Part shown: piece after piece, positions 1 to 58,349 of the stretch
Layout: every line of letters begins with the position of its first letter
How positions within the stretch are numbered: the stretch's first letter is position 1
Source of the DNA: an uncultured Flavobacteriales bacterium
Lineage (GTDB): Bacteria; Bacteroidota; Bacteroidia; Flavobacteriales; Flavobacteriaceae
Length of the DNA stretch: 58,349 nt
Assembly: GCA_913058295.1 (NCBI GenBank)
Contig: CAJXRD010000014.1
Coordinates: forward strand, 1-58,349
Direction: 5' to 3'
Notes under the pieces: model-generated
Seen by the model: only the letters and a program-made list of their open reading frames with translations
What the model was told of the DNA's origin: nothing
Databases searched by the model: none
Program-made: the position numbers and the translations under genes

Positions 1-662
1 TCTCTAAAACATTTTACAATCTGAAAATATTTATCCATTCCACCAACCATCAATAATTGTTTGAAGGTTTGTGGGGATTGTGGTAAAGCATAAAATTGCC
101 CTTCATTCATTCGAGAAGGTACTACGAAATCACGAGCTCCTTCCGGAGTTGATTTAATAAGATATGGAGTTTCAACTTCAATAAATTCCTTTTCAGATAA
201 ATAATTACGAACTGCCTGAGTTACTTTATGGCGGAAAATTAAATTTTCACGAACAGGATTTCTTCTGATATCAAGGTACCTGTATTTCATTCTTAAATCT
301 TCTCCACCATCTGTATTATCTTCAATAGTGAATGGAGGGGTTAAAGCAGCATTTAAAACCGTTAATTCTGAAACTAATATCTCAATATTTCCTGTTGGAA
401 TATTTGGGTTTTTTGAAGTCCTTTCAATCACAGTTCCTGTAACTTGAATTACAAACTCTCGTCCTAAAGTTTTTGATTGTTCCATCAAATCTGAAGAAGT
501 GCGTTCTTCATCAAAAATAAGTTGTGTAATTCCGTATCGATCCCGTAAATCTATCCAGATCATAAATCCTTTATCTCTAGATTTTTGTACCCAACCAGCT
601 AGGGTTACATTATTGTTAATGTCACTTTCTCTTAACTCACCGCAATTATGACTTCTATACAT
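1..662 (-). CDS. aspS: Aspartyl-tRNA synthetase, N-terminal part (runs off the window)
   Basis: This is the first 220 codons of a class II aspartyl-tRNA synthetase, which charges tRNA-Asp in the cytoplasm. The ATG lies at 662-660 and translation begins [14 protein letters not shown]. An OB-fold anticodon-binding domain (about residues 1-105) follows, containing [19 protein letters not shown]. The start of the catalytic domain comes next, with [11 protein letters not shown] and a class II motif 1 region ending [20 protein letters not shown]. The frame is still open at the window edge, so the 3' part is missing only because of the cut. On the minus strand 56 bases upstream of the ATG there is a -7-like TAAATTTG (731-724), but no TTG at a proper distance. 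Identity is secure. Confidence 0.96.
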
Positions 663-884
663 TCTGAAAATTATTTTTTAATAATAGAATCTCATTCAAA
701 AATTGAGAGATTCTTAAGGAGTGCAAATTTAATAAGATAATAGAGCATTCTATACTCTTTTTATAAAAAGATTAATAGGAGGGTTAAAAGTTAGATATGC
801 ACAACAAAAATGTTAATTAATTGCGAATAGTTAGTTTTTAACAAAACTTTAGTACATTAGACATATAATCGCTAAAAACTAATT

Positions 885-3578
885 ATGAAACAAAACAACT
901 TTTCAAAAAGAAAACTCTTGCTTTTACTGTTTTTATTACCGCTTGTTGCATTTGCGCAAGAGACCATAACCGGTAATGTAAATCAAGCAGGAACAAACGA
1001 ACCCTTATCTGGAGCAAATGTAATAGTGAAGGGAACTACCACTGGAACAATTACTGATTTGGATGGAAATTTTAGTTTATCTGTAGATGGTTTTCCTGTT
1101 ACATTAGAGGTTTCCTCAACAGGCTCAACTACAACAGAAATGGTAGTTAACGCTGCACAAGCTGTTACTATAAGCTTAGCCGAAGGAGTATCTTTAGATG
1201 AGGTTGTACTTGTTGGAAACAGATCAAAACCAAGAACGGTTTTAACCTCATTAGTGCCAATAGATAATATTTCGGCTAAAGAATTAATATTTTCTGGTCA
1301 GCCTACTGTGGATAAGATGCTTACTTATAAAGTTCCATCTTTTAACTCTTCTACGCAAACAGTTTCGGATGCAACAGCGCATTTTGACCCAGCAGACCTT
1401 AGAGGTTTAGGGCCAAGTAGAACTTTGGTATTGGTAAATGGAAAAAGAAAAAACCAAAGTGCATTGGTTTATATTAATGACACACCAGGAAAAGGGGAAG
1501 TAGGAGTAGATTTAAAAAGTATTCCAGCTGCTGCATTAAAAAATGTGGAAGTAATGCGGGATGGTGCTTCTGCACAATATGGATCTGATGCAATTGCAGG
1601 GGTAATAAATATGGTATTACGAGAAGATGTAAAAAAGACAAGTGTTAATATTAAATCTGGTGTAACCACCGAGGGAGATGGATTTAATTTTGGTGCTGAT
1701 GTAAACACAGGGCTTGCAATTGGTGAAAGCGGAGGGTATTTAAATTTAACTTTTGGGTACTATCAACAAGAAGATACAAATAGAGCAGGAGAGCCTGGTA
1801 GTGATGTTCTTTTTGGAGTTGAGGCGGACGATCCTGATTGGGGAAATTGGCTAAGTGAAAACCCAGATTTGGGAATGACAATTGGACAACCAGAATTAAA
1901 AAAAGGAGATGCTTTTTATAATTTTGGATTACCATTCCAAGATGGAAAAGCGAAAGTATATTCTTTTGGTGGGTTTACTTACAGAACAGGAACAAGTTAT
2001 GCCTTATATAGACCTCCATACTGGATTCCAGATCCATATAATTTATTACATGAAGAAGGAACAGAATACCAAGGGTTTCAACCAACTTTTGAAACAAAAG
2101 TTAGGGACAATTTTAACACCTTAGGGGTAGAATGGGATTTACTAGGGTTTAATGTAGATTTAAGTGGAACCTATGGAAGAAATGCAGTGGATTATGAAGT
2201 AGGGAATAGTTTGAACCCTGCTTTAGGGGCAGCTAGCCCAACAACTTTTGATGTTGGAGCTTATTCATTTAGTACTTTATTGGCTAATTTAGATGTAAGC
2301 AGAACTTTTGGAGCAATAAGTATAGGTTTTGGATCTGAAGTTAGAGGAGAAGAATTTGTAGCTCATGCTGGAGAAGCAGCATCATATATTGGTGGTGGAG
2401 TACAATCGTTTCCAGGATTACAACCATCAAACGCCTTAAGAGAAGATAGAAGTAGTATAGGGGTGTATGCGGATTTAGAATGGGAAGCTACCGAAAAACT
2501 TTTATTTGGAGGAGCTGTTCGTTATGAAGACTTTAGTGATTTTGGAGATAATACTTCTTGGAAAGTAAGTGGTAGGTATATTTTAGGAGATAATAGAGGA
2601 GCAATTAGAGCTTCTTATGGTACTGGATTTAGAGCACCTTCATTACATCAAATTTATTTAAGTAATATTCAGACTTTAGTTTCTGGAGGAACCATATCCA
2701 ATCAAGGAACTTTTAACAACGTAGATCCTATCATTAGAGTTGGACTTGGAGTTCCACAGTTAACTGCGGAGACATCAAAAAGTTTTTCAGCGGGGGTGAC
2801 TTATAAAGTAACTCCTAAAATTTCAGTAACTGCAGATGTTTATCAAGTAGAAGTAGAAGATAGAGTTTTATTTTCTGGTGAGATAGGATTTGATGGTGAT
2901 GATAGTACAATAAATCCTGTTGAAGAAATTTTAATTGAAAACAGTATTACAAGTTTAAAATTCTTTATCAATGCTGTGGATACCAAAACTACTGGAATAG
3001 ATGTAGTAGCTATTTTAAATAAAATAGATTTAGGTAATGGTAGGTTTGGAGCATCTTTAGCGGCAAACTATAATGAAACTACAATTGAAGGAGAAATTGC
3101 AACTCCAACAATTTTAGAGGAAAATGGTTATGATATTTTTAATCGTAAAGAACAATCTAGAATCACAACTTCAAGACCACAAACAAAAGTTATTTTAGGA
3201 ATGGATTATTCACTAGGTAAATGGGATTTTGTGTTAAATAATACTTATTTCGGTGAAGTAACTTGGCAACATTCTGATAATGGTTTAAATGGAGCTCCTC
3301 TTGGGCCAGGGGGAAGTAATCTTCCAACTGATGATGCTGCTTATGATCAGACATTTGCAGGTAAAATCATTACAGATTTAATAATAAACTTTAATATATC
3401 TAAAAGTGTTTCTGTTTTCGCATCTGCAAATAATTTATTTAATGTTTATCCAGATACTATAGATACAAAAGGAGATTTTGTTACCGATCTAGGTGGAAGA
3501 TTTAAATACCCTTGGGAAGTAAATCAATTTGGATTTAATGGAACAGTAATTAATTGGGGTTTATCCTTTAGCTTTTAA
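885..3578 (+). CDS. TonB-dependent outer-membrane receptor with CarboxypepD_reg-like N-terminus
   Basis: An 897-residue outer-membrane active-transport receptor. Residues 1-24 are a signal peptide ending AFAQ. Residues 26-110 resemble the carboxypeptidase-regulatory-like domain common in Bacteroidetes receptors (ITGNVNQAGTNEPLSGANV). A plug domain follows at about 115-245, with LVLVNGKRKN and YGSDAIAGVINMVL, then a long 22-strand-type barrel ending in the usual terminal Phe. No SusD partner is adjacent, so a SusC-type glycan importer is unlikely; an iron, cofactor or small-molecule substrate is possible but cannot be read from the sequence. The gene stands alone, upstream of a strong bidirectional terminator. 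The ExbB/ExbD proteins encoded at 22.1-24.4 kb are of the kind that energise such receptors. Confidence 0.93.
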   Translation: MKQNNFSKRKLLLLLFLLPLVAFAQETITGNVNQAGTNEPLSGANVIVKGTTTGTITDLDGNFSLSVDGFPVTLEVSSTGSTTTEMVVNAAQAVTISLAEGVSLDEVVLVGNRSKPRTVLTSLVPIDNISAKELIFSGQPTVDKMLTYKVPSFNSSTQTVSDATAHFDPADLRGLGPSRTLVLVNGKRKNQSALVYINDTPGKGEVGVDLKSIPAAALKNVEVMRDGASAQYGSDAIAGVINMVLREDVKKTSVNIKSGVTTEGDGFNFGADVNTGLAIGESGGYLNLTFGYYQQEDTNRAGEPGSDVLFGVEADDPDWGNWLSENPDLGMTIGQPELKKGDAFYNFGLPFQDGKAKVYSFGGFTYRTGTSYALYRPPYWIPDPYNLLHEEGTEYQGFQPTFETKVRDNFNTLGVEWDLLGFNVDLSGTYGRNAVDYEVGNSLNPALGAASPTTFDVGAYSFSTLLANLDVSRTFGAISIGFGSEVRGEEFVAHAGEAASYIGGGVQSFPGLQPSNALREDRSSIGVYADLEWEATEKLLFGGAVRYEDFSDFGDNTSWKVSGRYILGDNRGAIRASYGTGFRAPSLHQIYLSNIQTLVSGGTISNQGTFNNVDPIIRVGLGVPQLTAETSKSFSAGVTYKVTPKISVTADVYQVEVEDRVLFSGEIGFDGDDSTINPVEEILIENSITSLKFFINAVDTKTTGIDVVAILNKIDLGNGRFGASLAANYNETTIEGEIATPTILEENGYDIFNRKEQSRITTSRPQTKVILGMDYSLGKWDFVLNNTYFGEVTWQHSDNGLNGAPLGPGGSNLPTDDAAYDQTFAGKIITDLIINFNISKSVSVFASANNLFNVYPDTIDTKGDFVTDLGGRFKYPWEVNQFGFNGTVINWGLSFSF

Positions 3579-3601
3579 TTTCTAATTAATATAATTGTTA
3601 T

Positions 3602-3637
3602 AAAAAACCCCTAATCTTAAAAGATTAGGGGTTTTTT
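3602..3637. terminator. Bidirectional intrinsic terminator
   Basis: An 11-bp perfect stem (CCCCTAATCTT / AAGATTAGGGG) is flanked by A6 on the left and T6 on the right, so it works on either strand. It sits between two convergent genes, the TonB-dependent receptor and the RND pump, and probably ends both transcripts. Confidence 0.93.
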
Positions 3638-3674
3638 ATTGTTCATTTAATTTATCAATAATTTTAATAGTAAA

Positions 3675-6600
3675 CTAAATAGCTTTCCAATTGTGTAATT
3701 TTAATTTCATTCTATGAACTATAAAGAAAAGTACAGGCACTACAATCAAAGTTAAAAATGTAGCGATTATCAAACCATAAATTACAGTCCAAGCTAAAGG
3801 GCCCCAAAAAATAACATTATCTCCACCAAAGTATATGTTTGGATTAAAATCACTAAATAAGGTAAAGAAATTAATATTGAAACCAATTGCTAATGGAATC
3901 AAACCTAATATTGTAGTAATTGCAGTTAATATCACTGGTCGTAATCTAGCTCTTCCTCCTTCAATAATAGATTCCTTTATACTGTCTACAGGCAATAAAT
4001 CCTTATCGTCCATTCCTAAAGAAACCATTTTTCTATCAATTAATAATTGGGTATAATCTAATAAAACCACCCCGTTATTTACAACAATTCCTGCTAATGA
4101 TATAATTCCCATCATGGTCATCATAATTACAAAGGCGCTACCTGTAATAACGATTCCTCCAAACACACCTATCAAACTTAAAAATATTGCAATCATAATG
4201 ATAGCGGGTTTAGAAACAGAATTAAACTGAAAAATCAAGATTAAGAATATAAGTCCAAGACCAGTAAAGAAAGCACCCATTAGGAAAGCCATCTGCTTGT
4301 TTTGTTCTTCAATCTGACCCGTATAATCTATTTTAATATCGCTTTTTAATTCTGTAAAATATTTCATTTCACTTTGAATATTCGAAACAATCACACCGGC
4401 ATCCGTATAACCTGGTGCTAATGCAGAATATACTGTTACTACGCGCTTAGTGTCTTTATGTTTAATTGCACTAAAGCCAGAGCTATTTTTTTGTGATGCA
4501 ATCACAGATACAGGAACTTCTTTTATTTTTCCTGAAGCTGGGTCTCTAAAAATTATTTTCTGATCGAATAATGCATTGGTACTATATCTATCTTCTTTAT
4601 TAAAACGAACATAAATATCATAATCATCGCCATCTTCTTTATAAATACCAGCTTTAGAACCAAAAATTGAATTACGTAAAATTTGTCCAACTTGACCAGA
4701 ACTAACACCTAGCTCTCCAGCTTTTTGACGATCAATTTCCACTTGCATGGAAGGCTTGGATTTATTTACATCTATTTTAAGCTCATCAATTCCAGCGATA
4801 TTTTTAGAGTTAATAAACTCTCGCATCTTTTCTGCAACCAATATTAATTCTGCATAATCAGACCCTTCAATTTCAATGTTAATCGGGGCACCTGCTGGAG
4901 GTCCATTTGCATCTTTTTCAACGGAAATTAATACTCCCGGATAAATACCAACTAAAGCTTCTTGTACCTTTTGTCTAAGCAATTCACTATCGGCTCCTCT
5001 TCGGTATTTATACTCTCTCATGGAAGCGGTTATTTTTCCACGATGTGGCATTTCTGCAGTAGAACCTCCATCGGTTTGTGGGTTTCCTGCCCCTTCTCCA
5101 ACTTGAGAAACTACACTTTCAACTAGAAAGTTATATCCATCGTCTGTATATTCAGGGTCGTTTAAAATACCATAAACTCGATCTTCAATTCTTTTAGTTA
5201 TTGTATTTGTTTTTTCAATATCAGTTCCTTGAGGATATTCTATATAAACAATTATTTGATTAGGTGTATTGTCTGGAAAAAATTCCACTTTAGTTCTTTG
5301 TGAAGCTACAGAGGCACCAAATCCAATAAAAGCAATTAATAGTAATAAAAACGTACCACCAGTTATTATATAAGGTCTCCATCCTTTTAATGCACCTCGC
5401 AGTGTTCTTTCATAACTTCTTTCCCATTTTGGAATGGTAAATTTCTGAAAACGATTGGCAATTTTTCTAAGGCCAAAACGATATGCCCAAAGCATGATTG
5501 CTGTAAAAATCATTACACTACCCAATCCACGATAAGCGCCACCAAAAAATAAAATTAATAAGCCAACCCCAGCCATAATACTAGAGGTACGGATAATTTT
5601 ATTTAATGGCATGTCTGAATCTTCCGTTTTCATGAATTGTGAAACCATGACGGAATTAAAAAATATTGCAACAAATAATGAAGACCCTAATACTACAGAT
5701 AATGTTATTGGGAAGTAAATCATAAATTCACCCATAACACCTGGCCACATTCCTAAGGGTATAAAGGCTGCAATAGTAGTTGCCGTAGAGATAATAATAG
5801 GAAATGCAATTTCACTAATTCCTTGTTTTGCAGCTTCTATACGCGACATGCCTTCTTCGTCCATCAATCGATACACGTTTTCTACCACCACAATACCATT
5901 ATCTACTAACATTCCTAATCCCATAATTAAACCGAAAAGGATCATCGTATTCATCGTATATCCTAAATAACTTAAAATCATTAAGGACATGAACATAGAC
6001 ATAGGTATTGCAAAACCAACAAACAGTGCGTTTTTAAATCCTAAAAAGAACATTAAAACAGTAACTACCAGTATAATACCGAATAAGATATTATTGACTA
6101 GATCATCTACTTGACCAATAGTCTTAGAAGATTGGTCATTAGCAATGGTAACTTTAAGATTACTTGGAAAAACTTCTTCTTTGGCTTTATCAACAATCAC
6201 TTTTATTTTCTCTGCCGCAGCAACCATGTTTTTACCTGCACGTTTTTTTACATCCAACATAACGACACGCTCTCCAAATTCTCTTGCATAAGTAGTTCGT
6301 TCTTTCTCATTAAAATAGACAGAAGCGACGTTTTTTAAATAAATAGGATTGCCATTATCAGATTTTACCACAAAGTTTTCTAAATCTGAAGGGTTTGAGA
6401 TTTCTCCTATAACTCGAATGGTTCTTCTTTGGCCACTTGCTATAAAATTACCAGCAGACATAGTTACATTGCCATTATTAATTGCTCCTATAATATCATC
6501 GAAACTAACTTTGGCTGCCATCATTTTATAGATATCTACAGCAACTTCTACTTCTTTCTCTTGAGCACCACGAATATCTACCTGTTTTATTTCAAGTAAA

Positions 6601-7145
6601 TTTTCGATTTCATCTTCTAAATATTCTCCATACTCTTTTAATTTTTCAACAGGATAATCTCCAGAAATATTAATGTTCAAGATGGGCATTTCTTCAGACA
6701 TGCTTAAATCGAAAACATTAGGCTCTACTTTTGCACCATTAAAAGTTGGCCAATCCTCACCAGAAGTCTCTGACTCTATTTCATCTTTTACTTTTTGTTT
6801 TGCAAATTCAACGTCTATCCCTTCATCAAATTCAACAATGACCATAGAAACGTCTTCTTGAGAAGTTGAGGTAATTTCAACTACATTACTAACCGTTTTT
6901 AATTGATCTTCTAAAGGTGTTGTAATTAATTTTTCTATATCCTCTGCAGTATTACCAGGAAAAATAGAATTTACATATATTTTTGTTTCTTTAATCTCAG
7001 GAAAACTTTCTCGCGGCATACTAAAATAGGCCGAAATCCCTAAAAACAATATGATAACCATCATCATATAGATGGTAGTTTTATTATTGATTGCCCAAGA
7101 GGACAAACCAAACTCTTTGTTGATATTTTTTTGCTTTTTACTCAT
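3675..7145 (-). CDS. RND-family efflux pump, inner-membrane transporter
   Basis: An 1156-residue proton-driven RND transporter of the AcrB/HAE-type superfamily, the inner-membrane pump of a tripartite exporter. The architecture is the usual duplicated one: a TM segment near residues 20-42, a large periplasmic porter/docking loop, TM2-6 with GLGMLVDNGIVVVENVYR in TM4, a second half with a second periplasmic loop, and TM8-12 near the C-terminus (GIVVNNGVVLLDY). TM4 has Asp-Asn where AcrB has Asp-Asp, which is frequent in Bacteroidetes members. It is about 100 residues longer than AcrB. The start overlaps the fusion-protein gene by 8 nt, so translation is probably coupled. The substrate (drug, metal or lipid) is not evident. 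Confidence 0.93.
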   Translation of the reverse strand: MSKKQKNINKEFGLSSWAINNKTTIYMMMVIILFLGISAYFSMPRESFPEIKETKIYVNSIFPGNTAEDIEKLITTPLEDQLKTVSNVVEITSTSQEDVSMVIVEFDEGIDVEFAKQKVKDEIESETSGEDWPTFNGAKVEPNVFDLSMSEEMPILNINISGDYPVEKLKEYGEYLEDEIENLLEIKQVDIRGAQEKEVEVAVDIYKMMAAKVSFDDIIGAINNGNVTMSAGNFIASGQRRTIRVIGEISNPSDLENFVVKSDNGNPIYLKNVASVYFNEKERTTYAREFGERVVMLDVKKRAGKNMVAAAEKIKVIVDKAKEEVFPSNLKVTIANDQSSKTIGQVDDLVNNILFGIILVVTVLMFFLGFKNALFVGFAIPMSMFMSLMILSYLGYTMNTMILFGLIMGLGMLVDNGIVVVENVYRLMDEEGMSRIEAAKQGISEIAFPIIISTATTIAAFIPLGMWPGVMGEFMIYFPITLSVVLGSSLFVAIFFNSVMVSQFMKTEDSDMPLNKIIRTSSIMAGVGLLILFFGGAYRGLGSVMIFTAIMLWAYRFGLRKIANRFQKFTIPKWERSYERTLRGALKGWRPYIITGGTFLLLLIAFIGFGASVASQRTKVEFFPDNTPNQIIVYIEYPQGTDIEKTNTITKRIEDRVYGILNDPEYTDDGYNFLVESVVSQVGEGAGNPQTDGGSTAEMPHRGKITASMREYKYRRGADSELLRQKVQEALVGIYPGVLISVEKDANGPPAGAPINIEIEGSDYAELILVAEKMREFINSKNIAGIDELKIDVNKSKPSMQVEIDRQKAGELGVSSGQVGQILRNSIFGSKAGIYKEDGDDYDIYVRFNKEDRYSTNALFDQKIIFRDPASGKIKEVPVSVIASQKNSSGFSAIKHKDTKRVVTVYSALAPGYTDAGVIVSNIQSEMKYFTELKSDIKIDYTGQIEEQNKQMAFLMGAFFTGLGLIFLILIFQFNSVSKPAIIMIAIFLSLIGVFGGIVITGSAFVIMMTMMGIISLAGIVVNNGVVLLDYTQLLIDRKMVSLGMDDKDLLPVDSIKESIIEGGRARLRPVILTAITTILGLIPLAIGFNINFFTLFSDFNPNIYFGGDNVIFWGPLAWTVIYGLIIATFLTLIVVPVLFFIVHRMKLKLHNWKAI

Positions 7146-8316
7146 TGCTTTCCACGTTTAAAATTTTTACATTTTGACCGTCTTTCAGGTTACGAGCTCC
7201 TTCATTTACAATAATATTATTACTAGAAACCCCTTCTAGGATTTCAACAAAATCTCCTTGAGTTTTTCCAGTTTTTACAATCACTTTTTTAGCAACAGCC
7301 TCATTATCTTTATTTACATTTTGTGTTATAAATATATATTGTTCCCCTAATGAGTTTTCTGAAATGATACTTTGTGGTATAAGCACTGCTTGTTCACTCG
7401 AATAATCATTAATCTTAATTTTTGCAGTAAGATTAGGTTTAATATGTTTGTCCTTATTAGGTATTAAAATGGTGATTTTAAAGGTTCTATTTCCAGGATT
7501 TATAAAATTACTTACCTGATCTACCTTTGTGTTCATGGATTCTCCAAGAACTGGAAAATAAACCTCCACATTTTTTCCTGGTATTATACTGCCTAAGTAA
7601 CTTTCTGGTACTTCAGCTTCAATGTACATTTTATCAAGGTTTACTAATCTAATAATTTGAGAAGATCCTGCACTAACTACAGTTCCTTGATCGGTAATAA
7701 CGTCATCTATAATACCAGAAAATGGCGCTCGCAATGACGTTTTGGAAAGCTGTGAATTCATTTGATTCACTGCATTTTGCTGTCCTTCGTAAGTTGCCTT
7801 TGCTTGTAAGTATTCAATCTCACTACCAATTTTTTGATCCCAAAGACGTTTTTGTCTTTCAAATGTTGTTTTGGCTAAGCTCATTTGAACTTCCATTTGT
7901 GCTAGTTGTTGAGACATACCACCATCATCTATGGTTGCTAATAATTGACCCTTAACCACTTTTTGTCCTTCGGTAACTGAAACCTTTGTTAGTAATCCTG
8001 AAAATTCAGGATATAGAATAATATTTTTCTTAGTAGCTACATTTCCTTGCAATTCTAAAAAGTGATTAAAATTATTTGTTTTTACCTGAAATGCGGTAAC
8101 CAATGGATAATTTTTAAGAGTATCCAGTTTCGATAAAGCAGCATCAATTAATTTTATTTTATCGTTGAGTAGGGATTGTTCTAAAATTATATTGTCGCGT
8201 TTTTCTCTTATTTTTTGTAAGTCATTGGTTTCAATAATGGATTCAATCGATTTTGAATCACTACCACATGAGCTGATTATTAGTGTTAGTAGTATAAGTG
8301 AAAGTAGTTGTTTCAT
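7138..8316 (-). CDS. RND efflux membrane fusion (periplasmic adaptor) lipoprotein
   Basis: A 392-residue HlyD/AcrA-family adaptor that bridges the inner-membrane pump and the outer-membrane channel. The N-terminus is a lipoprotein signal with the lipidated Cys at residue 17 (LTLIISSCGSD). A predicted coiled coil at about 30-60 is followed by the first half of the lipoyl domain (LYPEFSGLLTKVSVTEGQKV), an alpha-hairpin (about 130-175), the second lipoyl half (TSLRAPFSGIIDDVITDQGT) and beta-barrel and membrane-proximal domains. It lies between the channel gene (18-nt gap) and the pump gene (8-nt overlap) on the same strand, so it is the second component of one operon. Confidence 0.93.
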   Translation of the reverse strand: MKQLLSLILLTLIISSCGSDSKSIESIIETNDLQKIREKRDNIILEQSLLNDKIKLIDAALSKLDTLKNYPLVTAFQVKTNNFNHFLELQGNVATKKNIILYPEFSGLLTKVSVTEGQKVVKGQLLATIDDGGMSQQLAQMEVQMSLAKTTFERQKRLWDQKIGSEIEYLQAKATYEGQQNAVNQMNSQLSKTSLRAPFSGIIDDVITDQGTVVSAGSSQIIRLVNLDKMYIEAEVPESYLGSIIPGKNVEVYFPVLGESMNTKVDQVSNFINPGNRTFKITILIPNKDKHIKPNLTAKIKINDYSSEQAVLIPQSIISENSLGEQYIFITQNVNKDNEAVAKKVIVKTGKTQGDFVEILEGVSSNNIIVNEGARNLKDGQNVKILNVESNE

Positions 8317-8334
8317 TTTAAATTGATTTGTTGA

Positions 8335-9690
8335 TTAGTTGTTTCTTAATTGAGGTGTGTTTAATACGGTTTCTAGGTCTACTTTTGTTGTAATCACCCT
8401 TAGCATGGATTCAAAATAAGTTTGCTGAGCGGTATACAATTGTATTTGGGCATTACGTAAATCGAAACTTGTAGCAAGACCTTCTACAAACTTCACTTGA
8501 TTCTTTTTTTCTACTCTCTCTGAAAGCTCTAAGTTTTTCTTATTGTCATTATAGTTTTCAATAGCAAATCTGTAATTATTTTTTGCCGTATTTATTTCAA
8601 GTAGAACCATTTGATAGGTCTCTGTTAATTGTGTTTCGGCCTGTTCTAAAGCAATTTTTGCTTGTTGTGTTCTAGCGCTTCGCAAACCACTGCTTATTAT
8701 TGGTATATTCATTCTAAAACCTAACATAGAAGATTGATACCATACTTGTTCATTATCCAAAAAAGTAAAAGACTCGCTATTTGCGGCAGTACCATAATTA
8801 ATAAATGCAGATAAATTTGGGACAGAATAACTTTTCTCTAATTTTACTTCAAGATCCTTTTGCTCTGTTAGGTTTGTGGCAATTTTATAATCTATATTGT
8901 CTTCTATGTTGATGTTTTCTTCTAAAAAACCTAAGCTAATGTTTTCTTGAGTTAAAGCATCTAAATCATTTAATAAGGTAACATCGCTTTCTACATCTAT
9001 ACCAATAGAAAGGTTTAGCATTTGTTGCGCAATTATTAATGTTCTTCTAGAATTTTTTAATTGTGTTTCTATATTAATAAGTGTTATTTCTAATTGTTCT
9101 ACACTTTCCTCTTCTGTAAAGCCGTTTTCGTAAATAGCACGTGTTTCAATTAAATTCTTTTCAAGATTAGCTTTGTTTAATTCAAAAATGGAAACCAATT
9201 CTTCTGACAGGAGAACACTTCCATATGCATTAATCACACCTTTACGAACTTCTAATTGTGTTTTTTCATCATAATTATAAGAATAATCTAAAAATGTTTT
9301 TGCTGCTTGAAGCCCAACTAAATAACTACCATCAAAAATTAATTGGTTTAAGGTAGCAGTTGCAGAAGCATTTTCTTTAGTACCAAAAGTTACGGGTACA
9401 AAAGAACCGGGTTCCCCTCCTATTATTTCTCCTGGAAGTAAGGTGACAGGTTGTTTTAAGTTATTATTATAAGCAAGACTAGCATCAAGTTGAGGTAAAC
9501 CAGCAGCAGTGGTCTCCCATTTTTTCTTTATTGCAATTGCAATATCTCTTCTTGAATTTATAGCGGTATAATTGCTGTCTAATGCAAATGTAATGGCTTG
9601 TTCTAATGTAAAATTATATTTTTGATTTTGTTGTGAATAACCAACAGTTACTACAAATACAAATACAAGTAAGACGATTACTTTATTCAT
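8335..9690 (-). CDS. TolC-family outer-membrane efflux channel
   Basis: A 451-residue outer-membrane channel of the TolC/OEP family, completing the tripartite exporter. A signal peptide spans about residues 1-19 (VVTVGYSQQ), followed by two repeats of the outer-membrane efflux fold. Long heptad-rich helices are visible at about 170-245 and 330-400, and LEQAITFALDSNYTAINSRRDI is the typical N-terminal start of the fold. Its start overlaps the regulator gene by 8 nt and an 18-nt gap separates it from the fusion protein, placing all four genes in one transcription unit. Confidence 0.92.
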   Translation of the reverse strand: MNKVIVLLVFVFVVTVGYSQQNQKYNFTLEQAITFALDSNYTAINSRRDIAIAIKKKWETTAAGLPQLDASLAYNNNLKQPVTLLPGEIIGGEPGSFVPVTFGTKENASATATLNQLIFDGSYLVGLQAAKTFLDYSYNYDEKTQLEVRKGVINAYGSVLLSEELVSIFELNKANLEKNLIETRAIYENGFTEEESVEQLEITLINIETQLKNSRRTLIIAQQMLNLSIGIDVESDVTLLNDLDALTQENISLGFLEENINIEDNIDYKIATNLTEQKDLEVKLEKSYSVPNLSAFINYGTAANSESFTFLDNEQVWYQSSMLGFRMNIPIISSGLRSARTQQAKIALEQAETQLTETYQMVLLEINTAKNNYRFAIENYNDNKKNLELSERVEKKNQVKFVEGLATSFDLRNAQIQLYTAQQTYFESMLRVITTKVDLETVLNTPQLRNN

Positions 9691-10294
9691 TGGTTTGATT
9701 TTTGTTTAAAATTTGATTTAGTTTTGATAGTCCTTTTTCTGTTACAATACCTCTTAAATGGTATTCTAGATATTCTTCTACGAGTTGTTGTTTTTGAAAA
9801 TTAGCCGTAGGGAAAATGTCTTCATCCTTAATTCCTGTTACCCCTATAAAATATATTCTGGATACAAATTCAATATTAAGATTTGTCCTATAAAGACCTA
9901 GAGATACTCCTCTAGTGATATTGTCTTTTACACATTCCTGCATCAATTCAAATTGTTTCTTCTTTAGGGAATTATGTATTTCAGGGTAATATTTAGAAAG
10001 TTGGTATTGAGGAGATGTTTTTTCACCTTTTAATTGCGTCATGATTAAGGACTTAATTTCAAATAACTCTTCAATTGGATTTTTATTTAAGGTGCAAATA
10101 CAGTCGATACCCTTCGAAATATTTTCAAATATGCTATGTGTAGATTCTTTAACTAACTGTGTTTTGTTTTTAAAATGAGTGTAAATGGTTTTTTTAGAAA
10201 TGCCCATTTGGTTTGCAATGTCATCCATAGTCACACTTTTAAACCCAAATGTTAAGAATAACTCCTCTGCCTTATGTAATATTTTTTCTTTCAC
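9683..10294 (-). CDS. TetR/AcrR-family transcriptional regulator of the efflux operon
   Basis: A 203-residue TetR-family repressor. The N-terminal helix-turn-helix lies at about residues 18-45 (SVTMDDIANQMGISKKTIYT); the remaining helices form the ligand-binding and dimer domain. The start codon is GTG at 10294-10292, giving MKEKILHKAEEL; no in-frame ATG gives a complete HTH. It is the first gene of the efflux operon and overlaps the channel gene by 8 nt. A perfect 11-bp inverted repeat (10324-10355) overlies its promoter, so autorepression with release by an efflux substrate is the likely control. Family assignment is secure; target and ligand are inferred or unknown. Confidence 0.92.
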   Translation of the reverse strand: MKEKILHKAEELFLTFGFKSVTMDDIANQMGISKKTIYTHFKNKTQLVKESTHSIFENISKGIDCICTLNKNPIEELFEIKSLIMTQLKGEKTSPQYQLSKYYPEIHNSLKKKQFELMQECVKDNITRGVSLGLYRTNLNIEFVSRIYFIGVTGIKDEDIFPTANFQKQQLVEEYLEYHLRGIVTEKGLSKLNQILNKNQTNE

Positions 10295-10312
10295 GGTTTC
10301 TTAAATTGAGCG

Positions 10313-10342
10313 CAAAAATAAGAAAGGAAACTTTAAAAACAA
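10313..10342 (-). promoter_or_regulatory. Promoter of the tetR-efflux operon
   Basis: On the minus strand, TTG (10342-10340), a 19-nt spacer and TATTTTTG (10320-10313) match the Bacteroidetes promoter consensus TTG-N17-23-TAnnTTTG fully. The predicted transcript start, near 10306, is about 12 nt ahead of the GTG start codon. Confidence 0.75.
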
Positions 10343-10355
10343 AAAAAGTTTCCTT
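10324..10355. promoter_or_regulatory. Palindromic operator, probably for the adjacent TetR regulator
   Basis: A perfect inverted repeat, AAGGAAACTTT at 10324-10334 and AAAGTTTCCTT at 10345-10355, with a 10-nt A-rich spacer. It covers the -33 element and most of the spacer of the efflux promoter, the usual position for a blocking repressor. It is 42 bp upstream of the -33 of the divergent isoprenoid gene, so control of that gene is less likely. Binding by the TetR protein is inferred. Confidence 0.7.
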
Positions 10356-10397
10356 AGTTTTAATAAAATTTTAACTTTTTGATTTTTCACATTAGTA

Positions 10398-10427
10398 TTG
10401 CATATTCTTTAGGGTATGTTATTTTTG
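10398..10427 (+). promoter_or_regulatory. Promoter of the polyprenyl synthase gene
   Basis: TTG (10398-10400), a 19-nt spacer and TATTTTTG (10420-10427) form a full match to the Bacteroidetes promoter consensus. Transcription would begin near 10434. This places the ATG at 10416 upstream of the transcript and supports the ATG at 10443 as the true start. Confidence 0.75.
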
Positions 10428-10442
10428 TTGAAAATTAAACGA

Positions 10443-11417
10443 ATGCAGGGAATAGAAAAATATAGCGGTGCGCTTCAAAGCTATCTGGATGAAGTTATTA
10501 CACTTAAAGAACCCATACGATTATACGAACCCATAAAGTATATTGTTTCTTTAGGAGGTAAAAGATTACGACCGGTACTAACCTTGTTGTCTTGTGAAAT
10601 GTTTAACTCAGACTATAAAAAAGCATTACCAGCTGCCTTGGCTCTTGAATTATTTCATAATTTTTCATTGATTCATGATGATATTATGGATGAAGCTCCT
10701 TTAAGAAGAGGAAAAGAAACCGTGCATCAAAAATGGAATTTAAATACTGGGATTTTATCTGGGGATGCGATGCTAATTTTAGCATATCAATTCTTCGAAG
10801 AATACGACCCTATAATGTTTCGAGAATTGGCTAAGTTATTTAGTAAAACTGCTTTGCAGGTTTGTGAAGGTCAGCAATACGATGTTGATTTTGAAACCAA
10901 AAACGATGTTACTATCCCAGATTACATAAAAATGATCGATTATAAAACGGCTGTTTTACTTGGAGCTTCTATGAAAATGGGCGCTATTGTGGCAAATGCT
11001 TCAGAAGAATGTAAAACGAATAGTTATGATTTTGGTAGAAATTTAGGAATTGCATTCCAATTACAGGATGATTATTTAGATTGTTTTGGAAATCCCGAGA
11101 CTTTTGGTAAGCAGATAGGAGGGGATATTATCGCTAATAAAAAAACCTTTCTTTATATAAAAGCTATAGAAAATAGCTCTGAGGAAGATAAAATGATATT
11201 AGAAAAATTGTTGTCAGAAAAACCAGAAGATCCAACGAGTAAAATTAAAACAGTACTTGAAATCTATAATAAGTCTGGTGCCACAAAAGAAACTTTAAAT
11301 GAGATTTCATCTTATACACAGAAAGCAAATATTGTTTTAAGCAAACTGGTTATCTCAGATGAAAATAGAAAAATCTTATTAAGTTTTGGGGAAAAATTGA
11401 TGAAGAGAAATGTTTAG
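10443..11417 (+). CDS. Polyprenyl diphosphate synthase (trans-isoprenyl, GGPP/long-chain type)
   Basis: A trans-isoprenyl diphosphate synthase that condenses isopentenyl diphosphate onto allylic diphosphates, supplying chains for quinones, carotenoids or similar lipids. With the 10443 start it has 324 residues. The motifs are complete: GGKRLRP (38-44), first Asp-rich DDIMD (79-83) followed by LRRG, and second Asp-rich FQLQDDYLD (205-213). An ATG at 10416 would add nine residues, but the -7 element TATTTTTG (10420-10427) lies inside that extension. Chain length is not certain from the sequence. It probably shares a transcript with the small gene 29 nt downstream. Confidence 0.93.
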   Translation: MQGIEKYSGALQSYLDEVITLKEPIRLYEPIKYIVSLGGKRLRPVLTLLSCEMFNSDYKKALPAALALELFHNFSLIHDDIMDEAPLRRGKETVHQKWNLNTGILSGDAMLILAYQFFEEYDPIMFRELAKLFSKTALQVCEGQQYDVDFETKNDVTIPDYIKMIDYKTAVLLGASMKMGAIVANASEECKTNSYDFGRNLGIAFQLQDDYLDCFGNPETFGKQIGGDIIANKKTFLYIKAIENSSEEDKMILEKLLSEKPEDPTSKIKTVLEIYNKSGATKETLNEISSYTQKANIVLSKLVISDENRKILLSFGEKLMKRNV

Positions 11418-11446
11418 TTAATTTTAAAAAATCAATATAAATTAAG

Positions 11447-11794
11447 ATGTTAGCCCTAGATTCTACAGAAGCTATTTTATTAAAATCTGAAGAATTATCC
11501 TTATACAAAAAATTGGTACTTCAATTAAATAAAGATTTTTTAAGAGCGAATCTTTCTGAGGTTTTTAGGGAAGATATTTTACCAGAAGATCTTAAAGTTC
11601 AGCTGCATCAAATTGTTGCGAAATTGATTAACGAGGAATTTTCAGGCTATCTAAATTTACTTTATATCATAGATGTTTCCGAAGAAAAGATAAAACAACT
11701 TAATTTAGAAACTTCTTCAAATGTAATAGCTCAAAACGTATACTTTATATTATTAAGAGAATGGCAAAAAGTATGGTTTAAAGTGAATTATTAA
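11447..11794 (+). CDS. Small conserved-type protein of unknown function
   Basis: A 115-residue soluble protein that I do not recognise as a characterised family. It is mostly helical, has no signal peptide or membrane segment, and is Leu-, Glu- and Lys-rich with a Trp-containing C-terminus (LLREWQKVWFKVNY). It begins 29 nt after the polyprenyl synthase on the same strand, so the two are probably cotranscribed. Its last 4 nt overlap the convergent outer-membrane protein gene. Base composition is like its neighbours, which argues for a real gene. No function can be given. Confidence 0.72.
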   Translation: MLALDSTEAILLKSEELSLYKKLVLQLNKDFLRANLSEVFREDILPEDLKVQLHQIVAKLINEEFSGYLNLLYIIDVSEEKIKQLNLETSSNVIAQNVYFILLREWQKVWFKVNY

Positions 11795-12330
11795 AAGTAA
11801 AACCGAACAAATGGATTGTAAGCATTACCATAAATGCTTTTATAAGAATCGTATAAAACATCAAAACGAATTCCCATAGTAACATTCCCAGCATTAAAAC
11901 CAGCTCCTAAATACAATCCAGGATACCAATAACTTTCATCTAGATAAAAAGTTCGATCGTCAAAATTTCTATTTACATAAAGTTGTTCAAACTCAGCAGA
12001 AAGTTGAAGCTGCGGTATAACATTGTATAAGCCAATAATACTTGTGCCTATTATATAAGATTCGTAAAAGTTTTTTTCTGTACTATAAGACATATTTAAG
12101 CCAGCTCCTACTCCAAGTTTTTCATCGAACTTATAAATAGCGCTAGGAGCAAGAGTTCCGCTAAAAAAACCATCTCCAAAGCTTAAACCTACACCACCTC
12201 CAAACATGACATGAGACCAAAACTCAGATTTTTGATTTTGAAGGTTTTCTTGTGCTTGACAATTCAAACTAAATACAATAAATACAAAAATAAAGAACGT
12301 TAAGGGACGCTCATTAAAAGGTATTTTCAT
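11791..12330 (-). CDS. Small outer-membrane beta-barrel protein of unknown function
   Basis: A 179-residue predicted secreted protein with a signal peptide (about 1-26, ending CQAQ). Amphipathic, aromatic, Gly-rich beta strands follow (GGGVGLSFGDGFFSGTL, YPGLYLGAGFNAGNVTMGIR) and it ends in Phe (NPFVRFYF), as for an 8-10-stranded outer-membrane barrel. It sits just upstream of and divergent from sucA. Database entries for neighbours of this kind sometimes carry an alpha-ketoglutarate decarboxylase label by transfer from sucA; nothing in this sequence supports that enzyme activity. Its role is unknown. Confidence 0.75.
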   Translation of the reverse strand: MKIPFNERPLTFFIFVFIVFSLNCQAQENLQNQKSEFWSHVMFGGGVGLSFGDGFFSGTLAPSAIYKFDEKLGVGAGLNMSYSTEKNFYESYIIGTSIIGLYNVIPQLQLSAEFEQLYVNRNFDDRTFYLDESYWYPGLYLGAGFNAGNVTMGIRFDVLYDSYKSIYGNAYNPFVRFYF

Positions 12331-12399
12331 CTTTTTTTATCTGTATTAGGTTAGACTTTAAATATATAAAAATTAAGAATAAAGTAATAGTAAAATTTG

Positions 12400-12407
12400 T
12401 ATTTTTG
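12400..12407 (+). promoter_or_regulatory. Probable -7 element of the sucA promoter
   Basis: TATTTTTG matches the Bacteroidetes -7 consensus and lies 38 nt before the sucA ATG. No TTG is found 17-23 nt upstream (TTA is present at 12373-12375), so only the -7 box is supported. Confidence 0.4.
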
Positions 12408-12445
12408 CGACACTTTATAACAAAACAGGCTATTTGAGCCAAATT

Positions 12446-15196
12446 ATGGATAAATATTCATTTCTTAATGCGGTACACCCAAGCTTTATCGCAGAATTAT
12501 ACGATACTTATTTAAAATCACCTGATGAAATTGAACCCAGTTGGAGAGCATTTTTTCAGGGATTTGATTTTGGAATCGAAAATGGTTCTATTGAAGCTTT
12601 AGGAATTGAAGCAAACGAAGACTTAGTTTGCGAAAATGTATATAAGGAATTTCAAGTAATAAAACTGATTGACGCCTATAGAACTAGGGGGCATTTATTT
12701 ACAAAAACGAATCCAGTAAGAAACAGAAGACAGTATACTCCTAGTTTAGAACTTGAAAATTTTGGTTTAACAGTAAACGATTTAAAACTAACCTATAAAG
12801 CTGGAGAAGTTTTAGGGATTGGTGAAGCTACTTTAGAAATAATTGTAAAGCATCTTCAAGCAATATACTGTGATTCTATTGGAGTAGAGTATATGTATAT
12901 TCGAAACCCAAAAGAAAGGCAATGGATTCAAGATAAGTTGAATGTAAATGATAACCATTCAAAATTTACAAACGACCAAAAGAAATTAATTCTTGAAAAG
13001 CTTAATGAAGCAATATCCTTCGAAACTTTTTTGCATACAAAATATGTGGGTCAAAAAAGATTTTCTTTGGAAGGAGGAGAGAGTTTAATCCCTGCTTTAG
13101 ACATTTTAATTAAAGCAGCATCAGATAAAGGTGTTGAAGAGTTTGTAATGGGAATGGCACACCGAGGTAGACTAAATACATTGACAAATATATTCGGAAA
13201 GAGCGCTAAAGATATTTTTAGTGAGTTTGATGGTAAAGATTACGATCAAGATATTTTTGATGGAGATGTAAAATACCATTTGGGTTGGACCTCTAAAAAG
13301 AGACTAGAAAACGGAAAAGATATCAACTTAAATATTGCTCCAAATCCATCCCATTTAGAAACGGTAGGTGGAATAGTAGAAGGAATAGTTAGAGCAAAAC
13401 AAGATAGAAAATATAAGGATAGTATAGAAAAAGTATTGCCAATTATAGTTCACGGGGATGCAGCAATTGCTGGTCAAGGTGTTGTTTATGAAGTTGTGCA
13501 AATGGCCAGCTTAGAAGGTTATAAAACAGGTGGTACCATACATATTGTAGTAAATAATCAGATTGGGTTTACTACTAATTATTTAGACGCTAGATCTTCA
13601 ACTTATTGTACAGATGTTGGAAAAGTTACTCTTTCCCCAGTATTGCACGTAAATGCAGATGATGCTGAAGCGGTGGTCCATGCGATGTTATTTGCTTTGG
13701 ATTATAGAATGGAGTTTGGAAGAGACGTTTTTATAGACCTTTTAGGGTATAGAAAATACGGACACAATGAAGGGGATGAACCTAGATTTACGCAGCCTAA
13801 ATTATATAAAGCCATTGCAAAGCATAAAAACCCTAGAGATATTTATGCAGAGAAATTGATTAATGAAGGCTTGATCGATGAAGGTTATGTGAAAGAATTA
13901 GAATTAGAATATAAAGATAAATTAGAGGAGAATCTTGAAGATTCTCGAAAAGGAGATAAGGCGATTATCACTGCTATAATGAAAGATGAATGGGAAGGAT
14001 TTCATCATGCCCAAGAAGATAAAATGATGGAGTCTGTGGATACCAGTATTAGCCTGGATCTACTTTCAGAGATTGCTGAATCTATTACAGATTTACCTAA
14101 AGACAAAAGTTTTTTAAGAAAAACAACAAAGCTAATAGATGCTCGTAAAAAAATGTTTTTTGAAAAAAATTCATTAGACTGGGCAATGGCAGAATTGCTG
14201 GCTTATGGAAGTTTACTTAAGGAAGGATATGATGTAAGAATGAGTGGGCAAGATGTGGAAAGGGGTACTTTTTCACACCGACATGCAGTGTTAAAAGTAG
14301 AAGAAAGTGAAGAGGAAATTGTATTGCTAAACGATTTAAAGGGAGAACAAGGGGATTTTCATATTTATAACTCATTACTTTCAGAATATGGAGTTGTTGG
14401 CTTTGACTATGGTTATGCTATGGCAAGCCCTAAGACATTAACCATTTGGGAAGCTCAATTTGGGGATTTTAGTAATGGTGCACAGATAATGATAGACCAA
14501 TATATTTCTGCAGCAGAAGATAAATGGGACCTTCAAAATGGATTGGTAATGTTACTTCCGCATGGTTACGAGGGGCAAGGAGCAGAACATTCTTCAGCAA
14601 GAATGGAACGTTACTTACAACTTTGTGCTAGAGACAATATGTTTATTGCAGATTGTACCACACCTGCTAACCTATTTCATTTGTTAAGACGACAAATGAA
14701 AGTAAATTATCGCAAGCCACTTATTGTTTTTACACCAAAAAGTTTATTACGTCACCCTAAAGTGGTTTCAACCAAAGAAGAGTTTGCAAACGGAAGTTTT
14801 CAAATGTTAATAGATGATGCAGATGCAAATTCAGAACATGTAAAAACATTGGTTTTTGTTACAGGAAAGTTTTATTACGATTTATTAGAAAAGAAAGAAG
14901 AATTAAATAGAAGCGATGTAGCTTTAGTTCGTATAGAACAGTTATTTCCGCTACCTATCGAGCAAATGCAAGACGTGATAAAAAAATATAAAAACGCAAA
15001 GGACATAGTTTGGGCACAAGAAGAACCCAAAAATATGGGAGCTTATTCTCATTTAATGATGCATTGTGAAGCTGCAAAACAATTTAGGGTATGTAGTAGA
15101 AAAATTTATGCAACACCAGCATCAGGTAGTCCAACAAGATTTAAAACAAGACACGATAAAGTAATCAATAGTGTTTTTGAAAACCCAAATAATTAA
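12446..15196 (+). CDS. sucA: 2-oxoglutarate dehydrogenase E1 component
   Basis: The thiamine-diphosphate-dependent E1 of the 2-oxoglutarate dehydrogenase complex, which decarboxylates 2-oxoglutarate in the TCA cycle and passes the succinyl group to the E2 lipoyl arm. From ATG 12446 it has 916 residues and begins MDKYSFLNAVHPSFI, the usual start; a TTG at 12434 would add only MSQI. Visible features are the N-terminal helix that docks to E2, the TPP-binding region with HGDAAIAGQGVVYE and GHNEGDEPRFTQP, and a transketolase-like C-terminal half with HGYEGQGAEHSSARMERYLQ. Length is normal for the family. The E2 gene follows 38 nt downstream. Confidence 0.97.
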   Translation: MDKYSFLNAVHPSFIAELYDTYLKSPDEIEPSWRAFFQGFDFGIENGSIEALGIEANEDLVCENVYKEFQVIKLIDAYRTRGHLFTKTNPVRNRRQYTPSLELENFGLTVNDLKLTYKAGEVLGIGEATLEIIVKHLQAIYCDSIGVEYMYIRNPKERQWIQDKLNVNDNHSKFTNDQKKLILEKLNEAISFETFLHTKYVGQKRFSLEGGESLIPALDILIKAASDKGVEEFVMGMAHRGRLNTLTNIFGKSAKDIFSEFDGKDYDQDIFDGDVKYHLGWTSKKRLENGKDINLNIAPNPSHLETVGGIVEGIVRAKQDRKYKDSIEKVLPIIVHGDAAIAGQGVVYEVVQMASLEGYKTGGTIHIVVNNQIGFTTNYLDARSSTYCTDVGKVTLSPVLHVNADDAEAVVHAMLFALDYRMEFGRDVFIDLLGYRKYGHNEGDEPRFTQPKLYKAIAKHKNPRDIYAEKLINEGLIDEGYVKELELEYKDKLEENLEDSRKGDKAIITAIMKDEWEGFHHAQEDKMMESVDTSISLDLLSEIAESITDLPKDKSFLRKTTKLIDARKKMFFEKNSLDWAMAELLAYGSLLKEGYDVRMSGQDVERGTFSHRHAVLKVEESEEEIVLLNDLKGEQGDFHIYNSLLSEYGVVGFDYGYAMASPKTLTIWEAQFGDFSNGAQIMIDQYISAAEDKWDLQNGLVMLLPHGYEGQGAEHSSARMERYLQLCARDNMFIADCTTPANLFHLLRRQMKVNYRKPLIVFTPKSLLRHPKVVSTKEEFANGSFQMLIDDADANSEHVKTLVFVTGKFYYDLLEKKEELNRSDVALVRIEQLFPLPIEQMQDVIKKYKNAKDIVWAQEEPKNMGAYSHLMMHCEAAKQFRVCSRKIYATPASGSPTRFKTRHDKVINSVFENPNN

Positions 15197-15234
15197 AAAT
15201 ATAATTAACCTTTGTAAAGGAAAATAATAAGATT

Positions 15235-16449
15235 ATGGCATTAGAAATGAAAGTTCCATCCCCGGGAGAATCCATCACTGAAGTTGAAATAGCAGAATGG
15301 TTAGTTGAAGATGGCGATTGGGTAGAAAAGGACCAAGCAATTGCTGAAGTGGATAGTGATAAGGCTACTTTAGAATTACCTGCAGAAGCTAGTGGAATTA
15401 TTACGTTAAAAGCAGAAGAAGGAGATGCTGTTGCAGTGGGAGCAGTTGTATGCTTAATAGATACAGAAGCTGAAAAGCCAGAAGGCGGAGCTCCAACATC
15501 AAAGCCAAGTACTAATGCCGAAACTAAAGTTGAAACAGAGGTGGTAACAAAAAAGACTACTACAGAAACATATGCTACTGGTACAGCTTCACCAGCTGCT
15601 AAAAAAATATTAGCAGAAAAAAAGATAGAAACTAGTGCAGTTAGTGGTTCTGGAAAAGATGGAAGAATAACCAAAGGAGACGCTATAAATGCTGTGCCAT
15701 CTATGGGGACATTAGGCGATGGCGAAAGAGGTACAAGTCGTAAAAAACTTTCTATGCTTCGTAGAAAAGTAGCGGAGCGTTTGGTAATGGTTAAAAATGA
15801 AACAGCGATGTTAACTACTTTTAATGAAGTAGATATGTCGCCTATTTTTGAATTAAGAAAACAATACAAAGAGGACTTTAAAGAAAAGCATGGAGTTGGT
15901 TTAGGATTTATGTCCTTTTTCACATTGGCTGTCGTTAGAGCATTGGAGCTTTTTCCTGATGTAAACTCAATGATCGATGGAGATTTCCAAATCAAACATG
16001 ATTTTAAGGATATTTCGATTGCAGTTTCTGGTCCTAAAGGTTTAATGGTTCCTGTGATAAGAAATGCAGAAAACTTAAGTTTTAGAGGAGTTGAAGCTGA
16101 AGTAAAGCGTTTGGCAATATTAGCAAGAGAAGGTCAGATTACTGTAGATGAAATGACAGGAGGAACATTTACTATAACTAATGGAGGAGTTTTTGGTTCT
16201 ATGCTTTCTACTCCTATTATCAACCCACCACAAAGTGGTATTTTAGGAATGCATAACATTGTTGAAAGGCCAGTAGCGGTAAATGGTGAAGTTAAAATAA
16301 GACCAATAATGTACGTAGCATTATCCTATGATCATAGAATAATTGATGGAAGAGAATCTGTTGGTTTTTTAGTAGCTGTTAAAGAAGCTTTAGAAAATCC
16401 AACCGAGCATCTGATGGATAACGATATTAAAAAGGCATTAGAACTTTAA
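15235..16449 (+). CDS. sucB: 2-oxoglutarate dehydrogenase E2, dihydrolipoyl succinyltransferase
   Basis: A 404-residue E2 core enzyme that transfers the succinyl group from lipoamide to CoA. There is one N-terminal lipoyl domain with the lipoylated Lys at 43 ([10 protein letters not shown]). A Thr/Glu-rich linker follows, then a peripheral-subunit-binding domain at about 115-150 ([13 protein letters not shown]) and the catalytic domain, whose C-terminal HRxxDG motif ([11 protein letters not shown], His367) is intact. It forms an operon with sucA and is followed directly by an intrinsic terminator. The E3 (lipoamide dehydrogenase) gene is not in this window. Confidence 0.97.
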
Positions 16450-16458
16450 AAAAAAACA

Positions 16459-16490
16459 AAAAAAACCCAGCAAATTTTGCTGGGTTTTTT
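16459..16490 (+). terminator. Intrinsic terminator after sucB
   Basis: The stem CCCAGCAAA / TTTGCTGGG, extended by flanking A and T runs, is followed by T6. It lies 9 nt after the sucB stop codon. The A-run on the left would let it act on the minus strand too. Confidence 0.92.
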
Positions 16491-16524
16491 GGTTAGTTAA
16501 CTGATTAAGAATAACATTTTATTA

Positions 16525-16650
16525 TTAATTAATTATAAAGGAAATAAGATTAAGAGTTACAATACTTAATACAATAACAATTGCTGAAAAAAATAATAAC
16601 CTCTTAGTTTTAGTTTTTTTAATCTCTCTTTCTTTTACATTAAAAATCAT
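16525..16650 (-). CDS. Possible 41-residue single-span membrane protein
   Basis: A short reading frame from ATG 16650-16648 to TAA at 16527-16525, in the 288-nt gap between sucB and the response regulator. Its peptide has a basic, charged N-terminus (MIFNVKEREIKKTKTKR) and one hydrophobic stretch (about residues 18-40: LLFFSAIVIVLSIVTLNL), the pattern of a small inner-membrane protein. It lies 88 nt downstream of the response regulator gene on the same strand and could share its transcript. No ribosome-binding site is visible, which is normal here. A chance frame in AT-rich DNA cannot be ruled out. Confidence 0.42.
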   Translation of the reverse strand: MIFNVKEREIKKTKTKRLLFFSAIVIVLSIVTLNLISFIIN

Positions 16651-16738
16651 GTCATAATTCTTGATGTAAATCTCTGAAAATTACATGTAAAATAAAATAA
16701 GTGGAAACACGTATTTTTACTTAAAGCATAAATACCAA

Positions 16739-17371
16739 TTAAAGAAGTTTATCGGTATTATCTTTTGCCCATAAAAGTAAACTGTTTGTTTTGTGTTCAA
16801 GGTTTAATTTTGAAATAATATTACTTCTATGTTTTTCTACTGTTCTGTGCGAAATAAATAATACGGAAGCAATTTCTTTGTTGGTTTTGTCTTTGGCTAT
16901 TAGCTTTAAAATCTTTTTTTCGGAAGGGGTGAGGTTATTTAAATAGGAATCATCATAAGGGCTTATACCTAATAATTCTTTAATTTTTGGACTAAAATAT
17001 GGGACACCATCATTCACCGATTTTAAACAAGTTTCTATTTCTTCTATTGCAAACTCTTTAAGAATGTAACCAAATATATTAAGCTCATTAGCTTTTTGAA
17101 AAAGCATTTTTTCCTTGTGAAAAGTTATCAATATTATTCTTGTTTTTATTTTATTAATTTTACACTTTTTTGCTACTTCTAAGCCTGTCATAAAAGGCAT
17201 TTGGATGTCAAGGATTGCAATATCGGGGCTTTCCTTTACAATTAAATCATAAGCCTCTTTTCCATTATTTCCACTTCCAATAACCTTATATTTTTTTTCT
17301 AATAAAAAATCATTTAAACCCTTTAATAATAGGGGATGATCGTCTGCGGTTATAATAGTTTTATTTTTCAT
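16739..17371 (-). CDS. NarL/LuxR-family response regulator
   Basis: A 210-residue two-component response regulator. The receiver domain (1-120) has the acidic pocket Asp10-Asp11, the phosphoacceptor Asp55 (AILDIQMP), Thr83 and Lys105. A C-terminal LuxR-type helix-turn-helix follows at about 148-205 (LTPSEKKILKLIAKDKTNKE, HRTVEKHRSNI). Its start overlaps the end of the sensor kinase gene by 4 nt (ATGA), so the pair is translationally coupled and almost surely cognate. The target genes are not evident. Confidence 0.93.
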   Translation of the reverse strand: MKNKTIITADDHPLLLKGLNDFLLEKKYKVIGSGNNGKEAYDLIVKESPDIAILDIQMPFMTGLEVAKKCKINKIKTRIILITFHKEKMLFQKANELNIFGYILKEFAIEEIETCLKSVNDGVPYFSPKIKELLGISPYDDSYLNNLTPSEKKILKLIAKDKTNKEIASVLFISHRTVEKHRSNIISKLNLEHKTNSLLLWAKDNTDKLL

Positions 17372-19380
17372 AATATGGGGAAAGTATATTCAATTAATGT
17401 ACCTTCTTGTTTACTGGAATGCACTTTCATTTTACCTTTTAAAAACTTGGTTCTTTCTAATAATGTTTTTAACCCTAAAGAATTTGAATCGGTAAATTTT
17501 TCGGAAAAATTATAACCAATTCCATTGTCTTTAATTGAAATAGCTATTGCATTCGTTAATTTATTAATGGAAACCCTGCTCGCTTCAGCCTTTGAATGTT
17601 TTATAATATTACTCAAACTTTCTTGGACAATACGGTAAATATTGACCTCTTGATCTTTAGCGAAAAGGTTGTCTATATTTTCTATTTCCGAAGAAATAAA
17701 TAAGGTTGTGTTTTCGTCAATCTGATTTATTGTAAATTCTATAGCCTTAGTAATGCCCAACTCTTGAAGTTGAAAAGGATGCAAATCCCTAGAAATAGAT
17801 CTTAACTCCTCTATGGTTTCATCTACTATAACCTTAGTGCTATTGTTAGAAGATTGGATTAGCTTATTTTTAATCAACAATAATTTTTGACCTAGACCAT
17901 CATGTAAATCTTTCGAAATTCGTTTGCGTTCGTTTTCTTGAGATTGTAATAAGCTTTGACTATATTTTTCCTGTAATTTTTCTTTGTTTTTTAAGTTACG
18001 TTGAATACGAACTAATAATATTATTCCAAAGAACATTACAAGGCTTACTCCTATTATAATAGACAATTTTTTAAATGTATCATTATCTTTTTCTAAAAGC
18101 TGAATACTTGTAGCTTTTTCTACTAAGTCTTTTTCTTTTTTTTCAGTTTCATAAAGAGTTTGATAGTAGGCTAAAGAATTTGCAGACTTTTGATTAAAAA
18201 TAGAATCCTTAATTGCATAATATTTATTTTTATTTTCTAAACTTTTTTTAAAATCTTTTAGATTGTAAAAAAGTTCAGATTTAAGTAAATAAGCGTCCAT
18301 TAAATCTTCAGTTTGATTTAATTTTTGTGAAGTTTCCAACTTTTTATTGGCAAAAACTAAGGCTTGTTTGAAATCTCCAGTTTTAATATAATAATTTCCT
18401 TTTGAACCATAATAGTAGGTTTCCGCAAATAAGTTTCCAAATATTATTTCTTTTTTTGAGTCTAATAATTTTATTTGAGATTCTGCTTTTTTATATTCGT
18501 TCTTATCACTATAATAATCAGCTAAAGAACTATGGATAACAATAAATTCTTGCTTGTTATAATTTTTATTTAAAATTAGCATACTATCTGCCTTTTTCAA
18601 ATATGTAAATTGCTTTTCTTTATATCCTTGTTTCTTATAATCTAAGGATTGATTAAAATAGCAATTTCCAATATTTTTTTCAAAATTTAAGTCAATCAAT
18701 TTTTTAATAAGTATATCTCGCTCTTTTTTTGCTTTATCATAAAACCCATTCATGCTATACATGGTGATGTTTCCTTGGAGGGCATATTGCATATATTCAT
18801 AATCCTTTAATTTTTCATAGTATAAATGCGCTGAATTATAATCATTGCTAGCAGATACAAAATTCCCTAAATTTGAATTTGCCTGACCTCTAAAGAGATA
18901 AGTATCTGCAATATAGATAGAGTCTTTTTCTCCAAAATTGTTTATAGCATTGGAATAATCTTTAATTGCTTCAATATAATTTATCCCAAAATTAGCACCT
19001 CCTCTTTTTAAATATAATCCACCCAGTAAAAAACTATCTTTAATTACGTTTTTATATTCTAAGATTTCATCTATGATGATAACCGCTTTTTTTGGGTCGT
19101 TTTTATAGGTAGTGAGAATATATTGTAGGTCCATAGCCTTTTTTGCAGCAAGATTAATGCTGTCAATTTCCTTGGCTAGAGTTATGTATTGGATGCTATA
19201 ATCTATAAAAGCATCATTGTTCTTTGTAGGGGATTTTGATATAACGGAATCTAATGCTTCTAATTTTAATAAGGTGTTATGTGTGGTATCTGCAATTGAC
19301 TTATAATATTGCATGTTTTGGGAATATCCTAGAAATGGATAAACTAATATAAAAGCAAAAAAAACTAATAGGTTTTTCAA
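17368..19380 (-). CDS. TPR-containing sensor histidine kinase (HisKA_3 type)
   Basis: A 670-residue membrane sensor kinase. A signal peptide or first membrane anchor lies at 1-20. A long helical, TPR-like sensor region (about 25-415) should be in the periplasm, and one TM segment spans 439-458 (LSIIIGVSLVMFFGIILLV). The HisKA_3 dimerisation helix carries the phosphorylated His493 (RISKDLHDGLGQ). A HATPase_c domain follows with NIYRIVQESLSNIIKHSKA (N box) and KDNGIGYNF (G1 box). This architecture is common in Flavobacteriia, where it pairs with a NarL-type regulator as here. A -7-like TATTTTTG lies at 19423-19416 on the minus strand, 36 nt before the ATG. The signal is unknown. Confidence 0.91.
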   Translation of the reverse strand: MKNLLVFFAFILVYPFLGYSQNMQYYKSIADTTHNTLLKLEALDSVISKSPTKNNDAFIDYSIQYITLAKEIDSINLAAKKAMDLQYILTTYKNDPKKAVIIIDEILEYKNVIKDSFLLGGLYLKRGGANFGINYIEAIKDYSNAINNFGEKDSIYIADTYLFRGQANSNLGNFVSASNDYNSAHLYYEKLKDYEYMQYALQGNITMYSMNGFYDKAKKERDILIKKLIDLNFEKNIGNCYFNQSLDYKKQGYKEKQFTYLKKADSMLILNKNYNKQEFIVIHSSLADYYSDKNEYKKAESQIKLLDSKKEIIFGNLFAETYYYGSKGNYYIKTGDFKQALVFANKKLETSQKLNQTEDLMDAYLLKSELFYNLKDFKKSLENKNKYYAIKDSIFNQKSANSLAYYQTLYETEKKEKDLVEKATSIQLLEKDNDTFKKLSIIIGVSLVMFFGIILLVRIQRNLKNKEKLQEKYSQSLLQSQENERKRISKDLHDGLGQKLLLIKNKLIQSSNNSTKVIVDETIEELRSISRDLHPFQLQELGITKAIEFTINQIDENTTLFISSEIENIDNLFAKDQEVNIYRIVQESLSNIIKHSKAEASRVSINKLTNAIAISIKDNGIGYNFSEKFTDSNSLGLKTLLERTKFLKGKMKVHSSKQEGTLIEYTFPIL

Positions 19381-19452
19381 TATAGATAAGTTTGTGGGCA
19401 GAATTTAAAAGTAATCAAAAATAATTAATGTAAGATATTAAATAATAGATTT

Positions 19453-19890
19453 CTACTTTACATAGAAACAATTTCTGCCGTAGTCTATAACAGCACGGGT
19501 TCTTTTTAGAAAATCAGCTCCAATAATGCCATGAACATGTTCTTCCTCCACTTGCAAGAGCGCTTCATTTACATGAGAAAGATCAAATAAAACAAAATCT
19601 ATTTTAGTTAGACTCCAATATCCAATTGCGATATTATTATTTCTCGCTAATTTTGTTTTCATATTTATTGCTCCAGCACCTGCAGCTTTTATAGAACTTT
19701 CTTCACTTTTCAGGAAAAAATAGGAAATACTATTAAAACCAATACAACTAGTAGATGCTCCTGTATCGAGGATAAAATCACCTGAAATAGAATTTATTTT
19801 TGCAGAAAACTTATAATGACCAGATTTTAATTTTTTAAGAGGAATTCTATAAAATCCTTTGTCTTCAAGCAGGTTTCTTATTTGTGGCAT
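19453..19890 (-). CDS. Retropepsin-like aspartic protease domain protein
   Basis: A 145-residue protein with one retropepsin-type half. The catalytic Asp-Thr-Gly lies at 42-44 (FILDTGASTSCIGF) and the second hydrophobic-hydrophobic-Gly element is HGIIGADFLKRTRAVIDYG near the C-terminus. Proteins of this kind act as homodimers, each giving one Asp. No signal peptide or TM segment is seen from this start, so it is probably cytoplasmic. It is transcribed divergently from tatD and 72 nt upstream of the sensor kinase gene. The family is secure; the substrate, and whether it is an active protease, are unknown. Confidence 0.82.
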   Translation of the reverse strand: MPQIRNLLEDKGFYRIPLKKLKSGHYKFSAKINSISGDFILDTGASTSCIGFNSISYFFLKSEESSIKAAGAGAINMKTKLARNNNIAIGYWSLTKIDFVLFDLSHVNEALLQVEEEHVHGIIGADFLKRTRAVIDYGRNCFYVK

Positions 19891-19956
19891 TAATTTTTTT
19901 GTAAATATAACGAAGATTTTATTTAAGAATTAATACAATCTATTAGCTTTGCAGCT

Positions 19957-20721
19957 ATGTTAACAGATACACATACACATTTATATAGTGATGCTTTTGT
20001 CGAGGATAGAGATCTCGTTATACAAAAAGCTTTAGATGCAGGAATAGAGCGTTTTTTCATTCCTGCAATAGATTCAGAATATACCGATGCTATGTATGAA
20101 CTAGAAAAAAATTATCCTAAGAATATTTTTTTAATGATGGGATTACACCCTACTTCCGTTAAAGAAAATTATAAAGAGGAGCTTAATCATGTAAAGGAGC
20201 AGTTTGAAAATAGAATTTTTTATGCTGTGGGAGAAATTGGAATTGATTTGTATTGGGATAAAAAAACTTTAGATATTCAGAAAATAGCATTTAAAGAACA
20301 AATTCAACTAGCAAAAAAATATCAATTGCCTATAATTATACATTGTAGAGATGCTTTTGATGAAGTCTTTGAGGTTTTAGAATCTGAAAAGGGAAATGAT
20401 TTGTTTGGAATTTTTCACTGTTTTACGGGAACCAAGGAACAAGCAGAGCAAGCGATTTCCTATAATATGAAGCTAGGTATTGGGGGAGTAGTGACTTTTA
20501 AAAATGGTAAAATAGATCAGTTTTTAAATGAGATTAGTTTAGAGCATATTGTATTAGAAACAGATTCTCCATATCTTTCACCTGTACCTTATAGAGGAAA
20601 GAGAAACGAGAGTAGTTATTTAGCCTTAATTTGTAAAAAGGTTGCAGAGGTTTATGGTATTTCTGAAAGTGAAGTTGCAAAGATAACGACCAAAAATTCG
20701 AAAGAAGTTTTTGGAATTTAA
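19957..20721 (+). CDS. TatD-family metal-dependent hydrolase (DNase-like)
   Basis: A 254-residue TIM-barrel hydrolase of the TatD family, metal-dependent nucleases implicated in DNA quality control. Metal ligands are in place: His6/His8 in MLTDTHTHLY, Glu in AVGEIGIDLYW, HCRDAFDE, HCFTGT, and the C-terminal Asp in ETDSPYLSPVPYRGKRNE. The length is usual. A -7-like TAGCTTTG (19944-19951) ends only 5 nt before the ATG, which would give a nearly leaderless mRNA if used; no -33 TTG supports it. The asparaginase gene starts 12 nt after the stop, so the two are an operon. Confidence 0.93.
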   Translation: MLTDTHTHLYSDAFVEDRDLVIQKALDAGIERFFIPAIDSEYTDAMYELEKNYPKNIFLMMGLHPTSVKENYKEELNHVKEQFENRIFYAVGEIGIDLYWDKKTLDIQKIAFKEQIQLAKKYQLPIIIHCRDAFDEVFEVLESEKGNDLFGIFHCFTGTKEQAEQAISYNMKLGIGGVVTFKNGKIDQFLNEISLEHIVLETDSPYLSPVPYRGKRNESSYLALICKKVAEVYGISESEVAKITTKNSKEVFGI

Positions 20722-20733
20722 AACCAACATTAA

Positions 20734-21762
20734 ATGAAAAACGAACCAAACATACTCCTAATTTATACTGGAGGAACTATTGGGATGATTAAAGATTTTG
20801 AAACTGGAATGTTGCGAAATTTAGATTTTGATAAATTGTTGGATAATATTCCTGAATTAAATCTATTAGAGTGTAATATCACTACAAAAAGTTTTGAAGA
20901 GCCAATAGATAGTTCGAATATGAACCCAGATTATTGGGTTGATTTAGTTACTATAATAGAAGAGAATTATCAAGATTTTGATGGTTTTGTAATTCTTCAT
21001 GGTAGTGATACGATGTCCTATACTGCTTCGGCAGTAAGCTTTATGTTAGAAAATCTAAACAAGCCTGTAATTTTTACTGGATCGCAACTTCCTATTGGAG
21101 ACTTACGAACCGATGCAAAAGAAAATTTAATTACAGCGATACAAATTGCTTCCTTAAGTGAAAACGGAAGTCCTCCGATAACTGAGGTATGTCTTTATTT
21201 TGAATATAAATTATATAGAGCAAATCGGACTACAAAAATAAGTGCAGAACATTTTGAAGCATTTGCCTCATTAAATTACCCTCCCTTAGTTATTAGTGGT
21301 GTGAATTTGTCTATCAACGAGCAATCACTTCTGAAAAAAGATAATGTAGGCAAGTTTAAAGTTCATAAAGAATTAGAGTCAAATATCCTTCTTATAAAAA
21401 TGTTTCCTGGGATTACCAAAGAAACAATTAAGCATATGTTTGCTTACCCTAATATTAAAGGATTGGTATTAGAAAGTTATGGAAGCGGAAACCTTACCGA
21501 TAAAGATTGGTTTATTGATGCTTTAAAAAAATTAATTGAAAATGAGATACCGGTGGTAAATATTACCCAATGTTCTGGTGGGGCAGTGAATATGGGTATG
21601 TATAGCATTAATAAAAAACTAAATAAAATTGGAGTAATTTCTGGAAAAGATTGCACTACCGAGGCAGCATTAGCAAAATTAATGTTTTTGTTAGGAAAAA
21701 AAATTCCAGCTAACAACTTCAAAACCAAATTCGAAACCTCTTTACGAGGAGAAATGGAATAA
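20734..21762 (+). CDS. ansA: Type I (cytoplasmic) L-asparaginase
   Basis: A 342-residue L-asparaginase that converts asparagine to aspartate and ammonia. Both catalytic Thr motifs are present: TGGTIGM with the nucleophile Thr12, and LHGSDTMSYTASA. The family signature TGSQLPIGDLRTDAKEN follows. There is no signal peptide, so it is the cytoplasmic type I form. It is downstream of tatD in the same operon. It is unrelated in fold to the Ntn-hydrolase asparaginase/isoaspartyl peptidase at 56.2 kb. Confidence 0.93.
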   Translation: MKNEPNILLIYTGGTIGMIKDFETGMLRNLDFDKLLDNIPELNLLECNITTKSFEEPIDSSNMNPDYWVDLVTIIEENYQDFDGFVILHGSDTMSYTASAVSFMLENLNKPVIFTGSQLPIGDLRTDAKENLITAIQIASLSENGSPPITEVCLYFEYKLYRANRTTKISAEHFEAFASLNYPPLVISGVNLSINEQSLLKKDNVGKFKVHKELESNILLIKMFPGITKETIKHMFAYPNIKGLVLESYGSGNLTDKDWFIDALKKLIENEIPVVNITQCSGGAVNMGMYSINKKLNKIGVISGKDCTTEAALAKLMFLLGKKIPANNFKTKFETSLRGEME

Positions 21763-21801
21763 ATTAAGTTGCTAAATATTTTATCATACTAATTATTTTT
21801 T

Positions 21802-21839
21802 GTTATTTGGCAGCCCATTTGGCTGGGATGTCAAATAAC
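21802..21839. other. Stem-loop between ansA and tRNA-Ser
   Basis: The perfect outer stem GTTATTTG (21802-21809) / CAAATAAC (21832-21839) encloses alternative inner pairs (CAGCC / GGCTG, or CCCA / TGGG). No T-run follows on the plus strand, so it is not a standard terminator. It lies 15 nt before the tRNA and might be a transcript end or a processing structure. Confidence 0.45.
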
Positions 21840-21854
21840 ATCATTGACAAATTT

Positions 21855-21942
21855 AGAGAGGTGGCCGAGTGGTCGAAGGCGCACGCTTGGAAAGCGTGTA
21901 TACGCCAAAAGCGTATCGAGGGTTCGAATCCCTTCCTCTCTG
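21855..21942 (+). tRNA. tRNA-Ser, anticodon GGA
   Basis: An 88-nt class II tRNA. Acceptor arms AGAGAGG (21855-21861) and CCTCTCT (21935-21941) pair fully, with discriminator G. The D arm contains GGCCGAGTGGTCGAAGGC. Anticodon stem CACGC / GCGTG holds the loop TTGGAAA with GGA at 21889-21891. The long variable arm (TACGC / GCGTA) and T-loop GGTTCGAATCC are typical of tRNA-Ser. CCA is not encoded. It reads UCC and UCU codons. Confidence 0.97.
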
Positions 21943-22100
21943 CAATAAAATTGAACAATGTGAGTTGTTTATTATTAACTGAGAAGCTGGGAAAGACAAA
22001 TGTTTGTCCTTTCTTTTCAAAAGAATATTTATTCTTGGAGATTAAGTATTTTTTTATATCTTTAAAATCTTTAAAACAAAACAAATTTAAGTCGATAGCA

Positions 22101-22892
22101 ATGAAAAAATTATTTTCTATTATGGCAATTGCCGCGTTGGTTTTTGTAGGAACTCTTAATGCAAAAGCAACAACAGTTCAACCAATGTCAAGTAATGTAC
22201 AACCAGTAATGACAGCTGCGACTGTCACATTAATTCAAGATGGAAACGAAGCTGAAGAAGCAATTGGGTTTCATCAAGAGCTAAAGAATCGTTTTGTAGA
22301 AGGGGGTCCTGGATTTATGGGGATTGTTCTTTTATGTTTAATTCTTGGTTTAGCATTTGCAATTGAAAGAATTATTTACTTAAATCTTTCTACTACAAAT
22401 ACTCAAAAATTAGCAGATAGTGTAGAAGATGCGCTAAAAAGCGGAGGTTTAGATGCTGCAAAGGAAGTTTGTAGAAATACAAAAGGACCTGTTGCCTCTA
22501 TTTATTACCAAGGTTTGGAGCGAGCTGATGAAAGTATCGAAGCTGCAGAAAAAGCTGTTATAGCTTATGGTGGTGTTCAAATGGGACAGTTAGAGAAAAA
22601 CGTTTCTTGGATATCATTATTTATAGCAATTGCACCGATGCTAGGATTTATGGGTACAGTAATTGGTATGATTGATGCATTCGATAAGATACAAGCAGCT
22701 GGTGATATGAATCCATCTCTTGTAGCTGGTGGTATTAAAATTGCACTTTTAACAACTGTATTTGGTCTTATTGTAGCAATTATTCTTCAGATTTTCTATA
22801 ATTACATTATTGCAAAAATTGACAGTATTGTAAATAGTATGGAAGATGCTTCTATCACATTGATAGATTTATTGGTAGAACACAAAAAATAA
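22101..22892 (+). CDS. exbB: ExbB/TolQ/MotA-family proton channel protein
   Basis: A 263-residue inner-membrane ExbB/TolQ-family protein that with ExbD converts proton-motive force into motion of TonB-like proteins. The ATG at 22101 gives MKKLFSIMAIAALVFVGTL, a cleavable-signal-like leader; the open frame further upstream reads through tRNA-Ser and is not coding. TM segments lie near 70-92 (GIVLLCLILGLAFAIERII), 165-190 (FIAIAPMLGFMGTVIGMIDA) and 215-240 (KIALLTTVFGLIVAIILQIF), the usual MotA/TolQ core. It is the first gene of a four-gene set with two ExbD genes. Confidence 0.93.
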   Translation: MKKLFSIMAIAALVFVGTLNAKATTVQPMSSNVQPVMTAATVTLIQDGNEAEEAIGFHQELKNRFVEGGPGFMGIVLLCLILGLAFAIERIIYLNLSTTNTQKLADSVEDALKSGGLDAAKEVCRNTKGPVASIYYQGLERADESIEAAEKAVIAYGGVQMGQLEKNVSWISLFIAIAPMLGFMGTVIGMIDAFDKIQAAGDMNPSLVAGGIKIALLTTVFGLIVAIILQIFYNYIIAKIDSIVNSMEDASITLIDLLVEHKK

Positions 22893-22916
22893 TATTAATT
22901 TAATATACCAAGTATA

Positions 22917-23339
22917 ATGGGATTACATAAAATATTAAAAATTGTAGGATTGGTATTGAGCCTTATTGGTGTTTATTTTCTAGCAATGATCATTTTGAAA
23001 GGTGATGATGCAATCATAGAAAGTGGATCAGGAATAGATGGGTTTCTTTATACAGCTTATGTAATATTTGCACTAGTTGTTATAGCGGTAGTTATTTTTG
23101 GACTTAAAGGACTTTTTTCTGGAAACATTAAAAACACTTTAATTACTTTAGGAGCTTTTGTTGTTGTTATAGCAATTTCTTATGCATTGGCAGACGACAC
23201 CCCTATGATGCTTAAAGATGGCGATATGCTATCTGAATCAGGATCTAAATGGGTTGGAGCAGGACTTTACACCTTTTATTTATTAGGAGTAATTGCGATA
23301 GGGTCAATGTTTATTAGCGGATTTAAAAGAACAAAATAA
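22917..23339 (+). CDS. Four-span membrane protein of unknown function between exbB and exbD
   Basis: A 140-residue, almost entirely hydrophobic protein with about four TM segments (near 5-28, 44-68, 74-92 and 116-135) and a short acidic loop (ADDTPMMLKDGDMLSESGSK) before the last span. It starts 24 nt after exbB. Its stop overlaps the first exbD start by one nucleotide (TAATG), so it is part of the energiser operon. I do not recognise a characterised family. Position suggests an accessory subunit of the ExbB/ExbD complex, which is inference only. Confidence 0.8.
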   Translation: MGLHKILKIVGLVLSLIGVYFLAMIILKGDDAIIESGSGIDGFLYTAYVIFALVVIAVVIFGLKGLFSGNIKNTLITLGAFVVVIAISYALADDTPMMLKDGDMLSESGSKWVGAGLYTFYLLGVIAIGSMFISGFKRTK

Positions 23340-23953
23340 TGGCAAGAAGATCAGCACCAGAAGTTAATGCAGGGTCTATGGCTGATATAGCCTTCCTATT
23401 ACTTATATTTTTCTTAGTAACAACTACTATGGAAAAGGATAAGGGGATTTCTAGACAATTGCCTCCAATACAAGAAATTGAAGAGGAAGTTATTATTAAA
23501 GATAAAAACCTTTTTATTGTATTAGTAAATAAGAATGATGATTTACTTGTTGAGGACGAACCTATGGAATTGAAAGATTTGCGTCAAGCAGCTATTGATT
23601 TTCTAGATAACGGAGGAGCACCTTCTAATAGCCCAGAATATTGTAATTATTGTCAGGGGAAAAAGGATCCAAGCTCATCGGATAGTCCAGATAAAGCAAT
23701 TATATCTGTTCAAAACGATAGACTAACTTCTTATAATATGTATATAGCTGTGCAAAACGAATTAGTTGGGGCTTATAATTTCCTTAGAAATAGAGAGTCA
23801 CAACGATTATTTGGATGGGAGTTTACTTATGTAAAATCACAAGTTGATGCAGGTACTTATGTAGGAGATAGAAGTAAAGCTGAAGAAGGTTTAAAAGAAA
23901 TACAAGCATTATTTCCATTAAAATTATCTGAAGCTACACCTAAAAAAAATTAA
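23339..23953 (+). CDS. exbD: ExbD/TolR-family protein, long form
   Basis: A 204-residue ExbD-family protein: a short cytoplasmic N-terminus, one TM at about 15-31 (SMADIAFLLLIFFLVTTT) with the conserved proton-path Asp16, then a periplasmic domain. It is about 60 residues longer than classical ExbD. The extra segment at about 92-115 includes a CxxC (Cys102, Cys105, EYCNYCQGKK) followed by a Ser/Asp-rich stretch. Start and stop codons overlap with the preceding membrane protein gene (TAATG). Pairing with ExbB from the same operon is expected. Confidence 0.92.
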   Translation: MARRSAPEVNAGSMADIAFLLLIFFLVTTTMEKDKGISRQLPPIQEIEEEVIIKDKNLFIVLVNKNDDLLVEDEPMELKDLRQAAIDFLDNGGAPSNSPEYCNYCQGKKDPSSSDSPDKAIISVQNDRLTSYNMYIAVQNELVGAYNFLRNRESQRLFGWEFTYVKSQVDAGTYVGDRSKAEEGLKEIQALFPLKLSEATPKKN

Positions 23954-23968
23954 TAAATTAAGGAGAAT

Positions 23969-24439
23969 ATGTCAAAGTTTACAAAGAAAAAAAGTAATGA
24001 ATTGCCTCCTGTAAATACAGCAGCACTTCCTGATATTGTATTTATGTTATTATTCTTTTTTATGGTAGCAACAGTAATGAGAGAAACTAATTTATTAGTG
24101 GAACAAAATTTACCTAAAGCTGACCAAGTTGAAAAGCTTAAAAAGGATAGATCTGTTTTTATTTTTGCAGGCAAGCCTAGCGATCAATATAAAGAAAAAT
24201 ATGGTAATGAAGGTAGAGTTCAAATAGGAGATAAGTATACTGATATTTCTAAAATAGGAATGGCTTTAAGCGAAGCTAGAGGTAAACTAATCCCTGAACT
24301 TCAAAATAAAGTAGTAGTTGCTCTTAAAGTTGATGATGACACAAATACAGGTCTTGTAACAGATATTAAAGAAGAATTACGTGAATTGAATATGGTGAGA
24401 ATAATTTATATTACAACACCAGGGAATCAGTTAGATTAA
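23969..24439 (+). CDS. exbD: ExbD/TolR-family protein, second copy
   Basis: A 156-residue ExbD-family protein. The N-terminus is basic and the TM at about 20-38 (LPDIVFMLLFFFMVATVM) contains the conserved Asp22; a periplasmic domain follows without the CxxC segment of the first copy. It starts 16 nt after the first exbD and is the last gene before an intrinsic terminator. Two unlike ExbD proteins beside one ExbB are frequent in Bacteroidetes and suggest a hetero-oligomeric stator. Confidence 0.92.
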   Translation: MSKFTKKKSNELPPVNTAALPDIVFMLLFFFMVATVMRETNLLVEQNLPKADQVEKLKKDRSVFIFAGKPSDQYKEKYGNEGRVQIGDKYTDISKIGMALSEARGKLIPELQNKVVVALKVDDDTNTGLVTDIKEELRELNMVRIIYITTPGNQLD

Positions 24440-24464
24440 TAAAACTTAAAATAATTATCATTTT

Positions 24465-24504
24465 AACGCCTTGTCCGACTTTCGGTTTCAAGGCGTTTTT
24501 TTTT
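24465..24504 (+). terminator. Intrinsic terminator after the exbB-exbD operon
   Basis: The stem AACGCCTTG / CAAGGCGTT with an inner CCG / CGG pair is followed by a run of nine T. It begins 26 nt after the second exbD stop and separates it from the PorT-like gene. Confidence 0.93.
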
Positions 24505-24527
24505 AAATAAAACCTTCTATTAATTAG

Positions 24528-25241
24528 ATGTCTATGTTTAGAATATTAAAATTTATATCCTTTTTGTTTATGATGTCTTTTACTTCTATAAGTATAGCAC
24601 AAGATAGCATACCAAAAGTAGAGGGAGATTTAAAATATAGAGAAGATCAGTTTTATATAGGACTAACTTATAATATTATAGGAGACGTTCCTTCTGGTGT
24701 AAGTTCAGACGGGTTAACTGGAGGAATCAATTTTGGTTTTCTAAGAGACATGCCTATTAATAAAAATAGAAATATCGCTATTGCTGTTGGAGCAGGAATG
24801 GCCTTTGATCAATATGGTCAAAACATTTTGATCGATAAAGATTCTGAAGGAAATACATCCTATACTGTTCTAAATTCTAATATTAGTTATGATTCGAATA
24901 ACATTAAAACCGGAATTATAGAACTTCCTGTAGAATTAAGATGGCGAAGCTCTACACCTACTATTAATAAGTTTTGGAGGGTTTATGCAGGCTTTAGACT
25001 TGGTTATACCTTTTGGAATAGATACTCTTATAAGGACTCTTCACAGTCAATATCATATAATAGCGTAAAAGAGTATGAAAAACTTAGACTTAATGCAACC
25101 ATGAGCTTAGGGTTTAATAAATTTAATTTTTTTGTAAACTATAGTTTGAATCCATTTTTTAATGAAAAAGCTTTAACAACAGATGGAGAACAAGTGAATT
25201 TTAAAACTTTAAAATTGGGCTTGATATTTTACATATTATAA
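24528..25241 (+). CDS. PorT-like outer-membrane beta-barrel protein
   Basis: A 237-residue secreted protein. A signal peptide (about 1-24, ending SISIAQ) is followed by alternating amphipathic strands with aromatic girdles (EDQFYIGLTYNIIGD, NIAIAVGAGMAFDQYG, WRVYAGFRLGYTFWNRYSY). It ends in a hydrophobic strand (LKLGLIFYIL), as for small barrels of the OMP_b-brl_2/PorT group. It follows the ExbD terminator by 24 nt, so it has its own promoter or depends on read-through. Whether it is the type IX secretion component PorT/SprT itself, or a paralogue, cannot be decided here. Confidence 0.72.
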   Translation: MSMFRILKFISFLFMMSFTSISIAQDSIPKVEGDLKYREDQFYIGLTYNIIGDVPSGVSSDGLTGGINFGFLRDMPINKNRNIAIAVGAGMAFDQYGQNILIDKDSEGNTSYTVLNSNISYDSNNIKTGIIELPVELRWRSSTPTINKFWRVYAGFRLGYTFWNRYSYKDSSQSISYNSVKEYEKLRLNATMSLGFNKFNFFVNYSLNPFFNEKALTTDGEQVNFKTLKLGLIFYIL

Positions 25242-25841
25242 CCAAAAATTTAACAATATAATTTGAGGAACAATTCCTATAAAAAAACCAGCTATTAATT
25301 CTGGTATACTATGAGAGTTTGTATGTAACCTGGAAGAAGCTACCCAGCCATTACAAAAGAAAAGAAATCCAATTCCGATTAATATATTTATTTGAAAATG
25401 CGCGCTTAATGCTATTAAAAACATTGTAACACCAGCGATTCCCATTTGATGTAAGCTTACTTTAAATTTAAATAAAACTAAAATAATTGCAGTGATGGTT
25501 GAAAATAAAACTCCAGTAAAAAAGAAATACATTTCGGGGCTTTCATATGCGTTATAAACCATTTTAATAATTAATAGTATTAATAAGGTTTGTATCATTA
25601 AAGGATATTTTCTTTCAGAAACCTTTTTTAAATAAATATTATCCACAATTTGTAAGTTTTTAAGTAAAAAAAAAGTAATTAGTGGAATTAATATGGTTAT
25701 AATAATAATTGCAAATAATTTTGCTTGTATAATCGAGGGTTCAATAAATTTAGAGGTAAATCTGTAGTATAATAATGCACCCAAAAGAGGCATTAATAAT
25801 GGATGAAATAAATAAGAAGCAATACGTAAAAAATAATTCAT
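25236..25841 (-). CDS. Divergent PAP2-like membrane phosphatase family protein
   Basis: A 201-residue inner-membrane protein with about six TM segments. It retains parts of the type 2 phosphatidic acid phosphatase signature. Motif C3 appears as Ser170-Arg171-x5-His177-x3-Glu181 (SRLHTNSHSIPE), with Glu in place of Asp. C2 is reduced to SLH (129-131), and the C1 region has Lys72/73, Arg77 and Pro80. A role in lipid or polyprenyl phosphate dephosphorylation is the family expectation, but the degenerate motifs leave activity open. Its stop overlaps the convergent PorT-like gene by 6 nt and its start touches rpoN by one base. Confidence 0.68.
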   Translation of the reverse strand: MNYFLRIASYLFHPLLMPLLGALLYYRFTSKFIEPSIIQAKLFAIIIITILIPLITFFLLKNLQIVDNIYLKKVSERKYPLMIQTLLILLIIKMVYNAYESPEMYFFFTGVLFSTITAIILVLFKFKVSLHQMGIAGVTMFLIALSAHFQINILIGIGFLFFCNGWVASSRLHTNSHSIPELIAGFFIGIVPQIILLNFWL

Positions 25842-27304
25842 TATATTTCTTTTCGTAACCTAGCAACAGGTAAATCTAACTGTTCTCTATATTTTGCAAT
25901 AGTACGACGAGCTATTGGATATCCTTTTTCTTTTAAAATTGCAGCTAACTTATCATCGGTTAGTGGTTTCTTTTTATCTTCTTCAGAAACAATTATTTCA
26001 AGGATGCTTTTTATTTCTCTTGTTGAAACTTCTTCCCCTTGACTGTTCGTCATAGACTCACTAAAAAATTCTTTTATAAGCTTGGTGCCATAGGGAGTGT
26101 CTACATATTTGCTATTCGCAACTCTTGATATTGTAGAAACATCCATATGAATTTCATCTGCGATATTCTTTAAGATCATGGGTTTTAATTTTTGATCATC
26201 CCCAGTTAAAAAATATTCCATTTGATGATGCATAATTGCATTCATAGTAATAAATAAAGTCTGTTGTCGCTGTTTTATAGCATCGATAAACCACTTGGCA
26301 GCATCCAGTTTTTGCTTGATAAATAAAACAGCATCCTTTTGTGATTTAGATTTTTGCTTTGCAACTTTATATCCTTTTAGCATTTCGGAATAATCCGGAG
26401 AGACATGAAGTTCTGGGGCATTTCTTCCATTAAGGGTAAGTTCTAATATTCCATCCACAATTTTAATTGCAAAATCAGGAACCACATGTTCTACAATTTT
26501 CGCATTGCTAGAATAGGATCCTCCAGGTTTTGGGTTTAGAGCTTCAATTTCATGAATCGCATCACGTAGTTCTTCTTCGGAAACATCAAACTTAGAAAGT
26601 AATATTTTGTAATGTTTTTTTGAAAAATGATCAAAAGACTCTTCAATAAGTCGAATTGCTAAAGATACCGGTGCTGTTGCTTGCTTTCGGTTTAATTGCA
26701 AGGACAAGCACTCTTGAAGGTTTTTCGCTCCTACTCCAGCAGGATCTAACTCTTGTACAAGTTTTAATACTTGGTTTATATTTTCTTCAGAAGTAAAAAT
26801 ATTTTGGGTGAATGCTAAATCATCTACAATGTCTTCTATACTTCTTCGTATGTATCCACTTTCATCTACACTACCGATTAAAAATTTAGCAATCCCTTTT
26901 TGTTCGTCATTTAACCTATAGGTGTTAAGTTGCTTTAATAAATATTCATTAAACGATGTTCCAGATGCATAAGGGATCTGTTTGTCTTCATCATCTGGAC
27001 TATAGTTATTTGCTGTTAATTTATAACTAGGAGTTTCGTCATCACTTAAATAATCATCAATATTAATATCCGTCTCTATTGCTTCAGTTCCATCCTCAAA
27101 ATCGTTTTCTAAATCATCATTAGCAAATTCATCATCCGGATCATTATTCTCTTCTTTTCCGCTTTCTAATGCAGGGTTTTCTTCTATTTCTTGAGAAATA
27201 CGTTGCTCAAAAGCTTGTGTAGGCAACTGTATCAATTTCATCAACTGAATTTGTTGAGGAGATAGTTTTTGAGAGAGTTTAAAATTTAGTTGTTGTTTTA
27301 GCAT
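25841..27304 (-). CDS. rpoN: RNA polymerase sigma-54 factor
   Basis: A 487-residue sigma-54. Region I (1-48) is Gln/Leu-rich as required for activator-dependent control (QQLNFKLSQKLSPQQIQLMK). An unusually acidic region II follows (about 49-110, many Asp/Glu). The core-binding and DNA-binding domains come next, and the C-terminal RpoN box is intact (ARRTIAKYREQL from residue 465). Sigma-54 needs AAA+ enhancer-binding activators, none of which is in the window. It is downstream of asnS, separated by a terminator, so it probably has its own promoter in the gap. Confidence 0.96.
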   Translation of the reverse strand: MLKQQLNFKLSQKLSPQQIQLMKLIQLPTQAFEQRISQEIEENPALESGKEENNDPDDEFANDDLENDFEDGTEAIETDINIDDYLSDDETPSYKLTANNYSPDDEDKQIPYASGTSFNEYLLKQLNTYRLNDEQKGIAKFLIGSVDESGYIRRSIEDIVDDLAFTQNIFTSEENINQVLKLVQELDPAGVGAKNLQECLSLQLNRKQATAPVSLAIRLIEESFDHFSKKHYKILLSKFDVSEEELRDAIHEIEALNPKPGGSYSSNAKIVEHVVPDFAIKIVDGILELTLNGRNAPELHVSPDYSEMLKGYKVAKQKSKSQKDAVLFIKQKLDAAKWFIDAIKQRQQTLFITMNAIMHHQMEYFLTGDDQKLKPMILKNIADEIHMDVSTISRVANSKYVDTPYGTKLIKEFFSESMTNSQGEEVSTREIKSILEIIVSEEDKKKPLTDDKLAAILKEKGYPIARRTIAKYREQLDLPVARLRKEI

Positions 27305-27334
27305 TTAGCAAATTGGGATTATATAAAAATAAAA

Positions 27335-27368
27335 AAAACAATCTACATATTACTAAATAGATTGTTTT
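27335..27368 (-). terminator. Intrinsic terminator after asnS
   Basis: On the minus strand an 11-bp stem (AAAACAATCTA / TAGATTGTTTT) with a 12-nt loop is followed by more T residues. It lies about 57 nt after the asnS stop codon and before rpoN. A smaller stem (TCCATC / GATGGA, 27372-27397) precedes it. Confidence 0.82.
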
Positions 27369-27425
27369 AAATCCATCTGTAATATAATCTTGATGGACTA
27401 GATATTATATATAACGTAAGTTTAA

Positions 27426-28868
27426 TTAAAAACTTGCACTTCCAGGGAAACGTGGGTAAGGAATTACATCTCTAATATTGCCCATTCCTGTTACAAATTG
27501 TACCATACGTTCAAATCCTAAACCAAAACCACTATGTACAGCAGTTCCGTATTTTCTTAAATCTAAATACCAGTCTAACTCTTCTTCATCAATGTTAAGT
27601 TCCGCCATTTTTTGCCTTAAAATATCGTAACGCTCTTCTCTTTGTGAACCTCCTGCAATTTCTCCAATCCCTGGGAATAATACATCCATTGCTCTAACAG
27701 TTTTTCCGTCATCATTAAGGCGCATATAGAATGCTTTAATATTAGCTGGATAATCAAATAATATTACTGGACATTTAAAATGTTTTTCTACCAAATATCG
27801 TTCGTGTTCGCTTTGTAAATCGGCTCCCCATTCTTCGATAATGTATTTGAATTTTTTCTTTTTATTAGGCTTGCAATTTTTAAGAATGTCAATCGCTTCG
27901 GTATAAGAAACTCTTTTAAAATTATTTTCGGTGATAAACTGAAGCTTTTCCTGTAAAGCCATTTCACTACGTTCAATTTGAGGCTTCCCTTTTTCTTCCT
28001 GTAATAATCTGTTTTCTAAAAATGCTAAGTCATCCTTGCAGTTTTTAAGCGCATAATCCACTACATATTTGATAAAATCTTCCGCTAAATCCATATTTCC
28101 GTCTAAATCACAAAAAGCCATTTCTGGTTCTATCATCCAAAATTCTGCTAAATGGCGAGAAGTATTAGAGTTTTCTGCACGAAATGTTGGTCCGAAAGTA
28201 TATATTTTACCTAGACCCATAGCATAAGTCTCTCCTTCTAATTGTCCACTTACAGTAAGATTGGTTTCTTTCTCGAAAAAATCTTTTTTGTAATCCACAT
28301 TTCCTTCTTCATCTAAAGGAGGGTTTTTAGGGTCCAGAGTAGTTACTCGAAACATTTCTCCAGCTCCTTCCGCATCACTACCAGTAATAATAGGGGAGTG
28401 TAAATAATTAAATCCATTTTTTTGAAAATACTCATGAACGGCAAATGATAATTTTGATCTTGTCCGCATAATAGCACTAAAGGTATTGGTACGAATACGT
28501 AAATGAGCTTGCTCTCTCAACTTTTCAAGAGAATGTCTTTTAGGTGAAAGGATCGTTAATTTTACTTCTTCAGGGTCTGCTTCTCCAAGTATAGTAACCT
28601 TAGATACTTGTATCTCTACAGATTGTCCTTGTCCTTTACTTTCTACCAGAATACCAGCAATATTTAATGCGGCACCAACGGTTATTTTTTTAAGAATCTC
28701 TTCATCAAAATTTTCAAAATCAATTACACATTGAATATTATTAATAGTAGAACCATCGTTTAAGGCAATAAAACGGTTACTTCTAAAAGCTCTAACCCAT
28801 CCGTTAATGATAACTTCATTTGGGCTTGGATCGCTTTGTAATAAATCTAATATACTTAATTGTTGCAT
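27426..28868 (-). CDS. asnS: Asparaginyl-tRNA synthetase
   Basis: A 480-residue class II asparaginyl-tRNA synthetase. The N-terminal OB-fold anticodon domain spans about 1-110 (IINGWVRAFRSNRFIALNDG). The catalytic domain has motif 2 (FGPTFRAENSNTSRHLAEFWMIEPE) and motif 3 near the end (GFGLGFERMVQFVTGMGNIRD, RFPG). Length is normal. A promoter match lies just upstream (28888-28917). With aspS at the window start, the organism charges Asn directly rather than only through transamidation. Confidence 0.97.
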   Translation of the reverse strand: MQQLSILDLLQSDPSPNEVIINGWVRAFRSNRFIALNDGSTINNIQCVIDFENFDEEILKKITVGAALNIAGILVESKGQGQSVEIQVSKVTILGEADPEEVKLTILSPKRHSLEKLREQAHLRIRTNTFSAIMRTRSKLSFAVHEYFQKNGFNYLHSPIITGSDAEGAGEMFRVTTLDPKNPPLDEEGNVDYKKDFFEKETNLTVSGQLEGETYAMGLGKIYTFGPTFRAENSNTSRHLAEFWMIEPEMAFCDLDGNMDLAEDFIKYVVDYALKNCKDDLAFLENRLLQEEKGKPQIERSEMALQEKLQFITENNFKRVSYTEAIDILKNCKPNKKKKFKYIIEEWGADLQSEHERYLVEKHFKCPVILFDYPANIKAFYMRLNDDGKTVRAMDVLFPGIGEIAGGSQREERYDILRQKMAELNIDEEELDWYLDLRKYGTAVHSGFGLGFERMVQFVTGMGNIRDVIPYPRFPGSASF

Positions 28869-28887
28869 GATTGTTTTTTTGAAAGGG

Positions 28888-28917
28888 TAAAGATACTTTT
28901 TAGATATAAAAACACAA
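28888..28917 (-). promoter_or_regulatory. Probable asnS promoter
   Basis: Minus-strand TTG (28917-28915), 19-nt spacer and TATCTTTA (28895-28888) match the Bacteroidetes consensus except for the last base (A for G). It occupies the 51-nt gap between the MMPL-type gene and asnS, about 20 nt before the ATG. Confidence 0.55.
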
Positions 28918-28919
28918 AC

Positions 28920-31319
28920 TTAATTCTCTTGTGTGTCGTCTAAATCTGTTTCTGTTAATATTTTTATTGTTGGTTTTTTTAAGGTTTGTTTATTCGCAAT
29001 ACTTCGTTCTAAGGATAAAAGTAGTGATGGAAGCAACACTAAGTTTGCTAACATTGCAAATAAAAGGGTAATAGACACTAAGATTCCTAAGGCTACAGTT
29101 CCGCCAAAACTTGAAATAGCAAAAACTGAAAACCCGAAAAATAAAACGATAGAGGTATAAAGCATACTTACTCCAGTTTCTCTAAGTGCGGCATATACAG
29201 ATTTTTTAATTTTCCAATGATTGGCAATTAACTCCTGTCTATATTTAGCTAAAAAATGTATGGTATCATCTACTGAAATACCAAATGCAATACTAAACAC
29301 TAATATGGTTGAAGGTTTTATGGGGACTCCAATAAATCCCATTAAACCTGCAGTTATGATTAATGGAAGTAGGTTAGGTATAATAGAAACTAATATCATT
29401 TTAAAACTTCGAAACATCCAAGCCATAAATAAGGCTATTAATAATATAGCTAGTGAAAGGGAAAGAAAGAGATTATTTACTAAGAATTTAGTTCCTTTTT
29501 GAAATACTATAGTCTTACCGGTAAGCAATACATTATAACGTTCTTTAGGAAATAACCTATCTATTTTTATCCTTAAATCTTCTTCTATTCGGTCAAACCT
29601 TTCGGTTTTTGTGTCTTTCATAAAAGTGGTAATACGGGCATATTGTCCAGTACTATCCACATAATTATCTAAAAAATTTGTATTATTTGAACTACTCTTG
29701 GCATAGGATAATAAAAAAGCACGTTCTTGACTATTGGGTAATTGATAATAATCAGGATTGTTATTATAGTAGGCTTGTTTGGAAAATTTCACCAATTCAA
29801 CTACAGAAAGTGATTTCGAAAGTTCTGGGATTTCATTGATATAATCTTGCAATTCATCCATTCTTTTCAAAGTAGCAAGACTCATTACTCCTTTTTTTCG
29901 CTTTGTATCTATATAAATCTCTAAAGGCAAAATTCCTTCAAACTCACTTTCAAAAAACTTTATATCACTAAAGAACTCTGTCTTCTGAGGCATATCTTCA
30001 ATAATACTTCCTGATATTCTAATATTAAAAATTCCAATAATACTCGCGCAAAGGATTATAACAGCTGTAATGTAAATACCAACCCTATGGTATCTTACGG
30101 TATGTTCTGTCCAATCTACAAACTTGTTAACCCATTGTTTATTTAAATGTTTTAGATGCTTGTTTTTAGGTGTAGACATAAAACTATAAGCAATAGGAAT
30201 AATAAGTAGGCTTAATAGAAATATAGCGATGATGTTGATGGAAGCTACAATACCAAATTCTTTTAAAAGTTTACTGTCGGTTAATATAAATGTTGCAAAA
30301 CCAGATGCAGTAGTAAAGTTGGTCATTAAAGTAGCGTTACCAACTTTTGTAATAACCCGTTGTAATGATTTAGCTTGATTACCGTGAAGCTTTATTTCTT
30401 GTTGGTATTTATTGATAAGGAAAATACAATTAGGTATCCCAATAACAATAATAAGAGGAGGAATTAAAGCAGTAAGGACAGTAATTTCATAATGTAACAA
30501 ACCTAAAATACCAAAGGCCCACATCACCCCAATTATAACAGTGAAAATCGATATAAGTGTTGCTCTGTAGGATCTAAAGAAAAAGAAAAACAAAAGAGAT
30601 GTTATCAATAGGGCTGCACCTACAAACATGCCTATTTCATCTATGATGTTCTGTGCATTAAGAGTCCGGATATAAGGCATTCCTGAAACATAAACATTTA
30701 AGCCAGTTTCTTTTTCAAAATCATCTATTATTGGAATTAGATCATTAATTACAAAGTCTCTTCTTTCTGAAGTATTTATAATATCTTTTTTGAGATAGAT
30801 GGCCGATCTAACAGATTTTTTATTCGGACTGTAAACCAGACCTTCATAAAAAGGAAGCCTATTGAAAAGGTCATATTTAAATTTTGATAAAGATTCCTTA
30901 GTTAAAATAGAATCTTTAATTAATGGGACTAACTTAAAAGCAGTAGTGTCTTTTCTTTTTTCTAATTGCTTTAAATCACCAATAGAAATAGTGAAATCTA
31001 CTTCATCATAAGTATTTATTTTTTCAGCTAATTGTGTCCAAGAATTAAATTTATTGGGCTCAAATAGCAGAGAGTCTTTTATGCCAAGGATGATTAAATT
31101 TCCTTCTTCTCCAAATTTATCTACAAAGGTTTTATATTCTAAATTTATTTCATGTTCGTCAGGAAGTAAATTTGCTTCTGTGGTAGAAAAGCGCATATTT
31201 TTCCATTGCATTGCTAATGCCACAGTAATACCGGCAATAACAAGAAGCAAAAAGATACGGTTACGCAATATAAAACGTGCTATCGTATTCCAAAACCCTA
31301 TGCTAAATAGTTTGTTCAA
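28920..31319 (-). CDS. MMPL/HAE3-type RND superfamily membrane protein
   Basis: A 799-residue RND-superfamily protein with about 12 TM segments in two repeats. TM1 is near 19-38 and a large periplasmic loop lies at 40-225. Five TM follow with the sterol-sensing-like block (VIGVMWAFGILGLL, IGIPNCIFLINKYQQ), then a second loop (about 430-620) and a second TM block (FSIAFGISVDDTIHFLAKYRQE). Such proteins export lipids or hydrophobic compounds without an AcrA/TolC set. There is no adaptor nearby. A -7-like TACATTTG (31372-31365, minus strand) lies 46 nt before the ATG. Substrate unknown. Confidence 0.9.
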   Translation of the reverse strand: MNKLFSIGFWNTIARFILRNRIFLLLVIAGITVALAMQWKNMRFSTTEANLLPDEHEINLEYKTFVDKFGEEGNLIILGIKDSLLFEPNKFNSWTQLAEKINTYDEVDFTISIGDLKQLEKRKDTTAFKLVPLIKDSILTKESLSKFKYDLFNRLPFYEGLVYSPNKKSVRSAIYLKKDIINTSERRDFVINDLIPIIDDFEKETGLNVYVSGMPYIRTLNAQNIIDEIGMFVGAALLITSLLFFFFFRSYRATLISIFTVIIGVMWAFGILGLLHYEITVLTALIPPLIIVIGIPNCIFLINKYQQEIKLHGNQAKSLQRVITKVGNATLMTNFTTASGFATFILTDSKLLKEFGIVASINIIAIFLLSLLIIPIAYSFMSTPKNKHLKHLNKQWVNKFVDWTEHTVRYHRVGIYITAVIILCASIIGIFNIRISGSIIEDMPQKTEFFSDIKFFESEFEGILPLEIYIDTKRKKGVMSLATLKRMDELQDYINEIPELSKSLSVVELVKFSKQAYYNNNPDYYQLPNSQERAFLLSYAKSSSNNTNFLDNYVDSTGQYARITTFMKDTKTERFDRIEEDLRIKIDRLFPKERYNVLLTGKTIVFQKGTKFLVNNLFLSLSLAILLIALFMAWMFRSFKMILVSIIPNLLPLIITAGLMGFIGVPIKPSTILVFSIAFGISVDDTIHFLAKYRQELIANHWKIKKSVYAALRETGVSMLYTSIVLFFGFSVFAISSFGGTVALGILVSITLLFAMLANLVLLPSLLLSLERSIANKQTLKKPTIKILTETDLDDTQEN

Positions 31320-31474
31320 ATTAAGAGATTAATGATGTAAGTTTCCCCAAAAACCAGAGAGCTGCAAATGTATTAAATTAGGAGTAACTATATAGCTTAA
31401 TGCCTATTAAAAGTGTAAATAGTTGATTATGAAAATACAAAATAAGAAACAAGAAGTTAATTGAATAGGCTTTA

Positions 31475-32029
31475 CTATACGGTCATGATTTCTTTTTCCT
31501 TAGCTGCTAAAGAATTCTCTATTTTATGAATATGATTATCGGTCATTTTCTGAACATCCATCTCTAGATTTTTTAATAAATCTTCAGAGATATCTAATTT
31601 TTTAAGCTCGTTGTTTGCATTTTTACGGTCATTACGGACACCAATTTTAGTGTCTTCACCTTCCGCTTTTGTTTGCTTTACCAATTCGATTCTTCGTTCT
31701 TCAGTTAATGGCGGAACATTGATGATTATACTTTCACCATTATTCATTGGATTAAAACCAAGGTTTGCAATATGTATTCCTTTTTCAATTTCTGGGATCA
31801 AAGTTTTTTCCCAAGGCTGAATTGTAATGGTCATTCCGTCAGGAGTAGAAACATTAGAAACTTGATGAATAGGAGTAGGAGTTCCATAATAATCCACCAT
31901 CACACCAGAAACCATAGAAGGAGTTGCTTTTCCTGCTCTAATATTTAATAATTTTTTTTCTAGGTGAACTAAGGCGTTATCCATCGCCTCTTTAGTACTG
32001 TCTATAATAAATTTTGCTTCTTCGTCCAT
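31475..32029 (-). CDS. frr: Ribosome recycling factor
   Basis: A 184-residue ribosome recycling factor that, with EF-G, splits post-termination ribosomes. It has the normal family length and conserved blocks: LLNIRAGKATPSMVSGVMVDYYG, MTITIQPWEKTLIPEIEKGI, and the helical C-terminus with IGVRNDRKNANNELKKL. It follows pyrH by 26 nt on the same strand, the widely conserved pyrH-frr pair. Confidence 0.97.
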   Translation of the reverse strand: MDEEAKFIIDSTKEAMDNALVHLEKKLLNIRAGKATPSMVSGVMVDYYGTPTPIHQVSNVSTPDGMTITIQPWEKTLIPEIEKGIHIANLGFNPMNNGESIIINVPPLTEERRIELVKQTKAEGEDTKIGVRNDRKNANNELKKLDISEDLLKNLEMDVQKMTDNHIHKIENSLAAKEKEIMTV

Positions 32030-32055
32030 GACTATAATTCTTTAATTTTCACTAA

Positions 32056-32763
32056 TTACATATTTACTTTGGTTCCTATATTTTCCCCTGAAACTACTTT
32101 TAATAAATTCCCTCTGGTATTCATATCAAAAACTACAATTGGTAAATGATTTTCTTGACTTAATGTAAAAGCAGTAGTATCCATCACCTTTAACCCTTTT
32201 TTAAGAACATCTTCAAAGCTAATAAAATCAAATTTAGTTGCTTTTGAATCCTTTTCAGGATCACTAGTATAGATTCCATCTACTCGAGTTCCTTTTAAAA
32301 TAACATCTGCTTTAATTTCAATAGCTCTTAAAACAGCTGCAGAATCGGTAGTAAAGTATGGGTTTCCAGTTCCTCCACCAAATATAACAACTCTACCTTT
32401 TTCTAAATGCCTTAAAGCTCTACGTCTAATAAAAGGCTCTGCTACTTCATTAATTTTTATGGCACTTTGTAGTCGAGTAGGAATCCCTTCATCTTCTAAA
32501 GCACCTTGTAATGCAAGCCCATTAATAACGGTTGCTAACATGCCCATATGATCTCCTTGTACACGATCCATACCTTTGCTAGCACCTGCTAAACCTCTAA
32601 AAATATTACCGCCACCAATTACAATAGCAATTTCAACACCTTTGTCGATTAATTGTTTAATGTCTTCGGCATATTCTTTAAGACGGTCTGGATCAATGCC
32701 ATATTGGCGATTTCCCATTAATGCTTCTCCAGATAGTTTTAAAAGTATTCTTTTGTAATGCAT
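32056..32763 (-). CDS. pyrH: UMP kinase
   Basis: A 235-residue bacterial UMP kinase (amino acid kinase fold) that phosphorylates UMP to UDP for pyrimidine nucleotide synthesis. Conserved blocks are the N-terminal [22 protein letters not shown] with the phosphate-binding loop, [15 protein letters not shown], and [17 protein letters not shown]. It is cotranscribed with frr and separated from tsf by a terminator, so it uses its own promoter in the 128-nt gap. Confidence 0.97.
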
Positions 32764-32781
32764 AGCAGATTTTTACAAACA

Positions 32782-32808
32782 CAAAAATAAAGAAAAAATT
32801 TGAGCCAA
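32782..32808 (-). promoter_or_regulatory. Possible pyrH-frr promoter
   Basis: On the minus strand TTG (32808-32806) and TATTTTTG (32789-32782) are separated by 16 nt, slightly short of the 17-23 consensus. The -7 box is perfect and lies 18 nt before the pyrH ATG, downstream of the tsf terminator. Confidence 0.5.
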
Positions 32809-32832
32809 GGTTTGTAGAAAACAGGGAATAAT

Positions 32833-32867
32833 AAAAAAACCGTTTCAAATTAATTTGAAACGGTTTT
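32833..32867 (-). terminator. Intrinsic terminator after tsf
   Basis: A long perfect palindrome (AACCGTTTCAAATTA / TAATTTGAAACGGTT) is followed on the minus strand by T7. It begins 24 nt after the tsf stop codon. Confidence 0.92.
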
Positions 32868-32891
32868 GTGATATGTGTAATCTAAATTTTG

Positions 32892-33854
32892 TTATCCTAA
32901 GGTAACTCTTTCAAAAGATACTACTTCATTACTATTAGCCGTTACATAATCCGCAACGCTTTGTTTTTCGTCTTTAATGAAGTTTTGATCCAATAGACAT
33001 TTTTCTTGATCTAAAGTTGTGTTATCAGAGATATAACGCTCCAATTTTCCAGGTAAAATTTTATCCCAAATTTGTTCTGGCTTACCTTCCGCTTTTAACT
33101 CTTCTTGCAAACGTACTTTTGTTGCTTCTAAAACCTCATCGGTTAATTGAGCTCTTGAAATAAATTCAGGTACATTAATTAGGTGTTTTCCTAAACGTCC
33201 TCTTTCTATATTATCTTTTTCAATTGCAGCAATTCTAGCTTCCGTTTCAAGAGTGATAAAATTAGCGTCAAAATCTTTATAAGATAAAGTAGTTGCTCCC
33301 ATAGAAGCTACTTGCATTGCTACATCTCTAGATACTCCTGTTGCGCTATCTGTAGAATTAGATAATCCAACTAAAGCAGCAATTTTGTTTCCGTGAATAT
33401 AAGAACCTACAAAAGGAGCTTCTAATTTTTTGAAATCGTTTAATTGTACTTTTTCACCAATAACTCCGGTTTGTTCAATCAACTTTTCTTCGACAGTTAT
33501 TCCACCAAAATCAGCATTTAAAAACTCTTCTTTGTTGTTATAGCTTATTGCTAAATCTGCAAGTTGTGTTGCAAGCGCAACAAAATCATCATTTTTACCA
33601 ACAAAATCAGTTTCACAACCTAATACGATTAAAACACCTTCTGTATTTGAGTCATTTACTTTAGCGATTGCAGCACCTTCGTTAGAATCTCTATCCGCTC
33701 TTTTATCTGCGATTTTCTGACCTTTTTTACGTAAGATTGCTACTGCTCCATCAAAATCACCTTCAGCTTCAACTAATGCATTTTTACAATCCATCATTCC
33801 GGCCCCTGTGGTGTCTCTAAGTTTTTTTACTTCTGCGGCTGTTATTTTTGCCAT
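32892..33854 (-). CDS. tsf: Elongation factor Ts
   Basis: A 320-residue EF-Ts, the nucleotide exchange factor for EF-Tu. The N-terminal UBA-like region is typical (KITAAEVKKLRDTTGAGMMDCKNALVEAEGDF). TDFVGKND (EF-Tu contact) and the dimerisation and C-terminal modules follow (EGKPEQIWDKILPGKLERY). It follows rpsB, but an imperfect terminator stands between them, so tsf may be partly read-through from rpsB. Confidence 0.97.
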   Translation of the reverse strand: MAKITAAEVKKLRDTTGAGMMDCKNALVEAEGDFDGAVAILRKKGQKIADKRADRDSNEGAAIAKVNDSNTEGVLIVLGCETDFVGKNDDFVALATQLADLAISYNNKEEFLNADFGGITVEEKLIEQTGVIGEKVQLNDFKKLEAPFVGSYIHGNKIAALVGLSNSTDSATGVSRDVAMQVASMGATTLSYKDFDANFITLETEARIAAIEKDNIERGRLGKHLINVPEFISRAQLTDEVLEATKVRLQEELKAEGKPEQIWDKILPGKLERYISDNTTLDQEKCLLDQNFIKDEKQSVADYVTANSNEVVSFERVTLG

Positions 33855-33882
33855 GATATTAAAATTTTAAGTTTTGTATTAA

Positions 33883-33932
33883 TAAAAAAAGCCGTTTAAG
33901 TTATTCAATTAAGAGTAAAATCAAACGACTTT
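33883..33932 (-). terminator. Weak intrinsic terminator/attenuator between rpsB and tsf
   Basis: On the minus strand AAAGTCGTTT (33932-33923) pairs with AAACGGCTTT (33897-33888) through one G-U, enclosing a 25-nt loop and followed by T7. The wide loop suggests partial termination, which would set the S2 to EF-Ts ratio. Confidence 0.65.
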
Positions 33933-33953
33933 TAATTTCTTTTCAATTTCGTT

Positions 33954-34808
33954 TTATTCTTCTTCAGAACTTACTGTTTCTTCTTTTTTAGAAGTTTCAG
34001 TTTTAGCATCCGTAGACGCTGCAGTTACTCTTTTACGAGTTGTCTTTTTCTCTGGTGCTGCAACCTCTTCTTTCTTAGCCTCTGGTGCTTTTTCAGAATT
34101 GTCTTTTGCTCCTTTTCTTTCAGCAAGACCTTCAATAACAGCGTTAGAAACACTTGTCATGATTTTATCGATAGATTTTGAAGCATCATCGTTAGAAGGT
34201 ATAACGTAATCAATTACATTAGGATCACTGTTAGTATCTACCATTGCAAATATTGGAAGTTTTAATTTTAAAGCTTCAGCAACTGCAATGTGCTCACGAG
34301 TTGTATCTACTACAAATAAAGCTGCTGGAAGGCGACTCATATCTGAAATAGAACCTAAGTTTTTCTCTAATTTAGCACGAGTACGATCTACTGCTAATCT
34401 TTCTTTTTTAGATAGTGTGTTAAAAGTACCGTCTTCTTTAGAACGATCTATAGAAGCCATTTTCTTAACTGCTTTTCTAATAGTTACGAAATTAGTAAGC
34501 ATTCCACCAGGCCATCTTTCAGTAATGTAAGGCATGTTAGCGGCTTTTGCTTTTTCAGCAACAATGTCTTTTGCTTGTTTTTTAGTAGCTACGAAAAGAA
34601 TTTTTCTACCACTAGCTGCAATCTTACGTAAAGCTTCATTTGCTTCATCCAATTTTGCAGTGGTTTTGTAAAGATTGATAATGTGGATTCCATTACGCTC
34701 CATATAGATATACGGTGCCATGTTTGGATTCCATTTTCTTGTTAGGTGACCAAAGTGTACACCTGCGTCTAGTAAGTCTTTGACTTCCTGATTGTTTTTG
34801 TTTGCCAT
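33954..34808 (-). CDS. rpsB: 30S ribosomal protein S2, with charged C-terminal tail
   Basis: A 284-residue S2. The core (about 1-228) is standard: LLDAGVHFGHLTRKWNPNM, ERWPGGMLTNF, PAALFVVDTTREHIAVAEAL and the Asp-rich DTNSDPNVIDYVIPSNDDA. The last 55 or so residues are a low-complexity Lys/Glu/Ala/Thr tail (EAKKEEVAAPEKKTTRKRV) absent from E. coli S2. It lies downstream of rplM-rpsI after a structured 203-nt spacer and upstream of tsf. Confidence 0.97.
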   Translation of the reverse strand: MANKNNQEVKDLLDAGVHFGHLTRKWNPNMAPYIYMERNGIHIINLYKTTAKLDEANEALRKIAASGRKILFVATKKQAKDIVAEKAKAANMPYITERWPGGMLTNFVTIRKAVKKMASIDRSKEDGTFNTLSKKERLAVDRTRAKLEKNLGSISDMSRLPAALFVVDTTREHIAVAEALKLKLPIFAMVDTNSDPNVIDYVIPSNDDASKSIDKIMTSVSNAVIEGLAERKGAKDNSEKAPEAKKEEVAAPEKKTTRKRVTAASTDAKTETSKKEETVSSEEE

Positions 34809-34868
34809 TTTTGTAATAGTTTACTTTCTTGTGTTATTATAGATAGCAACCAATTCATTATGAATATG

Positions 34869-34995
34869 GTTTAGATGCTAAACTAACTCTCCGTCTCTCG
34901 GAGTAACAGCTTTTTAATAAATGTTGTCGAAATAAATTCGACGTATATAAAAGAACGATACAAAACATCGAAATGGCATCGAAAGATACCATTTC
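34869..34995 (-). ncRNA. Structured spacer/leader RNA upstream of rpsB
   Basis: The rpsI-rpsB gap contains several inverted repeats. On the minus strand, 34995-34970 forms an 11-bp hairpin (GAAATGGTATC / GATGCCATTTC with one G-U) capped by TTTC. It is followed by CGAT/ATCG (34970-34956), GTCGAA/TTCGAC (34942-34926), CTCCG/CGGAG (34903-34889) and GTTTAG/CTAAAC (34883-34869). None is followed by a T-run, so these are not plain terminators. The array fits an autoregulatory ribosomal-protein leader or an RNA processing site; this is inference. Confidence 0.5.
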
Positions 34996-35011
34996 AAGTT
35001 CTGTGTAATTT

Positions 35012-35398
35012 TTAACGTTTTGAGAATTGAAATTTCTTACGAGCTTTCTTCTGTCCGAATTTCTTACGCTCAACCATTCTAGGGTCTCTAGTTAATAAAC
35101 CTTCTGGTTTAAGTATAGACCTGTTTTCTTCGTTAAGTTCGCACATTGCACGAGAAATTGCTAAACGTATTGCTTCTGCTTGTCCTGTAGTACCACCACC
35201 ATGAACGTTTGCAGTTATATCAAAACTTTTTAAATTATCTGTTAACGATAATGGTTGCATTACTTTATATTGTAATGTACCAGTCGTAAAGTAATTTTCA
35301 AGATCACGTTTGTTGATAGTGATTTTTCCTTTTCCTTTAGAAATATAAACACGGGCAACCGCATTTTTTCTTCTACCTATTTTATGAATTACGTCCAT
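35012..35398 (-). CDS. rpsI: 30S ribosomal protein S9
   Basis: A 128-residue S9. It begins with IGRRKNAVARVYISKGKGKI and contains VHGGGTTGQAEAIRLAISRA. It ends in the basic tail GQKKARKKFQFSKR, which reaches the ribosomal P site. Its start overlaps the rplM stop by one base (TAATG), the universal rplM-rpsI coupling. Confidence 0.98.
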   Translation of the reverse strand: MDVIHKIGRRKNAVARVYISKGKGKITINKRDLENYFTTGTLQYKVMQPLSLTDNLKSFDITANVHGGGTTGQAEAIRLAISRAMCELNEENRSILKPEGLLTRDPRMVERKKFGQKKARKKFQFSKR

Positions 35399-35853
35399 TA
35401 CTTTTTGTTGTTAAGGTTAAAGGTTGTTGGTTTTTGTGCTTCTTGACCGTGATCAGTTCCAACATATACTTTTAGATTTCTGAATAAAACTGCTCCTAAT
35501 TTATTTTTAGGTAACATTCCTTTTACAGATTTCTCTACAAGTCTTGTAGGATCCTTGTCAAATAACTCTCTAGAAGTAAGACTTCTTTGTCCACCTGGGT
35601 AACCGGTATGTCTTATATAAGACTTGTTTTCCCATTTGTTTCCGCTAAGAGTAACCTTATCAGCGTTAATAATAATTACGTTATCACCGCAATCTACGTG
35701 AGGGGTGAAATTAGGTTTGTGTTTGCCACGAAGTAATATTGCAACTTCACTTGCAAGACGACCCAATGCTTGCCCGTCCGCATCTACTAATAACCACTCT
35801 TTATTTACAGTGTTTTTGTTAGCAGATACTGTTTTGTAACTTAATGTATCCAT
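35398..35853 (-). CDS. rplM: 50S ribosomal protein L13
   Basis: A 151-residue L13, first gene of the ribosomal operon here. Conserved blocks are WLLVDADGQALGRLASEVA, LRGKHKPNFTPHVDCGDNVI, and KMLPKNKLGAVLFRNLKVYVG-like (GMLPKNKLGAV here). A full consensus promoter lies 88 nt upstream (35942-35971). Confidence 0.98.
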   Translation of the reverse strand: MDTLSYKTVSANKNTVNKEWLLVDADGQALGRLASEVAILLRGKHKPNFTPHVDCGDNVIIINADKVTLSGNKWENKSYIRHTGYPGGQRSLTSRELFDKDPTRLVEKSVKGMLPKNKLGAVLFRNLKVYVGTDHGQEAQKPTTFNLNNKK

Positions 35854-35941
35854 TTAGTTCTTTGTCAAATTGTTAATTAATCATTGTTTTTGCCTAATTA
35901 AAGACATTTTTCTCTATTACAGACTATGCTTTAGAGGGGTG

Positions 35942-35971
35942 CAAATGTAATACTATTTAATTGAATAACAA
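35942..35971 (-). promoter_or_regulatory. Promoter of the rplM-rpsI(-rpsB-tsf) operon
   Basis: Minus-strand TTG (35971-35969), a 19-nt spacer and TACATTTG (35949-35942) match the Bacteroidetes consensus completely. The predicted start near 35935 leaves a 5' untranslated region of about 80 nt that contains CTCTA / TAGAG (35928-35904) and could host L13 control. Confidence 0.78.
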
Positions 35972-36095
35972 ACGGTCGCGTTTTTATTTTTTCTGAATTA
36001 AACGAGTTGTTTTATAAAGTTAAATTTCTCATAATTATAGGGCAAACTGTAACATAATTATGAAATTTAGGTCTCTTATGAAACCATCAATCAAA

Positions 36096-38789
36096 ATGAA
36101 CAAATCAAAATCAATCTTTTTACTCAGTTTCTTTTTTTCAGTATTAGGGCTTTCTCAGGAAAAATCAGATAAAAATGAACCTCCAACGAAACTACCAACT
36201 AGAAGCTATACCACCCAACATATAGGTGCTAATTTAGCTCCAAAAATTGATGGTATAATAGATGATGCTGTTTGGAATTCTGTAGAATGGACTACAGACT
36301 ATGTTCAAAACCAGCCAGACAACGGTGCAGCTCCTACAGAGCAGACTAAATTTAAAGTTCTTTATGATGATAAAAACATCTATTTCGTTTTTCTAAATTT
36401 AGATGCAGAACCCGATAAAATTGAAAGACGACTTTCTAGAAGAGATGGATTTGAAGGAGATTGGATAGAATTAAATATTGATAGTTATCACGATAAACGA
36501 ACTGCGTTTTCATTTACAGTAACCGCATCAGGTGTAAAAGGAGATGAGTTTATTTCAAATAATGGTAATAATTGGGATTCTAGTTGGAATCCTATTTGGT
36601 ATACAAAAACTCAAATTACGGAAGAAGGTTGGGTTGCAGAAATAAGAATTCCATTAACTCAATTACGTTTTAGTAGTGATCAAGATCAAACTTGGGGATT
36701 GCAATCTACTCGGCGATATTTTAGAACTGAAGAGCGATCACTTTGGCAACATGTATTGCCAAACTCTCCGGGATGGGTAAGTGAGTTTGGAGAGTTAAAA
36801 GGACTTATTGGATTAAAACCACAAAAACAATTAGAAATTCAGCCTTATGGTGTTGCACAATTAGACACTTATCCAGAGGAAGAAGGAAATCCATTTCGCG
36901 ATGGAAACGATACGAAGTTGGCAGCTGGTCTAGATGCTAAAATTGGAATTACAAATGACTTGACAGTTGATTTAACAGTGAATCCAGATTTTGGACAAGT
37001 AGAAGCAGATCCTGGTGCAATTGCATTAGATGGTTTCGAAATATTTTTTGAAGAACAACGTCCATTCTTTGTAGAAAATAAAAACATATTTGATTTTGCT
37101 ATTGGAGGTGGACCAGATAATTTATTCTTTTCTAGACGAATTGGTCGAAATCCTCAAGGGGATTCTACCGCAGATTTAGATAAAGGAGAATACGAAGAGA
37201 TTCCAGATTTCACTACTATTTGGGGCGCTGCTAAATTTAGTGGTAAAACAAAAGATGGCTGGTCTATTGGGATTTTAGAAAGCGTAACTTCAAAAGAATA
37301 TGCAAAAATAGAATTAAGTACAGATCAAGAATTATTAGATGAATTAGAAGCAGCAGGGGAATTAGGTGAAGAACGAGAAGAAATTGTGGAACCCTTGACA
37401 AATTATATGGTGGCAAGACTTCAAAAAGATTTTAATGATAATAACACTTATATAGGTGGTATTTTCACTTCTACCAACCGTAATATAGAAGGAAATTTAG
37501 ATTTCTTGCATAAGAGCGCTTATACAGGAGGCTTAGATTTTAAGCATAATTGGAATGATAGAAAATTTTATATTAAAGGGAATTTCGAATTAAGTAAGGT
37601 TAGCGGTAGTGAAGAAGCAATTTTAAGAACTCAAGAATCTTTAACACATCTTTTTCAAAGAGAAGACGCTACTCACGTAGATATTGACCCTACAAAGACC
37701 TCATTAACTGGAACAGGAGGAAAGTTTCAATTTGGAAAACAAGGTGGTGGAAATTGGAGATATTATTTAGGAGGACATTGGAAATCTCCAGAATTAGAAT
37801 TAAACGATATAGGTTTTTTAAGACAAGCAGATATCATTACGCAATATGCAGGTATAACAAGGGTTTTTACGGAACCAACTTCTTGGTATCGAAGAGCTGA
37901 AATAGAATTTGAGCAATTTAGCACCTATGATTTTGAAGGAAACTATAATAGACTTCAAATGGAATTACAAGGCGAGGTTAATTATTCAAACAATTGGTGG
38001 TCCGAAGGTGGTGTAGCACATAAACCTCAAATATATAGCAACACTGTTTTAAGAGGAGGACCCCGATGGAGATGGTCTGATGAAACTTTTTTCTATATTT
38101 TTTCTGGAACAGATCAGACTAAAAAATTTAGTGGAACTTTAGGTTATGTACAATCCGAAACAAAACAAGATAATTTTTCTTTAAAGCGTTATGTTGTCCG
38201 AATGCGTTACCAACCCTTAAATGCACTAAGTTTATCCTTAGAAACAGAATATGCTAATCGTCCCAATAAAACACAATATGTAGCCCAAGAAGATTTTGTT
38301 GGAACCACAAGATATATTACCAGTGCCATAGATCAAGAAACCTTAAGCGCAACCATAAGAGTAAATTATACTTTTAATCCTAACTTAACATTGCAATATT
38401 ATGGGCAACCTTTTATTGCAAGAGGGAAATATTCAGATTTTAACTATGTCAATAATCCTATAGCGGAAGACTTAAGTGAACGAGTTATTTTGTATGGCGA
38501 CAATCAGATTAGTTTTGAAGATGAAGTTTATAGTGTAGATGAAGACTTAGATGGAAAAGTAGATTATTCTTTTGACGACCCTAATTTTGCCTATGTGCAA
38601 TACCGATCTAATTTAGTATTGCGTTGGGAGTATATTCCAGGTTCCGAAATATTCTTTGTTTGGTCGCAGGGAATCACAGGATTTGATGATGCTTTAAATG
38701 ATTTTGATACCATTATCGATAACCAATTGATTAGCCAAAAGCCAGACAATACATTTTTGATTAAGGCTACGTATCGCTTTGTTTTATAG
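36096..38789 (+). CDS. DUF5916 family protein with CBM9-like N-terminal domain
   Basis: An 897-residue secreted protein from the ATG at 36096; an in-frame ATG at 36060 would add 12 residues ahead of a good signal peptide (NKSKSIFLLSFFFSVLGLSQ), so the later start is preferred. Roughly residues 45-200 resemble family 9 carbohydrate-binding domains (APKIDGIIDDAVWNSVEW, DGFEGDWIELNIDSYHDKR, WVAEIRIPLTQLRF). The rest is the DUF5916 region, with VDLTVNPDFGQVEADPGA, FFEEQRPFFVENKNIFDF and many amphipathic strands ending KATYRFVL, indicating an outer-membrane barrel. Function is unknown. The 3' end overlaps the convergent methyltransferase gene by 23 nt. Confidence 0.85.
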   Translation: MNKSKSIFLLSFFFSVLGLSQEKSDKNEPPTKLPTRSYTTQHIGANLAPKIDGIIDDAVWNSVEWTTDYVQNQPDNGAAPTEQTKFKVLYDDKNIYFVFLNLDAEPDKIERRLSRRDGFEGDWIELNIDSYHDKRTAFSFTVTASGVKGDEFISNNGNNWDSSWNPIWYTKTQITEEGWVAEIRIPLTQLRFSSDQDQTWGLQSTRRYFRTEERSLWQHVLPNSPGWVSEFGELKGLIGLKPQKQLEIQPYGVAQLDTYPEEEGNPFRDGNDTKLAAGLDAKIGITNDLTVDLTVNPDFGQVEADPGAIALDGFEIFFEEQRPFFVENKNIFDFAIGGGPDNLFFSRRIGRNPQGDSTADLDKGEYEEIPDFTTIWGAAKFSGKTKDGWSIGILESVTSKEYAKIELSTDQELLDELEAAGELGEEREEIVEPLTNYMVARLQKDFNDNNTYIGGIFTSTNRNIEGNLDFLHKSAYTGGLDFKHNWNDRKFYIKGNFELSKVSGSEEAILRTQESLTHLFQREDATHVDIDPTKTSLTGTGGKFQFGKQGGGNWRYYLGGHWKSPELELNDIGFLRQADIITQYAGITRVFTEPTSWYRRAEIEFEQFSTYDFEGNYNRLQMELQGEVNYSNNWWSEGGVAHKPQIYSNTVLRGGPRWRWSDETFFYIFSGTDQTKKFSGTLGYVQSETKQDNFSLKRYVVRMRYQPLNALSLSLETEYANRPNKTQYVAQEDFVGTTRYITSAIDQETLSATIRVNYTFNPNLTLQYYGQPFIARGKYSDFNYVNNPIAEDLSERVILYGDNQISFEDEVYSVDEDLDGKVDYSFDDPNFAYVQYRSNLVLRWEYIPGSEIFFVWSQGITGFDDALNDFDTIIDNQLISQKPDNTFLIKATYRFVL

Positions 38790-39444
38790 TATAGATAGTG
38801 TTGATTTCTCCGGCTTTTTTTGTTTTGAAAACTTCTGCAAAAGTTAGATTGTTTTCTGAAGCTATTGCGATTATTTTTTCAATTTGACAATCTTCAGAAA
38901 GAATTATATAGATATTATTTTCTTTGCTTTGAAATTTTGGTAATTGCTGAAATAAATCTTTAAAATACTGAAAATCCTCTCCACAAAACCAAGCCTGTTC
39001 TTTTATGTTTTTTGGTTGTTTAGGATAATAGGGAGGATTAATTATGATATAATCAAATTGTTTTCCTTGTAAGTTTTCAAATAGATTGGAATAGATACAA
39101 GAAACATTTAATTGGTTTTTATCTGAAGCTTTCTCCAAATATGCTAAGGCTGTTTTATTGATATCTGAAGCAGTCACAATTGCACCTTTTTTACTAGCCA
39201 ATAAAGAAATAATTCCACTGCCACAACCCAATTCTAAAAAGGTCTTGTTTTGTAATTCTATTTCAGAAATAAAATCCAATAGTATTTTTGTACTTAAAGT
39301 AAGATGTGGGGGAAACACCTCTGGATGTACTATAACTTCAATATCTTGATATGCATACTTTCTAGGTTTACGATAATAAAACTGCAAGCCAGCATTTAAA
39401 AATGGCTTGGTAAGATGTTTTAGTATGTTTCGAAGTTTTGACAT
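38767..39444 (-). CDS. Class I SAM-dependent methyltransferase with NPPY motif
   Basis: A 225-residue methyltransferase of the HemK/RsmC-like group. Motif I is ELGCGSG (71-77), motif II region TASDINKTAL, and the catalytic Asn-Pro-Pro-Tyr lies at 136-139 (IIINPPYYPKQ), typical for N-methylation of a planar group in protein, RNA or DNA. Its substrate is not identifiable. The gene is convergent with the DUF5916 gene (23-nt overlap) and its 5' flank carries a dispersed inverted repeat (39452-39528). Confidence 0.85.
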   Translation of the reverse strand: MSKLRNILKHLTKPFLNAGLQFYYRKPRKYAYQDIEVIVHPEVFPPHLTLSTKILLDFISEIELQNKTFLELGCGSGIISLLASKKGAIVTASDINKTALAYLEKASDKNQLNVSCIYSNLFENLQGKQFDYIIINPPYYPKQPKNIKEQAWFCGEDFQYFKDLFQQLPKFQSKENNIYIILSEDCQIEKIIAIASENNLTFAEVFKTKKAGEINTIYTIKQSDT

Positions 39445-39451
39445 TATCTAG

Positions 39452-39528
39452 TTTGTCTGTTCGAGCGCAGTCGAGAACTAATTATATGTTAATTACAATG
39501 ACGTCTCGACTGCGCTCGACGAGACAAA
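39452..39528. repeat. Dispersed inverted repeat, copy 1 (TCGAGCGCAGTCGAGA core)
   Basis: Arms of 25 nt at 39452-39476 and 39504-39528 are reverse complements with two mismatches, around a 27-nt spacer. The 16-nt core TCGAGCGCAGTCGAGA is shared exactly with the repeat at 56060-56138. It fills the gap between the methyltransferase and radical SAM genes, and may form a cruciform or RNA hairpin. Confidence 0.88.
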
Positions 39529-39536
39529 TCGTTTCT

Positions 39537-41057
39537 CTATTCAGAATAAAACCCCTGAGTTTCAGGTTGGCGATATTTCCAGATTTTATGCATTGCTTTT
39601 ATTTCATAAGGATATTTATAAAACCCAGTACGATAACGGATCTTAGAAACTCCCCGCAACAAACTCCTCTTAAATCCTTTAATTCTAAAATCGGTTGCAG
39701 TAGGATAATACCCATTAAGAACCGTTTCAAAATTCATAATTTTGTCTACCATTTTTGGCGTTAACCAAGGCGTTAATGGATTTTTACGTAAATCAAAATT
39801 CTCCCAGGCAGGATCTAACCAATCTTCTAGTTTTTCAGGAAAACTAAAACCTGCTTTTTGAATTTGTTCATATAATTCAGACCCTTCTGTAGCAACAGGA
39901 CTATAGAGATAGATGATGATTTCAGCGTTGGGATTAATTTCTTTTATCTCCTTTATAAAATTAATGTCCCATTCAATCTGTGCCATTACTTTTTCAGGAG
40001 TTTCGGCAGGCATTCCTAAAACAAAGGAAAGCTCTGGTATGATTCCAATTGGGTGTAATCGTTTTACAAATTCTTTAATGGTCTCTCCGGTTTGTGTCCC
40101 TCCCTTATTCATCTGTTTCAGGATTTCGTCATTTCCAGTTTCGGCTCCTAAAAAAATCATTTTACAGCCTGCTGTTTTCATCAACTGTAAATCGGCATCA
40201 CTATATTTATTAATAGTATCTATTCTGCCTTCTCCCCACCAAGTTATTCCATCGTTTTTGATCAACTCTGAAAATTCGACGACTCTTTTTCTAGAAGTAA
40301 AAAAATTGTTGTCGTGAAATTCTATGGCTTCAATATTATATTTATTCTTAAAATAAGAAACATCATCATATACAGATTGTGCAGATTTCGCTTTCCAACG
40401 GCCATTATAAATAGGCACTACAGCACAAAAAGAACAAGTGAAAGGACATCCCAAACTGGAATGATAACTAAAGGTATTTCTGCCTAAAAAGGTTTTACTT
40501 AAATAGTTTTCTAAATTATAAAAACTATCTAGATGTTGATAAGGTAAAGACGGAAGTTCGTCTTGTTCTAATAATTGTTCTTTAGCCGTTTTAATAATAA
40601 TCCCTTTTTCATTTTTATAAATGAGGTTTTTAATTTTAAAAATGGAGTCTAGATTATTTTCTTCTAAAGCTTGGATCAAGGAAGGAAAAGCAACATCCCC
40701 AGGACCATTAATGATATAATCTACAAAGGAAGATTCTACACATACTTTAAATTGGTTGGAAGCAAAATAACCTCCCCAAATGGTGATAGCGTCTGGATAC
40801 TGCTCTTTTATTTTTTTAGTAAAAGGAATCGCCTGCCTTAATTGTGGCCCTGGCATGACGGTACTGCAAAAGTATTTAAATTCTCCTGTGTTAAAATAGG
40901 ATTCTATTTTTTGCCATGGATCTGTTTCCAGATTACCATCCACAAAAACAAAATCATAGGTACCATAAATAGATGCGCCCACTTGCAAAATAGAATTAGG
41001 GATTCTATGTTTGCCTTTAGCACTTCGTGGATTAAATATTAGAATTTTATTTTTCAT
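39537..41057 (-). CDS. Cobalamin-binding-type radical SAM protein 1
   Basis: A 506-residue class B-like radical SAM enzyme. Residues 1-135 resemble a B12-binding Rossmann domain (SILQVGASIYGTYDFVFVDG, ITIWGGYFASN) but lack the DxHxxG His, as is common in this class. The radical SAM core carries the cluster motif Cys204-x3-Cys208-x2-Cys211 (GCPFTCSFC), with FLGAETGNDEIL further on. The C-terminal 110 residues are family-specific. It is the last gene of a minus-strand set (flippase, sulfotransferase, FkbM methyltransferase, this) and overlaps the FkbM gene by 4 nt. Chemistry may be C-methylation or another carbon-centred modification of a lipid or sugar; the substrate is unknown. Confidence 0.88.
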   Translation of the reverse strand: MKNKILIFNPRSAKGKHRIPNSILQVGASIYGTYDFVFVDGNLETDPWQKIESYFNTGEFKYFCSTVMPGPQLRQAIPFTKKIKEQYPDAITIWGGYFASNQFKVCVESSFVDYIINGPGDVAFPSLIQALEENNLDSIFKIKNLIYKNEKGIIIKTAKEQLLEQDELPSLPYQHLDSFYNLENYLSKTFLGRNTFSYHSSLGCPFTCSFCAVVPIYNGRWKAKSAQSVYDDVSYFKNKYNIEAIEFHDNNFFTSRKRVVEFSELIKNDGITWWGEGRIDTINKYSDADLQLMKTAGCKMIFLGAETGNDEILKQMNKGGTQTGETIKEFVKRLHPIGIIPELSFVLGMPAETPEKVMAQIEWDINFIKEIKEINPNAEIIIYLYSPVATEGSELYEQIQKAGFSFPEKLEDWLDPAWENFDLRKNPLTPWLTPKMVDKIMNFETVLNGYYPTATDFRIKGFKRSLLRGVSKIRYRTGFYKYPYEIKAMHKIWKYRQPETQGFYSE

Positions 41058-41749
41058 TTATTCTTTACAAAGATATTACCGTGTAATCTATTTATAGGCA
41101 ATTCATTAATAATTGTAATCATTTTTTTTGCACTTACCCATTCCTTTAATTCAAACTTAGGGTTTTCATTAAGATTAAAATTATAATAAGTGTTTGATTT
41201 ATTTAATAAGTCAATAATTTTAATTGTATTTGAAATAAAACCTCCAGTAAATTCAAACTCTATTAATGGGACCTCATAGGTCAAATTAGATAAAATATCC
41301 AATTCATATCCCTCGACATCAATCTTGCAAAAATCTGGAATACCATATTCTTTAATCAATGTATCTAACTTTTTAACTTCTACCTCTTCAACGTTATTCC
41401 ATTCTAAGGAATCATTTTTAAAATAATCAATAAATTCATTTGAAAAGGTTGCGACTTCAATATGGTTTGCAATATTTAGACTCTTTATTTCATCCTTAGG
41501 ACCTACTGCAATAGGCAAATAATTAAAGTTATTATTATCAATGTCATTTAAAAATTTTGAACAACTTGACTGAGGTTCAAAAGCAATTACTTTTGCTCCT
41601 AATGATAATAGCAACTTGCTTTTTCGACCTTTATTTGCTCCAATATCAAAACATACATCATTTTTATTTATAAATTTAGAATAGAATTTTTTATGCAAGT
41701 AGTTGCCAAAAAACATGGTTTTTAAAATTTTAATAATTGAATTGATCAT
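41054..41749 (-). CDS. FkbM-family SAM-dependent methyltransferase
   Basis: A 231-residue FkbM-type methyltransferase, a family that often O-methylates sugars of surface glycans. SAM-binding motif I is CFDIGANKGRKSKLL (from residue 33) with the acidic end of strand 2 in VIAFEPQ (54-60). The family C-terminal signature is DFCKIDVEGYELDIL. It starts 6 nt after the sulfotransferase gene and overlaps the radical SAM gene by 4 nt, so all act in one operon. Confidence 0.87.
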   Translation of the reverse strand: MINSIIKILKTMFFGNYLHKKFYSKFINKNDVCFDIGANKGRKSKLLLSLGAKVIAFEPQSSCSKFLNDIDNNNFNYLPIAVGPKDEIKSLNIANHIEVATFSNEFIDYFKNDSLEWNNVEEVEVKKLDTLIKEYGIPDFCKIDVEGYELDILSNLTYEVPLIEFEFTGGFISNTIKIIDLLNKSNTYYNFNLNENPKFELKEWVSAKKMITIINELPINRLHGNIFVKNK

Positions 41750-41755
41750 ATTTTA

Positions 41756-42517
41756 TTAAAACGTATAAAAATTATTTGACTCCTTAAGTTTTTCTTTAAA
41801 TAGAGAAATTTCAGTTTTTGACAATTCTTTTTTCCAATTTCCATAAATGCCTTTTCGCAATAACTTATTTAGTTGTTTTTTATTAGAATTATTTTTTTTT
41901 CTTTCTTGAAATGATTGCTTCTCAATACTCTTTTTAATATGATCTTCACTTGAACTAACTCCTAGATAAGCCAATATTTTTTTGCATTCTGTCTCTGGGG
42001 AATCAATTAAATCTTCAAATTTAATAAAAAGTATGTTTTCCTTATGATAAGGTAAATAATGATTGTTCCATGAAAGTTTTAACCAAGAATTTAAATTATT
42101 ATTTCCATGTAAGACAGCTTGAATCATTTGACGCTTTTTCTCTTTTTTAGAAACTAACTTATTGTAAGTTTTTTTAAGAACAGGGCTAAGTGTTAAGCCT
42201 TCTTTTATCGCTAATAATTTAGGTAAAAATCTAAAATAGTAAAGTCCAGACACAACCACATCTCTAGGATCACGGAGGATATATATGCGCTTATGAATTG
42301 TTAATGAAGAAGCTTTTTCGAGTTCATTAAAACTATGATGAGATTTATAAACTTGATAATCTGAATATCTATCCGTTCCCTCTTTATAAAGGGCTTTAAT
42401 TCCCTCATACCCCCAATCTCCTTGTAAAGGGCAAGAAACTAATTCAGCTACCAATCTACTAAGCCAAGTAGTTCCACTTTTGGGGTATCCTATAATTATA
42501 ATATTTCTCTTAGCCAT
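41756..42517 (-). CDS. PAPS-dependent sulfotransferase
   Basis: A 253-residue sulfotransferase (Sulfotransfer_1-like) that would move sulfate from PAPS to a hydroxyl or amine. The 5'-phosphosulfate loop is PKSGTTW (12-18) and the 3'-phosphate site is LRDPRDVVVSGLYYF (81-95, Arg82 and Ser90). A His pair in VYKSHHSF (57-63) is at the usual place of the catalytic base. Its start overlaps the flippase-like gene by 8 nt. With the glycan genes around it, a surface polysaccharide or glycolipid acceptor is the likely target. Confidence 0.88.
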   Translation of the reverse strand: MAKRNIIIIGYPKSGTTWLSRLVAELVSCPLQGDWGYEGIKALYKEGTDRYSDYQVYKSHHSFNELEKASSLTIHKRIYILRDPRDVVVSGLYYFRFLPKLLAIKEGLTLSPVLKKTYNKLVSKKEKKRQMIQAVLHGNNNLNSWLKLSWNNHYLPYHKENILFIKFEDLIDSPETECKKILAYLGVSSSEDHIKKSIEKQSFQERKKNNSNKKQLNKLLRKGIYGNWKKELSKTEISLFKEKLKESNNFYTF

Positions 42518-43688
42518 TGTTTTCTTTTTTCCGAATCCATAACCAAAGTATAATTACAATACTCCATTGCCCCAATACTTTTAATAGTAGGGCTCCGGTA
42601 ATATCCCAGTGTTTTATTAAAAAATACCCTCCTATTACCTGAATGAAGATTACAAAAGACGCAAAAAAAGCAATTTTATTTTGTTTGTCTTTTTTATAAT
42701 ATTCATTTACTAACAAGATATGTAAAAATAAAGGAATCATAAACATAAATGCGAATCCGTATTGAAGTAAGGTAAATTCTAAATGATATATTTTAGATAT
42801 TGCAACATACATAATTACCGTTGCTACAATTGCAAAGCCCCAGCCAAAAGCAAAAAATCTTTTTTGTACTTTTTTAATAGCGGAATGACTAGAACGATAG
42901 TAGTTTTTTAAATAGGGTGTAATTGCAAAAGTACTTGCCATTTGTGCCAAAGCTAAAAAACTTAAAAACACTTGGTATCTACTTAAATTAGAAAAGCTAA
43001 AAAAATGAGTGCCATAATAAATATCTATTTTAGATCTAAAGGTACCAACGGCAATTGGAATGAAAAACGGAACAGAACGTTTTAATTCATTTATTTGAAA
43101 TTGAGGCTTTGTTTTTCTAAAACCCTTTAATAATAAAATGGAAAATAGCAAGCACTTAAATCCTTGAGCAATAATCAATGTTTTTATTATCAATTTTAAA
43201 TCGAGAAAATCTATATTGTAAAATATTAGTGCAATTAAAACAATTAAAAAGCTGGATTCAATCCAAATATTAAGGGTATATTTTCTATGATACACGATTA
43301 ATACTTTAAAAGATTGATTAAGAAATTGAAATAGAATAAAAGCAAAAATATACGCCTCTAAGTGATCGAAAATAGGAATAAAAAGAATCAATAATAAACT
43401 TGGGACTAAGAGAATACTCCTTGAAAAAATATTGTTTACCCATTTTTGGTTGATGGTTGAAGGATTTTTGCTAAAAGATTTTAATAAATAATCATTATTC
43501 CCAAAAGATAAAAAAAGCAAGAAAACATTTACCCAAATTAATATTTCGACATACTCCCCCCATAATTCTAGGGAGTGATATTGAATAATAATATAGGAAA
43601 GAATTAATACCGAAAAAGCACTTAATAGTTGACTTACTCCAAAAAGAGAAATGGTTTTTAAGCGGTCAACTATTTTTTTATTATTCAT
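42510..43688 (-). CDS. Polysaccharide flippase-like multi-span membrane protein
   Basis: A 392-residue inner-membrane protein with about 11-12 TM segments, resembling the MOP/Wzx-type oligosaccharide flippases (ISLFGVSQLLSAFSVLIL, KRSVPFFIPIAVGTFRSKID). It is somewhat shorter than typical Wzx (about 420-480). It is first in a four-gene minus-strand set and divergent from the GT87 gene across a 204-nt AT-rich gap. A role in moving a lipid-linked glycan across the membrane is likely from context and topology. Confidence 0.72.
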   Translation of the reverse strand: MNNKKIVDRLKTISLFGVSQLLSAFSVLILSYIIIQYHSLELWGEYVEILIWVNVFLLFLSFGNNDYLLKSFSKNPSTINQKWVNNIFSRSILLVPSLLLILFIPIFDHLEAYIFAFILFQFLNQSFKVLIVYHRKYTLNIWIESSFLIVLIALIFYNIDFLDLKLIIKTLIIAQGFKCLLFSILLLKGFRKTKPQFQINELKRSVPFFIPIAVGTFRSKIDIYYGTHFFSFSNLSRYQVFLSFLALAQMASTFAITPYLKNYYRSSHSAIKKVQKRFFAFGWGFAIVATVIMYVAISKIYHLEFTLLQYGFAFMFMIPLFLHILLVNEYYKKDKQNKIAFFASFVIFIQVIGGYFLIKHWDITGALLLKVLGQWSIVIILWLWIRKKENNG

Positions 43689-43895
43689 TTATTAAAATTA
43701 ATTGAAAAAATTTTATAAATATTTTCAATATTTTTTTAAAAAGGCTAAGATAAATAAGATAAGCAATACTAGATTATAGAAGACTTTGTTTTTTCTATTT
43801 AGATGAATGGCTTTGGTCTTAAAAAAAAATAGAGGTATTAATTTAAGCTAATAGGTGATAATATTTTATTTGTTGAATAATTAATAATAGTTTTG

Positions 43896-45500
43896 ATGAT
43901 GATATCTAAAATATTTCAAAATATAAATTGGAAAACCCTTCTTTATTTTTCTCCAATACTTTTAGTATTCTCTTATTTTTTTTATCAATCCCTTTTTTAT
44001 AATCTACACGATTTTTCGAATAGCTATTTTTCAGCTAGAATGATTCGAGAAGGAGTTTCACCTACTCAATTATTTGATATTTATGAGTTCAATAGTTATA
44101 TCTGGAATTTAGGCTATACAGATGTATTGGTGGATTTTTATTTAAATAGTCCTTTTACCATTAGTTTATTTTATCCCTTGAGTTTTATAGAAAACCCATA
44201 TGTAGCAAAAGCAATTTTTAATTTGATAGGCATTGTTTTGTTTATTTGGAGCCTTTTTGTTTTAATTAAAAAAAAATTTGACGGGAAGTATTCTATTTTA
44301 TTAATCTTACCGATCCTATTTTTCATTCCAATTCGGAATCAAATTTTATTTGGGCAGTCCTATTTTTTAATATTATCATTAGTCATTTTTGGGTTTTTAT
44401 TCATGGAGAATAAAAAAGAAGGAATTGGAGCTAGCTTATTGAGTATTGCGGTTTTGTTAAAAATATTTCCTGTTTTTTATGGAGTCTCCTTATTGTTTAA
44501 TAAAAGTTGGAAGGCTATATTGATTGGAGGCTTATCTCTAATTGTTTTTATCTTGTTTTCCATTTATATTTCGGGATTTTCTATTTGGGAAGCCTATTTT
44601 ACCGAAATAATCCCTAATGCAATACAAAACAATAGCACAGTAGATTTTCGTTATAATGCTCAATCTTTTGATGTTCTCTTAAGAACTCTGTTTATGGAAG
44701 ATTCTTATTATAATCCTAATGCCCTATTTAATAATGAGCGTCTTTATGTTTTATGGAAGTGGCTTTTTAAATCTGTTGTTATTGCCTTTGCAATAGGAGT
44801 AAGTTTTACACAGAAAAATAACCTTTTTAAATTGTTGTCTATTTGGATTGTAGCCCTGTTTTTACTGCAAAGTAGAACCGCAACTTACGCACAAATACTA
44901 TGGGTGCTTCCTGCAATTTGTTTTTGGAAACAAAATACAACGACTACTAAAAAAATAATCTTTCTTTTAATCCTTTTAGTGGTTTGTAATATGCCTGTGT
45001 ATGCATTAAAGCAGTTACCCATATTCTTCAAATTTTCAAGATTATGGCTTACGCTATTATTGGCGATACTATTTTATGGTAGTTTCTCGGTTAAGTTTAA
45101 TTATAAATGGTTATTTATTTCCATTCTGATTTTAACGCCATTTCATTTAAAGGTATTGGAGAAAAATAAATCCATAATTTCTGAATATGTTTTAGCCGAA
45201 AAAGAGCATTTCATTATTTATGACTTTTATGAAAAAGGGGGTTATTTATTTATAAAAGCTCTAGGAAGAAATGGAGACGAAATAGTGAAAACAGATATTT
45301 CAATTTCATCTTTTCAGGAAAATGTTCTGGATATTAAAGGCAATCAAATCTTATTAGATAAAAAGGTTATTTTAGAAGACTATTCTCTAAAGAAAAAACC
45401 TGTGCTAGTTAACGAAACAGAAGTGTATTATTTAACCGATCATCATTCCCGAAGAGGAGCATATACCATAAAAAAAGTGTCTATTGAAAAAGTTCATTAA
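43896..45500 (+). CDS. GT87-like (DUF2029) integral membrane glycosyltransferase
   Basis: A 534-residue polytopic membrane protein with about 10-12 TM segments, resembling GT-C fold family GT87 mannosyltransferases. These use polyprenyl-phosphate sugars at the outer face of the membrane. Visible marks are the N-terminal loop ARMIREGVSPTQLFD, FYLNSPFTISLFYPLSF, FGQSYFLIL and LLKIFPVFYG. Three candidate starts lie in a row (TTG 43893, ATG 43896, ATG 43899); the first ATG is used. The 204-nt upstream gap is AT-rich with no clear feature beyond a TAGTTTTG box at 43888-43895, too close to serve this start. The next gene overlaps by 17 nt. Confidence 0.75.
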   Translation: MMISKIFQNINWKTLLYFSPILLVFSYFFYQSLFYNLHDFSNSYFSARMIREGVSPTQLFDIYEFNSYIWNLGYTDVLVDFYLNSPFTISLFYPLSFIENPYVAKAIFNLIGIVLFIWSLFVLIKKKFDGKYSILLILPILFFIPIRNQILFGQSYFLILSLVIFGFLFMENKKEGIGASLLSIAVLLKIFPVFYGVSLLFNKSWKAILIGGLSLIVFILFSIYISGFSIWEAYFTEIIPNAIQNNSTVDFRYNAQSFDVLLRTLFMEDSYYNPNALFNNERLYVLWKWLFKSVVIAFAIGVSFTQKNNLFKLLSIWIVALFLLQSRTATYAQILWVLPAICFWKQNTTTTKKIIFLLILLVVCNMPVYALKQLPIFFKFSRLWLTLLLAILFYGSFSVKFNYKWLFISILILTPFHLKVLEKNKSIISEYVLAEKEHFIIYDFYEKGGYLFIKALGRNGDEIVKTDISISSFQENVLDIKGNQILLDKKVILEDYSLKKKPVLVNETEVYYLTDHHSRRGAYTIKKVSIEKVH

Positions 45501-46308
45501 ATACTATATTAAAGACTCGATTTTGTTAGGCTTGGAACATATTAAATTATTGGTTTTCCCTAAAAGTATTCCAATTTTGGTATTCACCATGGCAAAAGTA
45601 GGTTCCTTAAGCGTTTATTTTTCTTTAAAAAAATCTACAAAAAGACATCCCATATTTCATATTCATTCTCTAAATGAAGAAGAGGTGAAAGAGGGGATTC
45701 AATTATGTTTTGATAATAAAATATATCCTGGAAGTAAATCCCCCGTTTTTCTAATTAATAAAAAAATTATTAAAAAGAGAAAACCCTATAAAATTATTTG
45801 CTTGTATAGAGACCCAATAGAAAGAAATATTTCCGCATTTTTTGAAGTATTTGAATTGCATACTGGTGAGAAGTCAACAGAATTTACCGGAGATTTTGAA
45901 AAACTGAAACAACTTTATTACGAAAAACTAAATCATACCTTTCCAATTAATTGGTTTGAAAAACAATTTTTTGAAGCAACAGACATTAATATATTCGATT
46001 ATAATTATGATAAAGATAAAGGATATCAAATAATAAAGAAAGAACCTATAGAGGTACTATTAATTAATAGTAATGTAGCCGACCCAATTAAGGAGAAATT
46101 AATCAGGAATTTTTGCGATTTAAAAACCTTTACTTTAAAAAACAGAAATGTCTCTTCAACAAAAGAATATGCTGCTTATTACAAAGAATTTAAAAGTAAT
46201 ATAAAATTCTCTAAAGAATATCTAAACCAACTTTATGACTCTAATTATGCCAAACATTTTTTCTCTGAAAAGCATATAGAAGCCCAAAAACAAAAATGGA
46301 GTGAATAA
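45484..46308 (+). CDS. Putative capsular polysaccharide synthesis / sulfotransferase-fold protein
   Basis: A 274-residue protein. It resembles the putative capsular polysaccharide synthesis family (NKWYS type), which has a sulfotransferase-like fold. FTMAKVGSLSVYFSL (34-48) is at the place of the PAPS loop, followed by HPIFHIHSLNEEEV, a 3'-phosphate-like CLYRDPIERNISAFFE, and FPINWFEKQFFEATDINIF. The start is a TTG at 45484 inside the GT87 gene (17-nt overlap); the first ATG would remove the PAPS-like loop. It is convergent with the GT2 gene. Sulfation of the GT87 product is plausible but inferred. Confidence 0.7.
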   Translation: MKKFIKYYIKDSILLGLEHIKLLVFPKSIPILVFTMAKVGSLSVYFSLKKSTKRHPIFHIHSLNEEEVKEGIQLCFDNKIYPGSKSPVFLINKKIIKKRKPYKIICLYRDPIERNISAFFEVFELHTGEKSTEFTGDFEKLKQLYYEKLNHTFPINWFEKQFFEATDINIFDYNYDKDKGYQIIKKEPIEVLLINSNVADPIKEKLIRNFCDLKTFTLKNRNVSSTKEYAAYYKEFKSNIKFSKEYLNQLYDSNYAKHFFSEKHIEAQKQKWSE

Positions 46309-46321
46309 TAGGGCTTAAATG

Positions 46322-47071
46322 TTATTTATCCAGATTTGAAAACAGTTGGAACCTAAGGCCAAGCTTCTGGAAAAAATATTTCAGAGAAACTCCCAAAACG
46401 CCCAAACCATATTTCACAGATCTTGAAAAATTAATGGAAGAAGAATCTTTTTCATATTTAGCAGGACAGGATATTTCACCAATTTCGATTCCATTATAAC
46501 ACAGTTGTGCTAATAACTGGTTATCAAAAACAAAGTCGTTTGAGTTATTTTGAAAAGGAATACTTTTTAAAATGGCTGCACTAAAGCAACGGTACCCAGT
46601 ATGATATTCAGATAATTTTTGTCCCATCAATATATTTTGAACCAAAGTTAAAACCCGATTCGAAATGTATTTATATAGAGGCATCCCTCCTTTTAATGCA
46701 CTTTTACCTAATATCCTAGAACCCAAAACTACTTTAAAAACATCATTAGCAATTAGAGAACACATCGCTGGAATTAATTTGGGATTGTATTGATAGTCTG
46801 GATGAAGCATCACAATAATATCGGCGTTAATATCCAAGGCTTTTTTATAACAGGACTTTTGATTGGCACCATAGCCCATGTTTTTTGGATGTTCAATAAT
46901 ATGTTTGATTCCTAATTTTTTGGCAACCAAAACGGTATGGTCATTACTAAAATCATCGGTAAGAATAATATCGTCTACAATATCAAAGGGTATTTCTTGA
47001 TAGGTTTTTTCAAGGGTACTTTCTGCATTATATGCAGGAAGAATGACAACTATTTTCTTTTCATTTAACAT
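46322..47071 (-). CDS. GT2-family glycosyltransferase (polyprenyl-phosphate sugar synthase type)
   Basis: A 249-residue family 2 glycosyltransferase. VVILPAYNAESTL starts the GT-A fold. The nucleotide-binding Asp residues are in IILTDDFSNDHT, and HPDYQYNPKLIP and SRILGKSALKGGMPLYK are typical of the dolichol-phosphate mannose synthase-like group. There is no C-terminal TM pair, so it is membrane-associated at most. It could make the polyprenyl-phosphate sugar donor used by the GT87 enzyme. One base separates it from the upstream lipoprotein gene on the same strand. Confidence 0.86.
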   Translation of the reverse strand: MLNEKKIVVILPAYNAESTLEKTYQEIPFDIVDDIILTDDFSNDHTVLVAKKLGIKHIIEHPKNMGYGANQKSCYKKALDINADIIVMLHPDYQYNPKLIPAMCSLIANDVFKVVLGSRILGKSALKGGMPLYKYISNRVLTLVQNILMGQKLSEYHTGYRCFSAAILKSIPFQNNSNDFVFDNQLLAQLCYNGIEIGEISCPAKYEKDSSSINFSRSVKYGLGVLGVSLKYFFQKLGLRFQLFSNLDK

Positions 47072-47072
47072 A

Positions 47073-48188
47073 TTAGTTAATATAATTTACTTCCACTTCA
47101 GACTCTTCTCGAACACTACTGGAAACCTGCAAACCAGAAAAAGGTGCAAAAGACTCGACACTTTCTCGTTCGTATAAATCGCCTAAATAAATGAACTCTT
47201 CATGAATATGTGTTGGTAAACCAGATAATAAACTTTCCACTTCAACAATAGGCATTCCCCACTCCAAACTTAATCTTTCTGCCGAAGGTTCCATAAATGT
47301 AATGTATAATAATTCGGTTAAGGTATGTTGTTGTGTTTCTTCATAATCTACTCCATCAAAGAGAGAGTTTTGTAGGTTTTTATGAGAAGCTTTAAAATCG
47401 ATTAAAATATCTTTAAACTCGAGATAGGGAATAAACCCAGTAAAATTCTCTTGTTCACTAAATAAAGGCTGAATACCCGATTCGTGACACCACATACATT
47501 TTGCAGGCTTCCCTGCATTAGAATGCAAAGGATCTGTATTATTTATACGAATTCCATCTTTATTATAAATACCAAAACGAGGTTGTCCATTGGGCATTAA
47601 TTCAACCGTTTCATATTCTAAGATTTCACTGGTTTCTGGATCTATTTCAGTGCAGAAAAATAACTGGTCAAAATTCTCTTGTTCCGAAAAAGCGACTGTT
47701 CTATGTTCATAAGAAACCCCCGATTGATTAACATATCCTTTTTCAGAATTTAAGTCATAGGTTTCTAATAAGTCCGAAAGTAAAAAAGGGACCCCAGTAA
47801 TTTCATAATAATGTTCAGGAGCACCTAAAAGCAAGCTTACATACCTGCCAATATCGATTGCATTTGTGACTTGGTATTCTTCAGAAGCCATAATAACCTC
47901 ATGTAGTCTATTCAATTTTTGTTGGCTAGTACTATTAAAGCCAAGTTGTTCTAATTTAATTTCTATAGTATTATTTTGAATGGTAATTCCGGTATGTTGA
48001 TATGGTAATGTTGCCCCTAAATATGAAAATGTCCACTGTAGTCCAATAGAAGTTTTTTCTATACTATCTTCTTCATAAGCTTTATTCCATTTTAATAGTA
48101 AGCCTGTTTTTGGCTCCACAATATCATCGTAAGTGGAATTGGTACAAGAAATGATTGTAAATATTAGTAAGAGCAACAGTTTTTTCAT
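47073..48188 (-). CDS. Lipoprotein with a single haem-type CxxCH motif, function unknown
   Basis: A 371-residue predicted lipoprotein from the ATG at 48188. The signal peptide (KKLLLLLIFTIISC) puts the lipidated Cys at 15. An in-frame ATG at 48206 lies inside a dispersed repeat and would push the signal inward, so it is rejected. CMWCH (Cys231, Cys234, His235, in GKPAKCMWCHESGIQPLF) is a c-type haem attachment motif. The remainder is acidic, with no recognised domain; FGIYNKDGIRINNTDPLHSN precedes the motif. It may be a periplasmic or surface cytochrome-like protein. It lies between a radical SAM gene and the GT2 gene on the same strand. Confidence 0.75.
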   Translation of the reverse strand: MKKLLLLLIFTIISCTNSTYDDIVEPKTGLLLKWNKAYEEDSIEKTSIGLQWTFSYLGATLPYQHTGITIQNNTIEIKLEQLGFNSTSQQKLNRLHEVIMASEEYQVTNAIDIGRYVSLLLGAPEHYYEITGVPFLLSDLLETYDLNSEKGYVNQSGVSYEHRTVAFSEQENFDQLFFCTEIDPETSEILEYETVELMPNGQPRFGIYNKDGIRINNTDPLHSNAGKPAKCMWCHESGIQPLFSEQENFTGFIPYLEFKDILIDFKASHKNLQNSLFDGVDYEETQQHTLTELLYITFMEPSAERLSLEWGMPIVEVESLLSGLPTHIHEEFIYLGDLYERESVESFAPFSGLQVSSSVREESEVEVNYIN

Positions 48189-48199
48189 ATTCATTATTG

Positions 48200-48277
48200 T
48201 TGTCATTCAGAGCGTAGCGAAGAATCTTGTTATTATTGATTGAGATTCTTCAGTCGTAAACTCCTTCTGAATGACAA
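48200..48277. repeat. Dispersed inverted repeat (TTGTCATTCAGA ends)
   Basis: The 12-nt ends TTGTCATTCAGA (48200-48211) and TCTGAATGACAA (48266-48277) pair exactly. Inside, GAAGAATCT (48219-48227) pairs with AGATTCTTC (48243-48251). The element fills the gap between the CxxCH lipoprotein and radical SAM 2. It resembles short palindromic repeats seen scattered in Bacteroidetes genomes; no open frame is inside. Confidence 0.82.
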
Positions 48278-48283
48278 GTTATT

Positions 48284-49669
48284 TTATTTACTAATACTCA
48301 TTAATCCAGTGGCTAATAAGGATTTTGTCTTCATTTTTAATGCCTTCAAATTATCTTTATCCTTACCTTTTAAAACCTCTTTATGATAATTAACCTCATT
48401 TACCACTTTCCGAACTGCATAATCGTAATACTTTCTAGAATAGGTTCGTTTAAAGTCAATTTGCCGATCGGTTGAAGTTTCCCAATTGGGTTGAACCGTG
48501 ATGTCTTTTTCAATTTCAGTATATAGTGAAGTTCCTTTTATAGGATAGGCAATGGTAATTGTAAAGTGGGTTGGATTTGCTTTTTTAAGGTAATTAATGG
48601 TTTCTTTTATATCCTTTTCATCTTCTCCAGGATAGCCTAACATAATAAAGGTTCCAGTTTCAATCCCCATAGAATTTGTTTTAATAATAGCATCTTTTAC
48701 CACATTAACATCCACCCGCCGGTCCATGGCATCAATTATTTTTTGAGAACCACTTTCTGCACCTATCCAAATTCGATAACAACCTGCTTCTTTTAAAAGT
48801 TGTAATATTTCATCGTTTAGGCGTTCCGCTCTTGTAATACATTCAAAAGGTATTTTCACACCTTGACTTATTGTTTCTTTATGAAAGTCTTTAATCCATT
48901 TATGACTTACTGTAAAAACATCATCTACAAACCAAATAGAATCTGGTTGGTATTCTTTTTGAAGCAAAGCCAATTCTTCTACTACTAATTTTGCAGGACG
49001 ACGTCTATAACTTTGTCCATAAACTGCGGTACTACACCATTTGCATGTATAAGGACAGCCTCTTTGGGTACTGACCGTCATAGAGCTTTTTCCATGGTTT
49101 TCCTTCCAAACTTTCAGGTATTTATCAATTGCAATACCATCTCGATTTGGTAATGGCAGATTGCTTAGGTCTTTCATTTTTACTCTAGGAGGAGTTTTAA
49201 TTAGAGTGCCATCCTCTAAATAAGCTATTCCTGTAATTTCTGAAACTGCCGTATTTTGAGTAATTGCCTGATAAAGTTCTTTTGTGGTTTCTTCGCCTTC
49301 CCCTATAATTATATAATGAGCACCAGTATTTAAGTAATTTTCAATATTATAAGAAACATCTGGACCGCCTAATATAATTTTTGGAAACCCATATTGGGCA
49401 TCAGAATTCAAAATTTTCACCAATTTAATCACATTGATTTTTGTCATCAAGTTGGTATAAATAGCAACAGTAGAAGGTTTTTTATTTGCAATAAATTCTA
49501 GTTGCTCCTGTGGGTTTGAAAAAGTAGCGTCAAAGAGATAATTTTCTATGTGATTTTCATTTAAATAACTCGAAATATATAATAAGCCTAAAGGAGCATA
49601 GGGCTTCATAATTTTAGCCTCTATGGGATCCTCAAATAGATAGTATGCATGGGTTAGTACGATGCTCAT
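48284..49669 (-). CDS. Cobalamin-binding-type radical SAM protein 2
   Basis: A 461-residue radical SAM protein with an N-terminal B12-binding-like Rossmann domain (residues 1-140: PYAPLGLLYISSYLNENHIE, KIILGGPDVS, HYIIIGEGEET). The cluster motif is Cys205-x3-Cys209-x2-Cys212 (GCPYTCKWC). Downstream blocks AESGSQKIIDAMDRR and MLGYPGEDEKDIKETI are typical. The DxHxxG cobalamin His is absent. It is a clear paralogue of radical SAM 3 at 50.7-52.2 kb: the cluster region and AESGSQKI-DAMD align directly. Intergenic repeats flank both ends. Substrate unknown. Confidence 0.88.
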   Translation of the reverse strand: MSIVLTHAYYLFEDPIEAKIMKPYAPLGLLYISSYLNENHIENYLFDATFSNPQEQLEFIANKKPSTVAIYTNLMTKINVIKLVKILNSDAQYGFPKIILGGPDVSYNIENYLNTGAHYIIIGEGEETTKELYQAITQNTAVSEITGIAYLEDGTLIKTPPRVKMKDLSNLPLPNRDGIAIDKYLKVWKENHGKSSMTVSTQRGCPYTCKWCSTAVYGQSYRRRPAKLVVEELALLQKEYQPDSIWFVDDVFTVSHKWIKDFHKETISQGVKIPFECITRAERLNDEILQLLKEAGCYRIWIGAESGSQKIIDAMDRRVDVNVVKDAIIKTNSMGIETGTFIMLGYPGEDEKDIKETINYLKKANPTHFTITIAYPIKGTSLYTEIEKDITVQPNWETSTDRQIDFKRTYSRKYYDYAVRKVVNEVNYHKEVLKGKDKDNLKALKMKTKSLLATGLMSISK

Positions 49670-49677
49670 TAGATAGG

Positions 49678-49831
49678 ATCACTGATTTTACAGATAAAAC
49701 AGATGTTCACGGATTTTTCAATTCTCATTTTTTAAAAATATAAAATTCTTTCTGTTTCAGCATTATCTAATAATTCTTTTTAACGAATCTTATCTGTGAT
49801 AACCTGTAAAATTCGTGTATTCTGTGTTCTA
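49678..49831. repeat. Dispersed repeat, copy A (ACAGAT...GTTCACGGATT family)
   Basis: An imperfect inverted repeat in the 159-nt gap between radical SAM 2 and a methyltransferase gene. The left arm contains CACTGATTTTACAGATAAAA and GATGTTCACGGATT (49680-49715); the right arm contains TTATCTGTGATAACCTGTAA and TTCTGTGTTCTAT (49790-49832). The arms share words with copy B at 50632-50725 (GATGTTCACGGATT and CTGTGTTCTATT). The stop codon of the methyltransferase (49831-49829) lies in its right end. Confidence 0.75.
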
Positions 49832-50611
49832 TTTTTTCTGAAATACTATTAAATAATGATCAGAATATTTTGCCCAAAATGGATTGGTATATAATTTTTC
49901 AGCCCAGATTAACAATTTTAAAAGTCCTTTTTTCTTTGAAAAAAATGACTCTAAATAGGAGGGGGGAATTTTTAATCCAATGGGTTTAATAGTTATTGTT
50001 TTATAATGGTTCGTTGCTAAAGATACCACTTCTTTAGGGTTGTAATACCAAGTAGGTACTTTTACTCCTTCTACATTCGCAAGAACAGCATCATTTGTAT
50101 TTCGTCTTTTAGCTTTTCTGAATTCTCCTTTTAGTGTAAAGTATAGCCGTTCCCATAAACAGAATTTTGGCATAATAACTAAAGCCATTTTACCCTTTGG
50201 TTTTAATAAAGAGATAGAAACAGAAATAAACTTTTCTAATTCTTGAGGGGACAAGCAATTAAGCCCTCCAAAATTTGAAAAGATCAAATCAAATTTTTCA
50301 GAAAATGTTTCAGAGGTAATTTTAGTAATGTCTTTTTCTTGAAATCTTATACTTGTATTTTGATGTTTTTCTTTGGCGACTTTTATCATTTCCGAAGAAA
50401 TATCTGTGGCCAATACTCGATGCCCTTTTTCAAAAAAATAGCGAGCATCTTCTCCAGTTCCACAATTCAATTCTAAGATGTTGAGCTTGCTATTAGTAAG
50501 AATGCCCTCCTTTAAAAAATGATACACACGTTTCCGCTGCGCTTTTCCTATTTCTGAATAGGTAAAAACTGAATCATAATTTTTGGCGTATTCATCGAAA
50601 TTTTCAGGCAT
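49829..50611 (-). CDS. Class I SAM-dependent methyltransferase in the radical SAM cluster
   Basis: A 260-residue methyltransferase. Motif I is ILELNCGTGEDARYFF (45-60), post-I VLATDISSEMI and motif IV KFDLIFSNFGGLNCL. The profile is of ubiE/small-molecule methyltransferases (Methyltransf_25-like). It is longer at the C-terminus than the minimal fold, with GLKIPPSYLESFFSKKKGLL. It lies between radical SAM 2 and 3 on the same strand; repeats fill the gaps on both sides and supply its stop codon. The acceptor is unknown, but the neighbourhood points to a lipid or glycan. Confidence 0.87.
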   Translation of the reverse strand: MPENFDEYAKNYDSVFTYSEIGKAQRKRVYHFLKEGILTNSKLNILELNCGTGEDARYFFEKGHRVLATDISSEMIKVAKEKHQNTSIRFQEKDITKITSETFSEKFDLIFSNFGGLNCLSPQELEKFISVSISLLKPKGKMALVIMPKFCLWERLYFTLKGEFRKAKRRNTNDAVLANVEGVKVPTWYYNPKEVVSLATNHYKTITIKPIGLKIPPSYLESFFSKKKGLLKLLIWAEKLYTNPFWAKYSDHYLIVFQKK

Positions 50612-50631
50612 TTTTATTAATCTGTTTTTTA

Positions 50632-50725
50632 ATCAGTTGTATCTGTGTGATCTGTGTTCTATTAAATAATTATAAATAGGAACACAGATTTTACTGATTA
50701 TACTGATGTTCACGGATTCTTATTA
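50632..50725. repeat. Dispersed repeat, copy B (ACAGAT...GTTCACGGATT family)
   Basis: The left arm ATCAGTTGTATCTGTGTGAT and CTGTGTTCTATT (50632-50663) pairs imperfectly with the right arm GAACACAGATTTTACTGATT and ATACTGAT (50679-50707). GTTCACGGATTCTTATT follows and continues into the 3' end of radical SAM 3. The last codons of that gene (Asn-Lys-Asn-Pro-stop) are written by the repeat. Confidence 0.75.
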
Positions 50726-52179
50726 GTATGTTCCATATTACTCAATGCCATTTTATCTAGCATCGAACTCGGAAGATAATAAAAATACAAAAGCATCGAT
50801 CTAATTTTTTGAAATGAAATAGAAAAAGGATTCTTAAAAAAACTTTGAAAATTAGCTACTGCCTGACTCTTTCTATATTCTTTATGAACATAGCGATGTA
50901 GTTTTTTATAATATTCAGAATTAAAAGTCCCTTGAAACATCATTGCAAGATCGTCAGAGTCTGTCCAGTTGGCTTTTTCTTTTAAATCGTCTTTTACCAT
51001 CTCATAAAATTTAGTTCCAGGTAAAGGGTAAGAAACAGAGACTCCAATATTATCGGGCTGTAATTCTTTAATCATCCCAACAGTTTTGGAGATGTCCTCT
51101 TTGGTTTCTCCTAAATATCCAAACTGAATAAAAAATGCGACACTAATATTTTTACGTTTTAATATTCTGGTAGCATCATAAATTTGAGATAATTTAGTGC
51201 CTTTATCCATCGCGTCCAATATTTTTTGGGAACCACTTTCAGCTCCCACCCAAACTTCTTTTAATCCACTTTCTGCCAATGCATCAATGGTGTCTTCTTT
51301 CAATAATAAGTCAACTCGACTCTGTATTGTGTATGAAATGGAAAGTTTAGCTTTCTTCAATTCCACATTAAAATTCTGAACCCAATTGGGTTTTAAGCCA
51401 AAAATATCATCACACATCCAAAAATTAGTCACCCCATAATTTTCTTTTAGAAAGCTAATATGTTTGGTGATATATTCTGGAGAATGTGAATTATATCGAA
51501 TGCCATAAATAGGTTTTGCACACCAATTACATTTATAAGGACAACCACGAGTGGTAGCAATATTCAAAGTAAAGTTTCTTCCTCGTTCTGCCCAGACACT
51601 TTTATAGGCATCTATATCCACTAAATCCCAAGCGGGTTGTGGTAATTCGTCTAAATTTCTTAAAACCTCTCTTTTAGGAGTGGTATTAAAATCTTCCTCT
51701 TTTTTATATACGATTCCATTTACTTTTGTAACATCCTCTTTTTTATTAAGAGTTTCTACAAGCGTTTTCAGGGTGAATTCTCCTTCTCCTAAAATGATAA
51801 AATCAGCTCCTGCCTTAAGATATTTTTGATAATGATCGGTACTATCTGAACTATTAACGATTACAGTACAATTATACTTTTTACCCAAAGCTATCATTTC
51901 GAAAGCGGCTTCCCTCATATTGGTTAGGCACATTTTTGTGAGGTAATTAAAACCATCATCATATACCACCAAATACTTGGGTTTTTGCTGTTGAATTTCA
52001 ACTTCAATATCGTAAGGATTATCTCTAAGATTGGTGTCGAAAAGGGAAACAGAATGGCCAGAACTACGCATCAATGAAGCGGCATATATCGTCCCTAATG
52101 GTGGGTAAGGAGTTTTGTTAGCCCATTGTTTTTTGTCTAATGGGTAATAATAAGAATGAGAAAATAAAATATCAAGCAT
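50710..52179 (-). CDS. Cobalamin-binding-type radical SAM protein 3
   Basis: A 489-residue paralogue of radical SAM 2. The N-terminal B12-binding-like domain includes TPYPPLGTIYAASLMRSSGH, VSLFDTNLRDNP (no DxHxxG His) and FIILGEGEFTL. The cluster motif is Cys213-x3-Cys217-x2-Cys220 (GCPYKCNWC), followed by VGAESGSQKILDAMDKG and FGYLGETKEDISKTV. Its start overlaps the nucleotidyltransferase gene by 8 nt, so the two are co-translated. Its extreme C-terminus is encoded by a dispersed repeat. Reaction and substrate are unknown. Confidence 0.88.
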   Translation of the reverse strand: MLDILFSHSYYYPLDKKQWANKTPYPPLGTIYAASLMRSSGHSVSLFDTNLRDNPYDIEVEIQQQKPKYLVVYDDGFNYLTKMCLTNMREAAFEMIALGKKYNCTVIVNSSDSTDHYQKYLKAGADFIILGEGEFTLKTLVETLNKKEDVTKVNGIVYKKEEDFNTTPKREVLRNLDELPQPAWDLVDIDAYKSVWAERGRNFTLNIATTRGCPYKCNWCAKPIYGIRYNSHSPEYITKHISFLKENYGVTNFWMCDDIFGLKPNWVQNFNVELKKAKLSISYTIQSRVDLLLKEDTIDALAESGLKEVWVGAESGSQKILDAMDKGTKLSQIYDATRILKRKNISVAFFIQFGYLGETKEDISKTVGMIKELQPDNIGVSVSYPLPGTKFYEMVKDDLKEKANWTDSDDLAMMFQGTFNSEYYKKLHRYVHKEYRKSQAVANFQSFFKNPFSISFQKIRSMLLYFYYLPSSMLDKMALSNMEHTNKNP

Positions 52180-53101
52180 GTTCTTTCTCTAAATGAATAT
52201 TATGGTTTTCTCGATATTCATCATACTTAATATTTAGGCGTTCAATCACTTTTCTCTGAAAATTTAATGGATGATGTTTAGAAATATTTTTGGTAGATTT
52301 TAAAGCGACATTAAATTGTCTTTCTTCCAATTCACTAAATTTCATTTTCCACTTTTTATAGGTTATTTTTAAAAAAAGTTGATCCAGTTTTTCGCCCAAT
52401 TTAGTGTTGAGAATATTTTCAGTTATACTTGTGAATAATGGTTTTTCAACAGAGTTCATATTTACAAGACCTTCAGAAATAGATTTGTTTGGCAGAAAAC
52501 TATGTACCCAAGTATTTTGTTTATAAAAATCATGAAAACTACCATTGCCATACATAGGCATAAGAGTAACTAATTCGGTAGCAGTAAAACGATTTTTTTC
52601 ATCTATTTCAAGAGAGTTAGCACTGATAAAATAATTGACACAAAAATATTTTTTGGAGTTAAGTAGAAATAGCTTTTTATATAAAATTAAAAAGGTTCTA
52701 GCTACCCATAAACGATTGGGAGAAGTAATTATAAAAAAGTCAATATCCCCATCATCATCATAATACCCTTTTGATAGGGATCCAGAAATTCCAACACCTT
52801 CAACATAAGGGAATTTTGAAATAAACTTGGAAACCTTATCTGCTTTTGTGTTAATATCCTCAGCCATTTTATTGCCGGCAAGTCTTCTTTTGATAAGACT
52901 TTTGTCGTTTTCACAAAGGTAAAACCCATCGATATTAAAAATCACTTTGTCCTCTACTAAACGGTCTAATTCTTTCTTAACTTGATCTTTTGATTCAGTT
53001 TCAGAGAAGTCAAAGACCTCCTCTTCGGTTAAAGGATACCGAAATAAAGAAAAATATAAAAGTGGTTTTAAAAGTTTCAAAGTTATTTTTCTTAATTGCA
53101 A
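52172..53101 (-). CDS. Winged-helix plus nucleotidyltransferase-fold protein
   Basis: A 309-residue protein with two parts. Residues 1-62 look like a winged helix (FSLFRYPLTEEEVFDFSET, VEDKVIFNIDGFYLCEN). Residues 95-220 hold a minimal nucleotidyltransferase motif, Gly107-Ser108 (GVGISGSLSKGYYDDDGD) with Asp119 and Asp121 (DGDIDFFII). The carboxylates are intact, so nucleotide transfer is possible. It is first in the minus-strand set of radical SAM 3, methyltransferase, radical SAM 2 and beyond, overlapping radical SAM 3 by 8 nt. It may activate or tag the substrate of the neighbouring enzymes; that role is inferred. Confidence 0.78.
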   Translation of the reverse strand: MQLRKITLKLLKPLLYFSLFRYPLTEEEVFDFSETESKDQVKKELDRLVEDKVIFNIDGFYLCENDKSLIKRRLAGNKMAEDINTKADKVSKFISKFPYVEGVGISGSLSKGYYDDDGDIDFFIITSPNRLWVARTFLILYKKLFLLNSKKYFCVNYFISANSLEIDEKNRFTATELVTLMPMYGNGSFHDFYKQNTWVHSFLPNKSISEGLVNMNSVEKPLFTSITENILNTKLGEKLDQLFLKITYKKWKMKFSELEERQFNVALKSTKNISKHHPLNFQRKVIERLNIKYDEYRENHNIHLEKEHA

Positions 53102-53187
53102 TTATTGTTAGTCGGAAAATTATATTAAAGAATACAAAATAAGTATTATTATTTATAAATCATGTTGCACTTGTTATAAGTTATTCA

Positions 53188-56037
53188 CTAATGAGCTTCC
53201 AACCAATTTTCCCCCAAACCTAATTCTACATCTAGAGACACAGAAAGTTGAAAGGCATTTTCCATTTCAGATTTAATAAGAGGTTTAAGTTCGTCTAATT
53301 CAGGTTTGTAAATATCAAAAACCAATTCATCATGTACTTGTAACAGCATTTTACTTTTATAATTGCCTTCTTCTAATATTTTGAAGATGTTTATCATAGC
53401 AATTTTTATAATATCTGCTGCAGATCCTTGTATAGGAGCATTTACCGCATTTCTTTCTGCAGCTCCTCTAACAATTGCATTAGAAGCATTAATTGCGTTT
53501 AAATATCGACGACGCCCTAATACCGTTTGTACATAACCATTTTCACGTGCAAAATTTACCTGCTCACTCATAAAACTTTTAAGCTTGGGATAGGTTAGGT
53601 AATAAGTGTCTATTAATTCTTTTGCTTCTTTTCTGCTTAAATCTGTTTGATTACTCAAACCAAAAGCAGATACCCCATAAATAATACCAAAATTTACGGT
53701 TTTTGCATTGCTACGTTGTTCTTTGGTTACTTCTTCTAATGGAACATCAAAAACTCTTGCTGCGGTAGATGCGTGAATATCTTCCCCATTTTTAAAAGCC
53801 TCGATCATGGTAACTTCTTCACTTAGTGCAGCAATAATGCGTAATTCAATTTGCGAATAATCTGCCGCTAATAAAACATAGTCTTTATTTCTAGGGATAA
53901 AAGCTTTTCTAACTTGACGCCCACGTTCTGTTCTAATTGGGATATTTTGCAAATTCGGATTATTACTACTTAATCTTCCAGTAGCAGCAACAGTTTGCAT
54001 ATAATCGGTATGCACTCTCCCAGTAATAGGCTCCACTTGTTCTGGTAAAGCATCTACATAGGTGCTTTTTAATTTTGCCAAGCCACGATACTCCAACACA
54101 TCGCTAATAATTTCATGATCTTTTGCCAAATAAGAAAGCACATCTTCGGCTGTAGAATATTGACCAGTTTTGGTCTTTTTGGGTTTTTCTACCAATTTCA
54201 TTTTTTCAAAAAGAACAATCCCTAATTGTTTTGGAGAAGCAATATTGAATTCCTCTCCAGCAGCAGCATATATTTTCGAAACAAGATTATTAATGTCTTT
54301 GTCTAAATCTGCAGTCAAACTTTTTAAAAATTCAACATCCAGATTTATCCCTTCTAATTCCATATTTGCCAAAACCCCTACTAAAGGAATTTCAATTTCG
54401 TCGAATAGTTTTTGAATGTTCGCCTCTCCCAATTCTTTTTCAAAATGCTCTTTTAATTGTAGGGTAATATCCGCATCTTCTACAGCATATTCTGTAATTT
54501 TATCCAAAGGAACCTCTCGCATAGAGAGTTGGTTTTTTCCTTTTTTACCTATTAAATCAGTAATAGAAACTGGAGTGTAATTCAAATAAGTTTCGGAAAG
54601 CACCTCCATATTATGACGCATATCGGGATTGATAAGGTAATGTGCTAACATAGTATCAAACAATTTTCCTTTTACCGAAACATTGTATTTCGCCAAAACC
54701 TTGATGTCGTATTTTAAATTCTGACCGATTTTCTCGATGGATTCTGATTCAAAAAAAGGTCGAAGCATTTCGATTAGCTCTTGTGCACTCTCTCTATCTT
54801 CAGGAAAAGGAAGAAAAAAACCTTTACCAACTTCCCAAGAAAAAGCGATACCTACTAATTCTGCTATAATAGGATTTAGCCCAGTAGTTTCAGTGTCAAA
54901 ACAAACCGAAGATTGTTTCATCAGATTTTGAAGAAACAACTTAGTCCCAATACCAGGTTGAATGTTTTGGTAAAAATGTTCGGTTGTTGAAATTGTTTTT
55001 CGCGAACTGTGTATTACAGTTTCTGAAGGTTCTCCGTCACCTCCAAATAGTGAAAATTGTCCTTGACCTGCAGAAGTTTCTTGTTCCTTTTTTGGAACCT
55101 GAACTGCATTTGATTTTGGACTTTCCTTTTGTCCAGTTGTAGGAGCAGTACTTTCCGTAGAAAAAGTTTTTGTAAAATTAACGATCATACGTCTGAACTC
55201 TAATTCCTCAAAAAGAGTGGTTACCGCTTCCATATTTGGATGAGACATTTCAAAATCTTCTTCATGAAAATCTACAGGAACATCCAACATAATAGTTGCC
55301 AGTTCTTTTGAAAGGATACCGAGCTCTTTAGAGGCTTCCACCTTTTCTTTCATTTTTCCCTTTAGCTCGTGAGTATTGGCAAGTAATCCTTCCATACTTC
55401 CATAGGCAGCTATAAATTTCTTTGCAGTTTTATCACCAACACCAGGAAGCCCTGGAATATTATCACTAGCATCGCCCATCATTCCTAAGTAATCAATAAC
55501 TTGTTCTGGACGTTCAACTTCAAATTTCTTTTGTATTTCAGGAATTCCCCAAGTTTCATAACCACCACCAAACATGGGGCGATACATAAAAATATTTTCA
55601 GAAACCAATTGTGCAAAATCCTTATCTGGTGTTACCATAAAGGTTTGGTAGCCTTCTTTTTCCGCTTTCTTAGAAAGAGTCCCTATTACATCATCAGCTT
55701 CAAATCCTTCTTTCACCATAATAGGAATGTGCATCGCTTTTAAAATATCGTAGATATAAGGAATTGCAATTTTTATGGCATCTGGAGTTGCATCCCGATT
55801 TGCTTTATATTCGGGAAAAGCCTCTTTTCTAGCTACACTTCCTCCCTTATCAAAACATACTGCGAGGTGGTCTGGACGTTCCCGTTTAATAACATCTAAT
55901 AATGAATTCATAAAACCCATTATTGCTGAGGTATCCAATCCTTTAGAATTGATTCTCGGGTTTTTTATAAAAGCATAATATCCTCGAAAAATTAAGGCGT
56001 AAGCATCAATAAGAAAAAGGCGTTTTTTATCGGACAT
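53188..56037 (-). CDS. polA: DNA polymerase I
   Basis: A 949-residue DNA polymerase I for Okazaki-fragment processing and repair. The 5'-3' exonuclease domain (1-290) contains CFDKGGSVARKEAFPEYKAN and GMMGDASDNIPGLPGVGDKT. A 3'-5' exonuclease domain (about 345-520) has the catalytic DTET (VCFDTETTGLNP), so proofreading is probably active. The polymerase domain (560-949) has motif A DYSQIELRIIAALS, motif B RSNAKTVNFGIIYG and motif C QVHDELVFD. All three activities look intact. Confidence 0.98.
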   Translation of the reverse strand: MSDKKRLFLIDAYALIFRGYYAFIKNPRINSKGLDTSAIMGFMNSLLDVIKRERPDHLAVCFDKGGSVARKEAFPEYKANRDATPDAIKIAIPYIYDILKAMHIPIMVKEGFEADDVIGTLSKKAEKEGYQTFMVTPDKDFAQLVSENIFMYRPMFGGGYETWGIPEIQKKFEVERPEQVIDYLGMMGDASDNIPGLPGVGDKTAKKFIAAYGSMEGLLANTHELKGKMKEKVEASKELGILSKELATIMLDVPVDFHEEDFEMSHPNMEAVTTLFEELEFRRMIVNFTKTFSTESTAPTTGQKESPKSNAVQVPKKEQETSAGQGQFSLFGGDGEPSETVIHSSRKTISTTEHFYQNIQPGIGTKLFLQNLMKQSSVCFDTETTGLNPIIAELVGIAFSWEVGKGFFLPFPEDRESAQELIEMLRPFFESESIEKIGQNLKYDIKVLAKYNVSVKGKLFDTMLAHYLINPDMRHNMEVLSETYLNYTPVSITDLIGKKGKNQLSMREVPLDKITEYAVEDADITLQLKEHFEKELGEANIQKLFDEIEIPLVGVLANMELEGINLDVEFLKSLTADLDKDINNLVSKIYAAAGEEFNIASPKQLGIVLFEKMKLVEKPKKTKTGQYSTAEDVLSYLAKDHEIISDVLEYRGLAKLKSTYVDALPEQVEPITGRVHTDYMQTVAATGRLSSNNPNLQNIPIRTERGRQVRKAFIPRNKDYVLLAADYSQIELRIIAALSEEVTMIEAFKNGEDIHASTAARVFDVPLEEVTKEQRSNAKTVNFGIIYGVSAFGLSNQTDLSRKEAKELIDTYYLTYPKLKSFMSEQVNFARENGYVQTVLGRRRYLNAINASNAIVRGAAERNAVNAPIQGSAADIIKIAMINIFKILEEGNYKSKMLLQVHDELVFDIYKPELDELKPLIKSEMENAFQLSVSLDVELGLGENWLEAH

Positions 56038-56059
56038 AGTTTAAATATATTTATTTAAT

Positions 56060-56138
56060 GTCTCCTCGAGCGCAGTCGAGAGGTCTTTTTGAAGTTACTA
56101 TTTAATAATGAGTTCTCGACTGCGCTCGAACGGACAAA
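56060..56138. repeat. Dispersed inverted repeat, copy 2 (TCGAGCGCAGTCGAGA core)
   Basis: TCGAGCGCAGTCGAGA at 56066-56081 and TCTCGACTGCGCTCGA at 56114-56129 are exact reverse complements. Weaker outer pairing (ATGTCTCC against the flank CGGACAAAT) extends the arms. The core is identical to that at 39452-39528. It sits directly upstream of polA on its 5' side. Confidence 0.86.
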
Positions 56139-56203
56139 TTAGAAACCTCGTAATTCCTTCAAAAATAAAAACAGTAAAAAGATATTCAATAAAAATCTAA
56201 GTG

Positions 56204-56211
56204 TATTTTTG
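56204..56211 (+). promoter_or_regulatory. Probable -7 element of the isoaspartyl peptidase gene
   Basis: TATTTTTG matches the Bacteroidetes -7 box and ends 22 nt before the ATG at 56234. No TTG is found at 17-23 nt upstream, so the -33 element is not supported. Confidence 0.4.
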
Positions 56212-56233
56212 AAAACTATTTAACATTAATACT

Positions 56234-57184
56234 ATGAACACATTTTCAATAGCTATTCACGGAGGTGCAGGGACACTTGTAAAAGGAATGATGACTCCTG
56301 AAAAAGAAGTTGCATACAAAGAAGCATTACAAATTGCACTAGATAGCGGCTATTCTATTTTAGAAAAAGGAGGAAATGCAGTGGATGCTGTAGAAGTTGC
56401 AGTAAAAGTATTGGAAGATTCTCCATTGTTTAATGCAGGAAAAGGAGCTGTTTTTACAGCTACTGAAACCCATGAAATGGACGCTTCTATTATGGATGGG
56501 AAAACATTGGAAGCAGGAGCAGTTTCCTTAATTACTGGAATAAAAAACCCCGTATCACTTGCTAGGGATGTAATGGAGAAAAGTGAACATGTTTTTTTAG
56601 CTGGTGAAGGTGCCATGCAATTTGCAAAAACAAATAATTATACATTGGAAAATCCTGATTATTTTTATGACGAATTACGTCATCAACAATGGTTAGATAT
56701 AAAAGATACTGACAATTTTCAGTTGGATCATGCAGCTACTTCGACCAAGCTCAGTAACCAAAAAGATTCTAAATTTGGAACTGTTGGAGCAGTAGCTTGT
56801 GATAAAAATGGAAATATTGCTGCAGCTACTTCTACAGGGGGAATGACTAACAAACGATATGGTAGAGTAGGAGATAGCCCTATGATTGGTGCAGGAAATT
56901 ATGCAAATAATAAAACATGTGCTATAAGTTGTACAGGTAGTGGGGAGTTTTTTATACGAGGAGTAGTCGCTTATGATGTTTCATGCTTAATGGAATATAA
57001 AGGACTTTCTGTAGAGGAAGCAGCTATAGAGGTAATCCAAAAAAGAATTTTAGAAATTGGTGGTGATGGTGGTTTAATTGCGGTAGATACTCAAGGAAAT
57101 ATAGCTATGCCTTTTAATACCGAAGGAATGTACCGAGGATCTAAAAACTCTAAGGGTTTCAATGAAGTTTCTATTTATAAATAA
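56234..57184 (+). CDS. iaaA: Isoaspartyl peptidase / plant-type asparaginase (Ntn hydrolase)
   Basis: A 316-residue proenzyme of the Ntn-hydrolase asparaginase family that cleaves itself before the catalytic Thr183 (KFGTVGAVACD). The substrate-binding Arg211 and Asp214 (GRVGDSPMIGAG) and the oxyanion Thr-Gly-Gly (STGGMTNK) are present, and the N-terminus is AIHGGAGTL. It hydrolyses beta-aspartyl dipeptides. The next gene, cyanophycinase, makes beta-Asp-Arg dipeptides, so the pair fits a degradation pathway. The two genes are convergent and their stop codons abut. No signal peptide is seen, so it acts in the cytoplasm. Confidence 0.9.
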   Translation: MNTFSIAIHGGAGTLVKGMMTPEKEVAYKEALQIALDSGYSILEKGGNAVDAVEVAVKVLEDSPLFNAGKGAVFTATETHEMDASIMDGKTLEAGAVSLITGIKNPVSLARDVMEKSEHVFLAGEGAMQFAKTNNYTLENPDYFYDELRHQQWLDIKDTDNFQLDHAATSTKLSNQKDSKFGTVGAVACDKNGNIAAATSTGGMTNKRYGRVGDSPMIGAGNYANNKTCAISCTGSGEFFIRGVVAYDVSCLMEYKGLSVEEAAIEVIQKRILEIGGDGGLIAVDTQGNIAMPFNTEGMYRGSKNSKGFNEVSIYK

Positions 57185-58042
57185 TTATACAAATGGAGCG
57201 TCAATAGGCAATACCTTAACTTTTCTATTATCAATATTAAACCGATCTCCATTAGATAGTACATGCACCGTTAAATTTGCCATGGTCATTGGTGTACCTT
57301 CAGATAATAACTCTTCGTTATTATGCGTCAACGTTTTTGGGTCAAAAACAATGATCATTCCCGAACCAATTACCACAAATTCATTGTTTTTAATAATAAG
57401 CCCTGTGTCTTCTGCCAAACCTATTCCTAATAAATTTGGATATTTTGCAACCGCTTCCGATTGTCTTCCAAAACGACCTCTTTGGATAAAATGGGTGTCG
57501 AAAACTAACTCTGGTATCAACCCCAATCCTTCTCTCATTTTTACAGCCCCTTTTATAAATGCATCGGTACTACTTCCTCCAGCAATCATCTCATTAGCCA
57601 TTACCATGGCGCCAGCACTTGTACCAGCAATTACAAATCCTTCTTCGTTTTTATAACGATCTAATAATATATTATGAATGGTAGTTCCACCAATTTTATT
57701 AGAAATCTTTGATTGATCACCGCCAGAAAACATAATGCAATCTGCTGTTTTAATCAAATCGATAGATTCGGGTTTTTCAGAATCTTCTTTGCTTCTAATA
57801 TCAAGCACATGAATATTAGTACAACCCAATTTCGTGAAGGCATCTATATAGTTTTCGCCAACTTCAACAGGGATACTTGAAGCAGTTGGAATTACAATAA
57901 TTTTAGAATTTTTTCCACCACATTCCTTTACCACATGCGAAAGAATTCCTTCTTCAACATATTCTAAATTATATTTTTCGTGAGTATTTCTATCTCCCTT
58001 ATCTTCATTTCCGCCAATTGGGATGAGCGTTCCTTTTACCAT
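57185..58042 (-). CDS. cphB: Cyanophycinase
   Basis: A 285-residue serine peptidase (S51 family) that cuts the multi-L-arginyl-poly-L-aspartate polymer cyanophycin into beta-Asp-Arg. The ATG at 58042 (MVKGTLIPIGGNEDKGD) is chosen; an open frame 24 codons longer crosses the promoter, where TATTTTTG (58069-58062, minus strand) lies 19 nt before this ATG. The nucleophile Ser142 is in VIAGTSAGAMVMA, with SGGDQSK and VFDTHFIQRGRFGRQSEA as family signatures. It is divergent from cyanophycin synthetase and lacks an export signal, so it acts inside the cell. Confidence 0.93.
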   Translation of the reverse strand: MVKGTLIPIGGNEDKGDRNTHEKYNLEYVEEGILSHVVKECGGKNSKIIVIPTASSIPVEVGENYIDAFTKLGCTNIHVLDIRSKEDSEKPESIDLIKTADCIMFSGGDQSKISNKIGGTTIHNILLDRYKNEEGFVIAGTSAGAMVMANEMIAGGSSTDAFIKGAVKMREGLGLIPELVFDTHFIQRGRFGRQSEAVAKYPNLLGIGLAEDTGLIIKNNEFVVIGSGMIIVFDPKTLTHNNEELLSEGTPMTMANLTVHVLSNGDRFNIDNRKVKVLPIDAPFV

Positions 58043-58155
58043 GCTAAGATTTTTTCTCCGGCAAAAATAAACTAATTTTTTTACTGAAAAATGTATATAT
58101 TTATAAACTTTCACTAGAATTAAAACTAAGTACCCGCTTTCTCGGGATATATATT

Positions 58156-58349
58156 ATGGAAATAAGAAGCATCAACGCCATGCGTGGCCCAAATTATTGG
58201 TCTGTTCGCCGTCATAAATTAATTGTGATGGTTTTAGATTTACAGGAAATGGAAGAATTACCTTCCAATAAGATAAAAGGATTTCGAGAACGCTTAGAAG
58301 CAATGTTTCCAACCATGTATGAACACCGTTGTTCTGTTGGAACTCCTGG
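58156..58349 (+). CDS. cphA: Cyanophycin synthetase, N-terminal start (runs off the window)
   Basis: Sixty-four codons are visible from the ATG at 58156, starting MEIRSINAMRGPNYWSVRRH, the characteristic beginning of cyanophycin synthetase, and continuing with KGFRERLEAMFPTMYEHRCS. The full enzyme (near 870-900 residues, with ATP-grasp and Mur-ligase domains) polymerises Asp and Arg. Only the N-terminal domain starts here. It is divergent from cyanophycinase across 113 nt. That gap holds the cphB -7 box and a small hairpin (CCCG / CGGG, 58133-58146) just ahead of this ATG. Confidence 0.88.
   Translation, partial: MEIRSINAMRGPNYWSVRRHKLIVMVLDLQEMEELPSNKIKGFRERLEAMFPTMYEHRCSVGTP

Follow-up and report, generated by a model that had tools for sequence, protein, structure and literature searches.

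A conserved nucleotidyltransferase–radical SAM cassette with exchangeable cargo genes in Bacteroidota, and its probable tie to surface glycans

The window considered here is the whole analysed stretch of 58,349 nucleotides from an uncultured bacterium of the Flavobacteriaceae. An earlier, sequence-only reading of this DNA had named 12 open reading frames between positions 39537 and 53101; all of them are present at those places in the window's list of open reading frames, and the gene content described there is confirmed (Table 1). The left edge of the block, however, lies beyond the earlier start at 39537, at a second class I methyltransferase gene, MTS. The MTS label adjoins rSAM_C in five other loci as well (L033, L055, L068, L075 and L076). 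Three of the 14 Radical_SAM matches of the whole genome fall inside positions 39537-53101.

Table 1. Genes of the block, in order from the conserved core to the far end of the cargo.
Gene	Positions	Strand	Description	Basis
NTase	52172..53101	-	N-terminal winged helix and polymerase-beta-type nucleotidyltransferase; opens the core	Pfam NTP_transf_2, 21.2 bits
rSAM_B	50710..52179	-	Radical SAM, B12-binding-like N-terminus; core	Pfam Radical_SAM
MT50	49829..50611	-	Class I SAM methyltransferase; core	Pfam Methyltransf_25
rSAM_A	48284..49669	-	Radical SAM and B12-binding domain; distant paralogue of rSAM_B	Pfam
CxxCH lipoprotein	47073..48206	-	Cargo	No Pfam or NCBIfam match
GT2	46322..47071	-	Polyprenyl-phosphate sugar synthase kind; cargo	Pfam Glycos_transf_2
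NKWYS protein	45484..46308	+	Cargo	Pfam NKWYS (putative capsule synthesis)
GT87	43893..45500	+	Membrane glycosyltransferase; cargo	Pfam GT87
Membrane protein	42510..43688	-	Multi-pass, possible flippase; cargo	Ten hydrophobic segments
Sulfotransferase	41756..42517	-	Cargo	Pfam Sulfotransfer_1, 104.7 bits
FkbM	41054..41749	-	FkbM-type methyltransferase; cargo	Pfam Methyltransf_21; NCBIfam fkbM_fam above cut-off
rSAM_C	39537..41057	-	Third radical SAM protein, far end of cargo	Pfam Radical_SAM
MTS	38767..39444	-	Second class I methyltransferase, adjoining rSAM_C	Pfam MTS

The overlaps of 4-17 nt between neighbours that had been reported do occur at four junctions (8, 17, 8 and 4 nt of coding sequence, with 8 nt shared by rSAM_B and NTase), but elsewhere the genes are separated by gaps, two of 1 and 6 nt and others of 77-159 nt. 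Because of these longer gaps, and because the GT87 and NKWYS genes lie on the opposite strand, the block is not one operon. Neither promoter-like nor terminator-like counts exceed those of shuffled sequence (70 versus 77.0, and 4 versus 6.8, respectively), and so the operon limits are drawn from spacing and strand. There is no Rfam match at the gathering score within 36000-54000. The G+C content of the block (0.303, compared with 0.319 in the left flank and 0.351 in the right) does not delimit a clear genomic island.

The NTase protein scores just above the Pfam cut-off of 21 bits for NTP_transf_2, and 19 of the 27 aligned members match the same family at E≤0.01, some of them below the cut-off. 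Residues D119, D121, C154 and N156 are invariant in all 27. The AlphaFold model (mean pLDDT 87.9) has an order of helices and strands that fits the winged helix proposed earlier. In nucleotidyltransferases of the NTP_transf_2 type the third catalytic acid lies on the third core strand; in the model, what would be that strand carries the invariant CxN pair. NTase thus resembles polymerase-beta-type nucleotidyltransferases, such as MNT antitoxins and aminoglycoside nucleotidyltransferases, in its GS...DxD motif and in weak fold matches, but differs from them in its N-terminal winged helix, its C-terminal helical part and its CxN pair, and in being fused to a GT4 glycosyltransferase in some genomes.

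Radical SAM enzymes of the B12 type form bonds that are hard to form otherwise, and few of them are known to act on surface glycans. Judged by sequence, rSAM_A, rSAM_B and rSAM_C can all be assigned to the radical SAM superfamily: each has a Radical_SAM domain above the curated Pfam cut-off, and the CxxxCxxC cysteines are invariant in the alignments (C205/C209/C212, C213/C217/C220 and C204/C208/C211, respectively). All three had been called B12-type, but the B12-binding domain PF02310 exceeds its cut-off of 32.1 bits only in rSAM_A (41.6 bits), and stays below it in rSAM_B (24.1) and rSAM_C (20.1). rSAM_A and rSAM_B share 29.6% identity over 453 columns. The three proteins are similar in sequence to the class B radical SAM enzymes (BchE, HpnJ, PhpK, AprD4, OxsB, TokK, CysS) and to the solved structures 9ccb, 6fd2, 5ul2, 9n1b and 7kdx, and appear to share with this class an N-terminal B12-binding-like domain followed by the radical SAM domain. 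They differ from that class in having an obligate NTase partner, at the thresholds used, and in scoring far under the curated cut-offs in the 25 NCBIfam families listed for each protein. None passes the equivalog models for BchE (best score 147.8, cut-off 481), HpnJ (129.2, 577.6), PhpK (154.4, 600), the ladderane-type proteins (128.0, 360) or AprD4 (78.2, 500). The genome encodes MetH, which indicates that cobalamin is used in the cell.

Among the remaining genes, Pfam bears out the FkbM and class I methyltransferases and the GT87 and GT2 glycosyltransferases of the sequence-only reading; the nearest NCBIfam models of the GT2 protein, AglJ and PpgS, are both below cut-off. Two sulfotransferase-fold proteins had been proposed: one matches Sulfotransfer_1, but the other is an NKWYS protein, whose fold may be sulfotransferase-like. 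The supposed flippase is likely to be a multi-pass membrane protein, since it has ten hydrophobic segments, but it has no Pfam or NCBIfam match and its function is inferred. The lipoprotein occurs in two of 149 genomes of the family, both times at the locus, and its CxxCH, the motif that binds heme covalently in monoheme c-type cytochromes, is invariant in all eight aligned lipoproteins. Its AlphaFold model is unusable (mean pLDDT 51) and was therefore left out of the fold search. As in O-antigen or capsule-type loci, there are variable glycosyltransferase cargo, candidate membrane carriers, a sulfotransferase and an FkbM protein; unlike those loci, the block has a constant NTase/radical SAM head, and of the genes expected in a Wzx/Wzy-type surface polysaccharide locus Pfam recognises no initiating sugar-phosphate transferase, Wzy polymerase or Wzz chain-length regulator among the 13 genes, two of which have no Pfam match.

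We then ask which of these genes travel together. The NTase profile matches 30 of 395 Bacteroidota genomes; rSAM_B orthologues occur in 26, all among those 30, and rSAM_C in 17, all among the 26 and always on the contig of NTase, within about 18 kb. These counts rest on scoring the best ≤5, 4 and 3 first-look candidates per genome for NTase, rSAM_B and rSAM_C, respectively, so that an orthologue could be missed, and on limits of 1e-120 and 1e-100, which we chose to exclude paralogues; hypergeometric figures for the co-occurrence take no account of relatedness. Among the four NTase genomes without an rSAM_B match, one (G219) has a diverged core, whose rSAM_B falls below these limits, and another (G166) has broken pieces. 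rSAM_A is found in seven of the 149 genomes of the family, all among its ten NTase carriers. At the thresholds used, no orthologue of rSAM_B or rSAM_C in the 395 genomes, nor of rSAM_A in the 149, lies away from an NTase locus, and thus a single pathway withstands the search for scattered homologues that had been suggested as its test. Named carriers include Winogradskyella litoriviva KMM6491, W. echinorum KCTC 22026, which has rSAM_C in its locus, and Mangrovimonas sp. TPBH4.

In 42 of 48 loci, a set in which several are short or end at 20 kb, rSAM_B directly adjoins NTase on the same strand, and an MT50-type methyltransferase label is likewise found in 42 of the 48; the ORF caller lost true genes beneath longer wrong-strand frames in L058 and L073. 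The same-strand run holds only NTase, rSAM_B and a methyltransferase in L022, L025 and L028, while L078 and L080 have GT4-NTase without radical SAM genes. What the neighbourhoods reveal is a cassette conserved in nested fashion rather than genes brought together by chance. NTase and rSAM_B distances are correlated (r 0.79 over 43 loci), in part reflecting the species tree, since polA and NTase distances give 0.76 over 11 loci. In the rSAM_B tree, f1 (the family of the window), f17, f47 and f27 each form one fully supported branch, and f15 forms one with support 94/88, whereas f4, f3, f31 and f35 are split; both loss and horizontal transfer are possible sources of the patchy spread. Plasmids yield no match to NTase at E≤1e-3 or to rSAM_B at 1e-60; at 1e-20, rSAM_B matches 13 plasmid records at 23-30% identity, whose annotation, where there is one, reads radical SAM or BchE.

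Proteins of the set are naturally fused in two ways, which supports a joint function: rSAM_B with a methyltransferase in one locus (L070), and GT4 with NTase in three (L077, L078 and L080). Of the 229 genes downstream of the core, 78 bear a glycan label, compared with 14 of the 322 upstream, a control count that includes upstream genes on which the ABC label also lands. The labels were transferred from few annotated queries at E≤1e-6 and miss some genes (a sulfotransferase in L062, a GT2 in L057), and the label ‘WZX/flip’ pools two membrane families without demonstrated relation. By Pfam, the cargo across loci comprises GT2, GT4, GT9, GT87, PMT_2, heptose synthesis, ABC exporter, sulfotransferase and deacetylase families. 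In the block of the window, the exchangeable cargo includes sulfation, GT87, NKWYS, FkbM and the CxxCH lipoprotein. Sulfation, earlier taken as part of the product, lies outside the common theme, because a sulfotransferase label occurs in only three of 48 relatives, apart from the missed one in L062.

The earlier interpretation of a single glycan pathway is therefore partly supported. Nested co-occurrence, neighbour order, fusions and downstream glycan labels support one system for the core and for its tie to glycans; against this, in 25 of the 48 loci the same-strand run starting at NTase is free of glycan labels, in part because loci end early, the operon lies on the opposite strand, or the labelling misses genes. 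Also against it are the short loci (L022, L025 and L028), the loci lacking glycan labels downstream, the occurrence of GT4-NTase without radical SAM genes in L078 and L080, the B12-binding scores below cut-off in rSAM_B and rSAM_C, and the share of the species tree in the correlation of distances. We give about an even chance to the reading that the block is one biosynthetic system, in which a conserved core (NTase, rSAM_B and MT50, to which rSAM_A may be added, as well as rSAM_C together with MTS) precedes exchangeable genes for glycan building and export and marks a sugar or lipid-linked sugar. NTase, working with a GT4/GT2-type transferase, would nucleotidylate or activate this target. The two radical SAM proteins rSAM_B and rSAM_A would direct a 5'-deoxyadenosyl radical, probably with methylcobalamin, at an unactivated carbon of the sugar; C-methylation is our first choice for this reaction, and deoxygenation or rearrangement is possible. 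MT50 may add an O- or N-methyl group in the same series, and rSAM_C with MTS may come in at a late step. The product would leave the cell through a membrane carrier or ABC exporter, GT87 or PMT enzymes supplied with polyprenyl-phosphate sugars would extend it, and in the genome of the window the sulfotransferase and FkbM enzyme may decorate it further. A ‘C- or O-methylated’ and ‘exported’ product, as first proposed, is what the protein families would suggest.

It is important to set this reading against the alternative that the core yields a small molecule or membrane lipid of its own, the glycan genes being neighbours only through a common variable region. We consider this somewhat unlikely, though a serious possibility: the short loci with NTase, rSAM_B and a methyltransferase alone are what it would predict, as are loci lacking glycan labels downstream (in L060, L061, L064, L070, L072 and L074 none is seen in the stretch read, a minority of whose genes were scanned), and the top-scoring known relatives of rSAM_A and rSAM_B include HpnJ, BchE and the ladderane lipid protein. 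The GT4-NTase fusions, the downstream enrichment of glycan labels, and the placement of rSAM_C and its methyltransferase past the cargo, not beside the core, in several loci all argue against it.

Two further alternatives are less likely. The locus might make an aminoglycoside-like or other specialised metabolite, with NTase for self-protection or tailoring; for each of the three radical SAM proteins, the five nearest solved structures include 6fd2 (apramycin biosynthetic oxidoreductase 4, AprD4), and aminoglycoside nucleotidyltransferases turn up among the Foldseek matches of the NTase model. The Foldseek matches are weak, however, with none at E≤0.001, the AprD4 model gives rSAM_A, rSAM_B and rSAM_C 75.8, 78.2 and 50.4 bits against its cut-off, and the scanned part of the cargo proteins contains no aminocyclitol or aminotransferase family, which makes this alternative improbable. 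Still harder to credit is modification of RNA by the nucleotidyltransferase, radical SAM and HemK/RsmC-like methyltransferase proteins: L071 has a TadA-like deaminase next to its core (57.6 bits against a cut-off of 150) and MTS has HemK/RsmC-like scores, but the patchy distribution (30 of 395 genomes), the glycan cargo and the GT4-NTase fusion speak against it.

As the sequence-only reading had supposed, full-text literature searches found no described pathway with such a gene set, nor any description of the NTase–radical SAM set itself. A new type of glycan modification, in which NTase nucleotidylates a lipid-linked sugar, two or three radical SAM proteins acting in turn methylate or remodel unactivated sugar carbons, and the glycan genes are swapped behind a constant head, is a tentative and rather doubtful proposal. 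The cassette, found in marine bacteria, constitutes a defined gene set for a probable glycan modification without a description found in the literature. Its NTase–radical SAM pair is nearly always found together across many families of Bacteroidota, its fusions point to glycosyl transfer, and its probable effect is an unusual chemical modification of a sugar at the cell surface.

The sequence-only reading had treated the block as one pathway that builds and exports a methylated, sulfated glycolipid or surface glycan. Its gene list is borne out, in that all 12 genes lie where it had placed them, and the block includes one further gene on the left. The proposal of a single pathway was not refuted, but the constant part of the set is made up of the nucleotidyltransferase (NTase), the radical SAM proteins (rSAM_A, rSAM_B and rSAM_C) and the class I methyltransferase (MT50), whereas the GT87, lipoprotein, sulfotransferase, NKWYS and FkbM genes are sporadic. 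All the parts come from known families. To our knowledge, nobody has described them in this fixed combination, and full-text searches of openly licensed papers, as far as their texts were reached, returned no description.

Features of the block, its surroundings and relative loci (L, relative locus; G, genome; unprefixed coordinates refer to the window)
Feature	Location	Remark
Further left gene	38767-39444	
rSAM_C	39537-41057	radical SAM protein
rSAM_A	48284-49669	radical SAM protein
MT50	49829-50611 (-)	class I SAM methyltransferase
rSAM_B	50710-52179	radical SAM protein
NTase	52172-53101	nucleotidyltransferase, barely at Pfam cut-off
Convergent right-edge genes	56234-57184; 57185-58114	
MetH	G000:C52:10289-13838	window's genome
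Scaffold gap	L068:9656-9755	100 N
Decayed core	L079:1424-3767	G166
SPASM-domain protein	L057:4875-5930	also L027, L042, L058, L059, L067, L068
Amidohydrolase	L066:16797-18684	also L029, L053, L054, L056, L058, L059, L063, L067, L077
Phosphorylase-like gene	L022:3959-5757	also L025, L028, L044, L046, L052

All three radical SAM proteins pass the Pfam Radical_SAM cut-off, supplying 3 of the 14 such matches in the whole genome; among them rSAM_A alone passes the B12-binding cut-off, and each falls below the cut-off of all 25 NCBIfam families listed per protein. With 29.6% identity over 453 columns, rSAM_A and rSAM_B are paralogues of distant kinship, and rSAM_C is more remote (26-27% identity over about 290 columns). 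Of the two convergent genes at the window's right edge, the first resembles an isoaspartyl peptidase/asparaginase and the second a cyanophycinase; the pair is found again upstream of polA in L030, L032 and L038.

Profiles for NTase, rSAM_B and rSAM_C were run against one set of 395 Bacteroidota genomes, scoring being confined to a few top candidates from each genome. NTase matches 30 genomes; rSAM_B (E≤1e-120) matches 26, all of which also carry NTase; and rSAM_C (E≤1e-120) matches 17, all with both NTase and rSAM_B, and always on NTase's contig at a distance of at most about 18 kb. Within the window's family, NTase occurs in 10 of 149 genomes and rSAM_A (E≤1e-100) in 7, all among those 10 and in the same place, while both copies of the CxxCH lipoprotein (2/149) lie at the locus. 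Simple hypergeometric values for co-occurrence are 8e-37, 1e-23 and 4e-10, which are not true probabilities, the genomes being related. Scattered homologues, which the sequence-only reading had named as evidence against a single pathway, were looked for, and that proposal survives: the rSAM_B, rSAM_C and rSAM_A matches all fall in NTase genomes. Four NTase genomes have no rSAM_B match. One (G219) has the NTase–rSAM_B–rSAM_A–methyltransferase core in diverged form. In two (G267 and G525) NTase is fused to GT4, and the part of the locus that was read gave no match to a radical SAM protein. The fourth (G166) has a decayed core copy, with pieces of NTase, rSAM_B and methyltransferase interrupted by stops.

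Gene order was read in 55 fetched loci (26 + 29), or 52 after removal of three duplicates or near-duplicates. An NTase ORF was called in 48 of these, and was absent at the limit used in L073, L078, L079 and L080. NTase and rSAM_B are immediate neighbours on the same strand in 42 of the 48, and overlap by exactly 8 nt in 23, as they do in the window. Elsewhere they lie on opposite strands (L057, L059, L063) or about 6.7 kb apart with rSAM_B in the other direction (L062); in L058 rSAM_B was overlooked by the ORF caller and found on re-reading. In genome G431 a scaffold gap cuts NTase (L068), and a separate 9.1-kb contig (L081) begins in NTase and holds core genes, with rSAM_B beside the NTase tail. 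The core methyltransferase is labelled somewhere in 42/48 loci, rSAM_A in at least 21 and rSAM_C in at least 18, the last two being low bounds because loci are cut. The usual order in the window's family is NTase–rSAM_B–MT50–rSAM_A, followed by exchangeable cargo and then rSAM_C (L027, L032, L033, L043, L045), and the shortest loci consist of NTase–rSAM_B–methyltransferase (L022, L025, L028). A SPASM-domain radical SAM protein is labelled in 7/48 loci, so that some hold more than three radical SAM proteins.

Of the 48 relatives, 9 carry a GT87 label, 7 a CxxCH lipoprotein label and 3 a sulfotransferase label, while NKWYS and FkbM are labelled in 2 each. Since the sulfotransferase label is so restricted, a sulfated product fits at most the window's genome and a few others. 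The scanned cargo proteins gave Pfam matches to GT2, GT4, GT9, GT87, PMT_2, heptose-synthesis proteins, ABC exporters, sulfotransferases and one deacetylase, with a weak AlgX match. By label transfer, non-core genes within 8 genes of NTase carry glycan labels far more often downstream (78/229) than upstream (14/322). Against a link to glycans, the same-strand run from NTase has no such label in 25/48 loci. Some of these are truncated (L021, L030, L069); in others the operon runs along the opposite strand (L057, L058, L059, L063), where L057 has a GT2 that label transfer missed. In L060, L061, L064, L070, L072 and L074 the part that was read carries no downstream glycan label, the majority of the genes there being unscanned. 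The most direct tie of NTase to glycans is the GT4–NTase fusion, with NTase as the C-terminal half, in L077, L078 and L080; the locus around the L077 fusion also contains rSAM_B and rSAM_C. L070 has a different fusion, which joins rSAM_B to a class I methyltransferase.

Pairwise distances correlate between rSAM_B and NTase (r 0.79, 43 loci), rSAM_C (0.87, 11 loci) and rSAM_A (0.96, 18 loci). The polA control gives 0.55 with rSAM_B (8 loci); because it reaches 0.76 with NTase (11 loci), the species tree may lie behind much of the NTase/rSAM_B signal.

The demonstrated basis for a mechanism consists of the co-travelling genes, their order and their fusions, from which we infer its steps. The DxD aspartates of NTase and the CxN pair of its third core strand are invariant in 27/27 sequences. 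Its relatives have a third acid at a position that N156 may occupy; if it does, a general base might not be required by the acceptor, which could for example be a phosphate. Use of B12 by the radical SAM proteins is likely, and in the window's genome two neighbouring frames together encode methionine synthase (MetH). In 10/48 loci an amidohydrolase resembling aminofutalosine/guanine deaminases lies nearby, mostly paired with a methyltransferase, and a purine-nucleoside-phosphorylase-like gene lies with a GT2 gene, convergent to the core, in 6/48; the amidohydrolase and the phosphorylase-like gene might clear 5'-deoxyadenosine/S-adenosylhomocysteine from these enzymes. NTase would have as its substrate a sugar, or a lipid-linked sugar, on which a GT4/GT2 enzyme also works; rSAM_B and rSAM_A, with MT50 beside them, would then act on an unactivated carbon of that substrate, and rSAM_C would act late. 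A membrane carrier and GT87/PMT enzymes would take over.
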